The translations under genes were made by a program, and so were the position numbers. Shown piece after piece: positions 1 to 64,000 of a stretch of 64,000 bases of DNA; position 1 is the first letter of the stretch; each line of letters opens with the position of its first letter. The notes beneath the pieces were generated by a model that was not told the DNA's origin, made no database searches, and saw only the letters and a list, made by a program, of their open reading frames with translations. This stretch comes from Canna indica (lineage: Eukaryota > Streptophyta > Magnoliopsida > Zingiberales > Cannaceae): NCBI GenBank assembly GCA_034359265.1, contig CP136897.1:27088001-27152000 (forward strand), given 5' to 3'.

Positions 1-1178
1 TTTGGACAATTGCTGACTATCTCAGATTCTTGCCTTGTGATCAATGGCCTCAAGGGCAAGCTGTTCAGGAAGCAAAGGGTGGTTAGGCAAGGGAATCCCC
101 TATTCCCGTATATTTTTAACTTAGCTATGGACTATCTCTCATGCCAAATCCAAATTGCTACTGATAAAGTTTTGATAACGAGTATCCAGAATAATTCAAT
201 TAGTGGCGGGATTACCCACATAGCTTTTGTTGATGACTTGATTTTGTTCAGCAAAAATAGTTCCAGCAGTGTCACAACATCAAACTATGGCTTAAATGTT
301 TTGAGCTTTCTGCTGCCGGACTGAGTAAATATGGAGAAATCCTGCCTCTTCCACCTACCGGACAATTGTACAAGTATGGTTCACCTTGCTAAAATGTTGG
401 GGGTGCAAAACTAGTTCCTCCCCCATGAGTTACCTTGGTCTCCCTCTAAGATGTGGTATGCTTTCTAGAGCAGATTGGAATGTGTTGATTATATACACGC
501 ACTGATTTAGAACTTATAATGATTGGCGAAGCAAACTCCTATCTAGAGCTGGTCGGCTAACCTGGATAAAATAGCACATTAAATAGCTCTACTTCATACA
601 TCCTATCTATCCACAAAGCTCTTGCCAGGGTCATTAAGAAAATAGATAAATATAGTCGTACACTTTTTTGGATGGTGATGGTTCTGCAAATGACAAAGGT
701 TGCCTCATTGCTTGGAATTTACTTGTAGCTGACAAAACACAGAGGGATTTGGCATTCTTGATTTGAAAGAGCACAACTTGGCCCGACTAGCTGGTGGTTA
801 TGGAAGGTCATCCAACAAAAGGATTTGAAATGGGCTCCTCTTGTTAACCAGCTCACCCTTGCCAATCAATGGTGGTGTGAAGGCTCCCCTCTGGAAAGAC
901 ATTCTCAAGCTGCAATAAGTCTTCGAGACTTGTCTCTCTTACACTATAGTTAATGGTGATCACATCAAGCTTTGGTCAGAAGCCTCGCATCCTAAAGGAA
1001 AGATAGCAGACACCTAGCACCCTAATGGAAAGTTAGCAGACACCTACCCACTTCTGTACTACCTTGCTTCAAATCCTGATCATTTGATTGCTCAAGCAAG
1101 AATTAGGAACCAGAATGGTTCCTTTGTTGGGTGGAATATCTCGTTCATAAATTTTATAGCCCTTGAACTGCTTCAACA
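1..1178 (+). mobile_element. LINE (L1-type) remnant, RT to 3' region
   Basis: Decayed non-LTR retrotransposon ORF2. An open stretch at 10-324 reads as the core of the reverse transcriptase: RQGNPLFPYIF resembles the RQGDPLSPYLF block, and FVDDLILF is the catalytic YADD-type box (FVDD here). Further on, in other frames, are SYLGLPLR (about 424-450), a GILDLKEHNLAR stretch (about 750-785) and a W..IL..FW-type zf-RVT region up to about 1175. Frame changes and stops are frequent, so this is a dead copy. The 5' part lies outside the window. At about 1178 it abuts a reverse-strand copia remnant, so its own 3' tail is not visible. Confidence 0.85.
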
Positions 1179-2015
1179 ACTAATGATGGACCTCCATTGC
1201 ATCAACCATTCCTTTGGTTTGGACAATATTCCATAGACGGACCAACAATGGGACTCTACTTGAGAGACCATATATGGCATTTCTTAATTTGCACACATGA
1301 TTCTCCCCCCGAGCAACATAACCGGGAGGTCGCTCCATATAAACAGTCTCTGTGAGATCACCATACAGGAAGGCATTTTTAACATCCATTTGGTACATGG
1401 TCCATTTGAGATTTACTGTTAGAAAATCAGCTTGAACCTAACTCCACCCCAAAAGCTAGCACAAAGGGGGAGGATTGCCCAATCTATTTAAAGGTCATCT
1501 AGACCACAACCTCAAGCAATGTGGGACTTTAACACACCCCCCTCATGCCCAGAATCCACATCTGGAGCGTGAAGTTCTGCAGGTGGCCCACAATCAACAA
1601 TAGGTCTTGCTCTGATACCATGTTAGAAAATCAGCCTTGAAGCTAACTCCACCCCAAAAGCTAGCTCAAAGGGGGAGGATTGCCCAATCTATTTAAAGGT
1701 CATCTAGACCACAACCTCAAGTAATGTGGGACTTTAACATTTACAACCATAGAGATGAGGATTCTAACTGAGTTTAGTCGAGCCACCAGGAAAGTGTCAA
1801 AATATTCAACATCATATTCTTGATTGAAGCCTTTTTCCACTAGCCGAGTCTTGTACCTATCAATAGATCCATTTGGTTGATATTTGATGGTGAAGACCCA
1901 TTTATAGGCAATTGGTTTTGCATTTGGCAGTAGAGGAACCAGATCCCAGGTGTGCCGAGAAGTGCTGATATTTCCTCATCCATAGTTTGTTTCCAATGAG
2001 GGGGCAAGAAATGCC
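1179..2015 (-). pseudogene. copia reverse transcriptase fragment, split by a TRIM
   Basis: From about 2010 to 1740 and again from 1411 to 1179 the reverse strand codes for the N-terminal half of a copia RT (RVT_2). TWDLVPLLPNAKPIAYKWVF leads into a KWTMYQMDVKNAFLYGDL stretch, which holds the first catalytic Asp block (QMDVKNAFL), and then into YMERPPGY. The YVDD catalytic box and everything downstream are missing because the fragment ends at the LINE junction near 1179. The two halves rejoin once the 323-bp TRIM and one copy of its 5-bp target duplication are taken out of consideration. Confidence 0.85.
1417..1739 (-). mobile_element. TRIM (terminal-repeat retrotransposon in miniature)
   Basis: Two near-identical direct repeats at 1417-1534 (118 bp) and 1621-1739 (119 bp), each TGTTAG...TTAACA, flank only 86 bp. 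In the reverse orientation the first base after the LTR is followed by TGGTATCAGAGC (1609-1620), the initiator-Met tRNA primer site. A purine tract (reverse complement of 1535-1545, GAGGGGGGTG) sits just before the other LTR. The 5-bp target duplication TTTAC is perfect (1412-1416 and 1740-1744). No coding capacity, so it depended on other elements. It lies inside the copia RT fragment and is therefore younger than it. Confidence 0.95.
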
Positions 2016-2428
2016 TCTTGTTATGTCTTGGGAATAGAAGCACTAGACAAGGACAAGGCAAATTTATGAAAAGAAGATGATAAATGATTGAAGGAAACAC
2101 AACTACTGATAGGATAAGAAGTACACATGCATTTACCCTTTCTCAGAGCAATGGGCAAGTCGAGATCGGGGTGTGGATCTGTAGACTGAGAAGAGGTTGG
2201 AGGAGGAGCTAGGAGGAACATCTCTGCCTTTGCTCCGTCTTTGATTAACAAGAATAGGAGGACTATTAGTGTTGCTTTTGGTATCAAAAGTGGGATTAAT
2301 TGGTGGAGGAAGAGGAGACACAAGTAATCTAGATGAAAAAGAGTGGATAAAGAAAAAAAGAAGGGTGTATCCTCAAAGAAAGTGACATCTACAAAAAAGT
2401 ATACATGTTTGGACACAGGATCATAACA

Positions 2429-3300
2429 CTAGTACCCTTTCTTGGTGCGAGAGTACCCCAAAAATATGCAACAGACAGCTCGAGGTGAAAGTTTGTCATG
2501 ACCGGGTCCAAGAGAGTGAACAAAGCACACACACCCAAAGGTTTTAAGAGGTATATGAAATGATGGCCGGTTCAGATGGAACATAGAATATGGTGATTTG
2601 CCTCCAAGAATAAATGAGGGAACCTTATTGATAAGAACGATGGAAGTGAGAATCACATCCCCTAGAGATAATGTGGAACATTCATAAGAAACATCATTGT
2701 CCTAGCAATGTCCAAAAGGTGTTTGATTTTTGCGTCCACCAACACCATTCTGTTGAGATGTATAAGGGCAAGATGTCTCATGAATGATTCACTGTGAGGT
2801 AAGAAAGCCAACAGTCATGATGTAAATATTCACGAGCATTGTCATTACGCAGAATTTTAATGGAAGCTAGCATCAAACTGATTTTTTATTTCTGAATACA
2901 AATTTTAGAATACAAGGAAGACTTCTGACCGACACTTTAGCAATTACAACCAACTCATGTGAGTGTGGTCATCGATGAAAGTTACAAAATACTTGTATTC
3001 CAAGCGACTAGTAACAAGTCTCAGACCCCATATATCAAAATGAACAATAGTAAATGGAAAGTGACTACGACTGTGTGAGTTATGAAGGAAAGGCACACGA
3101 TGGTGTTTACCCAATTAACACGCTTCACACTGAAAGGGAACAAAAGGGTCTGACTCTAGAAGTAAAGATTTGAGTTTGCTAGTTGAGGAATGACCAAGGT
3201 GACAATGCTACTAATAGAAGTTTGTGTAGTGTTACGCAGCAATAGGAGAGGTGGACAATAGATATATTCCTCGTGATTCAGTTCCCCACCACTCTTCTTC
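2429..3300 (-). pseudogene. copia integrase fragments
   Basis: 2656-2429 is an open frame carrying the integrase C-terminal part: SPYSMFHLNRPSF, a TFGCVCFVH block, then a GY.. motif at the end (FLGYSRTKKGY), typical of copia integrases just before the linker to RT. Upstream on the same strand (about 2700-3300), broken frames keep Q.GI-type and H.HCEACQLGKH motifs of the zinc-binding and core regions. No single frame covers the catalytic triad, so the enzyme is inactive. Confidence 0.8.
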
Positions 3301-3660
3301 CTCGTCCTTACATCCTCTATGACACAATGAGAAGGAAATAAAGTTACACAACAAAGAAACTTAAGGAGATAATGAACTCCTTCAAGAGTAAGATAGCTTT
3401 GAGTTCTAATTTACCGATAGCTTTGAGTTCTAATTTGCCCTGAGCCATGAACGGGAGAAAAGGATCCATGAGCAAAGAAAACATGCACAATGTTAGAGGC
3501 TAAATGAAATGTGGAGAAAAGATTCTAGTTACCTAACATATGATTTGAGGCACCAGAATCAAGGATCTAAGACATACTAGCAGAGACACTAGCAGCAACC
3601 CCAGAAGTGGATGACATAGCAGTAGTACGAGTAATGGAAGAGGAAGTAGTCTGTAATACC

Positions 3661-4978
3661 TGTTGGTGAAATGGCCACACTAGAGGGGGGGTGAATAGTG
3701 TGTTAACTAATCTTATCGCCTAATTCTGGTTTTAATCATTTCTTGATTAGTTAGGTTAAGCACGATATTAATAGCAAGCGGAAGCAATAAATATAAAGCA
3801 ATTAACACAAAACAATATATCAATGCTAACACAATTATTTATAGTGGTTCGGCCCCAATGCCTACTCCACTACCTAAGCACCCCGCTTAGGATTTTCAAA
3901 CTAAGTTTACTAGATTATATCGTTTCCCTTACAAAGAGGACTTTACAACCGAAAAATCTCCGCACTCAAACCGAAGGCACTTCCACACCCGGAAGTATCC
4001 CGCATTCCTACCGAGAGCACTCTCCCATCTCAACCTAAGGGACAACTCAATTAATCGTAGTAAACTAACTTTACAATGGTGGATTTAAGCCTTAACACCA
4101 AGGCACCCACCAACTCAATCAAACCTAGCAATCTAGGTTTACACACTTGATATACAATCAAAATAAACAACAAAATATAATAACAATTGGAGCAATAAAT
4201 CAAACAACAAGTAGTTAGCTCCAAAAGAAACTCCCTAGTCCTCTTGATGCCTTGAGAAGATGAATCTATGAAGCTTCAAGGCTAAATCAACAAGTGGAGA
4301 TCAAAACTAGGGCTCTTTGCAAAGATGGCTCAAGAATTCTTATAGAGATGCAAGGAGTGGCTCTTTGAGGCTTAAAAGCATCATTCATGGCTTGGGAGAG
4401 AGTTTGGGGTGGGTATATATAACCCCCCAAACAAAGGGCTCGTCAACGGGCGTATTTTTGCCCGTTGCCGACGCCCAGTCGCTTGCCAGTCGATCGTCGA
4501 TCGACCCGCTGAGCGACCGAAGGCAATCTGCCGCCTTTGGACACACTTCGGTCGACCAAATTGGCAACTGCCAATTTTTCGCCACATTCGGTCGACCGAA
4601 TTGGCTACTGCCAATTCTTCACCACATTCGGTCGACCGAACCTAGGCTGAACTTGATTTTTTCAGCCTTCTTCTTGCGCGTTTTGTTTTCGGGTTTTGGC
4701 CTTCAACGCGCATCAACTTGGAGAGCTTTCCATGTGTTCTTTAGACTCGTCCAAGACATCTTTGGTGCACACGTCGAAATTCTAGAGATTTCCGCGACGA
4801 ACCCGAACGCATCGATCAATGTCCTTCCGATTTTCTAATTTCTTCTGATATTTTTGATCGAGGACATCGAGTGTTAATTAATATGGAACCTGAAAGTAAT
4901 TCTCCATAAAACATTAGTTCCATGTTTGTTATCATCAAAACCGAGATTAAGACCAAGGTAGAAAACCTTAGGCCAAAA
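3661..4978 (-). mobile_element. solo LTR of a SIRE/Maximus-like copia family
   Basis: Begins TGTTGGTGAAATGG and ends at an altered CCAAAA (CCAACA in other copies). The sequence matches, in reverse orientation, the LTRs bounding the element at 52078-59645: the CACTAGAGGGGGGGTGAATA end, the conserved block around 3845-3900 and the GATGATAACAAACATGG start. A 5-bp flanking pair ATACC/ATAAC is probably a decayed target duplication. Inside, 4488-4642 holds the palindrome array described in the findings, and the reverse strand has a TATAAA-type box near 4415. No internal domain follows, so it is a solo LTR. Confidence 0.85.
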
Positions 4979-5360
4979 ATAACCTCTCATAGCTATGGAG
5001 ATGATCATGGAGTCACTACTGTTGGGTGAATGGCCTACACTAGAGGGGGGGGGGCATGAATAGTGTGTTATTGATCGTTACCCTAGTTACCGGTTTTAAA
5101 TGTTTTCTTGATTACTTAGTGTTCTTGCCTGGAGCCGGGATGATGTGGTCTTGTGCGTCTGCTGGTCTGGTGCGACTCTGGCGGGGGACCTGCAAAGACA
5201 CTTCGATGCTTAAGTAAAAAGAAATTCCAGATGGTGGATATGAAATTGTAATCGAGAGTATATGTGATGTGATTCATGTCTGTATATAGTGCAGGATAAG
5301 GAATGTCTCGGGCGATGATGCCTCCTGAATCTTGTGGGGATATGCTCAGAATGTGTCAAG
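4979..5360 (-). mobile_element. LTR fragments (SIRE-like, then Tat-like)
   Basis: 4979-5020 is a short spacer, perhaps the continuation of the copia gag end. 5021-5121 repeats the first 100 bp of the reverse-oriented SIRE-like LTR (TGTTGGGTGAATGGCC, a G tract, GAATAGTGTG) and then stops abruptly. From about 5122 the sequence resembles the start of the Tat LTRs at 43335 and 60919: a CTGGT.CGAC...GGGGAC.TGCAAA..GACACT run is shared near 5160-5205. The remainder to 5360 is not recognised. Confidence 0.55.
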
Positions 5361-5369
5361 GTCTAAAAA

Positions 5370-5865
5370 TTTAAATGTTTTTGTTCATGTTGAAACAATC
5401 GGTCTTTATATTTTTTTATGATCGTCTTGTAAATTATTTCACATTTTTAGCTACCTATATTACACGGATCATATGTATTTTTTATTTAGAATCAAAGGTA
5501 TAAAGAGTGGACTAATACATACCAATATTTTTGGATTTTTTTAGAAAAGAACTAACGTTATGCGCCGTAAATTATGAAATTTTGGATTTCCAAGCATAAT
5601 TGTATTAAAATTCATTTATTTATTTTTTCAAGTTGAAACAATCAGTCTTTATAGGTTTTTGTGATTATCCTATGAACGGTTTGACATTTTTAGCTACCTA
5701 CATTACACGGTGGCATGTATATTTTATTTAGAAACAAAAACTATAGAGAGTGGACTAAGACATACCGGTATTTTTGGATTTTTTTTGTTTAGAAAAAAGA
5801 ACTAACATAAATTTTAAAATTTGAAAATTCGGATACCCAAGCATAATAGCAATAATTATTCATGT
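5370..5865. repeat. two diverged copies of a roughly 250-bp AT-rich repeat
   Basis: 5370-5612 and 5616-5860 are direct repeats. Both contain GTTGAAACAATC.GTCTTTATA, then TTTTTAGCTACCTA.ATTACACGG, then GAGTGGACTAA.ACATACC, then AAGCATAAT, in the same order. They share much sequence but differ by many substitutions, so the duplication is old. No coding sequence seen. Confidence 0.75.
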
Positions 5866-6249
5866 TTTTTTTTGTGAAAATGAATACTTGTATCTGTCAT
5901 AAGATTGAAATAGGGAAACAACAAAAAGAACAACATTACAATATGATATAGAGAGGCTCCTTAAGCATGAATAGCTTACAATATACTTGTATCTGTCATC
6001 AAAGAAGGATGAATAGCTTAAGCAGAGAGGCTCCTTCAATGACAATCTCAAAATATGATATAGAGTTGTTGTCAAAGCTGCGGATGTTGTTTTCGTGTCA
6101 TATACTCATATCTTACAATTCTAAATCATTATGGCCGGATACATCCATGTTCTTCTGTTTGGCATTTTCTTGTGATTTATGTATCCATGGGCGGAAACTA
6201 TTCATGGTATTTTTTTGTAATTTGTGCTTATGTAGAGTTTCGTTCCCAG
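5866..6249. other. intron-like AT-rich DNA with short local duplications
   Basis: Precedes the reductase exon. It contains repeated short words (ACTTGTATCTGTCAT twice, GAGAGGCTCCTT twice, GAATAGCTTA twice) within 5885-6040, probably replication slippage. Nothing coding is recognised here. If the reductase is a live gene this is intron. Confidence 0.4.
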
Positions 6250-6489
6250 GTGGCAACTGAACAATACATTGAATTGGCGAAGAAGCATGGCCTCAGCCCT
6301 ATCCAACTTGCACTTGGGTTTGTGCGAGACCGCCCATTCACAACCAGTACAATTATTGGTTCCACAAATTTGGATCAGCTGAAAGAAGATATTGATGCGT
6401 TCACCAGCGCCCCACGACCATTGCCATCTCATGTTTCAGATGGAATAGAGCATATTTTTAAGCAGTACAAAGATCCAGCAATTCTTTAG
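6250..6489 (+). pseudogene. aldo/keto reductase, C-terminal exon (fragment)
   Basis: This is the only recognisable piece of an ordinary host gene. The frame from about 6250 to the TAG at 6487-6489 codes for VATEQYIELAKKHGLSPIQL, then LALGFVRDRPF, a TIIGST block, LDQLKEDIDAF and a PAIL C-terminus. This is the end of the barrel and the C-terminal helix of the NADPH-dependent aldo/keto reductase family (the tas-like group as far as I can tell). A pyrimidine-poor but plausible 3' splice site (CGTTCCCAG then GTGGC) lies at about 6241-6250. No upstream exons are visible: the preceding 400 bp are AT-rich with short local duplications. It is either the last exon of a gene with very long introns or a captured fragment. 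The frame has no lesion. Confidence 0.75.
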
Positions 6490-6759
6490 GTTGAGATGTT
6501 ATCCAGAGTTCTTTCATATTATACTTGATCTATTCTTGTTATCAAATTTGGATCGCATAGTATTGAATCTGAATTGTGCAGACAATTTTTTAGTAAAAGT
6601 TTCTTGATTATTTTGTTATGATATGTTATCCAATTAATATCAGATCAAAATTCCGCTGCTTGTGATCAATGGAAGCTTCAAATTAGATCTTGCTCCATTA
6701 ATTGGTGGTGCTTCTATATGTGGATTGGGTCAACTTGCACAAGCGAGTTAACACCCTTA
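6490..6759. other. 3' flank of the reductase exon
   Basis: AT-rich sequence with no ORF or repeat that I recognise. It could hold the 3' UTR of the reductase. It ends in the TTA (6757-6759) that precedes the first MITE. Confidence 0.4.
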
Positions 6760-7386
6760 GGGCTTGTTTGCTTCATAGGAACGAGGGGATAGAATAAGGA
6801 ATGGATTAATATTCATTTGTTTAGTGCATTGATTAGAAGAAAATAAATATAAAATAAATATTATATCCATTGTATACTAGATTTAAAAAATTTATATCCA
6901 ATCCATCCTCATTTATCATACAATCTTATCCAATGAAGCAAATATATCATTAGGGCTTGTTTGCTTCATAGGAATGAGGGGATAAAATATGATATGAATT
7001 TTTATCTATTGTTTGTTTAGTGTATGATGAATTAGAAAAAAAAAGATTGAAAAAATATAAAATTAATATTATATCCGATAAACAAAGGATTTAAAAATCA
7101 TATTTAATATTATTTTTCATTTGTTATCCTATCTTATCCTATCCAATTTAGTGAAGCAAACGAATCATTAAAGTTTGCTTGCTTCAAAGGATTAAGGGAG
7201 AGAGTATAAGATATGAATTTTAATTTTATTATTTACTTAGTGCATAGATTAAAAAAAAATATGATTAAAATAATATAAAATTGATCTTATATCATGCAAA
7301 TACATGATTTATAAATTATATCTAATATTATTTCTCATTTGTTATCCGTATTGTACCCTATACTATCCAGTTGAAGCAAACAAACA
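6760..7386. mobile_element. three head-to-tail Tourist-like MITEs
   Basis: Three related units of about 190-215 bp: 6760-6949, 6953-7167 and 7171-7386. Units 1 and 2 begin GGGCTTGTTTGCTTCA and unit 3 begins AAGTTTGCTTGCTTCA. Each ends with a degenerate inverted version (TGAAGCAAA followed by a variable tail). A single TTA separates one unit from the next (6950-6952, 7168-7170) and another TTA precedes the first (6757-6759). A 3-bp TTA target and GGGC...TTT termini fit PIF/Harbinger-derived MITEs. The interiors are AT-rich and non-coding. Confidence 0.75.
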
Positions 7387-8154
7387 GCTATTGGATTATT
7401 GCCATGCTTGGATAACAGAGAAGTGGGGTGAACAAAAGTAATCTTTTCTTATAAGGAAAAGATTAACAATTGTTTACAAGTATTGTTTTTTCCTATGCAC
7501 CTGCACAAACATCTAAAGGAAAAGCCGAAAAGGTTAACAATTGTTTGTTAGTTATCATCGAAATATTTAATTTAGGAATAAGACAAATCTTGGGCCAACA
7601 CGACTTATCATATCCTAATTAATTAGGTTATTCAACCTTAACTTTCCCGTACTATATCTACCCCTCACATTTTGGTAACAAAATTATGTAGAGAAGCCGT
7701 CGTTCTTGAAACTCTTCGTCATATTTTAGAATGGACCATGTTTACCTATAAAATTATATTGTAAATCTCCCATTAAAATGAGTGCTATAAAAGTTACTTG
7801 TTTTATGGTGCTCTAATCAATTACAATTCTCACTACATATTATGTTCGTTCTTATTATAGAAGCATGTGTTTCTATATATGTCCTTGTTGCATCCACTTT
7901 AATTTGGCTCTTCGGCACCAGTAGATTGCTTCAGTGTCATATTTCTCTGCTCTGCCATTTGATCATTGTTTAACGCTCCTTCCTGATCTTGACTTTTTTC
8001 TCAACTCCAGCATATCTATTTTCTCTTTCTTTGAGCTCAGAGCTCTAGGGTTTTGATCTAGGCTTTCAACTTCTCACCAACCATTTCCAAGTTTCTATTA
8101 CACTGGAGAGAACGTGCACTTCAACAATAATTTCCTTACACTACTACTTAATTA
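7387..8154. other. unassigned AT-rich intergenic DNA
   Basis: No coding frame, terminal repeat or known element recognised. Two short copies of a GGAAAAG..TTAACAATTGTTT word occur near 7455 and 7525. It ends where the LINE 3' tail begins. Confidence 0.5.
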
Positions 8155-9303
8155 CCAATTTTTTGTTTTAGGAAAAGAAACTTATATTAGTCAACGAGGG
8201 ATAAGAAATACAAATAGAAAGGAGAGGAAAAAGATACAAAAGTTACAAAGGACCATAAAAAAATAACCTAAAACAAGAGCTAGAAATAAAGTTAAAGGGA
8301 CCAAGCAATAAGGAAGGCTAGGGTAGCTTCGATGGTTAATTCCAAGGCACCTTGCCAGGAGCCCTCAAAGCAATGCAAGTTTCGCTCATGCCAGATCTTC
8401 CACCACCAAATCATGATGAAAGTGAATCGAGCCCGATTCGACTTTCCTCATAGAGTGAGTTGTCATTCCAAGGCAAGTAGCCCAGCGGGAAGGGGCAGTG
8501 TTGCAAAGATGAAAAAGATGAAGCCATCTTGCCGAAGTAAAGCTGCGGCCGATGAAGAGGTGACCGTGGGATTCAGGCTGAAGGTGGTAGAGTACACTAG
8601 TTTGATCAATGAGATTGTTCCACTTACTTAGCCTATCCTTTGTGGGGAGGCAGTTTCTGAAGACTGTCCAATTCATCATAGAAGCTGCTTCAGGGTAACT
8701 TTTGAGCCAGAGAAACAGGGACATTGGGTCCTCAACTCCACGATATATAGTTGAGGATTTTGTATAGAGAGCTCACCGAGAAGAAGCCCGAGCTCGATCA
8801 TTTCCAAACGATCAGATCATTTTCGGTATGATGGAGAAAATGATTGATATCCTAAAAGAGTCTATGCAGACTATGGAGGGGGACGAGACTTCGAATAGCG
8901 AGATTCCACCCTACGATGTTCCCCGTTTTGTCAAGGACTTTAGCTTCAGAGACTAAAATGTGAAGTTCCTCGGTGTGTTGATAGAGTTCAGAGTATTTAT
9001 CTTTCAGCTTACCCCCAGAAATCCAAGGGTGGGACCAGAAGCTGACCCTTTCACCACTTCCCACCGTAAAGAAATCGAGCAATCAAAATCAACATGTAAG
9101 TTGAGGATATTTCTCAAGATGGAGGAAAGGTTGCTTCTGGAAGTCTTAGGCAAGGACAACAGTCTCGGGTAGAGGTAGTGGAGGATGTCGGTCCAGAACA
9201 TACCACTTCCAAAATGGAATTTCCATGTCCAATGCCCCAGTCTAGCCTTGTTGTGGATTGCTAGGTTGACAACGTTGACAGGATAGTCTCTAAGGAATCT
9301 TTT
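8155..9303 (-). mobile_element. LINE 3' part (zf-RVT region), reverse strand
   Basis: Reading the reverse strand from 9300 down gives the C-terminal part of an L1-type ORF2. NKARLGHWTWKFHFGSG (about 9260-9210) is followed by VGSGERVSFWSHPWISGG (9064-9010), DKTGNIVGWN (about 8930), then the zf-RVT stretch NCLPTKDRLSKWNNL (8640-8600) and CHLQPESHGHLF-like residues (written YHLQPESHGHLF here, first Cys lost). The frame breaks at several points. The A-rich reverse-strand 3' end (T tract at 8159-8171 on the forward strand) marks the probable poly(A) tail. Confidence 0.8.
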
Positions 9304-11893
9304 TGTTAATACTCAGTTGCACTGGAAGTTGCAACTGCTATGTTAACTGCTTTAAAAACAGAGTGAGTAGCAAATATGAAACAACCACAAAAACACAAAA
9401 ACACACAAGGAAATTTTTTACGTAGTTCAGTGACAAACTCGTCACCTAATTAATCTGCGGGGCCCTCATCGGACAGATGCCCAGTTAATTTGTAGATAAA
9501 TACATATATACAATATATATCATCAGAATATATCATATATATATATATAATCAATAATCACAATAACATTCAAGCAACATCGCAGCAGCATAAACTTCAC
9601 AATAAGCAGCAACATAAACTTCACGGCAGCAAGAGAAATTGTAACTAACTAACAACTAACAATTTCCAAAGCAACAAGAGTAGTTATAATTGACTAACGA
9701 CTGACAATTTCTAGAGCAACAAGAGCAGTTATAACTGACTTATGATTGACTAATAGCAGCATAATCTCCATGGCACCAAGAGCAGTTGCAACTGACCGTG
9801 TTGACATAGGAGACTTGCAGATCCATATTGTTGGCCTAAGATTTTTATCATTGGTCTTAATCTCGGTTTTGATGATAACAAACATGGAACTAATGATTTC
9901 ATGGAGAGTTATTTTTAGGTTCCATATCGGTTAGCATGCGACGTCCCGATCAGAAAAATTAGAGAAATCAGAGAAATCAGCAAGGACGCTCGTCGACGCT
10001 CGCGATTCTTCCAGAAGTTGGAGTTTAGGTTTAGGGTGTCTAGAATGTGATGTAAAATCCTTATGATGATGCACAAGAACCCAAAAACCAAACCCGAACC
10101 CCAAAACATGAAAAATCCAAAAAATTTAGAAAAGGCCCTGAAATTCACTAAGCTTAGGGAGCTCCTTAGAGGGCTATATGACCTAGATATTTTCTTGGCA
10201 CCAAAAGTCCCGATAATTGTTCCTTAGATAAAAAAATAGTAAATGACATATTTTAAAGAATTTTAAGGAAAACTTTAACCTATGCATATTTGACTCGGGA
10301 GATTATAAAAGTTTTGATTTTCAGAAATTTATACTAGACCCCAAAAGTTAGATTTTGATTCTTATGGATTTTGACTTTTTAGATATTTTTATTGAATCCA
10401 AATGGGGCGTAATCCTTATATAATATTTATATTTCAATCCTTAGCAAAGACGAAACCCAAAAATCAGCCCTGCCCAGAAAAATACACAAGAATTCAACCC
10501 TGCGCAGATTCGGTCGATCGACTGGTCGACCGGTAGAAAGTGAAAATGGGCTGAAGGCATTTCAGATCGAATGGGCAGAATGCCTTCGGTCGCTCGATCG
10601 ATCGACCAGCAAGCGACCGGGCGTTGGCAACGGGCAGAAAAATGCCCGTTGACAAGCCCCCTTATTTGGGGGGTTATAAATACCCACCTCAAACTCTCTT
10701 CCAAGCTTTTAGTGATGCTTCTATGCCTAAGAGAGTCATTTTCTTGCATCTCTACAAGATTTCTTTGAGCCATCCTTGCAAGAACTCTAGTTTTGTTCTT
10801 CACTCCTTGATTTAGCCTTCAAGCTTCACTGATTCATCATCTTGAGACATCAAGAGGACTAGGGAGTTTTCTTTGGAGCTAAGTATTTGTTGTATTATTT
10901 ATTTGCTCCATTATTTGTATATTTTGTGGTTTATTTTCATTGTATATCATTTTTATAAACCTAGGTTGCTAGGTTTGATTGAGTTGATGGTTGCCTTGGT
11001 GTTAAGGCTAAAATTCACCATTGTAAACTTAGTTTACTAGGATTAGTTGAGTTGACCCTCAGGTTGAGGTGGGAGAGTGCTCTCGGTAGGAAGGCAGAAT
11101 ACTTCCGGGTGTGGAAGTGCCTTCGGTTTGAAAGTAGAGACTTTTCGATGTAAAGTCCTCTTTGTAAAGGAAACGATATAATCCAGTAAAGCTAGTTTGA
11201 AAATCCTAAGCGGGGTGCTTAGGTAGTGGAGTAGGCATTGGGGCTGAACCACTATAAATCAATCTTGTTTGCATTTTCTATTGTGATTGCGCCTTAATTG
11301 CTACACTTGTTTCCGTGCATTGCTTTCTTGGGTGTGTTTAATTGTCTTATTTATTGCTCTCGCTTGCTATTCGAATTAGTGTATTGCCTAAGTAATTTAA
11401 TAAAATGTTTAAAATCGAAATTAAGTTTAAGATTATCAAACATACTATTCACCTCCCCTCTAGTGTGGTTATTTCACCAACACATACTTCTCTTTCCTCG
11501 TATATAGAGAAAGTCAACCAACTTCCATAAATGTCACTTAACAAAAGATCTTAACTTCATCAGCTTCAAGCTCAAAAGACCACTTCATTTCTTCCATAAA
11601 TGAAGACCACTTCATTTATTCCGTAAATGATCAAGCAATCAAAAATAATTAAAAATGAATAAATATCATAAAGATATTATATGTAAGCATCAATAATTAC
11701 AACAAGCTAAAAGTCATCATCGTAGTATCATAAGCTTCAGAATAAAACTCCAGCAACAAGAACAGTTGCAACTGACATACAACTGAGAACTTCAGCATAA
11801 ACTCCACAGCAGTTGCAACTGACATACAATTGAGAACTGACTGATAATTCTTTTGCCAAATATAGCCAACACAACATAAGCCAAACACTAACA
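9304..11893 (-). mobile_element. 3' LTR of copia element B, split by a SIRE-like solo LTR
   Basis: In reverse orientation the LTR starts at 11893 (TGTTAGTGTTTGGC), immediately after the purine tract AAAGGGGGAGAT of the internal domain. It ends at 9304 with ...CA (forward TGTTAATACTCAG). It is interrupted by the solo LTR at 9829-11482, so its own length is about 936 bp. It contains repeated GTTGCAACTGAC-type words and an AT microsatellite at about 9500-9556. No matching 5' LTR lies in the window, so the element is truncated at its 5' end. Confidence 0.75.
9829..11482 (+). mobile_element. solo LTR of the SIRE-like family
   Basis: Starts TGTTGGCCTAAG, ends CACCAACA, with flanking CATAT/CATAC (9824-9828, 11483-11487), a 5-bp target duplication with one change. 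In order it contains the GATGATAACAAACATGG start block, the palindrome array (10506-10620), the hairpin CAACGGGC...GCCCGTTG (10628-10651), TATAAATA at 10675-10682, the block with CTAAGCGGGGTGCTTAGG near 11205, and the CCCCTCTAGTGTGG end. No internal domain, so solo. It sits inside the LTR of copia element B and is younger than it. Confidence 0.92.
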
Positions 11894-11899
11894 ATCTCC

Positions 11900-12355
11900 C
11901 CCTTTGGCTTATTTGGCAAAACATAAGCTGTCAAGATAATATCCAGAGTAAGCAACCGAAGAGCAAGCAACAGTTAGACAATAGAATGTCACCTATAAGT
12001 CAGCAGATAGACATTGGTTGCAACTGAATTGATAGGCATCGCATACAATAATTGCAACTGGTAAAGGTATCCATCAACCAGAATTCAGAATTCAGGATCT
12101 GAATATTTCTCCCCCTTTTTGGCAAGTAAGCCAAAGGAGGTAAGGAATGTCTTAACCCGAAGAGGAAGAGTCTGAAGAACCACAATTAAGAATTGATAAA
12201 GTCTGGACTGAAGTCATACCACTTTCCACGCACAAAGACTTCTTGTGCTCAGTAGTTGTCACTAATTTCAGAAACTCAGTCTTGTTTGTAGTTACAATTG
12301 GTGGTACAACAAGACAACTTGAGGTACAGTTATTGCTGAGGGATTAGTTGTAGGT
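11900..12355 (-). other. copia B 3' untranslated region
   Basis: Between the extra ORF and the 3' LTR. No gene seen. It carries purine/pyrimidine-rich tracts (AATCTCCCCCTTTGG at 11893-11908 and TCTCCCCCTTTTTGG near 12105) that look like the polypurine tract and a second copy of it upstream. Confidence 0.5.
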
Positions 12356-13445
12356 TCATCTGTTACACCAATCTATTTGTTCACCGACTTGATAGAAGTG
12401 TTCATTCTCTGGATCATCAATGTTTGCACATAGATTGCAGTAGAACTCTATCACAGGCAGCTTGGAGAAAGAAGTAACATGCAGAAAAAAACTTGAAATA
12501 TTTCTTTCCTCAAGAATATCCATAATAGGCTTGCACTTCAGATTAAAATGTGTAACATCTAACGGCCTTTGAGTTATAACTCCTTTCAATTGTAAAACTT
12601 CCCATAGTGTAAAGAGGTCACCAGAAAGCAAACCTGAGTGCAGTTTTCTTTTCATCTCTCATTGCTAACTTTGGATGCTTCTTCTTGGAGGCATAAATCT
12701 TTTTCTTCTCAGGTACTGTTGATTTTTTATTTCCTTTGGGGCTTCAACAGTAGGTTTGTTCCTCTCTGTTCTTTTCAACTCTGCCACTCTCTCCAAGAGA
12801 GTTTCATTTTCTATTTGGCAGCAACATCAAATTTTTAAGGCTCAGTTTCTCCAGCAGTTGTGATTGATTCTGGTACAGGGTCTACAGTTGTAACTGATTC
12901 TGGTACAGGATCAACAGTTGTAACTGATGGGGTTTTAGCATAGGGAATTTGGTGCATGATCCCTTGTATCTGTCATAGGTGGAAGAATAGGATTTGTTTG
13001 TTGTTCCTTATGAGCAGAACATTAGACCAGTGTTCATTGGAGAGAAATCATGAACAATGGTAGGTAATGAAGCTGTTTCAACTAAGTCATAATGAAAAAG
13101 AATGTTGGAATAGGGTACGAATGTCATACAAATCTCCCCGTCAACATGAGAATTCTCCCCCTCGGGAATAGAAACCGTAGGTAGAGAATCATGGATATTA
13201 AACTGCAAACCTCGAACCTTTCATGGACAGTGATCTGCAGAATGATGGCCAAGCTTGACTTGCATTGGGTGACCACGAGAAGGAGGAGAGACTTCCTCAT
13301 TTGCCATTAGATTGGAAGGCGTCACAGCCTTTTCTTTAAGATTAGAAGATGACACGCCCTTATCCAGAGCAGAAGTAGCTTTCTTGTAAACCTTTCGCAC
13401 AAACCCTTTTCGCTGCGGACCTAAGGGAGACTTGGTCGACTCCAT
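12356..13445 (-). pseudogene. copia B extra 3' ORF region, plant transposon protein-like
   Basis: Downstream of RNase H on the same strand are open stretches at 13445-13221 (basic, Lys/Ser-rich), 13208-13008 and 12655-12356. The last has FFLHVTSFSKLPVIEFYCNL, which resembles the short region of plant transposon-associated proteins where a VxEFYxNL word is typical. Between them are stops and frame changes. Extra ORFs between pol and the 3' LTR are known in SIRE-type copia elements. Whether this one is the env-like ORF or the transposon-protein type I cannot decide. Confidence 0.4.
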
Positions 13446-13774
13446 TAGTAGAAAGAAGATCCAGAATATAGGTGAAGTAGAGGAGCAGCGAAGAGAGCAG
13501 TTACAACTTCAAACTTGAATGAGGAGGGTTACTACTTCGAGTCTTGAAAGAGGGGATTACTGCTTCGAGCATTGAAAGAGAGAGTTACTGCTTCAAGCCT
13601 TGAGTGAGGAGGTTACTATTCCGAGACATGAATGAGAAGGTTTAATGCTCCGATCCCTGAATGTGCAAAATTAGTGGAGAGAGAGAGAGAAAGCATTTAT
13701 AATAAAAGGGGATTACACATTATTCTTTAAATAAAACCTTTTTATTTCTCCTTTTTTTTCAAAAAAAATACATA

Positions 13775-14092
13775 TCACATAATATACAACCCCAGAGCAT
13801 ATCTCAACTGCTCAAATCTCCCTCCATCTAAGGTCTTTATGAAAATGTCTGCCACTTGTCGATATGTAGAAATATATACCAGTTGTAACTCTTCTTGCAT
13901 TGTTGTAATCCAGAATTCATCTTTCAAAGCTTCCTTTTCATTTTGCAGTCTTAAGCACAATGATTTGAAGTTGCTAAAAGCACTTGAATTTTCACTTAAA
14001 AAATCTGTCCAGGTAAATCGTGAGTAATCATCAACACAGACAAGAACATATTTTTTACCTCCAATACTTTCAACTTGCATAGGACCAACCAA
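13775..14092 (-). pseudogene. fused integrase / RT start / RNase H end, in frame
   Basis: A 105-codon open frame joins three parts of copia pol that are normally hundreds of residues apart. Residues 1 to about 48 are the integrase core start (MVGPMQVESIGGKKYVLV, DDYSRFTW, then LCLRLQNEK). About 49-66 are the opening of RT (EALKDEFWITTMQEEL). About 67-105 are the end of RNase H (LVYISTYRQVADIF, then RFEQLRYALGL). The catalytic RT YVDD, most of the integrase triad and the RNase H active site are gone. Two internal deletions that both keep the frame are needed. No enzymatic activity is expected. Confidence 0.85.
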
Positions 14093-14140
14093 GTCTAGAT
14101 GAAGAAGCTCTAAAGGTCTTGATGTAGCAACCAGTTGTAA

Positions 14141-14860
14141 CTAATGCGACTGCCTTGTTTGCTTTCTTTCTTGACATGGGCCACAAACAACTTCAGGCTC
14201 TCCAGTCAGTTTAGGAATTCCTCTAACTGCTCCTCCATTTACAAGATTCTTGAGGTCTTTGTAATTAACATGATCTAGCCGTCGATGCCACAAGTTATTG
14301 TTAGATAAAATAGTAGACAAATAAGCAGATGAATATGCTATTTTGTAGCAATTGTTCTTTGATCTATTTCCTTCAAGGATGCAGTCACCATCCTCATCAA
14401 AAACTTTACATATGCTCCTAGTAAACTGAACATTCAAATTTTGATCACAAAGTTGAATTATACTTACAAGATTAGCCTTGAGACCTTCAACTAGTAGAAC
14501 ATTTTCCAGATTCGGAATTCCTATGACATTAAGAGTTTCATCTCCTACAACATTCTCATGTCCTCCATCTCCAAATGTCACAGTTGCTCCTTCATGATTT
14601 TGAATATCCTTTAGATTGTCTGGACTCCCTGTGAGGTGTTGTGAACATCCACTGTCGAAATACCAAGAACCAAGAGAAGAGACAATTTTGATATAAATGC
14701 AACATGACAATTTAGATCTACCTTCCTTACCCAAATTTGCTTAACTTTCTACCCTGAGGATTTCACATGATCCTTTCTTCTCAATTTGTTGGAGAGTTTG
14801 AAGCAGTTTGCTTTAATATGCCCTTTTCGTTTGCAATAATAGCATATGGGCACCTTCTGA
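14141..14860 (-). pseudogene. copia B second zinc knuckle, protease and GAG-pre-integrase
   Basis: A second zinc knuckle CYYCKRKGHIKANC lies near 14855-14810. After a stop, the frame 14734-14141 carries the protease active site WYFDSGCSQHLTG (D at about 14660), a TFGDG.-type flap and VLLVEGLKANLVSI. It ends in the GAG-pre-integrase block LWHRRLDHVNYKDL followed by CGPCQ..KQTR. The Cys-rich end normally leads straight into integrase. Here a stop separates it from the fused scrap downstream. The 197-residue frame is otherwise clean. Confidence 0.88.
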
Positions 14861-15131
14861 TGTCTCATTGTAGTATGTTATTTTCGACATGAAGAACCTT
14901 TCTGTATGTACCTTAGTTGAATAGGTAGTTGAGACTAAGGTTGTAACTGGGATGGACCAGTGTATTTAGTCCATTGTGATTTGAAGGATATTTTCCTGCA
15001 TTCAAAATTTCATTGAGGATACCACTAGAATTCATCATTATAACTTCCCTTTTTACCTTCTCAAGTTCTTTAATCAACTTGGACTCTTTATCTTCCTTTT
15101 CTGCAATATGAGCTTGAAGATGTTGAATTTT

Positions 15132-16370
15132 CTACTCAAAATTTCTGTTTTCTTCGGTCGACATCTTGTTTTGATTACTGACAGATTTGTTCAGCTTTCC
15201 AACTCCAACCCATTTATCAAACATCTCCTGGTAGGCTTCCTCAAGATTGTTAGCACATTGAACTTTGAAGTGATCATCTTCTGTATCTGAGCTTTCTGAA
15301 GTTCTAACTGAGTCACCAATGCTTGCTGTGAACGCTATAAAATTGCATTTTTCAGATTTTTTTGAGTCATTTTCCTCTTCGTCATCACTCCAGGTGATAG
15401 TAAAGGACTTCTTGAGCTTCTTCTGAAGATTTGGACATTCTGATCTGACATGACCATAACCTTCACATTCAAAACATTTGATACCTTTGATTTTCCGTCT
15501 TGAATCATTTGTGAGTGTGGAAGACTGACTCCTTCTATTTTCTCTTGTAGAAAATTTTGATTTTGAATTGTTTGAACTAGTCGACTGAAATTGTGATTGG
15601 AACTGCGATTGCAACTATGAGTTTTGATTTTGCTTATTCTTGGCTCTCAGAAATCTTTTAAAATTGTTCGTCAAAAGAGCAAAAAGAACATCTATCTCAT
15701 CTTCAGAACACTCTTCTGACTTAACCTCATCCTCAGTGGCACTAAAGACAAGGTTTTTCTTCTTCTCCTTGTGAGAGTATTTTTTTGAGAGTTCTAACTC
15801 ATATGTTTCTAGTTTTCCCATCAACGTATCAAGAGTTATAGTTGATGGGTCACGAACTTCACTAATAGTTGCAACTTTCATATCAAATTTTGAAGGCATA
15901 GATCTAAGAACTTTTCTTACCACTTTTTCTTTTGAAAATAATTCTCCAATATTGGTTGCATTTTTCATAAGATCTTTGACACGCCCTTGGAAGTCTTGAA
16001 TGCTTTCATCTTCTCCCATCTTTAGATTCTCAAATCTGGTGTTGAGGATTTCAACTTTGGACTTCCGAAGAGTCAGGGATCCTTCATGATTAGTTTCTAA
16101 AATTTCCCAAGCCTTTTTTGCCAAAGTACAAGCCAAAATTAGTTTGAACTAAGAAGGATCAACTCCACTCAAGATAGCATTAAGAGCTTTATTGTCATAG
16201 TTTGCTGCAACAATTTTTGCTTCAGTATACTAGCTTTTAGGTTTGCGCTCAGTCCCATCAGGTGTTTTGAGAGGAGTGTAGCCAATCTCAATAGTGTCCC
16301 AGCAACGATCATCCAAAAATTTGATGACAACTCTCATCCGAGCCTTCCAATAAGCATAGTTATATCCTGA
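15132..16370 (-). pseudogene. copia B gag (UBN2 and zinc knuckle)
   Basis: One reading frame runs from about 16370 to 15132 with in-frame stops at 16232-16230, about 16153-16151 and 15617-15615. It opens with [12 protein letters not shown] (the N-terminal gag motif). It continues with the UBN2 region: AKKAWEILETNHEG at about 16115, then LRKSKVEILNTRFENLKM, then VLRSMPSKFDMKVATI. An acidic linker follows, then the zinc knuckle CFECEGYGHVRSEC (about 15480-15435, CX2CX4HX4C intact). The protein forms the nucleocapsid in intact relatives. Three stops in otherwise good sequence point to a fairly recent loss. Confidence 0.85.
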
Positions 16371-16399
16371 GGTGTTGAAAGAGCAACTGTGATAAGTGA

Positions 16400-17461
16400 A
16401 AAAACTATCAAAAAATGACGATTGCTCGTGGAGGTTTCCACAGAAAGACCCCTTGGTTCTGGCAAACAGATCACAATTACAGGTACTTGGGAGCATACCG
16501 ATGGAATGAACAAAATACGAACAGTTAACATAATATGGTCATAGATCTTAGGTTGTTACTTGACCATGAGCGAATTTGTTGATGTTGTACCCACAAAGTA
16601 TGGAAAGTGCCAAACATTGGGAACTACCCGGGGAGGAGTTAGGAACAGGAACAAGGAGAAGCGAGAACCACTTAAATAGAGGAATCGATTGTATTTCATC
16701 CTTTGTTTCCCATAGCAACTGGGGATCGAAAAGCCTTGGATTGAATAGTTGAGATAGTGGGCCCTTACCTGTTTGAATCAAAAGGCAAGGGCGTTAAGGC
16801 ATCAGTCAAGCTCTCACAGTAGGCTGCTAAAGAAGATTTCCATTTTCATTCCTTATAAGCCGAAGCCCCCCCTGACAACTGTATTTTAGTCTGTTCACTC
16901 CTCACTCTACTAAGGCAGGGTCTGTGATTATTGATATCCGACTTCGATGGGGAGACCGTAGATTGAACTGAAACCTACACTCTTTCTTGTGTGTAATGAG
17001 TAGCTACTAGTTAGAATGAATTATTATCGGTGTTTAAGACCAACTCCTTTTATAAGATCTTCTTAAACCATAGGGCAACTGCCCTAAGCCGAGTCTGTTG
17101 AGTGGGTAACCTAAGCTGAAAAGGTGGACGGAGATGGTGAGTAAGCCGAATCCCCGGAGCGATGACTGCTAATGGAACTCTTTGAATCTCTTACTAAGCA
17201 TGTGTTTGAGCTCTATGCCTTTGCGCGCTAAGGCTTTCTTGGCTAACCCGAGCAAACTACCTTAATGAGCACTATTGCTCAATTAGCATTAAGTGAGAAG
17301 GCACTGATTAAGATCTATGAGATGTTCCTATCAGCAAAGGAGGCACATTGACTAAGTTTCCCATTGCATTCCTCCCATCTTGAGGTTGAAAGGTTAGAGA
17401 CACTCCAAGGATTTGTGCTGGTAGAGCATAGCACAACCGCAAAGGAGGCACAATGATGTTT
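16400..17461. other. unassigned, possibly mitochondrial-derived sequence
   Basis: About 1 kb with higher GC and a texture unlike the AT-rich neighbours. It has no transposon motif and no long ORF. Phrases such as AAGCCGAAGCCCCCCCTGAC (16858-16877) and AAGCCGAATCCCCGGAGCGA (17143-17162) look like plant mitochondrial intergenic DNA to me, so a nuclear mitochondrial insertion is suspected. This is an impression, not an alignment. Confidence 0.3.
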
Positions 17462-17579
17462 GGGTGCAATCATACCACCATTAATACATCAGCTCCTATC
17501 AAAACTTCAAAGTTTAGCGTGCTTAGTTAAGAGTAGTACTAGGATGGGTGACCCCTGGGAAGTCCACGTGTTGCACTCA
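17462..17579 (+). pseudogene. 5S rRNA-derived sequence (decayed)
   Basis: The stretch follows the plant 5S rRNA order: GGGTGCAATCATACCA at the start, AAAGTTTAGCGTGCTT in the A-box region, GAGTAGTACTAGGATGGGTG in the C-box region, and GGGAAGTCC.CGTGTTGCA at the end. It differs from a functional gene at many positions, including the interior (CATCAGCTCCTATC), and has only a short T run (ATTTTGG) behind it. It is a dispersed 5S pseudogene or the 5S part of a Cassandra-type TRIM LTR. No paired LTR is seen. Confidence 0.8.
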
Positions 17580-17670
17580 TTTTGGCACCTTTGCACCCTA
17601 GCCCCATGTAACGACGATGAACTTCCCCAACGACGTTTTTGTGTCCGATGAGTAAGCATGAGAAAGCGAT

Positions 17671-19182
17671 TGTTGTCGAAATGACGACACTAGATGATGG
17701 GTGAATAGTGTGTTTACTAAATTGATTAGCCTAAATTCAATTTTATTCATTTGCTTAGATTGGTTTAGAAAGTTTGCAATTCAATAATTATATGCGGAAG
17801 CGATAAATAGTAAAGCAATAAATGCACACAACAAATCAATACAAACACAAGATTTATAGTGGTTCAGCCCTAATGCCTACTCCACTACCTAAGCACCCCG
17901 CTTAGAATTTCCAAACTAAGTTTTACTAGATTAATTAGTTTCCCTTACACAGAGGACTTTTCACTAGAAAGTGTCCGCTCTCCAACCGAAGGCACTCCCA
18001 CACCCGAAAGTATCCTGCCTTCCTACCAAGAGCACTTTCCCACCTCAACCTAAGAGACAACTTGACTAATCCTAGTAAACACTAAGTTTACACAAGTGGC
18101 TTTACTCCTTCTACACCAAGGATACCACTTCACACAACAAGACCTAACACCCTAGGTGTTACAAACGCACAAATAAAATAAAATGTTCAAATAACAGGTA
18201 TAATTACAATCAAAAGAGCTAAGAATAAAACCAATAGTAAAAGCTCATTTGCAAGCCTTTGGCACCTTCAACTCGTCAAGAGGTAGAGCTTGATCAAAAC
18301 TCGAGTTGACCCCAGCTTGTGTGCTTGAAGAAATTGTCGCGGAAAGAAACAGGGTGCACTGCTATCACTCTTTGGAAGGCCTAGATCCCATCTGAAATGC
18401 TCAATAAAATCTATAAGATTAAGGGAAGAAGATTAAAAGAAGTTATATGAGGTATATTTATACCCTCATCAAGAAACGGCAGCTCAATGGAGAGATTTTT
18501 ATCCGTTGCAGACCGCTGGTCGATTGGTCGGTCGACCGACCGATCGACCGCTCATTCAACCGCCGCCAATCTCTCTGTGGTAGGTCAACCACCCAGATGC
18601 AAAATCGCGATCCTGCCTTCGGTCGACCCATCGATCGACCGACGTGAGTTTTGCGTCTCGAAAATCCGCAGCCCATATTGGGTCGGCCGACAAGCTACTA
18701 CCCATATTGGGTCAGCCCGTCTTGAGTTTTGAGTCGGCCGACAAGCTACTGCCCATATTGGGCTTCAATCGGTCAACCGCCCGATCGACCGTTGTAGCTG
18801 CTGCGGCTTTTTTTACCTTCGGTCGATCGACCGACTGGTCAACCGAACCTAGGCTGAATGTGATTTTTCAGCCTAATTCTTCTGCGCTTCGTTTTCGGAT
18901 TCCGACTTTCAACGAGCATAATCTTAGAGAGCTTTCCATGTGATCTTTGAGCTCGTCCAATGCTACTTTTGTGCACGCGTCGCTCTTCGAGAAGTTTCAG
19001 CAACGAATCCGAGCACGATGATCAATGTCCCTCTAATTTATCAATTTCTCCAATTTTTCCGATCGAGGACATCAAACGCTACTGATATGGAACTTGAAGA
19101 TATTCTCAATGAAATCATTAGTCCCATGTTTGTTATCATCAAAACCGAGATTAAGGCTAAGGTTGAAAACCTAAAGCCAACA
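17671..19182 (-). mobile_element. 3' LTR of SIRE-like copy 3
   Basis: Reverse orientation: from 19182 (TGTTGGC) to 17671 (...CA, forward TGTTGTCG). Immediately to its right, forward ATCTCCCTCTTTTTGATGAT is the reverse complement of the polypurine tract found before the 3' LTR at 57181. This therefore is the 3' LTR of a reverse-strand element, not a solo LTR. It contains a large palindrome array at 18510-18850 and a TATAAATA-type box (forward TATTTATA near 18458-18465). Confidence 0.88.
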
Positions 19183-20889
19183 ATCTCCCTCTTTTTGATG
19201 ATGACAAACATCCTTAAGAAAATATATACATTAAAGCATATAGGATATCAACTAAGGAATTTCTTCCCCTATCAACATGCATATCTATCTAATTAAACTC
19301 CCCCTATTTATATGCATGGATTTCCTATATTTTCCTCCCCTTTACCTATAGATTTCTCCCCCTTTTACCTATACTTCTCTCCCCCTTTTGACATCTATAT
19401 TTTCTCTATAGATTTCTCATAATTTTCTCCCCCTTTTGACATCAATCAAAAGGGGCAAGAAAGGTCAATTTAATCAAAGGGATGAAACACAATTATTATT
19501 TTTATGAAGTTGAGACTCTAAGGATTTTTCATGAAACGTGACAATCTCAACCATAGGGATGGAAAACAAGTATTTAACATGAAACAAGGTCATACATGAT
19601 ATGAAAATAGTGATAGATACAATTCAACACTATATCATGTATGCACTCAAGTCTTTTTCATGACATTCTTAGATTTCATTCAAACTTTCAAAATACCAAG
19701 ATATGGTTATTTAACTCATGTATATCAAGTTTGAAGTGAAACTAATGTCATTTAAATATGAACTTAGCATATTTTCATTTGAAATAAACATGAGAACATG
19801 AAAATGCTAAGTATCAAGTTTTGCTATCCACTCATGTTTTCTCATATTTAGGCATCTAGACATCAAACATGAGGAAATATAAGTCCATGAATCAAGTTTG
19901 AGCTTAAGATGAAATTTTTAATTCACTTTGTTGACTTAGCTCAACCTATACTTAAAGTTTTCAAAAATCAAACTTTTAAGTTTATACAAAGTCATATTTT
20001 TGACAAATATTTTTGAAACCAATTTGTTTGGACGAAAAGTTTTGATACCAATTATTGAATTGTCATTTGAAATGCATGTATCAAGTTTGAACTCAAAATG
20101 AATTTTCTAAGTTCATTTTTCATCCTATATTATTTTCAAATAAACAAATTGATCCTAGCTATCATCCAAAATATCAAAATCATTCATAGAAATGATTTTA
20201 CTTATGAAATTGTGTGAATGATATTAGAAATGGAATCCAAATAGTGTACATGAGTTTTTATATGAGGTTTTCGAAGAAATCAAAGTATATATAAAAAAAA
20301 TTTACTGATAAAACTAGATTTTTCAGTGAATGTGTAGTTTCAAGAATCATCTAAAAATAATTTTTCTATATTTTTCTAGAAATAACTAAAATTGATACAA
20401 ATTATAGGTTGAAATGGTATTTTTGTAATTTTCAGTTATCCTTAAAATTTGTTCAATTTTCATTCAAACTTTCATGACACCACATGATGGTCATGTAAAG
20501 AGTATATGTCAAGTTTGAAATGAAAATTATGTCCTTAAGTAAAGATATCAACCTAGCATGGTTTCATTCAAAACTAAACTAGTTTTTTTTTTATGAAACT
20601 TGCTAAGTTTCAATCTTAACATTTACTCATGATTTTTGAAACTTAAACCTATGGATACCTTTCATGAGTAAATCTAAACATGTTCCCCAAATATGAATTA
20701 AAAATGAGACCTTTAAGTCAACTTGGTTCAAAAGAGGCAAGCATGAATTAACCTCTATTGTCATTTTATCCATATCCATATGAATTTTTCACTCTAAATG
20801 AATGGAAATATGTCATACCTATTCATAAACATGTTTACGAAGTTTTGGACTTAAAATCAAGTGTCCAAGTCAATTTGTTGACTTGGGTC
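19183..20889 (-). mobile_element. SIRE-like copy 3, 3' non-coding internal part
   Basis: Long AT-rich DNA without ORFs. Its reverse complement matches the non-coding region before the 3' LTR of copy 1 (about 56150-57180): ATGCATATAAATAGGGGGAG-type words, GGGGAGAAAATTATGAG, and the repeated theme of ATGAGTAAA...AAATTTGAA. The match ends at about 20889, where viral sequence begins, and resumes at 37276 on the other side of the viral cluster. Confidence 0.8.
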
Positions 20890-20985
20890 AACTACTTGGC
20901 TCTCAAGTCTGTTCTGCACTTACAATGACAGAAGAGTAGAACTACTTGGCTCTCAAGTCTGTTCTGCACCTTCATACTAAGACTC

Positions 20986-20993
20986 TATTTATA
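20986..20993 (-). promoter_or_regulatory. TATA box of miniature replicon, second promoter copy
   Basis: The same TATAAATA and flanking block, 1785 bp from the copy at 22771. Its downstream sequence stops at 20890 where the SIRE-like copy 3 resumes, so this copy has no primer site. It marks one genome length. Confidence 0.8.
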
Positions 20994-21102
20994 GATTAAA
21001 GGAAGCTTCTCAGAGAAGCTCAATAATTGAGTGCGGGTGCTCATTGGGCCCCATCGTCCACTGAATTATTGGCTGTCTACAGTTGAGATGCATCCTTGAC
21101 AC

Positions 21103-21168
21103 AGACGGGACGAACTAGTACCCGTCTTTACAAGACACGTCGGGTAGTAGTACAATTATTACCCGACA
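21103..21168 (-). other. twin hairpins in the 3' region, unit 1
   Basis: Two adjacent inverted repeats: AGACGGG (21103-21109) with CCCGTCT (21122-21128), and GTCGGGTA (21140-21147) with TACCCGAC (21161-21168). The other unit carries the same pair at 22884-22952, with a paired change in the second stem. Confidence 0.75.
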
Positions 21169-21419
21169 CATAGAATAATAAACAGTGCAAAGGTGAAGGT
21201 GCCCATGTGATGGTGGGGACCTTCTAATAATGGAGGCTTCGTCAGCGTCCTTCCTTGCACCAAACGGTAGCAAACCTGCAAAAGGCAAAATTAATTTACA
21301 GGATAACTGTGGTAATTTGTTTCGGCGGTTTTACAACTTCCGCTCTTGAAGCCGTTGTTAATTTTTAGTCTGGGATGGGAAATCTCTCAGACGTTCTACG
21401 GCTTCTTTAGTACGTAGAT

Positions 21420-22322
21420 TTATCCTCCTGGGTCATATACAGTTGGAATCTGCCTGGCTGGGTATTTTCCCTTCCTCAGGGCTTCTTGATCCAGCCAATT
21501 TTCCGGTTCTGGGATAGGAATTTTGAAATTTTTCCCAGAACTCCCCTCACCTTCTTCAAAAAAGAATGGTTCCATCCATTCTTTACTTGAATAGGTGTCC
21601 TCCCACATCAGGGGCGGACACAGGTGAGTGCGAAGGATAGCCTCGTCCTTCGCGTACGAGCACTCCGGCTGCTCGTGGATGGTCATTGCGGGTAACAGGG
21701 TTGCCATGTCTTCGTCTTCCTCGGGGCGGTCCTCAGTTGGAACAGGATATAAATTTTTAAAATTTAAACCCCGAAAATCTTCTGCGGTTGTGGGATGGTC
21801 GTCCTTTGCAGGGTCAGGACATAAATTTTGCTCCCCGACTTCCGAAGCAAAGAGATCAATCCACTTAATCTCTTCTTCCTCATCGTCGCATACGTCCCAC
21901 CGAGGGGGTAAGTCCTCGCGCTCAGCTCGAAAAGTCATCCCGAGCGTCATGATATGTCCGACGACTCCTGGGTCGTCCTCTGCGTTTAGCTCGTAGTCAT
22001 CATCCCAGCTGCATACCGCCATGAGGGCTAGATCCCTCCTAGATCTTCTTTCATGGGAACAGGAGCAATTCGGCTCCGAGCCGATTTTTGCAAGCTGCAA
22101 GATGACCTGCATATCCTCATCGAGGTCATCGTAGAAATCATCCCATGCGAGACTGGTAGAGAGTCCGTCTACTACTTCTACCTTCCTCTCCATCTTCATG
22201 TATTTCGAAGTGGATAAATAGACGCGCTCTGGTTTAATCTCTTCTAGATCTTTCAAAGAAATTCTTCTCCTTGCAGTCTTTAGGCCGAATCTTAGTCGAT
22301 TCCTCAATCGAACTATTAGAAC
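21420..22322 (-). CDS. single long ORF of the miniature replicon (acidic P3-middle-like protein)
   Basis: Open from just after the in-frame TAA near 22325 to the TAG at 21420, about 300 codons without a stop. The first in-frame ATG is residue 37 of the stretch counted from a TTG at 22307 (context KYMKMERKVEVV). The protein is strongly acidic. It holds LALMAVCSWDDD and LPPRWDVCDDEEEE, which correspond to LMMTCQWDDSEE and DSQPRWDTSEES in the full virus P3 (36455-36640), and EWMEPFFFEEGEG, matching NGWNPFFLTREGKEG there. It ends in KYPARQIPTVYDPGG. So it is the segment between movement and coat domains, kept alone. Function unknown. It could be a fragment, or a protein under selection, since the frame is intact. 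It may be reached by frameshift or reinitiation from the short upstream ORF. Confidence 0.7.
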   Translation of the reverse strand, partial: VLIVRLRNRLRFGLKTARRRISLKDLEEIKPERVYLSTSKYMKMERKVEVVDGLSTSLAWDDFYDDLDEDMQVILQLAKIGSEPNCSCSHERRSRRDLALMAVCSWDDDYELNAEDDPGVVGHIMTLGMTFRAEREDLPPRWDVCDDEEEEIKWIDLFASEVGEQNLCPDPAKDDHPTTAEDFRGLNFKNLYPVPTEDRPEEDEDMATLLPAMTIHEQPECSYAKDEAILRTHLCPPLMWEDTYSSKEWMEPFFFEEGEGSSGKNFKIPIPEPENWLDQEALRKGKYPARQIPTVYDPGG

Positions 22323-22368
22323 TCTTTAATCTTTCACTTGGGTGCCTTCTCAGAATTACGAACGTCAT
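22234..22368 (-). CDS. short leader ORF of the miniature replicon (44 codons)
   Basis: ATG at 22368-22366 (context ACCATGA) to TAA at 22236-22234. It overlaps the start of the long ORF in another frame. The N-terminal MTFVILRRHP is matched in the full virus leader near 34965-34990, where the same frame reads TFVILRRHLD and then stops. Three of the seven shared codons compared (Ile, Leu, Arg) differ only synonymously, which suggests that the peptide itself was selected. It may be an ORF1 relic or a translated leader sORF. Confidence 0.5.
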   Translation of the reverse strand: MTFVILRRHPSERLKSSNSSIEESTKIRPKDCKEKNFFERSRRD

Positions 22369-22557
22369 GGTACTTTTTCCTCCCCTTGAGTACTTTTTCC
22401 CTCACTTTATCACCTACTCTGAGTACACGTCTTCCAAGCTTCCGATCTCAAGCTCTCAAGATCGATGAAGAACGAACGAAATGAACAGCCTCTCGACTAA
22501 CAAATTAAGAATTTGTGTGGGACTACCAAGATCATACGAAGAAATAAGGAACACAAG

Positions 22558-22569
22558 GCTCTGATACCA
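22558..22569 (-). promoter_or_regulatory. Met-tRNA primer-binding site of the miniature replicon
   Basis: The reverse strand reads TGGTATCAGAGC, complementary to the 3' end of initiator-Met tRNA, as in caulimovirids and many LTR elements. It lies about 209 bp downstream of the TATA box at 22778-22771. In the full virus the same spacing is about 201 bp (34607 to 34808). Confidence 0.9.
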
Positions 22570-22770
22570 AAAGGAAATTAACGGATAATTAACGCGCGTC
22601 GCTCGATTTCGACTACAGGCTACGAAGAACACTGAGTCGAAATGAGAAGTGGAAATATATTTTCGAAATATGATGGAGGAAAATATATTGAAATGGTGGA
22701 AGGATTACAATGGCAGAAGAGTAGAACTACTTGGCTCTCAAGTCTGTTCTGCACCTTCATACTAAGACTC

Positions 22771-22778
22771 TATTTATA
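22771..22778 (-). promoter_or_regulatory. TATA box of miniature replicon, upstream promoter copy
   Basis: TATAAATA on the reverse strand, preceded by a conserved block (GCACCCGCACTCAATTATTG and GAAGCTT) that also precedes the TATA box of the full virus (34560-34600: GCACCCGCACTAAATTATTA). Drives the complete unit to its left. Confidence 0.8.
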
Positions 22779-22883
22779 GACTAAAGGAAGCTTCCCGAAG
22801 AAGCTCAATAATTGAGTGCGGGTGCTCATTGGGCCCCATCGTCCACTGAATTATTGGCTTTCCACAAGTGGGATGCGTCCTTG

Positions 22884-22952
22884 ACACAGACGGGACGAAC
22901 TGTACCCGTCTTTACAAGACACGTCGGGCCAGTAGTACAATAATTGCCCGAC
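22884..22952 (-). other. twin hairpins in the 3' region, unit 2
   Basis: Counterpart of 21103-21168. The second stem here is GTCGGGC (22923-22929) with GCCCGAC (22946-22952): the T-A pair of unit 1 is a C-G pair here, so both arms changed and pairing is kept. Confidence 0.75.
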
Positions 22953-23215
22953 ACAGAGAATAACTAACAGTGTAAAGCTAAAGGTGCCCATGTGATGGTG
23001 GGGACCTTCTTGATGGAGACGTCTCGATCCGTCTTCTCCTTCCTTGCACCAGACCGTAAGAAAACTTGCAAAATCAAACTTAATTTACAGGATAACTGTG
23101 GTAATTTGTTAAGGCGGTTTTACCACTTCCGCCACTGCTGAAGCCGTTTAATTTTTCAAATTAGTCCGGGATGGGAAATCTTCCGGACATTCATCGGCTT
23201 CTTCCATGGGCAGAT

Positions 23216-23742
23216 TCATCCTCCTGGGTCATATACAGTTGGAATCTGCCTGGCTGGGTATTTTCCCTTCCTCAGGGCTTCTTCATCCAGCCAATTTTCC
23301 GGTTCTGGGATAGGAATTTCAAAATTTTTCCCAGAACTCCCCTCACCATCTTCGAAAAAGAATGGTTCCACCCACTCTTTACTCGAATAATTGTCCTCCC
23401 ATGTCAGGGGCGGACACTCGAGATCCAGGTGAGTGCGAAGGGCATCCTCGTCCTTCGAGTAGGAGCAGTAGGAGCACTCCGACTGCTCATAGATCAGCAT
23501 GGCGGGTTGCAGGAATGCCATGTCTTTGTCTTCCTCGGGGCGGTCCACAGGACACAAATATTTAAAATCTTGGCCCCGGTCGTCTTCTGCGGCTCTGGGA
23601 TGGTCAGAATCCGGACTAAAATTTTCAAAATTTTGGCCCAAGTTGCGGATGATCTCATCATTATCATCGTATTCGTCCCACTTCGGGGGCGAATCTTCGA
23701 GCTCAACGCCGAGGACGACCAAGGAGTCATCGGTCGCCTCAT
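23216..23742 (-). pseudogene. second, 5'-truncated copy of the miniature replicon ORF
   Basis: Open from the head-to-head junction near 23742 to the stop at 23216. It matches the C-terminal 60 percent of the ORF at 21420: SPPKWDEYDDNDE against LPPRWDVCDDEEEE, then SSKEWVEPFFFEDGEG, and an identical KYPARQIPTVYDPGG end. The frame has no stop. Differences between the two copies are moderate and often conservative. Confidence 0.75.
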
Positions 23743-24792
23743 GAAGAACATAACAGAGCATACAATGACTTAGAGAGACTAACGTGTAACAACGTAAAAG
23801 ACCTCTTTGAGTACATTAATGATTACAAGGTCCTAGCTGCTAAATCAGGAAGGATGTACGTATCTCCTGAATTATCTTAGAAGTTTTTCCGAAAAATGCC
23901 ACCAATCATTGGCAAAGAAATAGAACTAGCATACATGGAAAAACATCTAGGAAATACATTAGGAGTATTTCCTAGAATACATTTCACATATCAATATTTG
24001 GAAGAACAGTGCAAAAGAGCAGCATTTCAGAGAAGTCTGAAAGACCTTACAATTTGCAAAAAGATCCCAGTACCCGGTTACTACAAGAAGGAAAAGAAGT
24101 ATGGCCTAAGGAAGGCCAAAACCTATAAAGGTAAACCCCATGATACACATATCCGCATATTCAAAAGAAAGCATTTTGACAAGGTCAGAAAGTGCAAATG
24201 TTTTATTTGCGGAGAAGAAGGACACTTTGCCCGAGAATGCAACAGAAAACAAGGTAATATAGCTAGGGCAGCCATAGTAGAAAACCTTGACTTATCAAAC
24301 AACTGGGACGTTGTCTCTGTTGAACAGAACGAGCCAGATAGCGATGCTATATGCTCTTTCTCTGAAGGTGAATCAGGGATGGCACAATCACTTACAAATG
24401 AACTTAAAGACCTGTCATACGAGACTGCCTTCGTAATTATTAAGGAAGAACCAGAACCTTATACATGGAGAATGCAAGTCAGATTGCCTGTGGAAATGAC
24501 AGAATGTATCCACAAATGGGAGGATAACAACCCTGAAATAACCAAAGGTTGTGAAAAGTGCACTTACTGCAAGGAACCCACAAACCCCAATATGAGAGCA
24601 CACTGTAGGATTTGCCTACTAACTGTCTGCCCTATGTGCACTAGGTTCAATTTGGGTAGAAAAATAGTCATTCAGAAAGCCACCTTTTTGCCTTATGACG
24701 ACAAGGATTCCCTAATAAAGGAGTTGTTAGAATACACAAGATACCTACTGGCAGAGAACAAAACACTTAAAGATGAAATTGATGAACTATGA
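23743..24792 (+). pseudogene. viral P3: coat-protein region with zinc knuckle
   Basis: A frame enters at the junction, hits TAG at 23878-23880, and is open again to TGA at 24790-24792 (a second stop, TAG, at 24799). It carries capsid-region blocks (IPVPGYY, KYGLRKAKTYKGKPHDTH). The zinc knuckle CKCFICGEEGHFAREC lies at about 24193-24240 (CXCX2CX4HX4C). A second Cys cluster (CEKCTYCKEP, then CRICLLTVCPMC) lies at about 24553-24642, a badnavirus/tungrovirus hallmark. The capsid region packages viral DNA in intact relatives. The N-terminal start is inside P3, so no separate start codon is expected. Confidence 0.88.
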
Positions 24793-24801
24793 CTAAGCTA
24801 G

Positions 24802-25380
24802 GATCTGGAAGACCTTGAGGAAAAATTTGAAGGTCTTACACTTGACAAATCAGAAGAAGTAAGAATTTTGAAAGGAAAATTCCCTGTGATAAATGAAGGC
24901 ACTAGTGAAGCACCTACACAGAAAGATGTAGTTTTTAAAGAGGCTGTGAATTCCATATCCGAAGAAATGGAATTATACTCCACAGTAATACCTGAGATAA
25001 AGAAAGGAAGAAGGATCCTTAACAGGTTATACAATATGGAACTGATAATAGATATCCCTGGAATACAGAATTTCAAAATACAGGCCATATTGGACACAGG
25101 GGCAACAATATGCTGTATAGATCAGGATGCAGTTCCATCTGAAGCATTGGAGCCAAGTGCCTACCCAACTTTAATCAACGGAGTTAATTCTCAACAAATG
25201 GCAAGGCTAAAACTCAAAAATGGACAGATGTCCATTGAAGAGAACAAATTCAGAATCCTTTTTACTTATGCCTTCCCAATGGGAAAAAGGGACGGAATTC
25301 AGATGTTAATCGGTTGTAACTTCATCCGGGCCATGCAAGGAAGGGGTCCAAATAGAAGAGCAAATAGTCACATTTTATAA
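24802..25380 (+). pseudogene. viral P3: aspartic protease region
   Basis: Same frame resumes after the stops. A charged linker is followed by the retropepsin-type active site LDTGA, with its Asp codon at 25093-25095, and by the block IGCNFIRAM. The frame ends at 25380 because of a one-base shift near 25345: the next frame takes over and leads into RT. In intact relatives this enzyme cuts the polyprotein. Confidence 0.85.
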
Positions 25381-26744
25381 GAATGTTACAACGATTACTA
25401 CGAGGATTGACACAGAAATAGCAGCACCAGCCGCAATTGAAGAACTAAACCTCTCAGAAGACGAGTACCTAGAGGTCAAAAGAGCCGTAACCTATGACCA
25501 CTGTGAAGAGTCAAAATGGTTCAAAAAGAAGTTTAGTCCCCTGCTGGAAAGACTGAAGGAGCAAGGGTATATAGGAGAAAACCCTGTCCAACATTGGGCC
25601 AAGAACCAAGTAACCTGCAAGCTTGATATAATTAATCCTGACCTGACAATTCAGGATAAGCCACTCAAGCATGTTACGCCACTCATGAAGGATCAATTTG
25701 ACAGACACGTCAAAGCATTACTAAAGATCGGAGTAATTAGGCCCAGTACAAGCAGGCACAAGACTATGGCAATAATGGTGAATTCGGGTACCAGCATAGA
25801 CCCGATTACAAAGAAAGAGGTTAAGGGAAAAGAACGAATGGTGTTCAATTATAAAACCTTGAATGACAATACCCATAAAGACCAGTATAGTCTTCCGGGT
25901 ATAAATACCATTCTAAAGAGGATAGGAAACAGTAAAATCTTTTCTAAGTTCGACCTCAAGAGTGGCTTTCACCAAGTAACCATGGATGAAGAATCAATAC
26001 CCTGGACAGCCTTTATAGTACCAGGAGGATTGTATGAATGGCTAGTAATGCCATTCGGCTTGAAAAATGCCCCAGCCATCTTTCAGAGGAAAATGGACAA
26101 ATGTTTCCAAGGGACAGAGGACTACATAGCAGTATACATTGATGATATACTGATATTCTCTGAAAATGAAGAGCAACATGCCAAACATCTGAAAAGCATG
26201 TTGGATATTTGTGAGAAATGGGGATTGGTCCTATCCCCTTCAAAGATGAAGATAGCAACAAGGGAGATTGAATTCCTAGGCGCCATTATTGGGAATAATA
26301 AGATCAAGCTATAGCCCCATATAATCAAAAAGATAATCAATTTTGATGAGGAACAGCTTAAGAGCAAGACCGGCCTTAGGACCTCGCTAGGCATTCTGAA
26401 TTATGCCAGATCTTATATTCCAAATTTAGGCACCATCCTTGGGCCATTGTATTCGAAAATAAGCCCGCATGGAGATAAAAGAATCAAACAGTCTGATCAG
26501 CAGCTGATAGCAAAGATCAAAGCTTTAGTCCAAGATCTCCCAGACCTGGAATTACCCCCACCAAATGCATATATAATCCTAGAAACTGATGGATGTATGG
26601 AAGGATGGGGAGGGATATGCAAGTGGAAGAACAAAAAGAATGATCCAAGAAGCACAAAAAGAGTATGTGCTTATGCCAGTGGAAAATTCCCTGTCATAAA
26701 ATCAACCATTGATGCAGAGATCCATGCGTGTATGGAAACACTAA
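25345..26744 (+). pseudogene. viral P3: reverse transcriptase and first part of RNase H
   Basis: After the frameshift the frame is open to TAG at 26312-26314 and continues beyond it to the transposon at 26745. RT blocks include FDLKSGFHQV, WLVMPFGLKNAPAIFQRKMD and the catalytic box YIDDIL (26135-26152), then SPSKMKIA and EFLGAIIGN. RNase H begins with ILETDGCMEGWGG (about 26575) and reaches the DAEIHA block just before the transposon. In intact relatives it converts pregenomic RNA to DNA. Here it is broken by a stop and by the 6.7-kb insertion. Confidence 0.92.
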
Positions 26745-26745
26745 G

Positions 26746-28558
26746 GGCCCGTTTGTTTCGTTAAAAAACGGGGGACTGGACTGGATTTCGGCTCTTGTCC
26801 CCCGTTTGTTTTGCAAAAATGAGTAGGGACAGGATTTTAAATCCTGTTCGGGACAGGATTTTGAGCTCTTTTGGTGTACCGAGAAAATTCTCGGTACACC
26901 GATTTGGAGCGGAGGACTTTGAGGCAAAAAGACATCATTGCCCTCGACTAAACACGGGTCTTCCGCCTCAAGCCCTAGCCGTCTTCGCCCCCTTGTCTCT
27001 CGCTCTCGCACCCTCGTCTCTCGCCCTCTGTCGTTCGCGTCTTCGCCTGTCGTCCGTGTTCGCGTCTTCGTCGTCTCCGTCCAGGTAACTACTCTCGCCT
27101 CCTCTCCCCGATCTCCCTCCTCTCTCTCTCTGATCTCCATCCGCATCTCTCGCCCCTATCTCTGCATCTCTCTGCTCTCCATCTGCATCTCTCGCCCCTA
27201 TTCTCGCCTCATTGTTGATTTTGCCTCTCATCTGGACTTAAAATTGTGTTCTTTTACATGCTGTTGATGTGTGCTCTCCATCTGCATCTCTCGCCCCTAT
27301 TCTTTTTTTCAGTATATTTTTTAATTTGCTCGTTCTGCATCTCTCATCTGGACTTAAAATTGTCTGATTGCACCGTCTGTATATATTCTCACCTCTTTTA
27401 CATGCTGTTGATGTGTGCTGTGAGAGTTATCAGACTAATTAGGTCGCCTCTTTCTACATAACCATAATTTGATTAGATCGTTCTAATATCCAGGCTAATA
27501 GGTTTAAAACACTAGGCTCATTTCATGTAGTTTCTAATATTGCAATAGACTATCTTGAATTGCTTTTGGTGTTTCTAATATTGCAATTGATTATCTTGAT
27601 GTGTGCTGTGTCTTGAATTGCTTTTCATTTGTTTCAACTTTCAAGTGTTGCCTGTGCCCTTCATAGGATTATGAATTCTATTTACACTGTTGATACTACA
27701 AACACAACATTATACATACAGGTAAAGTGTATAGGTGTATGCACACATACGTTTCTCTGAACTCAGCAGGCAATGAACAACGACTAAAATGTACCTTAAT
27801 TTTAATGGCCATTAGTTAATTATAAACCAAACTATCCTAACTCTCCAAAGTGCATACTCAAATGGATCTTATCCTTTACAGGTAAATTGTAGAATTAAAC
27901 ACTAATATCAGTTTGTCTGAACTCAGCACACAGAGGACTTTGACCAATTTTATGAACCATTTAAGAGGACATGACTTGGTTTGGAGCATTGCCACATTGA
28001 GCTATAACTTAGAGGTTAACTTACGGCTACACTACTCAATATATCACCAAGGCTATTGGTATTTTGTGAGCTTGTACAGGAGAATTATCTGAGATTTTAT
28101 TTGTAATTATCTGTTATTCTTGTTTTCTTTCTCCCAACTATCTATTGCATAAACTATGATTTTTTTTGTTCTGGTCAGTCTATCATCTTTTCAAGTGTTC
28201 TATTCAACATTTAACAGCATTAAGTTCTATAAGTTCTATAAGTTCAACTCAAACAAAACTGCATGTCCAAGGTAGGTTTTATAAGTTCTTGGTGGGGAAA
28301 GGAACTAGGCACAGCAGAACACAAGGCATGCTTGTAGCTAGTCTTCTTGCCAAAGGAGAATTGCCCTGCCATTCCACATTTCTATGTTGTAGCTAGTCTT
28401 CTTGCCAAAGAAGACTTCCAATATAATTATAGAAGTTAACTATTTTCCTATTCCAATCTATGGTAAAATTTGGAAGTATTTTCAATCTTCTATTGTGCAT
28501 AATACATGTATCATTAATTTGTTTTTTCTGATTTTTTGTTTATTGTTTTTAGTGAATA
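26746..28558. other. Harbinger 5' non-coding region
   Basis: No gene recognised. 26960-27310 is pyrimidine-rich with repeated CATCTGCATCTCTCGCCCCTATTCT words (several copies, 27130-27300), which create spurious open frames. 28330-28415 has a small direct duplication (GTAGCTAGTCTTCTTGCCAAAG). Probably promoter and 5' UTR, possibly with an intron. Confidence 0.6.
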
Positions 28559-29907
28559 ATGGATGAGTTGTCATTCATGTTATACGCTGCTACACGAAGA
28601 ATGTATATCCATTTGCTTGCTATGTCTGCGGTTGGATATTTTTTTGTAAAATTTATAATGCGTGATGAGTATGAGAGGAGAGCGGTAGATGATAGAACTC
28701 TTGTTAGAAATATGACTCGCATAGATGTTTTGGATTCCATTATCAGGGAAAGCGATAATAATTGTATTTGGGAGTTGAGAATGTCTAGAAATGCTTTTGC
28801 AAGACTTTGTGAGCTATTGATTGTTCGGGGTGGGTTAACGAGTGATGGGAGGGTGCCCGTGGAGGAGCAAGTTGCTATTTTTGTAAACATTCTAGCCCAT
28901 CACACAAAAAATAGAACAATTCGAGTTAGGTTCAAAAGATCGGGAGAAACCATTAGTAGATATTGCCATCATGTGTTACATGCTGTTGTTAGATTGCATG
29001 ATGTCTTATTAGCAAAGCCAGAACCTGTGCCACAAGATTGCACCGATGAGAGATGGAAGTGGTTCAAGGTAAGCTATATACCATTGATATCATAGTTGTT
29101 ATTGTATTTAGAACGTCAATTAATATTCGGTTTAAATTTTGTGTAGGGGTGTTTAGGAGCATTAGATGGTACATATATAGCTGTTACACCACCTGCTACA
29201 GACAGACCTAGATACAGGACAAGGAAAGGAGGTCTTGCAACAAATGTGTTAGGAGTATGTACACCAGAAATGAATTTCATATATGTGTTATCAGGCTGGG
29301 AGGGGTCAGCTTCTGATTCTAGAGTGCTGCGTGATGCAGTTACGAGACCCAATGGATTGAACGTCCCAGTTGGTATGTCATACATAAACTTTATTATAAT
29401 AATTGACTTACCATAATAAGAACTAAAATTCGTATAATAATTTTGTCGATAGGTAACTACTATCTTGTGGATGGTGGATACACAAATGGGGATGGATTTC
29501 TTGCACCATATCGCGGTAGACGATATCATATTCAAGAGTGGGGCAATAGTCGAAGAACAACCCAAAATCGTGAGGAACTGTTTAACTACAGACATGCACG
29601 AGCAAGAAATGTAATCGAGAGATGTTTTGGTCTTTTAAAGAAAAGATGGGCTATTCTTCAATCACCATCCTTTTATCCGATAAAAACCCAATGCCGTATT
29701 ATTCTTGCTTGTGGTTTACTTCATAACTTTATTCGGATGAACATGGAAATTGATCCGTTGGAGTTTGCTACCATCATAGATGATGAACTACCAATAGGAG
29801 AAGAACCTATCAACATAATCAGCACCGTTGAGCCTAGTAATGAATGGACTCAATCGAGAGACAACTTAGCACAACAAATGTGGGACGAATGGAGAGCAAG
29901 AAATTGA
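28559..29907 (+). CDS. PIF/Harbinger DDE transposase (three exons)
   Basis: Probable exons 28559-29068, 29147-29372 and 29453-29907, with GT..AG introns of 78 and 80 bp (GTAAGC...TGTAG and GTATGT...GATAG). Together they give 396 residues in one frame with no stop. An N-terminal helical region contains [14 protein letters not shown]. The catalytic domain (DDE_4 type) follows: first Asp in [10 protein letters not shown] (29165-29167), second in [11 protein letters not shown] (29470-29472), and the Glu in [16 protein letters not shown]. It ends with a HNFIR motif and an acidic tail with MWDEWRARN. It cuts and joins element ends together with the Myb-like partner. All key residues are present, so it may be functional. 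Confidence 0.9.
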
Positions 29908-31654
29908 ATAAATGTACTTGTGTACTTTTATTATGTACTTGTGTACTTTTATTATGGTTTGGTTATGTAATTCAATGTAGTTTTATATTGAATCAGTTAT
30001 GATTATGTACTTTTTAATGATTTGGATTTTAATGAAATCAATGTACTTTTCTAGTTAATTAGTTTGCCAATGAAACAATACAATTTAAATCATGGCTGTT
30101 AGAAATATGTTTAAATCAGTCAATTCATCTTGTTGTTGCTAAGCTCCTTCATTGTTCAGTCAATTCATCTTTATATTGTTGTTGTCAATTCATCTTTATC
30201 CTTCATTGTTCTCATTGTTAAGGTAACATGTGATCTTTCTCTGGAAATAATATATTGTTGTTGCTTCTTGCATTCACTAAGCTCCAAAGCTGAGTTGCAA
30301 AGGTCTTCTTAGTCGGCCTAGCCACCGTAGATTACAAGATTGAGGGTCCTGAATTTTTTATTGCTGTTGATGTAGCCTGTATATGCATGTTCACACACAT
30401 ATATTTGCCATGTTGATTTTGTCTGGTTTTCAGCCAGATATTGAATAATCTTAGTTAAACATTCTTTGTCATCTGTTCTTGTTGATGTAGACCTACTGGC
30501 CTGACCATATAAAATTTGTTTTATAAGCTTATGTTAATCTGTAATCAGCTGCACATAAGGTGGTACATGTGCGACTAATGCTGGACAGACAGACAATTCT
30601 GTGTTCACCACCCAGCTAACTGGTTGGGAGCTATATATATATTCTGTATTATTCTGTAGGATTGTTTCTCTTCTCTCTTTCTCCTGTCTGAAATAAACTG
30701 CTTTGGTAGTTGCTATGACAACTAAAGATGTGAATGAGGCTACCAGGACAAGTTTCTCAAATGTTGCTAACTGCTTTGCTTTTTGAAAGATGAAGACACA
30801 CATATTAGTAATTTCTGAAATAAACTGATTGCTAACTGCTTTGCTTTTTGAAAGATGAAGACACACATATTAGTAATTTCTGAAATAAACTGATTGCTAA
30901 CTGCTTTGCTTTTTGAAAGAGTTCAAATGTTGTTATGCTTTTTCATTCATTGTCAATTTATAGAGTACATTGTATCATTTCCCATGTTGATCTATTAAAG
31001 GCTGTCAATGTATCAGTATAATGATTAAATGAAAAAAAAATCATTTATTACATGCAAATCTCCAAGGTTCCCAATGATATTCTATTTTAAGACATTATCA
31101 GTTTACTGATACTGATCAGTATCAGTATCATCATTAGGTTCTTCATATTGCATTGATATGAATTGAAGAACCTAATGACTGAGATTTTTACTCTGTAAAT
31201 ATTTGGATTATACATTTGCAGATTGAAAAGGTGTCACACATTTAGGAAATTTGAGATTGGACATTCCTATTTACTGGACTTTAACTAAGTAGTGGGGTAT
31301 GCAGATGTTTTAGCCAAGGATGAAAAGTATGCGTAGCTCATCTTGCCCATGCCATGCAGAGGCTGAAAATTAAATGCTACATTGTTTCTATATATTATGG
31401 TTTCTTGTATAAGGTAATAAGATAATATATTACCTTTTTCTTTCCTGCAATTGCCAGGATCAGTATCAGTTATACTAATATAATTGAACGCAAATTATAG
31501 AGCAGTATAGAGCAGATTCAATGTCTTGAACGCAAAGGCAAATTAAGTGGGTCTATAGTTAGCTGAAAAATCCCAGCTCAAAAGTATGGAACATTCTTCC
31601 ATTTCCATGACTATTTTTAGTTGTTAATGGTTTGGTTATGTCTTATTTGTAGTC
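29908..31654. other. Harbinger region between its two genes
   Basis: AT-rich and non-coding. A 65-bp tandem repeat (GCTTTGCTTTTTGAAAGATG... unit) occurs about 2.5 times at 30770-30920. Around 31100-31130 is a run of TATCAGT/ACTGATA palindromic words. A CTTGTGTACTTTTATTATG word is duplicated at 29918-29955. Confidence 0.6.
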
Positions 31655-32629
31655 ATGGAAGTTCAAAAAAGAGGTAGACGCTCATGGACACAAGAGGAAG
31701 ATGAAACTTTGTTGACTATTTTAGAAGAATTGGTTGTGGAGGGACATAGGGGGGAGAATGACACTTTTAAAGCAGGAACTCATGAGGAAGCTTTGAAAAG
31801 AATGTTGATACGAGTTCCTGGCATTAACTTAACAGTGCAACAGATAGTTAACAAAATGAAAAGATGATCACTTAAACTATCTGAAGCACTTGATATGATG
31901 AACACAAGCGGATTTGGATGGGACGATGTGCGTAAGTGTGTGGTGGTTGACAATCCACAAGTGTTGGAGGAATATTTGAAGGTAATTATTTAATATTGAT
32001 TTTTTATTGTCAATAGAAGCATGTATTATTTAATATTATTGCATCATTGATAATACTTGTATTTTTTCCTTGTGTAACAGAAGCATCCAAAATCCGCAAA
32101 CCATGCGAATAAAGAATTTAAAGAGTTTGAAAGACTGCATGTCATCTTTGGAAAGGATCGTGCCACTGGCCACGGTGCAGAGACACCAGCTGATGTGATA
32201 GAAACACAATCCTTACAACCTGAATGGGAAAATATGATGGAAACACAATCCTCACAACAACCTGAATCTCCAATGTCAAGAAGGCAAGAATCTCCAATCT
32301 CGAACATTGGTAGTCAATCCGAAGGAAGTGAGCCAAAAAAAAAGCGAAGCCGCATGAATGAAGTGGCAGATAAATTCATTGAGGTGTGGGAAACTCAAAT
32401 GAGTTCGGCTGCTCGTGATATGCACACAGTGGCTATTGAGATGACAAAAATGAGAGAGCATATGGAGATGTCAACGTTGGTTGATGAAGTGCATAAATTG
32501 GGAATAACAGAGATGGAGGAAATGAATGTACTGAAAAAATTTGCAGAAAATACTCACTACGCGACAATTTTCATGAGGATGGATGAAAGTAGAAGGTTGA
32601 CTTTTGTGAAGTCAATTATGGGGATGTAG
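31655..32629 (+). pseudogene. Harbinger Myb/SANT-like DNA-binding protein, one stop
   Basis: Exons 31655-31981 and 32081-32629 with a GT..AG intron of 99 bp (GTAATT...AACAG). They total 291 residues but for a TGA at 31865-31867, where relatives would most likely have Trp. The N-terminal RRSWTQEEDETLL is a Myb/SANT-like trihelix start. Further on are FGWDDVRKCVVVD, a nuclear-type KKKRSR signal and a C-terminal helical region. In Harbinger elements this partner imports and positions the transposase. One base change separates it from an open frame. Confidence 0.85.
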
Positions 32630-33450
32630 TTGAACACTTTGTTATTTTGGAATTGTGGTAGATAAATATTTTATCATTTTGTAGTTGGAGGTGTTCCAAA
32701 TTTTATTTTTGAATTGTGTTTACTGTAGTTGGAGGTGTTCCAAATTTTGAGAAGTGTACTTACTTCTTTTTGAATTGTGGTAGAGTCCTGTACTTACTAC
32801 TTACAACTTTAAAATTTTTAATGAAGAGAAGTGTCTACTTTAGCATGTTTGTGTTAGGCTTTCACTTGTTTATTATGTGTGAAGTGTTTTTTTTCCAGAT
32901 TCTGTGTGAAGTTATATGTTAGGCTTTCACTTGTTTATTCTGTTTATTCTGTGTGAAGTGTTTTTTTTCCAGATTTTGGTAAGTTAGGAAATGGTAATAA
33001 TAGACCTCGTGTGATGCTATATGTGCTCCATTCTGGTAATGACTTGTTAAATGTATTTCTTGGAACGGTATATAAATTATTTGATTACTTCTTCCACCAT
33101 ATGACCTGTACAAGCATCACTACCACAATTATTTGATTTTGAGCATCACCATTCAGATTCACGCTCAATAATTCTCAATAAAATGTAATTATTTTTTAAA
33201 ATTTAAGACTAAGTAGGAAGACTTTTATGTTTAAAATTAAATTTGAGCATTAAAAATTTATAAGGGTATTTTGGTCATATTGTCTTGTACAGGACTCTAT
33301 TTTAACGAACCAAACGCAAGACGGGACTGGATATCGTGTCCTGTTCTTAGCGAACCAAACACGGTATAACTACTATCCCAGGACACCTGATGTCCTGTCC
33401 TTGTCCCTGTCTGGTGTCCTGTGATGAGCAGTTTGCGAACCAAACGGGCC
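32630..33450. other. Harbinger 3' non-coding region
   Basis: Non-coding. Small direct duplications: AGTTGGAGGTGTTCCAAATTTT near 32683 and 32727, and TTAGGCTTTCACTTGTTTATT near 32855 and 32918. Ends in the right terminal inverted repeat with subterminal repeats. Confidence 0.6.
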
Positions 33451-33451
33451 C

Positions 33452-33836
33452 TAAGGGCTCTAAAAATTCACTACCTGGATAAGAATGAAATAACCCTTAG
33501 GACTGATTGCCAAGCAATCATCAGTTTCTACAACAAGTCTGCACAAAACAAACCTTCGAGGGTAAGATGGATCAACTTTGTTGATTATGTAACTGGAACA
33601 TGAGTTCAGATTAACTTTGAACACATTGAAGGCAAAATGAACACTCTAGCAGATTCGCTATCAAGACTTACAGCGAACCTTGTTCAGACAAGTGAACCAA
33701 TAAATATTGAAAAGTACTTAGCAGATTTGGAGGTAGCACTGAAGGAAGCAGAACAGGCTCCTCCTGAAGTAATTCAACAACTATGTAAAGCTATCAGCAA
33801 GATCGATAGCTTACTAGTCAGCAGCAACCCGCAGTG
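33452..33836 (+). pseudogene. viral P3: end of RNase H and C-terminal tail
   Basis: Continuation of the RNase H after the transposon, starting with the second TAA copy. It includes TLRTDCQAIISFYNK with the third catalytic Asp, a TGA at 33601-33603, then HIEGKMNTLADSLSRL and a Glu-rich tail to TGA at 33834-33836. The flanking codons are continuous across the transposon if one TAA is counted once. Confidence 0.85.
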
Positions 33837-33919
33837 AAGGAAGCAAAAGGGGAGTGGTAAGCCTTAAAACATCCACATTTGTTAATAGTTTGTTAATTTT
33901 GCAGGTAACTATTAGAAAG

Positions 33920-34330
33920 ATGATTCTTGACAAGCTCAAGAGCTTATTAGCAAGCCATAACGAAGCTACACCACAAACTCGCAAGGACATCAACACTGCC
34001 CAACACTGGGCAGTACTAAGTAGTGCATCAGGCTTAGAAGATCTGGAAAGACTAACCGGCGATCTCCTATTCAACTATCCAAGAACCATGAATAAAAATC
34101 ACCAACTACTGCAAGAAGTTCACCGAATACATCAAGCCCAAACCATGAAGGCAATCGATGAAGTAGGAAAACTCCTTGCCATAGCCTACCTTCAAAAGGC
34201 TAGGCTTGAACAGAGCGCCACAAAAGACAATTGGGCATCTGACGCCCTAGGACCAGTAGAAAATCACATCAAAAATCTGGTCCAATGTCATACAGCACTA
34301 TGCAGCAGCAAACAAAGTAACATCTACTGA
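33920..34330 (+). CDS. ORF downstream of viral P3 (ORF4-like, 136 aa)
   Basis: ATG at 33920 to TGA at 34328-34330, intact. In the same frame it is open upstream to 33854. Predicted mostly helical, with many Leu/Gln/His residues and no motif I recognise. Just before it, at about 33886-33904, is a clear 3' splice-site signature: a T-rich tract ending TTTTGCAG, followed by GTAAC. Among caulimovirids, rice tungro bacilliform virus expresses an ORF in this position from a spliced RNA whose donor is in the leader. Here a candidate donor CAAG/GTACTC occurs right after the primer site (about 34819-34826). The assignment is positional. No sequence homology is claimed. Confidence 0.5.
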   Translation: MILDKLKSLLASHNEATPQTRKDINTAQHWAVLSSASGLEDLERLTGDLLFNYPRTMNKNHQLLQEVHRIHQAQTMKAIDEVGKLLAIAYLQKARLEQSATKDNWASDALGPVENHIKNLVQCHTALCSSKQSNIY

Positions 34331-34819
34331 GCTGGAAGATAAGCACGATGTCCCATCAGCAAGCTGGAAGATAAGCAAGATGTCCCATCAGCATTATTAA
34401 GGGGACGAGCACCAAAGGAAAGAATCTATCTTTATTAGTGTAAAGTCTATGTCATGAGTTGTAAAGGAGTCCATATGAGTTGTAAAGATGGTGCACTCAT
34501 GAGTCAGAAAGAATCTACTGACAAAAGCTATAACTTAGTGGACGATGGGGCCCCATGAGCACCCGCACTAAATTATTAAGCTTCTTCAGGAAGATTCCAA
34601 GTCGCCTATATAAGGCACCAAGTTAGAAGTTGCAGAACACACTTGAGACCCAAGGAGTTCTACTCTTTCCTTGTATTGTCCACTACTCTGATAATATAAG
34701 CTTTCAAGCCCCCTTTTCACAACCTTTGTTCTTTGCATTACCTTATTTCAAACCAGTGTTCTGCGTAGCCCGTGTTTGATTTCGAGAAGAGGCTTTCCGC
34801 CCTACTTTGGTATCAGAGC
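34331..34819 (+). promoter_or_regulatory. viral intergenic promoter and primer site
   Basis: Contains two tandem copies of AGCTGGAAGATAAGCA.GATG (34330-34368), the block GGACGATGGGGCCC shared with the miniature replicon, TATATAAG at 34607-34614 and the primer site TGGTATCAGAGC at 34808-34819. This is the pregenomic RNA promoter region and the start of minus-strand DNA synthesis in intact relatives. Confidence 0.85.
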
Positions 34820-35084
34820 AAGGTACTCTTGTTATTTTAAATCTGTTGCTAGCCTTATACTGCAGATTTGATTTGAATCTAGACTGTTTATCTAGGAGAC
34901 GTGTACTTAAGGTAGGCGATAAAGAAGGGAAAAGTACTCAGGGAGAGGAAAAATTCCCGTTACATTCGTAATCTTAAGAAGACACCTAGATTAAGCAATC
35001 AAGATTTACTTCATTAAAAACAGTATATTAGCATGAGACAGCTTTAGAAGACTAAGAACTACTAAAACTCTAAATACCTCTTTC
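34820..35084 (+). other. viral leader, no intact ORF1
   Basis: 265 bp between primer site and first small ORF, alignable with the leader of the miniature replicon (shared GGAGACGTGTACT, GTAGGCGATAAAG and TTCGTAAT words). The frame that would end in the TGA overlapping the next ATG has stops at 35053-35055 and 35071-35073, so a badnavirus-style ORF1 is missing or decayed. It carries the short conserved TFVILRRH peptide frame. Confidence 0.6.
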
Positions 35085-35477
35085 ATGAGTGAGTGGCGCC
35101 TAACAGCAGCCAGTACCAATTACGTACAAGCATTGAAAGCTATAGAATCTCTTGGACAACCATCTGAAGGATTTGTTAAACCCTCTGAAGCTTCACAGAA
35201 GACTCTGTTTAGACAGTTGAATACTTTGATTCAACTAACAGTCAAAATCAAAGAAGATCTTGATGATCTGAAGGAGACTGTTAAAGCCTTGAAAGCAGCT
35301 AAGAAAGAAGTCCCCACAGACGACCTCTCTAATTCTATAGAAAGTCTACAAAAAGACTTACAAAAACTCAGTCTAGGAGAGCCATCTGCCCCAAAAGTTC
35401 CCAAAATCCAAGGGAAACTTTTTGTGTTCAAAAACTCAAAGGACATCTTTAACGAAGAGAAAGAAAAGGCAAAATGA
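35085..35477 (+). CDS. viral small ORF before P3 (coiled-coil, ORF2-like)
   Basis: ATG at 35085 to TGA at 35475-35477, 130 codons, intact. Its stop overlaps the P3 start in an ATGA (35474-35477), the arrangement typical of badnaviruses. The middle (LTVKIKEDLDDLKETVKALK) is a heptad-like coiled coil and the C-terminus is Lys-rich, as in badnaviral ORF2 / virion-associated proteins, which bind nucleic acid and associate with virions. No lesion seen in this ORF. Confidence 0.75.
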   Translation: MSEWRLTAASTNYVQALKAIESLGQPSEGFVKPSEASQKTLFRQLNTLIQLTVKIKEDLDDLKETVKALKAAKKEVPTDDLSNSIESLQKDLQKLSLGEPSAPKVPKIQGKLFVFKNSKDIFNEEKEKAK

Positions 35478-36946
35478 CTTCAACAAGAACTGAAGTAATC
35501 CCACCAAGACCCTCAATCTCTGGAAGAGATTCCAACCTTCACGCTACAATAGAAGATCAAATTCGTGGATATCGAATTGGTAGCCGACTACGCCACGAGG
35601 CACAAAGAAGGATGCCGAACAGAGGCATAAATAGTTTCAGAAGAAGCCTCGAATCTCAAATGAATCCGGATGCCGAGTTAACAGTATCCCAATACAGAAG
35701 AGCTCAACAAGTACCTGCTGAAACACTCTATCCAGCAGGATGGTCAGAGAGACAACACAGAGTATATCAACACTACTCTGATGAGAGGATCTTAGTCACT
35801 GAAGGGGCTCAAGTTGAGTTACCCTTCATCACAGACCAAAGCTATAACCTTCTGGTGCAGGAAGGTTTACAACATTTACATATAGGCATGGTGATGATTC
35901 GCCTACATACCCTTCACAGGCGAAGCGCAGGAGTGAACACCCTGGTATTATTAAGAGATACCAGATGGATGGATGACAGAGCTGTTATCAGCTCTATGGA
36001 AATTGACCTTACAACAGGCACCCAACTTGCCTACACAGCGCCAGACATGACCCTAAGTATTCATGATTTTAGGGAACATATCCAGCTTGTCCTACAAACT
36101 CATGGTTATGAAGGATGGCAAGGAGGTGAAAGTAACCTCTTACTCTCCCGATCACTTATTGGGAGATTATCGAATAGCAGCCACACCAACTTTCGGTATA
36201 ACGTTCAGCACGTTGCCGACCACTTAGCCAGCAGAGGAATCAGAGCAATTCCTGGACAAGTAAGAACAACAGCAAGCTTACAAGGAAGACGGTGGATAAT
36301 AAGACCAGCAGTCTTAGCCTCTACACAAAATCCACAATCAGCCAGCATCAGATCAAGAACTGATGGTACACTCGCAGTACAATTTACCAACTATACCAAC
36401 ACCACAGACACAGTGAGATCTGAAAACCCAGACGAAGACATGGTGCATGAAGCAGCCCTAATGATGACGTGCCAATGGGACGACTCTGAAGAAATATTTG
36501 ATGAAGTCCCTGAAGAAGACTCAGATGACGAAAACGAAGATCTACAAGTTCTTCGACACCTTTCAGCGCTTCAAATTGATGAAGACGTTGACGATTCCCA
36601 ACCACGATGGGATACGTCAGAAGAATCTGATGAAGAAAATGAAAATGGGTGGAACCCATTTTTCTTGACACGGGAGGGGAAGGAAGGAGAAGAAGAAACC
36701 CAACCCCAATCCGAAACTGCATATGCTGCTGAAATGGAATATCCTATGATCAGGCAGCTCGTTTCCAGAATTAACAACAACAACACAGAAACAACATTTT
36801 CAACAGCAGAATCCTCACTTACCAGAATACCAACTGAGCCTATTATGGGTCCCGCAATGTACCCTCCAGGAACAAGGCAACCAACTATTAATGTCCCAAC
36901 AATTCAGTCCAGACTGAATAATATCAGAGGAGGATATGCTAAATAG
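35474..36946 (+). pseudogene. viral P3 N-terminal part: movement domain and acidic region
   Basis: ATG at 35474, open for 490 codons to TAG at 36944-36946. Residues about 95-290 form the 30K-type movement domain (LPFITDQSYNLL, then HIGMVMIRLHTLHRRS, and a D-rich strand region with LLRDTRWMDDRAV). After it comes the acidic stretch with LMMTCQWDDSEE and QPRWDTSEES that the miniature replicon also has. In intact relatives this part forms tubules at plasmodesmata. Truncated here by the stop and then by the end of the viral segment. Confidence 0.85.
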
Positions 36947-37275
36947 CATGATGAAAGGTTTAATCTACCTTCGGCACAAGCCAGCCAAGGTGTGATACTA
37001 GTCCTACCGGAAAATATAGGACTATACAGTGATGTGATATCCCGATGGGAATCAATCACCCTGAACCTGATAAACGAGAGAAATTGGACAGATAATAAGT
37101 CCAAAATGTGTTATATTGAAAACCTGCTTGGCGAAACAGAAAAGAAGACCTGGATCCAATGGAGAATGGCCTTTCCCAATGAGTATGATGAACTCACAGC
37201 TATAGCAGATGACCCGCAGAATGTACTATCCCAGATAAGGAGAATGTTTCTGTTGGAAGACCATCAAACTAGTTT
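36947..37275 (+). pseudogene. viral P3 segment after the stop, up to the integration edge
   Basis: Same frame as the P3 N-terminal part, continuing with LPSAQASQGVILVLP and a W..IT.N.I region, then breaking off near 37275 where SIRE-like sequence resumes. The next expected residues are those found at 23743, which defines the permutation point. Confidence 0.75.
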
Positions 37276-39060
37276 TTAATTTGCTCAATCTCTTATGAAT
37301 TTTCAATTTTAAGCAAATGACAACTAATCATTAACACACAAACATGTTCATCCAATTTTTAATTTAAAATGAAGTCTCTAAAGAAAAATTTCAACCTAGA
37401 GCAAGTTTCATTCAATCAAGATATTATGAATTTGCCTAGATATCAAAATTTTACCTACTCATGAAATTTTATATATTTATCATGCAAAAACAGTCATGAG
37501 TACATAGAGACATCATTGAAGCATGAATATTCAATTATTATACTAAGTTTTGCAAAACTAAATTCATACCTTTTTCTTAAAAATTTCCCCAACCTTTTCA
37601 TTTCCTTTTTCATTTTCTTTTAGATAGCATAGCTTTCCAATTTTTAACTTGCAAGTAGACTTCATTAGTATCATAATGAAATAATATGACTACTAGCAAG
37701 CTAACATACTAAATAGCACAAGTTTAATGCAAAGTTTCAAATAAAAACCTTAACCTATGCTAGATAGTAGAGATTCATTTTAAATGAAAGATTTTACCAT
37801 AATATCAAAATGAATCTAAGGGATCTTAAGATATGAACCATTTGAGGAATAAGGTCCCTAAACAAGTTTAACTAGTTTGGTCTTAAAGGAATGTCTCTTA
37901 TGGTAAGTGTCAACTTAGAGCAAGTTTCATTTGATGAAATTTGCCTAAGTGTTGATATTCTACATGCTCATGAAAATTCAAGGGTTTTAACATGCAATCC
38001 TAATCATGAGTATAGAGACATAATTTAAGCCTAAGCATTGAGGTATAACACTAAGATTTGAATTTACCAAGGTTATACCCTATTCATGATAATTTAGCCA
38101 AACTAATTTTTTCATTCTAATTAGCCTTCCATTTAACCTTAGAATTAACTTGCATGAGGAAATCATTGGTAACATGATGACATACTTATTTCAAGCAAGT
38201 TAATCATTCTAGATAGCAAAGTAAGCATTAAAGTTTTTTTTTCTCAAAATCAAACTTTGCTAAATAGTTCGAAATCCATTTTAAAGATGAAATCGAGTTA
38301 TTCCAAAATGAATTTTGAGAGATCACAAAGATAATAAATATGAAAATATGATCTCCAACCCTTCCTATTGGTTGAAAACTGAAAGGCCACAATAGCCTAC
38401 GATTTAAAACCGTAAGATCGCTTAGGCCATTACAGGCCACTTGGGTCTCCGAAGAGACCGAAGATCAAAAAATCAAAAACCATTTTCAAAAGAACTCTTT
38501 TACAAGAGCGGGGAAAACAACTCAAATTAGACATGTATCATAATCTCCAACTAAAATAAAACAAGCTAAAGTAAGGAGATGATACCAAAATGCTTTTGAT
38601 GCCAACTTTACCATAGGCATCTAGATGACTTGAAGTTGCAACTTTGAAATGGTTCACTCTTTGAATCCTCAAGCAACTTCAATCAACCACCTTCATCTCA
38701 CCCTTGTGTGGTAGCTCCCCCTACAATAGAGCATGAAATTTTTGGTACCCAAATGGCTTTGGGTCCTTGGGGGTTAGTGGGCTCAGGTACCCAAAGTGTC
38801 TTAACAACATATATGACATGCCCATAGATACCACAACAAAAGCAATGTCCATGAAACTTTTTCTTTTCATTTTTAGCATGGACATGAGATTTAATTTTAG
38901 AATACTTATCATGTGAAACATGATGAGTATGAGCATTCTTAGAGACATCATTCCTCTTTTTATGATCATGAGGTCTAATAATAGAATGCATAAAAAAGGG
39001 GGAGATTGTTAGCTGAAGGTCTAATAACATGATGAGTATGAGCATTCTTAGAGACATCAT
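37276..39060 (-). mobile_element. SIRE-like copy 3, 5' side of the internal domain
   Basis: Reverse complement matches copy 1 from its gag end through the first part of its non-coding region (54590-56130). 37276-38697 is non-coding and includes the GGTCTCTTCGGAGACC palindrome region (38440-38460), shared with 54970 and 61495. It breaks off near 37276, where the viral cluster begins. The 5' LTR and most of gag are missing: at about 39000-39060 the order becomes scrambled. Confidence 0.8.
38698..39060 (-). pseudogene. gag fragment of SIRE-like copy 3
   Basis: Reverse-strand frame with a His/Lys-rich stretch (IIRPHDHKKRNDVSKNAHTH), the motif HGHCFCCGIYGHV, then NPQGPKAIWVPK and the stop after GGATTQG near 38698. 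The same end occurs in copies 1 and 2. The CFCCG..GH motif is only half of a zinc knuckle here. Confidence 0.75.
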
Positions 39061-39157
39061 TCCATTTAACTAGTCATGCTTCATAATAATTATCGGATAC
39101 ATTACTTCATCTTGATATTTATCATCAATGGTTTGTCATCATCAAAAAGGGAGAGAT
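39000..39157. other. scrambled junction between copies 3 and 2
   Basis: A short purine tract plus LTR start (GGGGGAGATTGTTAGCTGAAGG, 38998-39019) is followed by a direct repeat of 38920-38950 (TGATGAGTATGAGCATTC). Then a second purine tract (AAAAAGGGAGAGAT) precedes the real LTR at 39158. Opposite-strand sequences are interleaved within 150 bp, which suggests template switching or end-joining repair. Confidence 0.6.
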
Positions 39158-40563
39158 TGTTAGCTGAAGGTTTCTTCCTTCATGCTTTATTCTCCTCATG
39201 ATTATTTTGATGATAACAAAACTATTTAACAAGTGCTTGAAGTATGAAAATTGTAGGATCGATGAAAGATACGTCAAGCCTTACGTCTTTCGATCAATCA
39301 CCAAAACATATCAATGCGTGCATCAAAAATGTTTTCCAGCACGCTGAAGAACGAAGCCGAAAAACCAAGCGTGAAATGAGAAAGCCAATATAAAATTTTC
39401 CAGCTTTGGTTCGGTCGATTGGACGGTCGACCGAATGGTGTTAAGTATTGGCAACAGCCAATTTGGTCGACCAATCGGTCGACCAAATGTTGCGAAAAAA
39501 TGGCAACAACCATTTGGTCGACCAAAATTGGTGAAGTAATTGCAGATAGCTACGTCGGTCGACCGATCTAGCAGAAGGCGCATCTGTCGATCGATCGGTC
39601 GATCAGATGGCAAATCACGAGTCGTGCAATTTTGGCATCACTGATTCGGTCGACCAGATTTGCGATCGCCAATCTCGCGATAGTCGGTCAACCGAATGGC
39701 GCGTAATACTCACAGAAAGCTAGGCGGTCGATCGGTCGATCGATCGGACCATCGACCGGGCGTCTGTAACGGTAAAATTTATACCTATTGACGCCCTATT
39801 TCAGTTGGGGATTATAAATACTCTCTTCTAACCTTTTTTGTCTCTCTCTTTTTTAGATAATTTTGGATGCAAAAAGCCTTGAAAGAGTGATTCCATAACA
39901 TCCTCCAAGCTTCAAAGAGACAACATTCATCAGCCTAACACTTGATCCCTTGCTGTTAAAAGAGCTCTCCTTCAAAGGGTTCATCAAGCTTATTAGGTGT
40001 AGAAAGAAGAGGCATTTAAGTGTGATAAGATGTCATTCCTCTTCTTGTAATAAGTTTTGTTTTAATTTGTTCTTCAACTCATTGTATTTGAATTGTAGGA
40101 AGACCTAGTGTTAGGTCTTGGATTTAAGTGGTGTGTCAAGCCACTTGTATAAACGTAGTTTACTCGATTAGTTCTAGTTGTCCCTTAGGGTTGAGGTGGA
40201 AGAGTGCTCTTATTAAGAAGGCGGAGACTTCCGGGTGTGGAAGAGCCTTAGGTTGAGAGTGAGTCTCTTCGAGTCAAAGTCCTCTATGTAAGGGAAACTA
40301 ATTAATCTAGTAAAACTTAGATTGGAAATCCTAAGCGGGGTACTTAAGTAGTAGAGTAGGCATTGGGGCCGAACTACTATAAATTTGTGTGTTAGCATTG
40401 TTATCTTTCATTGGTGCTTAACTGATTCATCTTGCTTCCGCATTTAATCGTAAAGTTGCAATTTGCCTAAATAATTTAAGAAACGAGTAAAACTAAAATT
40501 AGGAAACAAGAATTAGTTAACACACTATTCACCCCCCGCTCTAGTGTGCCATTTTATACAACA
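39158..40563 (+). mobile_element. LTR of SIRE-like copy 2
   Basis: Starts TGTTAGCTGAAGG directly after a polypurine tract and ends ...ATACAACA. It contains the GATGATAACAAAAC start block, a long palindrome array (39408-39770), a TATAAATA box near 39813 and the conserved CTAAGCGGGGTACTTAAG block near 40330. The primer site expected after the LTR is missing: gag starts almost at once, mid-protein. A purine tract before an LTR marks a 3' LTR, so it may belong to another copy joined here, not to copy 2 as a 5' LTR. Confidence 0.8.
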
Positions 40564-43194
40564 CTTGGAAACTTAGAATGTATACCTTTCTAAAGTCCCA
40601 TGGTTTAGATGTTTTTAACATGTTAAAAATTGAATTCATTGAACCTAGAAAAGAAATGCATGATTGGAGCCAAGATGAAACTGGCATGTTCAAATTAAAT
40701 ACTCAAGCCATGAATTTCATATATTGTCCATTGCCTAATTTAGTATTTGAAAAAATCATGTATTGTCCTTCCGCTTATGACTTATGAGATTGTTTGAATA
40801 TGCTATATAATTATGCAATACCGAGGAATTAATCACTTTTGTTGAAGGCGGTGATGACAATGGTCACCCCCTACCACTAACAAGGTTTTGATGCTCATAG
40901 TGTTTCTAATCAAATAAGCACTAAAAGTCGGAAGAGGGAGGTCACTTGCTTCTTTTGCGAGGAGAAGGGGCATATATGTTGGTGAAAAGGTCACACTAGA
41001 GGTGGGTGAATAGTGTGTTTACTGATGTTTTTGCCTAAATCTGGTTTTAATTGTTTCTTTGGTTACTTAGGCAAATTATAAGTTGAGTAGCAAGTGGAAG
41101 CAAAGTAAATACGATAATGAAATAAACGCAAGTAGAATCAATGCAAACATAATGATTTATAGTGGTTCGGCCCCAAACCTACTCCACCACCTAAGCACCC
41201 CGCTTAGGATTTCCAAACTAGTTTAACTAGATTACTTAGTTTCCTTACAATGAGGACTTTACACCAGAAAGTCTCCGCTCTCAAACCGAAGGCACTTCCA
41301 CACCCGGAAGTATCCCGCCTTCCTACCGATAGCACTCTCCCACCTCAACCTAACGACAACTCAACTAATCCTAGTAAACTAAGTTTACAATGGTGGATTT
41401 AAGTCTTAACACCAAGGCAACGACCAACTCAATCAACCTAGCACTCTAGGTTTACACACACTCAAATACAATGAAATAAAAAACAAAATACAACAATAAA
41501 TCGCTTACTGACGCTTTCTGGCAAACTTTGATCGACCGTTCGGTCGATCGACTTGCCTACTGCCAGTGTTTGGCAGCATTCGGTCGACCGGTCGATCGAT
41601 CGAAATTGGGCAGACTGCTTGGTTTGGATCAGATTTTGCTTGCTTGTTTGTTTTCTGGTTCCATCTTTGCTAAGTCTACTTATATAACATTTCTTAACTT
41701 TAAGTCAACAACTTTAAAACATAAATGTTATATAAGGATTACCCCCATTTGGATTCAATAAAAATATCTAAAAACTCAAAATCCTTAAGAATCAAAATCT
41801 AGTTTTTGGGGTCTAGTACAAATTTTTGGAAAATGGAAATTTTCTAATCTCCCGGGTCAAGTATGGGTAGGCTAAAGGCTTCCAAAAATTCCTAAAAAAT
41901 ACCTCGTTATCTAGTTTTTGCACAAGGAACAATTACCGCCATTTTTTGTGTCAAGAAAATGTCTAGGTCATATAGCCCTCCAAGGAGCTCCCTAGGCTAA
42001 GTGAATTTCAGGGCGGTTTCCGGGTTTTCATATTTTGGGATTCAGGTTTGGTTTTTGGGTTATTATGCATCATCATGAGGATTTACAACATAAAGTCGAC
42101 ACCCTAAACCTAGACTCTATCTTCCCGAAGAATCTCGAGCGTCGACGAGCGTCCTTGCCGATTTCTCCGATTTCTTCAATTTTTTCGATCGGGGATGTCG
42201 AGCGCTAACCGACTTAGAACCTGAAAGATTTCTCAATGAAACGTTAGTTTCATGTTTGTTATCATCAAAACCGAGATTAAGACCAAGGTTGAAAATCTTA
42301 AGCCAGCAATATAAAGAAGCATTGCCCTTCCCTCAAGAAAAATGGCAAGAAGAATGCTTCAAAGTCCACCTCCGAATCTAGTGGAGCATCTTCTTCTCAT
42401 GATGGAGAAGCACTTCACACATTTGCCTCATGGGACTTAAAAATGAGGTAAATCCTTCCCTTTTTCATCATGATGAAAATTTCATTGATAATGAAATGAT
42501 AGCTCATCTAGTTCATTTAACATGCTGTATGAGGAACTAGTTAAGGAATGTCAAAAAATGTATGCCTTGCTTATGAAAAAGAACAAAGAAAATAAAAAAC
42601 TAAAGAAAGAAAATTTAAGGCTTAGTTTGGTTAATTCTTGCCATGATGACTTTAAGCTTGAAATTGAGGACTTACAAAGTGAGAATATGGATTGAAAAAT
42701 GAAAAGATGATTTGAAAATTGAATTGAAAAATATCTCAAAATTTGAGATTGAGAATTTGAAAGTAGAAAATATGAAAATCAAAAATGAAAATGGCATGTC
42801 GAAATCTCAATTGCATGCTATTCAAAAATTCATGAATGACTTGAAAAGTGAGATTGTTTTCTTGAGTAGGAAAACAAATAATTTACCAAATAGTTTCTCT
42901 TCTAAGAATTCTAGAATTAGAAATGTTTCATTCATAAATTCCCGTGCTCATGTTAATACTAGGCATTCCACATTTAAACCTAATATTAGGAGAAATGAAA
43001 ATAAAAATTTGCATGGTCATTGTTTTTGTTGTGGTGTTTACAGGCATGCTATATATGATTGTGCATTTAAGATGAATCCAAGTGGTGTTAAGAAACATTG
43101 GGTTCCTAAGCCCATTAACCCCCAAGGACTCAAAGACATTTGGGTACCAAAGATTCCATGTTCTTTTGTAGGGGGAGCTACCACACAAGGGTAA
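40564..43194 (+). pseudogene. gag of SIRE-like copy 2, split by a solo LTR
   Basis: 40564-40976 continues from a point about 20 codons into gag: RMYTFLKSHGLDVFNMLKIE, then EKIMYCPSAYDL and a stop, then CFFCEEKGH (first half of the zinc knuckle). The solo LTR at 40977-42308 cuts the knuckle. 42314-43194 carries Lys/Asn-rich coiled-coil-like repeats, HGHCFCCGVYRHAIYDC, then NPQGLKDIWVPK and the end GGATTQG at about 43190. Frames change several times. The copy of this gene at 53322 is better preserved. Confidence 0.8.
40977..42308 (-). mobile_element. solo LTR of the SIRE-like family in copy 2 gag
   Basis: Starts TGTTGGTGAAAAGG, ends AAGCCAGCA, with a perfect 5-bp duplication ATATA (40972-40976 and 42309-42313). 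Reverse orientation. The palindrome array is short here (41528-41610). No internal domain. Confidence 0.92.
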
Positions 43195-43334
43195 AGATAA
43201 GTGAAGTATTGAAGGTGACCAAAGAATTGAAATGAAAGATCCTTACATGGTTGCAACTTCAAGTCTTCACCTAGACTAGATGCCTATGGTAATAAAGGTT
43301 GGCATCTAATTTACTTGGTATCATCTCATGTTCC

Positions 43335-43756
43335 TGCTTGAGAGTTGGGGGCCTTCCGATCTGGTTCAGTTTCTCTCCTTGTCTGGTTCGACGCCAGTGG
43401 GAGGGGACTTGCAAAAGACACTATGACGCTCAAGTTAGGGGAACTCGTGCGCCGTGTCTATTTTTATTGCAGGGGAGGACGGTGTTGCCGCTTGAAATTC
43501 TTGAAGTGAGGTTGCCTAGAATGGGTCGAGGTCGATCTCGAAGATGGTGGGTGTATATTTTCTAATAAGGTTGGATGCAGATCCTTATGCGACCAGGTGG
43601 GGTCCTTAGGAAGAGCTATTTAGTCTGGTTTGAGCTTGACTCGGGGACGTAGTCAAGCGGAGCCCCCTGGACGGGGTCACGTAGTCTGGTTCAGAATGAA
43701 GGATAGAGCATTGCTGGGTCTAGTTCGACCGGGCCCTATATATCTAGTCCAATCCA
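43335..43756 (-). repeat. Tat element 3' LTR
   Basis: 422 bp, matching 60919-61381 throughout with some indels. Next to it, forward CAGCCCCCGAG (43757-43767) is the reverse complement of a polypurine tract CTCGGGGGCTG, which places this as the 3' LTR of a reverse-strand element. Confidence 0.8.
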
Positions 43757-43767
43757 CAGCCCCCGAG

Positions 43768-44453
43768 CTTGGTCGGAGTATGTTTAGAAGACTGTGTGCC
43801 ATGCTCTTGAGTTGAGTGAGCCTCCTTCTTGTTGTTGGGTATCTTTGGGAAAACCCTGGATAAGTCGTCCAAGTCGTACTGGGTGACCAGAGAGGTAATG
43901 TCGAGGTTGGCGATTGCTGGGCTAGGATTGATCGTGATGACATAAATGGTTGTGAGAAGCCGGGCTGAGGTAAGTGGTAATCCGTCACTTCTAGTTGGTA
44001 CGTGGTGGCTCTTCGTGTCACTTCAGAGTAAGTCAAATTGGTATTTTTGCCATGTTTGACATATGCCTTCTCAGCTTCCATGCTCAGTATGTCAGTTTTG
44101 CTAATGAAGATCTTCTTATTCTGCATGGTGGCTACTGATTGGCCCTTGCTCTCTCGTATTTGGGATAGACATCACAGTAAAAAAGGTGTTCATTCGTGCC
44201 ATGGGGGGAGTTTCTAGGGAGCCGTCGATCGCTGAGCTGGCCGGTGCAGATTTAGTTTCGCCTTCACCGAGGGCCATTTAATGGGGAAGTGGAGCCTATA
44301 AAATGGTTTTTTCCTTTCCCAATTTGTGAACTTTTCTTGAATTCTTTGGCCTTCGTTCTTAGCAGGCTTCAGTGGTGCCTTCCTCAATCAGTTCCCTTAT
44401 TTTGATATCTGCTAACTCTTGTCGTTAAGTCTTCTCAACCTCAATCCTCACTA
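43768..44453 (-). other. Tat 3' untranslated region
   Basis: Between antisense ORF and 3' LTR. No recognisable protein. Open stretches in it do not resemble any family. 47243-47516 and 48256-48579 are likewise non-coding spacers of the same element. Confidence 0.5.
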
Positions 44454-44516
44454 TTGTTGTTGAACTTAGGTTTTACGATTTTTCAGATGAACTGCTTAGC
44501 CCTTTCTTCTCTTTTA

Positions 44517-47242
44517 GGCATGCATTCCTTATTTCTGAATGTTCCAGGCATGCGCTCTCACTTTACAGAGATGCGGGAGAGACCTGTGGGAGACAGAGGG
44601 AAGAACCCGCTGGTGGATGAGTTGTTGAGGCCTATGAGGGCTTCTCAGTCTCAGAAGCCACGGGTCTCAGGAGGGGGAGTGGAGGTGGTCGGCTCATCAG
44701 CCTCTTCGGATTCTTCAGTCCTCCTTGGCTCGCTGGCGGGGCGTTGGAAAAGGGCTAGGCACTCGGGGGAGAACCTTCTTGCCGAAGTGAATGTTCATCC
44801 TCGAGGGAACGAGTCCCATCTTCCGGAGGCGGCGGTGGTGGCCAGTACATCAACAGGGGTTTGCCAATCAGGCTCGGTGTTGCATTTTTGATTCGGTAAC
44901 CAGTTGGTCTTTCCCGAGGGGGTAGATCCTTGGGAACATGTCCAGCTTTTGTTGGGTGAGTTGAAGAAGGCTTCGCGAAGGGAGTGCAAAGTACAGTTTC
45001 AAGAGCTTGAAAACTCCAGGCTTAGGATGATGGAAATGGAGAGAGCTTTGGTGGCAAAGGTCAAGGAGGTCACCCGCTTGAGTGTAGCTATTTTTGAGTC
45101 CATCGCTCGGATAACGGAGATGGAAAGCAAGGCTAGGGCGGAGCTGGAGATGGTTTACTTGTTGGATGAAATGGCTACACTAGGGGGGGTGAATAGTGTG
45201 TTTACTAATTTTTTTGCCTAAATCTATTTTTAATCATTTTCTTAAGCTACTTAGGCAATTTATGATTAAATGATTAAATGCGGAAGCGATAAATAATAAA
45301 GCAATTAATACCACCAATAAATCAAGGCAAACACAATGATTTATAGTGGTTCGGCCCCAATGCCTACTCCACTACCTAAGCACCCCGCTTAGGATTTCAA
45401 AACTAGTTTTACTATATTATCTTGTTTCCTTTACAACGAGGACGTTTTCACCGGAGAGTCTCCGCTCTCACACCAAAGGCACTTCCACACCCGGAATTCT
45501 CCGCCTTCCTACCGAGAGAACTCTCCCACCTCAATCCTAAGGACAACAAGAACTAATCCTAGTAAACTACGTTTACACAAGTGGCTTTACACCTTCTACA
45601 CCAAGGATACCACTCAATTACAAGACCTAACACTAGGTCTTCTTACACGTTCAAATACAATGAAATAAATCACAAAAATACACAAGTAATGGAGCAAATA
45701 AATAATACAACAAATACTTAGCTCCAAACACGAGTCCTAGTTCCTCTTGATGCCTCAATGATGAATCGTTCAAAGCTGGAAGGTAAGATCAAGGATGTAT
45801 CTTGGAAACTAGGGTTTTCAAGAAGATGGATCAAGAGAAGATTTAGAATGATCAAGAATTGGCTCAATAGAGGCTTGGATCAATTGTTGAGAGAGCTTAA
45901 AGAAGATTGGTGAAGGGTATTTATAACCCCTCAACAGAACGGCTGCTCAATGGGCGAAAAACTAGCCATTTCCATCGTTCGATCGCTTGACGGTCGATCG
46001 TCGGTCGATCGATCACCCAGTGACCACTGGCTTTCTGTGCCTTAAACACTTTGTTCGGTCGACCGACGGGTCGACCAAATGAGTCGCGATACTGTGATCT
46101 GCAATTCGATCGACCGACGCAAGTACTGCCAATGTTTGGCCTCGGTCGATCAACTGCCCGGTCGACCGAAGTAGCCACTGCCAATTTTTGGCGTTGTTCG
46201 ATCGACCGACCGATCAACCGAACCTGGACTGGGCAGTTTGGTTAGGCTTTGTTTGTTCATTTTCTGGTTCCGTCTTCGCTAAGTCTACTTATATAACATT
46301 TAATAACTTTAAAACATAAATATATGTTATATAAGGATTACCCCCCATTTGGGTTCAATAAAAATATCTAAAAAATCAAAATCCTTAAGAATCAAAATCT
46401 AGTTTTTGGGGTCTAGTACAAATTTTCGGAAAATAAAAATTTTCTATTCTTTCAAGTCAAGAATGGGTAGGCTAAAGGCTTCCAAAAAATCCTTTAAAAT
46501 GCGTTGTTATCTAGTTTTACCCCAAGGAATAATTATCACCATTTTTTATGTTAAAGAAAATATCTAGGTCATATAGCTCTCCAAGGAGCTCCCTAGGCTT
46601 AGTGAGTTTTCAGGGCGATTTCCAAGTTTTCATGTTTTGGGGTTCGGGATAGGTTTTTGGGTTTCTTTGCATCATCATGAGGATTTATAACTTATCTAGA
46701 CACTCTAAACCTAAACTCTATCTTCTCAAAGAATCCCGAGCGCCGACGAGCTTCCTTGCCGATTTCACCAATTTTTTCGATCGTGGACGTCGTGCGCTAA
46801 CCGACTTGGAACTTGAAAGATTTCTCAATGAAACATTAGTTCCATATTTGTTATCATCAAAACTGAGATTAAGCCAAGGTAGAAAACCTTAGGCCAACAT
46901 TACTTGGACCTCTCTGTGGCGGTGATGAAAAAGTCTCGTCTGAAGGCCGAGACTGAGGAGGCTAGGGCCGAGGCTGTGAGGTGCAACTTTGCTAGGGAAT
47001 CCCTCGAGGAAGAGGTGAAATGCCTCCGAGATAACGCTCTTGCCATGTATATGGAAGGTTTTCAGAGGGATTTAGAGCAGGCTAAGCTTTTGGCTCCCAA
47101 TGCTAACCTTTCAGGGATGGACCTTCTTAAAGAAGTCAGGGATGGTGTTATAGTGAACCTTGAGGTTGAGGAAGATTTTTCTTGGTCGCTCAGAGGGGAC
47201 CCTTCGACTGCGACACTGGGCAAATGCTCATTTTCTCCATGA
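44517..47242 (+). pseudogene. antisense ORF of the Tat element, split by a solo LTR
   Basis: Forward strand, opposite to gag. Open from about 44454 (first convenient ATG near 44486-44520) with one TGA at 44889-44891. It then continues in the same frame with coiled-coil sequence (KASRRECKVQFQELENSRLR) to 45159. After the solo LTR and its TTACT duplication the same frame resumes at 46904-46905 (SVAVMKKSRLKAETEEARAE) and ends at TGA 47240-47242. The whole product is a Ser/Arg-rich head with a long coiled coil, as in plant transposon-type proteins. Extra ORFs in antisense near the 3' LTR are known in Tat/Retand elements. Function unknown. Confidence 0.7.
45160..46899 (-). mobile_element. solo LTR of the SIRE-like family in the Tat antisense ORF
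   Basis: Starts TGTTGGATGAAATGG, ends AGGCCAACA, with a perfect 5-bp duplication TTACT (45155-45159 and 46900-46904). At 1740 bp it is the longest uninterrupted LTR of the family here, with palindrome array at 45960-46225. Reverse orientation, no internal domain. Confidence 0.93.
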
Positions 47243-47516
47243 GAATTCCCTATTCCGGGGAGGGGTGCTCCTACTAAGTACAACAATGTCTCTTCTCATC
47301 AGTTCCTTTAGATTTTTCTTGTACTGACTCTGGGAACTTCTATGGGGGTTGACTATTTGCCCCCTATTTGGTTGACAATTACCCCTGTCGTGGGTCTATT
47401 TTGTTGATTCTGTGATAATTATTGCTCCTCCGTGAGCTTATTTTCTTTTGTTTTGTACATATAAATCTCATTTGCTTGATTTTTCATGAAGGGAATGTCC
47501 CTGTCCGATCCTCTGG

Positions 47517-47750
47517 GAACTGGTTCAAGGTTGAACCATATGGTTGAGGGTTGAACCGTCTAAAATTTGGTTCAAGGTTGAACCTTCCAAAATCTGGTTC
47601 AAGGTTGAACCTTCCAAAATCTAGTTCAAGGTTGAACCTTCTAGAATCTGGTTCAAGGTTGAACAAAAATCTGGTTCAAGGTTGAACCTTCTAGAATCTG
47701 GTTCAAGGTTGAACAATCCAAAATCTGGTTCAAGGTTGGATCCTTAGGGA
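47517..47750 (-). repeat. 27-bp palindromic tandem repeat in Tat 3' region
   Basis: About nine units of TGGTTCAAGGTTGAACC plus TTCCAAAATC or TTCTAGAATC. The core GGTTCAAGGTTGAACC is itself an inverted repeat (GGTTCAA/TTGAACC around GG), so each unit can form a small hairpin. One unit is shortened (47660-47670). Spurious forward and reverse frames in it are not genes. Confidence 0.9.
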
Positions 47751-47819
47751 TCAGGTTTTGAACGAGATATGCTAATATAAAATTACGCATGAGTAATGGT
47801 GTGGTAGTTTAGCGGTTTG

Positions 47820-48255
47820 TACTTGGGAGTTTTAGGTAGAGCTTGCAAAGCGGTGTACATCGGGACCGCGCGTGAGGAGTCAAATGAGGGCTTTGAGGCC
47901 AGAACTAATGGCTCAACGGTCCGAGGACTACACTTGGGGGTTCAGGCCGAGCTCACCGAGCAGCGTAAGGCAGAATCATGCTCGAGGAGTCATATAAGGG
48001 CGCTGCGGCCAGAAGTAGCGGCATGGTAGCCAAGAACTGCACTTGGGGGTTCAGGCCGAGCTCGCTGAGGAGCGTAAGGTGGAACCATGCTTGAGGAGTC
48101 ATGTAAGGGTGCTGAGGTCGGAAGTAGTGGCGTGGGTAGCTGAGAACTGCACTCGGGGTTCAGGCCGAGCTCGTCGATGAGCGTAAGGCGGAACAGCACT
48201 CGAGGAGTTATGTAAGGGCGCTGGGGCCAGAAGTAGTGGTGTAAAAACTTTGCTC
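47820..48255 (-). repeat. 110-bp GC-rich tandem repeat in Tat 3' region
   Basis: Four units with a period of 110 bp: CTTGGGGGTTCAGGCCGAGC recurs at 47932 and 48042, with a variant at 48152. Each also contains GAGGAGTCAT.TAAGGG and GGCCAGAAGTAG. Tandem repeats between pol and 3' LTR are typical of the Tat lineage. Confidence 0.88.
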
Positions 48256-48579
48256 ATGAGGAGCGCGCATGGGATCGTTGAGGGCGTAAGAGCTCGGGAT
48301 AGGCACTGAGGCCTGCGAACCAGACCGGTGAAGAGCAGGTCCTGGTCGTTGCGTGAGGAGTTTAGGCTTCTGGAATACCACGGGCTAAAAGGTGGAAGTT
48401 CGTGCTTAGGGGTTTGGGTCGAGTTCGTATGCGGAGACTCGAGCAAGTTTCAAGTAGAGTATTTGTTAAAGCAACGAGATTGCTTTAATGGTTTCCTGAT
48501 CATTCATAGAGAGAAATGCGAGAAATATAACTTTATTTGAGTAATAAAGAAATTGTGCGTACAGGGGAAGTGCGCTTTT

Positions 48580-49377
48580 CTATGCTTTATTGATGATCAG
48601 ATCCTGCCTGGACTTCTTTTCGAGAGCTAAGGTGGGGTTGCTTTCACAAGTCTCATCCTCAGCTTGGTTCGAGATTTTTGGCCAGTTGTTTGTTCTTGTC
48701 CCTGGGGAGTGCTTGCAAGTCGATAAGCGCATTCCTTGGTTTGGTTGTCTTTGGTTTGAGGCATTCATTATAGCACCATCGGGCTTCCTTCTGATCAGCA
48801 TGCAACACTCCTACCTCCGTCTCTCAGACAGGAAATTTTACTGCTAGATGAGGAGTAGATACGACAGCCCCCAGAGTGTTTAAGGACGGTTGTCCCAAGC
48901 TCATATGATATGGGCTAGGAATGTTGATGACAAGATATTGTACATCGATTGTCTTTGCTTTTGGCTGAGAGTTGAATGTTGTCCTCGGCCATATGGCTCC
49001 ACGGACATCAACCCTCCTGAGAAACACACCAAGTCTCCTTTGCATAGTGTGAGTGAGGCTTCTGTTAATTGCATTTTCTTAAAGGTAGAGTAGAAAATAA
49101 TATCGGCCAAGCTCCCATGGTCAACAAGAACCTTTTTAACGATAAAATTTCCTGCAATCGCAGGAATAACAACTGGGTTGTGTAGGTTCTCATAAGTTCC
49201 TTGGAAGTCAGATTCATATAACGATATTACCGAGGTTTTGGGGATAGGTCGGCGTGGGCGAACAGCGTTGTCGATTGTCATGATCACCCGAAGAGACCTT
49301 TTCCTGGCCGAGCTTGACTCTCCACCTCCCGCAAATCTACCAGCGATGTAGTCTATTACCCCTCGGGGTTCATTCAC
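48580..49377 (-). pseudogene. Tat protease and linker
   Basis: Frame 49377-48901 contains RGVIDYIAGRFAGGG, RPIPKTSVISL and the aspartic protease region VKKVLVDHGSLADIIFYSTF (active site DHGS where Tat elements usually have DNGSSADI). It then has CFSGGLMSVEPYGR. Another frame (49045-48824) has VINIPSPYHMSLGQPSLNTL and ends in HLAVKFPV. A third (48801-48580) covers the linker that normally leads to RT. RT itself never begins. Loss of the Asn/Ser in the active site and frameshifts indicate an inactive copy. Confidence 0.82.
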
Positions 49378-49639
49378 TTGGCTGCGCTCTTTCTGGGATC
49401 TTGGGGGTATTCGGCTTTGTCGTCGACGGTTGCTACTCCTACTCCGGCCTCTCTCTTTCCTGCGATGAAGATATTTATCAAGGTGTCATATGTGGACTAA
49501 ATCATCAAGCTGATCTCCGAGCATTAAACACTCCTTGGTAGTGTGTCCGTAAGTGTCATGGCATGCGCACTTCTTGCTCATGTTGGTGTTGGGTGGCAAC
49601 TTTTGTTTTCCTGCATTGGCGGAGTATTTGATAAGCTTC

Positions 49640-50628
49640 AGGTGATAGATATCCTGGACGATAGTTTCTTTCTTGGTGTTGAGGGGGGTGTGCCTTTCGA
49701 AACTGCGCTTGGGTGAGGTGGTGACCTCAGTCCCCTGCCATTTCCCCGCTCGTGTCGATTGCAGTCTTTGGTTCTTCTGTCTTCCTTTTTGGATCTTTTG
49801 TCCTCGATCACAGCTTTGAGATTCTTCAAGTTGATCTTTTTTGCTTCTTGCCGATCTTCCATTTTTATAAAACCCACCATTTTTTCTTGAAATTCGGCCA
49901 TATCTTTAGGCTCGATTAAGGCGATCTAGTTGACGAAAGGCCCAGGCTTTAGCCCGTGTTAGATGCAGAAAAGCTCGATCCACGGGTTGAGGTTGGGGAT
50001 GTCAGACGCTATGGCCTGAAACCCGTTCAGGTATTCTCTTAAGGGCTCATGTTGCCCTTGCCTAATATAGTGTAGGGTTGCTCCTATTTTGTGATATACC
50101 CACGATGTGGTGAATCGGTTGAGGAATATACGGAAAAGGTCGTCGAAAGAGTGAATTGATCTCGGCGGGAGGGAGGTGAACCATAATAGAGTTGTTTTCC
50201 ACATGAAGGTCGGGAAGGCACTACAAAGCGTAGAGTCGGTTGCTTTATGGTAGAGCATCGCGGTTCAGAACGTCGTTAGGTGTAGCGTGGGGTCACTCGT
50301 ACCGTCGTAGGGTGTCAAGGTAGTGGGTAGTTGACTTCTCGATGGGGGACAAGTTGCCATGATGTGTTTGGCGAAGGGCCCTGTGTCGTGGGAAGCAGCC
50401 TCAATTCCTTGAGCTTTTGGCCCTTCGCCCTTTTCCCGGTCGAGGGGTACTGGAGACCTCGTTTTAAAGAACGGAGATTGGTCTTCTTCTTTCTAAGTGG
50501 TTGCTCTCTCCATGCTCTGAGCGGCAACATTCGCGTTCAACTGCGGGGTGTCCCTGAGGCTGCGTTGGTTTTGCGCTCCATGCTCTCGACTTGTGTTGCT
50601 AGTTGTTGGTTTTGCACTTCTAACTCAT
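49640..50628 (-). pseudogene. Tat gag
   Basis: Reverse strand. The coiled-coil start (NNELEVQNQQLATQVESM) lies near 50625-50570. A basic linker follows. Then the retrotransposon gag domain lies at 50258-49959: FMWKTTLLWFTSLPPRSI, then SFDDLFRIFLNRF, then SIRQG-like YIRQGQHEPLREYLNGF. After a stop come NLKAVIEDKRSKKEDRRT and other basic stretches to about 49640. The N-terminal start lies across the nested insertion, beyond 60723. Several stops and frame changes. Confidence 0.85.
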
Positions 50629-52077
50629 TGTTATGCCCAAAAATCCTAAATAATATTTTATTCCTTAGCAGGGGACTGTGGGGCCGAATTAGCGCAAATT
50701 GGAATAGTTCGGGTAAGCGTTTAAATGAAGAAAAATTTAGGAAAAATATAATTATTTTATTTATGTGATTTAGCATGATATTATGATAGAGGCTTCCGGG
50801 ACGAATTCATCGGTTCAAACGGAACTCAAATCAGAGTTAGAACGGATTAGATACAGGCTAGTTTAGTCAGTTAAGTTAAGCGAGGGTATTTTGGTCATTT
50901 AGACCAAATAGAAGCCTATAAAATTGAACCTGGGGCATGTGGCCAAGGTTTTGCCACACGCCACCCAAGGCTTAAGAGAGGAGGAGGAGAGGCGCCGCCA
51001 AGAGGAGGAGGAGGAATTTCGGTGCCGGATTTCGCAAGATCGTCGGCGTTCAACGTAGGAAGACCCTTAGTTTCTTCATCCTTCCCGTTTTCTCCAAAAG
51101 AGCTGCGTGGATTAGCCATCTTTCTCATCTTTTCTTCATCATCCATGCCGCCCCTATATCTTGGGGTTCTTGACGATTCTTGTTGGATTTTTCGTGGATT
51201 GAATCGGATATTCGCGTAAAGGTTTTTATCGTGATCGCAATGATTCTATCAGAGTGATTTTTGGGGCAACTTGGCCGCCCCTTTTCCTTGCTGTACCGCC
51301 CACTTTTCTTTGAATTCTTGATGGATTCTTTGTGTAATCTTGATTATTGTTGAGGGTTCTTGGTGGTGGTTGGGTATCTTGAGGAAATGAAGGGTTTGGG
51401 GGAAGAACTAGGGTAGACCGCCCCCTTTAGGGCCCCTTTTGGTGCCCTAGGGTGGCCGGCCAATTAGGGACAACTTGGGGTAAAAATAAAAATAGGATAT
51501 TTACACCTTAGGGACATACTTTATGGTACATTAGATCTCTTCTACACTTTAGAAAAATTGTAGAGACATACAAATAGGAAATTGAGTGCCCTAAGGACAC
51601 CTAGAGACCCTATAACCCTAGTACGACCATAGGGTAAGCCGACCCTTAGGGAACCCAAGGGGGCCGAGCCCTCTATGCCCCTATAGTATTCGGATAGAGG
51701 AGAAGGCCAGACCTAGGGTACACGGCTAGGGGAGGGCTAAAGTCGGGTCTAAACCGTGTAGGAAAATTAGGACGTGTTGCATTGCATACCTCTTATATAC
51801 AAACTTGTTTTTCCTACGATGATTGGAGGTGTTGTACTTAAATTTTATGCTCATTATGTATGCTGTGAATTCATGATTTGAGAATCATTATATATGTATA
51901 TTTATTGCGAGAGGAGGCGGAGGTGAAGGTATGCCTAGACAATACCCTTGATACCTATTGTGCACATCATTGTTATGCTCATTATATTTGTATATACCTG
52001 CGCGTGTGATGTTGTGATGTGCATGATGCATTTCTCGGAAGCCTCACTGGTGCGAGGAAGGTGTTCCCCAAGGAGAC

Positions 52078-53253
52078 TGTTGGCTTAAGATTTTCAACCT
52101 TGGTCTTAATCTCGGTTTGGATGATAATAAACATGGAACTAATGGTTTCATGAAGAATTTCTTTCAGGTTCCATATCGGTTAGCGCACGACGTCCTCGAT
52201 CGGAAATATCGGAGAAATCAAAAAATCAGAAGGACGTTGGTCGACGTGGTCTAATTCATCGGAAAGATAGAGTCTAGGTTTAGGGTGTCTAGTTTATGTT
52301 GTAAATCCTCGTGATGATGCATAAGAACCCAAAAACCATCCCCGAATCCCAAAACATGAAAACTCGGAAACCATCCTAAAATTCACTAAAGGATTTCTTG
52401 GAGCGGTATGCGACCAACCGGCAAGCGACCGAATTGCGTTCAACAGGCGAAAAAATGCCCGTTGAAGAGCCGTTCCTTGGAGAGGTTATAAATACCCCTC
52501 TCCAACCTTCATTAACCCAACTTAATAACCAAGATAAGCTTCCATTGAGCCATATTTGATCATCTCTAAAGGATTTCTTGAGCCATCTCTTTGTAATCCC
52601 TAGATTCCATGATAAAACCTTGATCTAGTCTTTGAACCTTCAAGATTCATCTTCTCAAGGCATCAAGAGGGCTAGGAGTTTCTTTTGGAGCTAAGTATAG
52701 TTTGATTTGTTTATTGCTCCAATTGATATTGTATTTTCTTAGTTATTTTCAATGTATACTAATTGTCTAAACCTAGAGTGCTAGGTTGATTGAGTTGGTG
52801 GTTGCCTTGGTGTTGAGGTTTAAACCCACCATTGTAAAGTTAGTTTACTAGGATTAGTTGAGTTGTCCCTTAGGTTGAGGTGGAAGAGTGCTCTCGGTAA
52901 GAAGGCGGAGACTTCTGGGTGTGGAAGTGCCTTAGGTTGAGAGAGAGACTCTTCATGTCAAAGTCCTCATTGTAAGGGAAACAAGATTAATCTAGTAAAG
53001 ATTAGTTTGGAAATCCTAAGCGGGGTGCTTAGGTAGTGGAGTAGGCATTGGGGCCGAACCACTATAAATCATTGTGTTAGCATTGATTTATGTTTGTGTT
53101 TATTGGCTTTATCTTTTATCGCTTCCACATTTAGTCATTCAATCGTGAATTGCCTAAGTAATCTAAGAAACGTTTAAAATTGAATTTAGGCGATAAGATT
53201 TAGTTAACACACTATTCACCCCCCCCCCTCTAGTGTGTCCATTTCACCCAACA
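52078..53253 (+). repeat. 5' LTR of SIRE-like copy 1
   Basis: 1176 bp, TGTTGGCTTAAG...TTTCACCCAACA. TATAAATA at 52487-52494, preceded by the hairpin arms ATGCCCGTTGAAG and AACAGGCGAAAA. Compared with the 3' LTR it lacks most of the upstream region between TTCACTAA (near 52388) and the short palindrome remnant (52400-52440), so its promoter array is nearly gone. Confidence 0.9.
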
Positions 53254-53255
53254 AT

Positions 53256-53267
53256 TGGTATCAGAGC
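53256..53267 (+). promoter_or_regulatory. Met-tRNA primer-binding site of copy 1
   Basis: TGGTATCAGAGC two bases after the LTR end, followed by GGATCGTAGATTG and a leader of about 55 bp to the gag ATG at 53322. Confidence 0.92.
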
Positions 53268-53321
53268 GGATCGTAGATTGATATTTCACCATCTCCTCTA
53301 CATCGTCTCTCGATCCAGAAA

Positions 53322-54727
53322 ATGGCACTAGAGTGTTTAGCGTCTTCACCTCCAAGGTTCGATGCCTCGAACTTTGGTCTTTGGAAATATAGGATGTACA
53401 CATATTTAAAGACTAAAGGTTTTGGTGTGCTTAATATGTTAAGACTAGAATTCATTGAGCCTAAGGTTGACATGCATGCTTGGAGCGAATTAGATAAGAA
53501 AATGTTTAAGTATAATGGAGATGTCATGAATTGTATTCTTTACACCTTACCAAATGGCATTCTTGAAAAAGTCATGCATTGTTCTACGGCTTTTGATTTA
53601 TGGGCTAGTTTGAATGTTTTATATGATCATGCTAAAATCAAAGAAATTGGTATATTTAATGAAGGTAGTGATGACAATGGTCATTCACCCACCCCTAATC
53701 TCGGTTTTGATGCTAATAGCTCTTCTAGTCAAAGAAGTAGCTCCAAGAGCCGAAAAAGAAAAGTAATTTGTCATGCTTGCAAAGAAAAAGGGCATGTGAA
53801 GAAGAATTATCCTACCATGAAAAACAAGCCAAAGAGGATGTCAAATGCTTCCACATCATCCTACTCAAGTGAATCATCCTCTTTTCATGACAATGAAGCC
53901 ACTTCAAAAGTTTGCCTCATGGATGCTAATGCTGAGGTACACTCTTCTCCGTCTTGTCATGCTAATGCTAATGATAATGCTAGCTCTACCAGTTCTCTCG
54001 ACATATCATATAATGAGTTAGTAGATAATACAAGAAAATGTATGCCTTGCTTGTTAAAAATGATAATGAAAATAAAAGATTGAAGAAAGATAATATAAGG
54101 CTTAACTCTCATGTGGATGAGTTAAAATTAGAAAATGAAATCTAGTTCTTTTAATTCTTCCCATGATAGGTTGAAACTTGAGCTTAAGGATTTAAAGCTT
54201 GAGAATGAAAATGAAACTTGAGAATTCAAAAATTATAAGTGAAAACAATAATTTGAAATCTCAATCTAATGCCTTATATCAATCTCTTAACTCATTGAAA
54301 AATGAGGTTGTGTCTTTAAATAAGAAGGTAAACGAATTGAAAAATAGTTCATTTCTTAAGAACACTAGAAATGCATATGTAAAGAATGTCAATGTTCATC
54401 ATCATTCCCATGTTATGCATTCTACCATTAGACCTCATGATCATAAGAAGAAGAATGATGTTTCTAAGAATGCTCATACTCATCATGTTTCACATGTCAA
54501 GCATTCTAATGATAAAGCACATGTCCATAGCAAAAATAAAAAGCTTCATGGACATTTTTTTTGTTGTGGTACTTTTGGGCATACTATATGATTGTGCATT
54601 TAAGATGAACCCAAGTGGAGTTAAAACACTTTGGGTAGCTAAGCCCTCTAACCCCCAAGGACCCAAAGCCATTTGGGTACCAAAAGTTTCATGCTCTTTT
54701 GTAGGGGGAGCCACCACACAAGGGTAA
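53322..54727 (+). pseudogene. gag of SIRE-like copy 1
   Basis: ATG at 53322, open to TGA at 54081-54083 (253 codons), then continued in other frames to TAA after GGATTQG at about 54727. Order: PPRFDASNFGLWKYRMYTYL (gag N-terminus), a UBN2-like region ending EKVMHCSTAFDLWA, then a zinc knuckle CHACKEKGHVKKNYP in which the last Cys is Tyr. Next come Ser-rich and Lys/Asn-rich coiled-coil stretches, FFCCGTFGHTI, NPQGPKAIWVPK and the stop. Intact SIRE gags end in the same WVPK phrase and go straight into protease. Here there is no protease. A lost knuckle Cys and two frame breaks make it defective. Confidence 0.85.
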
Positions 54728-57180
54728 TGGAAAGTGAAGAGTTGAAGTTGACAAAGAAACTGAAGGAAGGATCCTTACATGGTTGCAACTTCAAAGTCTT
54801 CACTTAGACTAGATGCCTTAGGTTTAAGAATTGGCATCTAAATCACTTGGTATCATCACCTTTTCTCTACTTGTATGTTTGAAGTTGGTGTTTATGATAC
54901 ATGCTTAAAATTGATTGATTTTCCCCACTCTTAATATATTTCAAATGATTTTTTATTTTTTGATTTCCGGTCTCTTCGGAGACCTATGTAGCCTATAACG
55001 GGCTCATGCGACCTTGCGGTTCTAAATCGTAGGCTCATTGTGGTCTTTCGGTTTTTAACCAATAGGAAGGGTTGGAGATCATGTTTCCATTTATATTTTA
55101 CTTGTGATCTCTTAAAATTCGTTTTGGTATCACTTGATTTTATTTAAAACGGATTTCGAACTATTTTACTTTGCTATATAGAATGATTAACTTGCTTGAA
55201 ATAATTATGCAATTATGTTATCAATGATTTCATCATGCAAGTTGAATCTAAGGTTAAATGGATGACTAATTAGAATGAAAAAGATTAGTTTGGCTAAAAT
55301 TTCAAGTATGAGGTATGATTTCAATTTTCATAAAATCTTAGTATTATACCTCAATGTTTAAGCTTAAATTATGTCTCAATACTCATGATTAGAATTGCAT
55401 GTCCCTTGAATTCTCATGAGTAGGTAGAATTTTAGTACTTAGGCAAATTTCATTAAATGAAACTTACTCTAGGTTGATATTCATTATTAGAGACCTTCTT
55501 TTTAAGTCCCAACTAGTTAAACATGTTTAGAGATCTTACTTTTCAAATATTTCATATTTTAAGATCTCTTTGATTCATTTTGATATCATGATAACTCCTT
55601 AAAATGAATCGCTATTATCTAGCATAGGTTAAGACTCTTAAATGAAACTTTGCATTGAATATTTGCTATTTAGTAAGTTAGCTTGCTAGTTGGTATATGA
55701 TTTCATTATAATACTAATGAAGCCTACTTGCAAGTTGAGAAAGTGGTAAATTTGGAAGGCTAAAGGGAATTGGGAAAGAAAATGAAAATTATGTAATTTC
55801 TCAAGAAATGAGGTATGAGTTTCATTTTGGCAAAATTTTTGCATAACACCTCTATTTTCTTGATAAAATGATTTCTCTATGCTCATGAATGTTTTTGCAT
55901 GATAATTGATTAAAATCTCATGAGTAGATAAAATTTTGATACTTAGGCAATTTCATGAAACCTTGTTTGAATGAAATGAGCTCTAGGTAGAATTTCATCT
56001 TAGATACTTCATTTTAAGTTGAAACTTAATAAACATATTTGAGCTTACTCATGATTTACATCCATGTGGTTAAATTTGGAAAATCATGCGTAACTGGATA
56101 AAATGACAACTAGCTCACCTTAGGAGACTCAAAATTGAAAAAGTTTGACCGAAGTCAACAATTTGACTTTGAAATTTCTTTTGAGCTCAAACTTCACAAA
56201 CATGTTTAGATTTACTCATGTTAGGTGTCCATGTGCTTAAATTTGAAAAACCATGAGTAAAGGTTAAAATTTGAATCTTAGCGATTTCATAATACATTAC
56301 TTGTTTTAGAATGAAATCATGCTAAGGTAAAATTTTGACCAAATGACATTATTTTCATTTCAAACTTAATAAACATGCTTTAAATGATTATATCTTGATA
56401 TCTGAAAAGTTTGAATGAAAACTGAAAACTTTTGAAAAAAATCCAATTATTTATGAAAATGCCACTAGATTTTAGTTATTTTTAGAAAAATGCAGAAAAT
56501 TAATTTTTCGGTGATTCTCGAAACTATAGGTTCTCTGAAAAATCTAGTTTCTTCAGTAAAAATTTCAAAAATTTTCAGTAAGAATATGATTTGATATGGG
56601 TTTTTGAAATTGAATTTCAAAACTTTAAAGTATCGTTCTTTCCAAATGCTCATTTTTTCGATACTTTGATTTTTGATCCAATCTTCGAATGAGACTTCAA
56701 GTATGATATTTTGAATTCACATTTAGTGTCGTTCCACTCATGTGATGAGAAAAATCATTTCTAAAATGATTTTTGACTCCTTGATCGATACACGAAAATA
56801 TCAATACTTAAGCCTATACATGATTTCTAGACTTGGAATGTATTTATCATCTAATGCTATCATGTATGATTTAGTCTCATATTAGATATTTAATTTTTCA
56901 TCCATTTAGTTGCGATTTTCATATTTCATGGAAAATAGTTTTAGAGTCTCAACTTTGACTATAGGTTGACTTTTCTTGCCCTTTTTTATTGATGTCAAAA
57001 GGGGGAGAAAAATATAGGTAAAAAGGGAAGAAAATATAGGTTAACCATGCATATAGATAGGGGGAGTTTTATTATGTAGATATGCATGTTGATAGGGGGA
57101 GAAATCCCATGATTGATATCCTTTGCGCTTTAATGAATATATTTTCTTAAGGATGTTTGTCATCATCAAAAAGGGGAGAT
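54728..57180 (+). other. long non-coding internal region of copy 1
   Basis: AT-rich, no ORF above background, with the palindrome GGTCTCTTCGGAGACC (54969-54984) and many diverged repeats of ATGAGTAAA / CATGTTTAGATTTACTCATG words about 150-250 bp apart. The same region is present in copies 2 (61382-62202) and 3 (37276-38697 and 19183-20889), so it belongs to the family. It ends in the polypurine tract 57168-57180. Confidence 0.85.
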
Positions 57181-59645
57181 TGTTGGCTTAAGGTTTTCAC
57201 CCTTGGTCTTAATCTCGGTTTTGATGATAACAAACATGGAACTAATGATTTCATTAAGAATTTCTTTCAGGTTCCATATCAGTTAGCGCATGACGTCCTC
57301 GATCAAAAATATCGAAGAAATCAAAAAATCAGAAGGACGTTGGTCGACGCGCTCGAATTCGTCGGGAAGATAGAGTCTAGGTTTAGGGTGTATAGTTAAT
57401 TTGTTGTTGTAAATCCTTATGATGATGCATAAGAACCCAAAAACCATCCCCGAATCTCAAAATATGAAAACCCGAAAACCGTCCTGAAATTCACTAAGCC
57501 TAGGGAGCTCCTTGGAGGGCTATATGACCTAGACATTTACTTGACATAAAAAATAGCGATAATTGTTCCTTGGGTTAAAACTAGATAACGAGGTATTTTT
57601 AAGGATTTTTTGGAAGCCTTTAGCCTACCCATATTTGACTCGAAAGATTAGGAAATTTTCGGTGCTGTTTGGTTAGCGAAAACTATTTTCTGGTTTGGTT
57701 TCAGTGAAACTGAAAACTTGGTTTCGAAAACTTGATTTTGGTTTCTAGTTTTCAGTTTTCCGAAAACGCGTTTGGTTAATGAAAACAACATAAGTTTTAG
57801 TTAGTTGAAACCAGTGAATATTTATTTGGCTATAAAAAGTAATATTAATTTTCCTTGAATATTTTTAGTAGTAATTAATATTTAGTTAGTTTACAAAATT
57901 AAATATTTGCTAATATAGTTATAAAATATTTGTAATATTTAATTAATTAAGTTATTGGTAGTTTGAGATTTTTTTGTTCAATTAGATATAAAAATTAATT
58001 AATAGTTAATATTTCAAAATAATAATAATTCTAGTGGTCTAAATTAGTTTTGATTAATTATAAATAGATTAACTTTAAGAAAATTTAGTTATTTTAAAAT
58101 TTGGGTTTGAGTCAATTAGATATAAATTGGTTTAATTAATTTGTAAATTTAAGATAATAGTTTGAGTTGAAAATGATGATTTTTATTTTTTTAAAAAAAA
58201 TTAATATAGTTTGATTTATTTTTAAATTAATTAATTTTATAAAAAAAATATTTATAATTATAAAGTTGTCACTCCATTTTGATAACGAAACCGACAGTCT
58301 CGAAACCACAGAAAACAACATTCTGGTGTTTTCATTTTTATTAAGAAAACTGGTTTCGTTTTCATTCTGGTTTCGATTCAGTTTCATGAAAACGCTGAAC
58401 CAAACATGTTTTCATAAGCAGTTTTGGTTTCAGTGAAACCGAAACCATGAAAACAGACTTGGTTTTGCTAACCAAATAGGCCCTTCGTTTTCCGAAAATT
58501 TGTACTAGACCCCAAAAACTAGATTTTGATTCTTAAGGATTTTAATTTTTTAAATATTTTTATTGAATCCAAATGGGGGGTAATCCTTATATAACATTTA
58601 TGTTTTAAAGTTGTTGACTTAAAGTTAAGAAATTTTATAAAAGTAGACTTAGCGCAGACGGAACCAGAAACGAGCAAACAAGTAAAGAAAACCAAGCAAA
58701 CTAGTAGTCTGCCTGTTTCGGTCGATCGAATGCAGCCAAAAAATAGAAGTAGCCAATCCGATTGACCGAAGTGTGCTAAAAACTGGTAGTGCTTGCTTCA
58801 GTCGACCGGATAGCAGAGGAGATGAAGCGCGATTAAGTCGGTCGACCGAACAGAGCGGTAGAAGGACAGAACGCCAGCAGTAAGCGACCGAATGGCAAGC
58901 GATTGAACGGCGTTCAACGGGCGAAAAAATGCCCGTTGAAGAGCCATTCCTTGGAGAGGTTATAAATACCCCTCTCCAACCTTCATTAACCCAACTTAAT
59001 AACCGAGATAAGCTTCCATTGAGCCATCTCTTTGCAATCCCTAGATTCCATGATAAAACCTTGATCTAGCCTTTGAACCTTCAAGATTCTTCTTCTCAAG
59101 GCATCAAGAGGACTAGGGAATTTCTTTTGGAGCTAAGTATAGTTTGATTTGTTTATTGCTCCAATTGATATTGTATTTTCTTAGTTATTTTCATTGTATA
59201 CAATTTGTGTAAACCTAGAGTGCTAGGTTGATTGAGTTGGTGGTTGCCTTGGTGTTGAGGTTTAAACCCACCATTGTAAACTTAGTTTACTAGGATTAGT
59301 TGAGTTGTCCCTTAGGTTGAGGTGGAAGAGTGCTCTCGGTAAGAAGGCGAAGACTTCCGGGTGTGGAAGTGACATAGGTTGAGAGCGAGACTCTTCGGGT
59401 GAAAGTCCTCGTTGTAAGGGAAACAAGATTAATCTAGTAAAGCTTAGTTTGGAATTAAAATCCTAACCGGGGTGCTTAGGTAGTGGAGTAGGCATTGGGG
59501 CCGAACCACTATAAATCATTGTGTTAGCATTGATTTCTGTTTGTGTTTATTGCTTTATCTTGTATCGCTTTCGCATTTAGTCATTCAATCGTGAATTGCC
59601 TAAGTAATCTAAGAAACGTTTAAAATCAAATTTAGGCGATAAGAT
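57181..59645 (+). repeat. 3' LTR of SIRE-like copy 1, 3'-truncated, with a MITE
   Basis: TGTTGGCTTAAGG start. Palindrome array 58715-58915, hairpin TTCAACGGGC/GCCCGTTGAA (58913-58940), TATAAATA 58961-58968, CTAACCGGGGTGCTTAGG block near 59465. It breaks off at AGGCGATAAGAT (about 59645), where the 5' LTR goes on for another 60 bp with TTAGTTAACACACTATTCAC. After the break comes a copy of the sequence that flanks the 5' LTR. Confidence 0.88.
57661..58483 (+). mobile_element. Harbinger-like MITE in the 3' LTR of copy 1
   Basis: 823 bp. The 17-bp terminal inverted repeat GGTGCTGTTTGGTTAGC matches the reverse complement of the right end, GGGCCTATTTGGTTAGC, at 14 of 17 positions. 3-bp flanks TTC/TTC. 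The interior is AT-rich, with inverted runs of GTTTCGTTTTC / GAAACCGAAACC words at both sides. Termini resemble the 6.7-kb Harbinger at 26745. No coding capacity. Confidence 0.8.
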
Positions 59646-60884
59646 CATTGTGAAGGTATTCCTAGACAAACCCTTGATACATATTGTGCATATCATTGTC
59701 ATGCTCATTATATTTGTATATACCTGCGAGTGTGATGTTGTGATGTGCGTGATGCATTTCCCGGAAGCCTCGCGGGTGGAGGGTAGGTGTGCCCCAAGGA
59801 GACAGCGTTGGCCTTATTCCGAAAGTCCGACTGGTGCGGGGAGATCATACCCGAAGGAGACAGCCCGAAGACCCGAGCGGGTGAGGGGAACATATGCCCC
59901 AACAGGCTAGCTTGGAAGAGCCAGTGATGGTGAGGGAAGAGCATATCCCAACAGGCTGATACTGAGCTGGGTGGTAGTGCGGCGGCCACCCGTCTACCTT
60001 CCCCATGTGGCTATGTGGGACCGACGGGTCCAGAGGTGATTCATGTGGATGATTGCATTGAGCATGTGGATGATTGCATTGAGCATGTTGATGATTACAT
60101 TGAGCATATTATATGTTGTGGTATTTTCTGCAGGGCTGCTAAGCATTGATGAGGATGATTGCACAGCTAAAAATAAATGCTCAAAATAAATATGTTTTAT
60201 GCTCTTATGCTTACCTGTATGCTTTTTAATTGTTGCATGATGATGATGATGATGATGTGTTGGAAATTGAGGACTGATCTACTCACTAAGTCCCAGTGAA
60301 CTTACCCCTCATTTTATTATTTTACAGCACCTGAGCTAGATCAGAGAGGTACCAAGGTGCAGTAGTGCGACTGGTGGAGGCAGGACAGCGGGTCTCGTGA
60401 CATGTCGTGGTCGAGGGAGATACCGAATCCTTTTTCCTTGTTTTCTTTGAGTCATTGAGTCATGTCGACTCGGTTTATTTGTTTTCGCATTTTTGTTATT
60501 CGAGATGTCTTTATTAGAAATTGAACTTTGAAACTGATTCCTAACTTTACTATTATTGAGTTGATGATCTATGGTTTATTTGAAATTAAATGTTTCTTTT
60601 TAAATCCTTGAGTTATTATTAAATGTTCAGGTTTGATTTATGTGTTTTTGTGGTTTGAGTTGGGGTTAGGCTTCGGGGTACGTGGCGTACCCTGGCCGGT
60701 CATACCGGATTTGGGGTGTGACACTCGTTTACCCATTGTCGAGGCTCTTTAGGGGGAAGGGGGGCAGGTACCGAAGCATCGCTCCTCGCTATTTCAGTGT
60801 CACCATGCTGTGGTTGATGTCATTAGCATGCAGTGGCACTCGCTTAGCTGTGGGTTCCAACCATTGTGGGGGGGGGGGGTAAGC

Positions 60885-60912
60885 TTTACTCGGCCCCATG
60901 GTGGGCGTCAAA
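60885..60912 (-). promoter_or_regulatory. Tat primer-binding site region
   Basis: Reading the reverse strand from the LTR end gives TTTGACGCCCACCATGGGGC, close to the GGCGCCCACCGTGGGGC phrase that follows the LTR of many plant Tat elements. One or two G-to-A type changes are present. Confidence 0.6.
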
Positions 60913-60918
60913 TTTTCC

Positions 60919-61381
60919 TGTCTGGGAGTTGGGGGCCTTCCGGTTCGGTTCAATGTCTCTCCTTGTTTGGTTCGACGCCGGTGGGGGGGATCTACAAAAT
61001 ACACTCCGACGCTCAAGTTACGGGGACTCCAAGGTGGAGGCAATGGAATTGGAACTTAGGGTTACCTGGGAGCGCCGTGTCTATTTTTATTGCAGGGAAG
61101 GACAGTGTTGCCGCCCAAAAATCTTGTAGTGAGGTTGCCCAGAATGGGTCGAGGTCGATCCCAAAGATTGCGGGTGTATATCATCTGATAAGCTAGGATG
61201 CTAATATCCTTATGCGGCCAGGTGGGGTCCCTGGGCAAAGCTATTATATCTGGCTTGAGCCTGATTCAGGAACGTAGTGAGGCGGAGCCCCCTAGATGGG
61301 GTCGCGCGGTCTGGTTCGGAATGAAGGATAGAGCGTTGCTGGGTCTAGTCCGACCGGGCCCTATATATCTAGTCCAGTCCA
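60919..61381 (-). repeat. Tat element 5' LTR
   Basis: 463 bp, reverse orientation from TGGACTGG at 61381 to ...CA at 60919. Shares the whole length with 43335-43756: GAGTTGGGGGCCTTCC, GGTTCGACGCC, ATTTTTATTGCAGGG, GGGTCGAGGTCGATC, GACCGGGCCCTATATA. The reverse-strand TATATAGGGC near 61370 is close to the LTR start. Beyond its end, forward GGCCCCATGGTGGGCGTCAA (60892-60911) is the primer-site region. Confidence 0.8.
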
Positions 61382-62202
61382 TCTCCTATGCTCAATTTAT
61401 CTCATTAAATTTGGAGTTTATGATACATGATTGATTCTAATTGGTTTTATTCGCTCTCGATATATTTCTTGAAAATGAATTTTGATTTTGATTTTCGGTC
61501 TCTTCGGGGACCTTTGTAGCCTATAATTGGCTCATGCGATCTTGCGGTTCTAAATCATAGGTCAATTGTGGCCTTTCGGTTTTCAACTAATAGAAAGGGT
61601 TGGAGATCTTAATTTTTAAATATTTCATATTTTGATATCACTCGATTCGTTTCGGATTCATGATAATTCATTTTGAAATGGATTTCAAAACTATTTAGCA
61701 AAGTAAACTTTGTAAACGATACTTGATTCTTCTCCTTGCTATTTAGTTTGATAGTTTGCATGTAGCTTTGGTTTCATTTTCTACTAATGAAGTGTACTTG
61801 CAAGACATTATAAATGGAATGCTATTTTGATGAAAAATGAAAAGTTTGGGAGAACTTTCAAGAATTAGATATGGTTTCCATTTTGGCAAAATTCTTGCAT
61901 AACACCTCAATTCCCTTGATAAAATGATTTCTCTATGCTTATGAATGATTTTGCATGATAATTGATTGAAATCTCATGAGTAGATAAAATTTTGATTCTT
62001 AGGCAGTTTCATGTCATCTAGATTGAATGAAATATGCTCTAGGTAGAAATTCATCTTAGAGACTTCATTTTAAGTTAAAACTTGATGAACATGTTTGAGT
62101 TTAATCATAATTTAATTCCATGAGGTTAAAATTGAAAAATCATGTGTAAATGGGAAAAATGATAACTAGCTCATCTAAGTCAACAAATTGACTAAGAAAT
62201 TT
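61382..62202 (+). mobile_element. SIRE-like copy 2, continuation after the Tat element
   Basis: Matches the non-coding region of copy 1 from about 54880 to 56170: TTTATGATACATG, the GGTCTCTTCGGGGACC word near 61496, GAAAGGGTTGGAGATC, GCTCTAGGTAGAAATTCATC. A small piece of the same region reappears at 63311-63332 after the foldback element. The 3' LTR of copy 2 is not present in the window. Confidence 0.8.
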
Positions 62203-63310
62203 CTTTGGGTTAATTATCCCAACTTTTACTCTCTCTCCTTAATATATCTCATATTTTCATTTGTATCGGATGGGGTCTCTAATTTTTATTTCGTTCCAAA
62301 TCTATCTCGTTGTTAACTACCTATTAATTATCTCGTTTGAATGATGACGTGGACAGTCAACATGCTAACGTGCACATGCTGACTAGGATTGGCAATCCAT
62401 GTCAGCATCCAACTTAATAACAAGATAATAACAGTCAACATGCTGACGTGGACATCCAATTTAATTACAAAATATATCCTCATTTTTCATGCTTTTCCCT
62501 AATCTATCCCCACTTTATAATTTTCCCAATTATATACCCCAGCTTTTGATTTGGTTTAAATTTATCCCACCGTGTTCCCAGCATCAAAATTGTCGTCTAA
62601 ATGCTGACCTAGTGTTGTTGACGTTGGTCAGTAGCCTACTCAATATTCTTATCAAGTTTTTAATTACTAATATTAAGCAAAGTTTTATTTGTAATTAACC
62701 CTAGACGTAAGTATCGTCTAGTCAGCAAAGCTATCAGTTTTTTATTTTAGGCGAGTTAAAAAATTAAAACCAGCTTTGCTAACTAGGCAATGCTTACATC
62801 TAGGTTTAATCTAGGGTTAATTACAAATAAAGCTTTGCTTAATATTTGTAATTAAAAACTTGATAAGAACGCTGACTGGACTATTGCCCCACGTCAGCAG
62901 TGCTAGGTCAGCATTCAGACGATAATTTTGACGTTGGGATAACGGTGGGATAAATTTGAAACAAATCCAAAGCTGAGGTATATAATTAGGAAAATTGAAA
63001 AGTGGAGATAGATCAGGAAAAAGCAGGAAAAATAGTGATATATTTTGTAATTAACCCACTTAATAGTAAGATAATAACAATCAACATGCTAACGTGGACA
63101 TGCTGACATGCTGCTGACTAGGATGCCGACGTGGACTGCTAATCCTAGTCAGCATGTCCACATCAACGGGATAATTAACGGGTAGGTAACAGTGGGATAG
63201 ATTTGAAACGAAATAAAAATTAGAGACTTCATTTGATACAAATAAAAAGATGAGATATATTAGGGAGAGAGAGTAAAAGTTGGGATATATACAATAATTT
63301 TTGCCCAAAC
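62203..63310. mobile_element. nested foldback element, 1.1 kb
   Basis: Almost the whole segment is one inverted repeat. Outer arms about 62203-62462 and 63056-63310: ATCCCAACTTTTACTCTCTC at 62216 pairs with GAGAGAGTAAAAGTTGGGAT at 63267. Inner arms about 62463-62735 and 62783-63055: TTAATTACAAAATATATC... pairs with ...GATATATTTTGTAATTAA, around a 47-bp centre. CTTTGGG / GCCCAAA mark the ends. TGCTGACGTGGAC words recur. No ORF. The surrounding SIRE-like sequence is continuous across it, so it is an insertion. Confidence 0.82.
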
Positions 63311-63337
63311 ATTTTGAGCCCAAACTTCTCAAGCATC

Positions 63338-63443
63338 ACCCGCTTTTTGCCACCCCTACTACCTAATTGAACGCACGACCAGATCAGTTTTTTTTTTTTC
63401 CACCAATCTTTCCAACTGCACCCAAAAATATTCAAGACGAACG
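63338..63443. repeat. 5S spacer repeat, copy 1
   Basis: Direct repeat of 63843-63948 at a distance of 505 bp. Begins like the tail of a 5S gene (CACCCGCTTTTTGCC), then CTACTACCTAATTGAACGCA, CGACCAGAT, a T tract and CCACCAATCTTTCCAAC. Confidence 0.75.
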
Positions 63444-63729
63444 ACGTCGCCCCCATGAAATTTGGCCATCGATCGCCCGCACGAGGCTTGCCACAACCTC
63501 AACGGGCCCCACAGCCCCTCGATCGACCAACTCAAAAAATTAAAATTTCTAAATAAATAAGAAAATAATATTTCAATTTTCTTCATTTAAAATAGGCGTA
63601 ACTCCGTGCACGGTTGTCAGTTTTCAGTGTTCACGTGGCGTTGAAAGGCTCGCGAAGAGACGAAGAAAATGCCCCTAAACTCTCCCTCGGACGCCCACCC
63701 TTATTGGCCAACCACCACAACTGCATGAC
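63444..63729. other. spacer between 5S-type repeats
   Basis: Upstream of the 5S-like gene. No TATATA box at the usual position about 28 bp before the gene; CTTATTGG is the nearest. No tRNA primer site, so a Cassandra internal domain is not supported. Otherwise unremarkable, GC-richer than its surroundings. Confidence 0.5.
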
Positions 63730-63847
63730 GAGTGCGACCATACCAGCACTAATGCACCAAATCCCATCAAAACTTCAAAGTTAAGTGTGCTTGGGCGATA
63801 GTAGTACTGGGATGGGTAACCCCCTAGAAAGTCCTCGTGTTACACCC
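63730..63847 (+). pseudogene. 5S rRNA gene copy, decayed
   Basis: 118 nt in 5S order: GAGTGCGACCATACCAGCAC, AATGCACC, CATCAAAACTTCAAAGTTAA, GTGTGCTTGGGCGATAG, TAGTACTGGGATGGGTAACC, AAGTCCTCGTGTTACACCC, then T6 as a pol III stop. Most departures from the plant consensus as I know it are C-to-T or G-to-A, as expected after cytosine methylation and deamination. Preceded and followed by the same spacer repeat, so it comes from a 5S tandem array or a 5S-bearing TRIM. Confidence 0.82.
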
Positions 63848-63948
63848 TTTTTTGCCATCCCTACTACCTAATTGAACGCACGACCAGATAGGTTGTTTTT
63901 TTCCTCCACCAATCTTTCCAACCGCACCAAAAAACGTTCAAGATGAAC
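63843..63948. repeat. 5S spacer repeat, copy 2
   Basis: Second copy of 63338-63443, directly after the 5S-like gene. Cut a few bases later by the CACTA terminus. Confidence 0.75.
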
Positions 63949-63951
63949 ACG

Positions 63952-64000
63952 CACTACTAGAAATGTGTTAATCAGCAACGGCTATCAACAACGATCACCC
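63952..64000 (+). mobile_element. CACTA (En/Spm) transposon terminus, continues beyond the window
   Basis: CACTACTAGAAATGTG is a typical plant CACTA terminal inverted repeat. It is followed by AGCAACGGC and CAACAACGATCA, which look like subterminal repeats. The 3-bp sequence before it (ACG) would be its target duplication. The rest lies outside. Confidence 0.8.

What the first reader, a model, noticed from the sequence alone, without database searches (positions are those of the whole stretch)
20890..23742. Tandem 1.79-kb miniature pararetrovirus with promoter, primer site and one ORF but no pol or coat
Seen: a direct repeat of period about 1.79 kb. The complete unit has TATA, a Met-tRNA primer site at the same distance from TATA as in the adjacent full virus (about 209 against 201 bp), an alignable leader, and one open frame of about 300 codons that corresponds only to the acidic stretch between movement and coat domains. 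Known: caulimovirid genomes integrate as concatemers, and non-autonomous endogenous pararetroviral components have been reported in plants. Inference: this is a mobile, satellite-like replicon dependent on a helper virus for RT and coat. An intact ORF in a 1.8-kb unit and divergence from the neighbouring virus argue against a simple local deletion.
Basis: partly seen in the sequence, partly recalled or inferred. Interest (0 to 1): 0.87.

Follow-up and report, generated by a model that had tools for sequence, protein, structure and literature searches.

The report
Miniature helper-dependent plant pararetrovirus family
In a plant genome (Canna indica) a 1.8-kb stretch of viral DNA turns out to be one of many copies of a tiny virus-like replicon that carries the viral start signals and one small gene but no replication or coat genes, and that was probably copied by borrowing the enzymes of a full-size virus found integrated beside it.

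Summary
A 1.79-kb head-to-tail repeat lies on the minus strand at 20893-23706, with TATA, Met-tRNA primer site (209 bp downstream; 201 in the neighbouring virus), polypurine tract and one ORF (259 codons from ATG). The host is Canna indica. The two window copies belong to different unit clades, so not a local duplication. The ORF shows purifying selection (omega 0.51). Array ends cluster at the primer site (8 of 19 within 18 nt), as expected of tRNA-primed reverse transcripts. Unit and helper-type virus form one compound insertion in one transposon. Correction: the ORF matches best a domain behind RNase H in full-size relatives, not the movement-coat linker. Best reading: a long-lived, helper-dependent, satellite-like pararetroviral replicon derived by deletion. 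Non-autonomous pararetroviruses are known (Geering 2014, Chen 2017) but keep several viral domains; one with no movement, coat, protease or RT domain was not found in my literature searches. Trans-replication is inferred, not shown.

The parts
20995..22778 (-). complete unit, TATA to TATA (1784 bp)
22705..23706 (-). second, partial unit (intergenic region and 3' part of the ORF), from a different unit clade
22771..22778 (-). TATA box of the complete unit (another at 20986-20993)
22558..22569 (-). Met-tRNA primer binding site TGGTATCAGAGC (name of the motif recalled)
22373..22387 (-). polypurine tract AAGGGGAGGAAAAAG, in the leader block shared with the helper
21420..22199 (-). unit ORF, ATG to TAA, 259 codons, acidic; no Pfam family at E <= 1
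   Evidence: relative P0001
23216..23706 (-). C-terminal part of the ORF of the partial copy, stop at the same place (TGA instead of TAA)
23696..23743 (+). short inverted fragment of a unit ORF (11 of 16 aa in the tblastx match), joined at the palindrome GAGCTC (23699-23704)
23744..26744 (+). helper-type virus, first piece: coat part with CCHC, protease, RT, start of RNase H; frames broken (start placed by eye)
26745..33451 (.). DNA transposon with a DDE transposase ORF nested in the RNase H gene, TAA duplication and inverted ends read by eye; the name PIF/Harbinger is recalled
33452..37265 (+). helper-type virus, second piece: RNase H tail, small 3' ORF, intergenic region, leader, ORF2, movement protein, acidic linker, start of coat
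   Evidence: coat start by order in L018
34607..34953 (+). helper TATA (34607), primer site (34808-34819) and polypurine tract (34940-34953)
20826..20892 (.). left flank: transposon sequence related to 56208-56145; the right flank (BLAST from 37295, by eye from about 37266) continues the same element

Best explanation
The unit is a copy of a miniature, helper-dependent pararetroviral replicon, a long-lived lineage derived by deletion from a badnavirus-like caulimovirid that infected Canna. It keeps only what must act in cis (promoter, leader, Met-tRNA primer site, polypurine tract) and one gene for an acidic protein related to a C-terminal domain (CTD) that full-size relatives carry behind RNase H. 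Proposed cycle: circular unit DNA is transcribed by host Pol II into a terminally redundant RNA of about 1.8 kb; coat and RT of a co-infecting helper package and copy it, primed by Met-tRNA; the new circles return to the nucleus; some enter chromosomes by end joining as head-to-tail arrays, alone or joined to helper DNA. Shown: cis elements, copy number, tandem arrays, distinct clades, selection on the ORF, ends at the primer site, compound insertion. Inferred: RNA, circular DNA, packaging, helper identity, and the function of the protein.
For: Copies: 44 leader matches; 110 ORF matches, of which those at 75% or more fall in 15 clusters including the window by my grouping (some are fragments); 49 intergenic matches; all lower bounds. 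Tandem spacing of 1.69-1.94 kb at 8 of the 19 places examined, several of which were too short to show it, plus 1637/1625 and 1656 at two more. TATA to primer site 207-211 bp in lineage A, primer site to polypurine tract mostly 182-185. Selection: window copies dN/dS 0.38, bootstrap 0.25-0.64; ten copies omega 0.51, 2 delta lnL 30.6 against omega 1; pairwise omega below 1 in 45 of 45 pairs. Window copy 2 groups with the copy at C6:1.0 Mb, copy 1 elsewhere. Array 3' ends: 8 of 19 within -5 to +12 of the primer-site start, 1% of the unit. Unit arrays and virus share one insertion site in the window.
Against: No RNA, circle or virion was seen. Eleven of 19 ends are not in that 18-nt stretch, the window's own among them. 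Substitutions between the window copies do not differ significantly by codon position (26/19/35, P 0.09). Promoter and tract blocks are only 80-87% and 77-81% identical to the helper stretches compared, whereas published partners share over 90% or 99.3% of the intergenic region; the true partner may not be among the copies read. The unit-specific part of the intergenic region and the 5' end of the ORF have no clear source in the helper stretches compared (one 53-bp hit). ORF homologues were found only in Canna (in one search only the 7989 best candidates were scored). Lineage A as a clade against helper domains and other mini-lineages has weak support (47.8/63). Flanks of the arrays are not wholly distinct (see report).
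Confidence: 0.85

Rival explanations
1. Genome segment: the mini-unit is the small component of a bipartite virus. The CTD gene moved from the helper to the unit, and helpers without CTD need it.
For: The window's helper has no CTD: its frame stops behind RNase H. A contiguous junction of RNase H tail and 3' ORF (no CTD) is found in the window, at C5:59.677 next to a lineage-B unit, and at 5 further places over nearly the full query at 71-73%. The ORF is under purifying selection.
Against: Units also lie beside or within a few kb of helpers that carry CTD: L015 in the same stretch, L018 with L046, L037 with C2:64.425. For 5 of the 7 CTD-less places no unit appears nearby in the hit lists, which are capped. 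The unit encodes nothing else.
Confidence: 0.2
2. Recurrent defective genomes: such deletions arise afresh in each infection, and what looks like a family is a repeated accident without its own lineage.
For: One other mini-lineage (L051, spacing 1637) has a different internal deletion, with scraps of the protease region (tblastn) and RT region (by eye), so deletions to this size arose more than once.
Against: Lineage A copies share joints (16 of 16 leader-ORF joints), a 5' coding stretch and intergenic DNA not found in the helper stretches compared, and differ from one another by up to dS 0.56 while keeping omega below 1.
Confidence: 0.1
3. Chromosomal repeat or non-autonomous LTR-type element: the arrays were multiplied by the host or by a retrotransposon, not as a pararetrovirus.
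For: Tandem arrangement; C8:43.86 and C8:43.87 Mb are a segmental duplication (500 of 500 flank bases identical); short partial matches between some other flanks.
Against: Copies of different clades stand in one array in the window. The polypurine tract lies behind the primer site in the leader, as in the helper. Arrays abut broken helper pieces. Ends sit at the primer site.
Confidence: 0.03
4. Private deletion followed by local duplication.
For: Promoter and leader are shared with the adjacent virus.
Against: Many copies elsewhere; the two window copies are not each other's closest relatives.
Confidence: 0.01

Closest known systems
Non-autonomous endogenous pararetroviruses of grasses (eRTBVL2, ePVCVL, ePVCVL2; Chen et al. 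2017, PMC5491270; read: outline with abstract, Results parts 1-2 of 3, Discussion part 1 of 2)
   Same: Multi-copy, lack RT or coat, share noncoding regulatory sequence with a partner; replication in trans inferred.
   Different: They keep two or more of MP, CP, PR and RT/RH; intergenic identity in one pair is 99.3%. The Canna unit keeps none of these domains, is 1.8 kb, and shares two blocks at about 77-87%.
Bipartite florendoviruses, components A and B (Geering et al. 2014, PMC4241990; read: passages)
   Same: Complementary components, compound insertions, a complete intergenic region on each.
   Different: 5.5-6.9 kb with conserved domains on both; here one component is 1.8 kb with one small ORF, and helpers with and without the corresponding domain occur.
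Badnavirus-like full-size endogenous virus of Canna (the probable helper kind)
   Same: Same order of promoter, primer site and polypurine tract; its movement protein is 55% identical over half of the query to that of Jujube mosaic-associated virus, filed in Badnavirus.
   Different: Has MP, CP, PR, RT and RH; the unit has none.
Protein-coding DNA satellites of geminiviruses (recalled, no paper read)
   Same: Small circular helper-dependent DNA with one gene (works like).
   Different: Replicated by rolling circle, not reverse transcription; little sequence shared with the helper.

Membership tests
Caulimoviridae (full virus; ICTV profile PMC7660458, read whole) | 7.1-9.8 kbp genome with 5-6 conserved protein domains | tested here: not met
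   Unit 1784 bp; its ORF has no Pfam family; no such domain between leader and ORF in 16 of 16 copies
Caulimoviridae (full virus) | Met-tRNA primer site and polypurine tract for the two strands | tested here: met
   Sequence motifs; use as primers not shown
Caulimoviridae (full virus) | DNA discontinuity at the priming site | tested here: inconclusive
   Indirect: 8 of 19 array ends at the primer site; no virion DNA
Non-autonomous pararetrovirus (sense of Chen 2017) | Lacks an indispensable domain yet occurs in multiple copies with a consistent structure | tested here: met
Non-autonomous pararetrovirus (sense of Chen 2017) | Shares regulatory sequence with a co-existing partner | tested here: met
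   Promoter block 80-87%, tract block 77-81%; compound insertion. Identity lower than in the published pairs
Non-autonomous pararetrovirus (sense of Chen 2017) | Homogenisation of regulatory regions by recombination with the partner | not tested
   Helper leader joined to unit leader at the primer site in L017 is suggestive only
Bipartite florendovirus | Two components that together make one proteome | tested here: inconclusive
   CTD-less helpers exist, but CTD-bearing helpers lie near units too
Satellite nucleic acid | Depends on a helper for replication | not testable with these tools
   Inferred from the missing genes
LTR retrotransposon / TRIM | Polypurine tract next to the 3' terminal repeat, fixed termini, target duplication per copy | tested here: not met
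   Tract lies in the leader; array ends vary. Target duplications were looked at only for the window insertion

The most novel reading that the evidence does not exclude
Canna carries the fossils of a class of protein-coding satellites of reverse-transcribing viruses: at least five mini-lineages (A: window; B: L043, L047, L052; C: L019; D: L020; E: L051), those with measured tandem spacing at 1.63-1.94 kb, formed by more than one independent deletion, converging on one size and on acidic proteins (WDD motifs in four of the five), and copied in trans through tRNA-primed reverse transcription over long times.
Probability: 0.5. Interest if true: 0.9.

Novelty: new variant of a known kind. Interest (0 to 1): 0.78.

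Why it matters
Satellites are common for RNA and single-stranded DNA viruses (recalled). For pararetroviruses the searches made here listed only large non-autonomous or bipartite genomes. A 1.8-kb replicon with cis signals and one gene marks how little a pararetroviral genome needs in cis, gives plant genomes a route of viral colonisation that scans for RT, coat or movement domains would miss, and offers a fossil record of a virus and its hitch-hiker in one host. Trans-replication in this family becomes directly testable by looking for 1.6-1.9-kb circles and tRNA-primed ends.

Tried and rejected
Led nowhere: IMG/VR scans with the ORF, the shared promoter and the movement-protein ORF and prokaryote contigs with the ORF found nothing. 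A profile search of the protein database found no further ORF relative. The leader fold is not clearly better than shuffles (z -1.66, 7 of 100 as good). The similarity of the unit ORF family to the MP-CP linker of a relative is slight (34.7 bits against a maximum of 29.6 in 300 shuffles) and was set aside as its origin once the CTD was found.

Weak points of my counts. The ten sequences used for selection were picked for open frames (one is the window's partial copy); the copies left out (L010, L013b, L014, L015, L016, L017) are cut short or have stops. ORF gaps (6 of 6 multiples of three) come from a protein alignment, which shows gaps in whole codons only; what they show is that the frame stays aligned across them. 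Intergenic gaps (2 of 9 multiples of three) were read by eye and typed into, so its Fisher P of 0.006 is soft. The 19 ends were taken by hand; positions next to the primer site were read by eye, and the split chains of L018 and L022 were each counted as one end. Thirteen short or helper-like fragments were dropped; put back as misses, 8 of 32 still gives P 9e-10. One of the eight (L016, C4:42.83) may be helper-derived: without it 7 of 18, P 3e-10. Counting four ends of one clade as one gives 5 of 16 (P 4e-7), without L016 4 of 15 (1e-5), with the dropped ones 4 of 28 (2e-4).
Full report
WHAT IS THERE. The window lies at C8:27088001-27152000 of a 752.9-Mb genome in 9 contigs. It is Canna indica: protein records named Canna indica lie on contigs whose lengths equal those of this genome (57825728 = C9, 103567332 = C1), and the copy at C3:34.97 Mb encodes the Canna protein P0001 exactly. 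A direct repeat with start-to-start offsets of 1785-1814 bases runs on the minus strand from 20893 to 23706. The complete unit has a TATA box, a leader with the 12-nt primer site 209 bp downstream, a polypurine tract 183 nt further on, one ORF of 259 codons from ATG, and an intergenic region that leads to the next TATA. The ORF has no Pfam family.

THE NEIGHBOUR. From about 23744 on the plus strand lies a caulimovirid: coat domain, CCHC knuckle, protease, RT, RNase H, interrupted at 26745-33451 by a DNA transposon with a DDE transposase ORF and TAA duplications read by eye (the name PIF/Harbinger is recalled), then RNase H tail, a small 3' ORF, intergenic region, leader, ORF2, movement protein and the start of the coat gene. 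Its movement protein resembles that of Jujube mosaic-associated virus, filed in Badnavirus. Between unit and virus there is a 48-base inverted fragment of a unit ORF, joined at the palindrome GAGCTC. The left flank (to 20892) and the right flank (BLAST from 37295, by eye from about 37266) both match neighbouring parts of one transposon copy at 54413-56208, meeting at TCAA. So units and virus lie in one compound insertion.

NOT A PRIVATE DELETION. The leader has 44 matches in the genome (40 of 129 candidates scored), the ORF 110 (150 of 242 scored), the intergenic region 49 (40 of 923 scored); these are lower bounds. ORF matches of 75% identity or more fall in 15 clusters including the window; this is my grouping, with C8:43.86/43.87 taken as one, C2:64.41 and C2:64.42 as two, some of them fragments, and one 21-residue match left out. 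In 16 of 16 copies that hold both leader end and ORF start the two are adjacent, with no coat or RT between. L026 lacks the leader: its ORF, short of the first 11 codons, abuts helper movement/linker DNA. Tandem spacing: window 1785-1796, C3:34.97 Mb 1788 and 1791 (a third copy at 1694-1716), C6:1.0 Mb 1768, C5:76.3 Mb 1810-1811, C3:72.8 Mb 1736, C9:38.8 Mb 1757, C8:22.7 Mb 1752-1761, C8:9.25 Mb 1943: 8 of 19 places examined, six of which were stretches under 4 kb; plus C1:9.70 Mb 1637 and 1625 and C2:18.34 Mb 1656. Flanks: of 15 arrays, two (C8:43.86/43.87) share an identical 500-base flank. Nine further pairs of flanks share partial matches of 40-267 bases at 68-91%; some are helper pieces, and one short stretch recurs near three arrays (C6:1.0, C9:38.8, C8:22.7), unexplained. 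No other pair matches over its whole flank. Three arrays (C3:34.97, C3:72.8, C8:22.7) show no helper coding piece in the 6.5-9.5 kb read; seven of 15 have one within 500 bases, counting the duplicate pair twice gives eight.

DIFFERENT CLADES IN ONE ARRAY. In a codon tree of ten ORFs the window's partial copy groups with the copy at C6:1.0 Mb and the complete copy stands apart; a protein tree agrees (bootstrap 84 for the pair, 98 for the clade of three). The array therefore joins two unit variants that existed before integration.

SELECTION. Between the window copies dN 0.153, dS 0.403 (ratio 0.38, bootstrap 0.25-0.64); the frame stays aligned across six gaps; both frames end at the same place with different stop codons; a neutral simulation leaves the 154 codons open in 4% of runs; but differences by codon position (26/19/35) are not significant (P 0.09). 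Nine ORFs are open from ATG to stop out of 15 examined. Over ten sequences omega is 0.51, lnL -3213.80 against -3229.09 with omega fixed at 1, under one uniform-rate model. The ORF was probably a working gene while the lineages diverged.

ENDS AT THE PRIMER SITE. Nineteen 3' ends of lineage-A arrays were placed on the unit and those near the primer site read directly. Eight lie between -5 and +12 of the primer-site start: C3:34.97 (two), C8:43.87, C4:42.83, C3:72.8, C1:61.97, C6:68.53, C2:64.42. Three more lie at about -14, +21 and -35. The other eight are scattered, the window's own among them. Chance for 8 of 19 in an 18-nt stretch is 7e-12; harsher countings give 1e-9 to 2e-4 (see Tried and rejected). 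The ICTV profile (read whole) states that caulimovirid discontinuities lie at the priming sites. Ends at this point are what tRNA-primed unit DNA would give. In L017 a helper leader is joined to a unit leader exactly at the primer site, as a template switch there would give; one case only.

WHERE THE ORF COMES FROM. In full-size relatives a domain behind RNase H matches P0001: 47% over 249 aa, E 4e-64 for L038, 28-45% in L041, L045, L046, L048, L050, L015 and L017. In L015 and L017 it ends in the same LRKGKYPA motif. Behind it come a small 3' ORF and the intergenic region. The unit thus equals a helper without ORF2, movement, coat, protease, RT, RNase H and the 3' ORF. The window's own helper lacks the domain, as do six other places where the junction is contiguous over nearly the full query. 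That invites a bipartite reading, but units also lie near helpers that have the domain.

OTHER MINI-LINEAGES. L043 and L047 (B) carry an ORF 39-45% identical to P0001 directly behind the leader block; L052 has B-like pieces in a 1656-bp array. L019 (C, 1752) shares the N-terminal part at about 40%, L020 (D, 1943) shares its C-terminal part with C, 65% over 66 aa. L051 (E, 1637) has another ORF with a WDD-rich stretch joined to scraps of the protease region (tblastn) and RT region (by eye), hence a separate deletion. Which of these split from one mini-ancestor and which arose anew is unresolved (weak deep nodes).

MECHANISM. Shown: cis motifs, arrays, clades, selection, ends, co-insertion. Inferred: Pol II transcript with terminal redundancy, packaging by helper coat, copying by helper RT, circular DNA. 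The protein's function is unknown; since its homologue is part of the helper polyprotein and is acidic, a role with coat or RT in packaging or assembly is my guess, at about one in three.

LITERATURE. Chen et al. 2017 (outline with abstract, Results parts 1-2, Discussion part 1) and Geering et al. 2014 (passages) establish non-autonomous and bipartite pararetroviruses. A review (PMC10377300, passages), CAULIFINDER (PMC9719215, passages) and a review of leaders (PMC5902531, passages) name no smaller kind in the passages seen. Searches for non-autonomous or bipartite forms, satellites, helper dependence, defective or subgenomic DNA and Canna endogenous viruses listed no miniature caulimovirid replicon; apart from the papers named, only titles and starts of abstracts were seen, and subscription papers are mostly not held.

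VERDICT.

Noticed in passing
26745-33451: DNA transposon with a transposase-like ORF (DDE_Tnp_4) inserted in the RNase H gene of the integrated virus, TAA duplication by eye.
   Followed up: partly
whole genome G000 (Canna indica): Very many copies of the helper virus kind: the RNase H-tail query gave 150 matches from 150 scored of 1154 candidates, some in open frames of over 1000 codons.
   Followed up: no
P0017, P0037, P0051 (Zingiber officinale): Relatives of the movement-protein ORF in ginger carry a precomputed dUTPase domain (PF00692) in the same protein.
   Followed up: no
L051 (C1:9698000-9702500): A mini-unit array (spacing 1637) whose ORF joins a WDD-rich stretch to remnants of protease and RT regions: a second, independent deletion to nearly the same size.
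   Followed up: partly
L014 and L015 (C8:43.86 and 43.87 Mb): Segmental duplication of a unit-plus-helper insertion, 500-base flank identical.
   Followed up: no
L011, L018, L019 next to the unit arrays: A short stretch (about 40-100 bases, 77-91%) recurs just outside three unit arrays on different chromosomes; not identified.
   Followed up: no
14141-16148: Remains of a copia-type retrotransposon on the minus strand (gag, zinc knuckle, pre-integrase).
   Followed up: no
C5:59676717, C9:13304994, C2:67455888, C5:56081428, C8:76414174, C8:49581412: Helper copies without the domain behind RNase H, like the window's; whether this is ancestral or a loss is open.
   Followed up: partly
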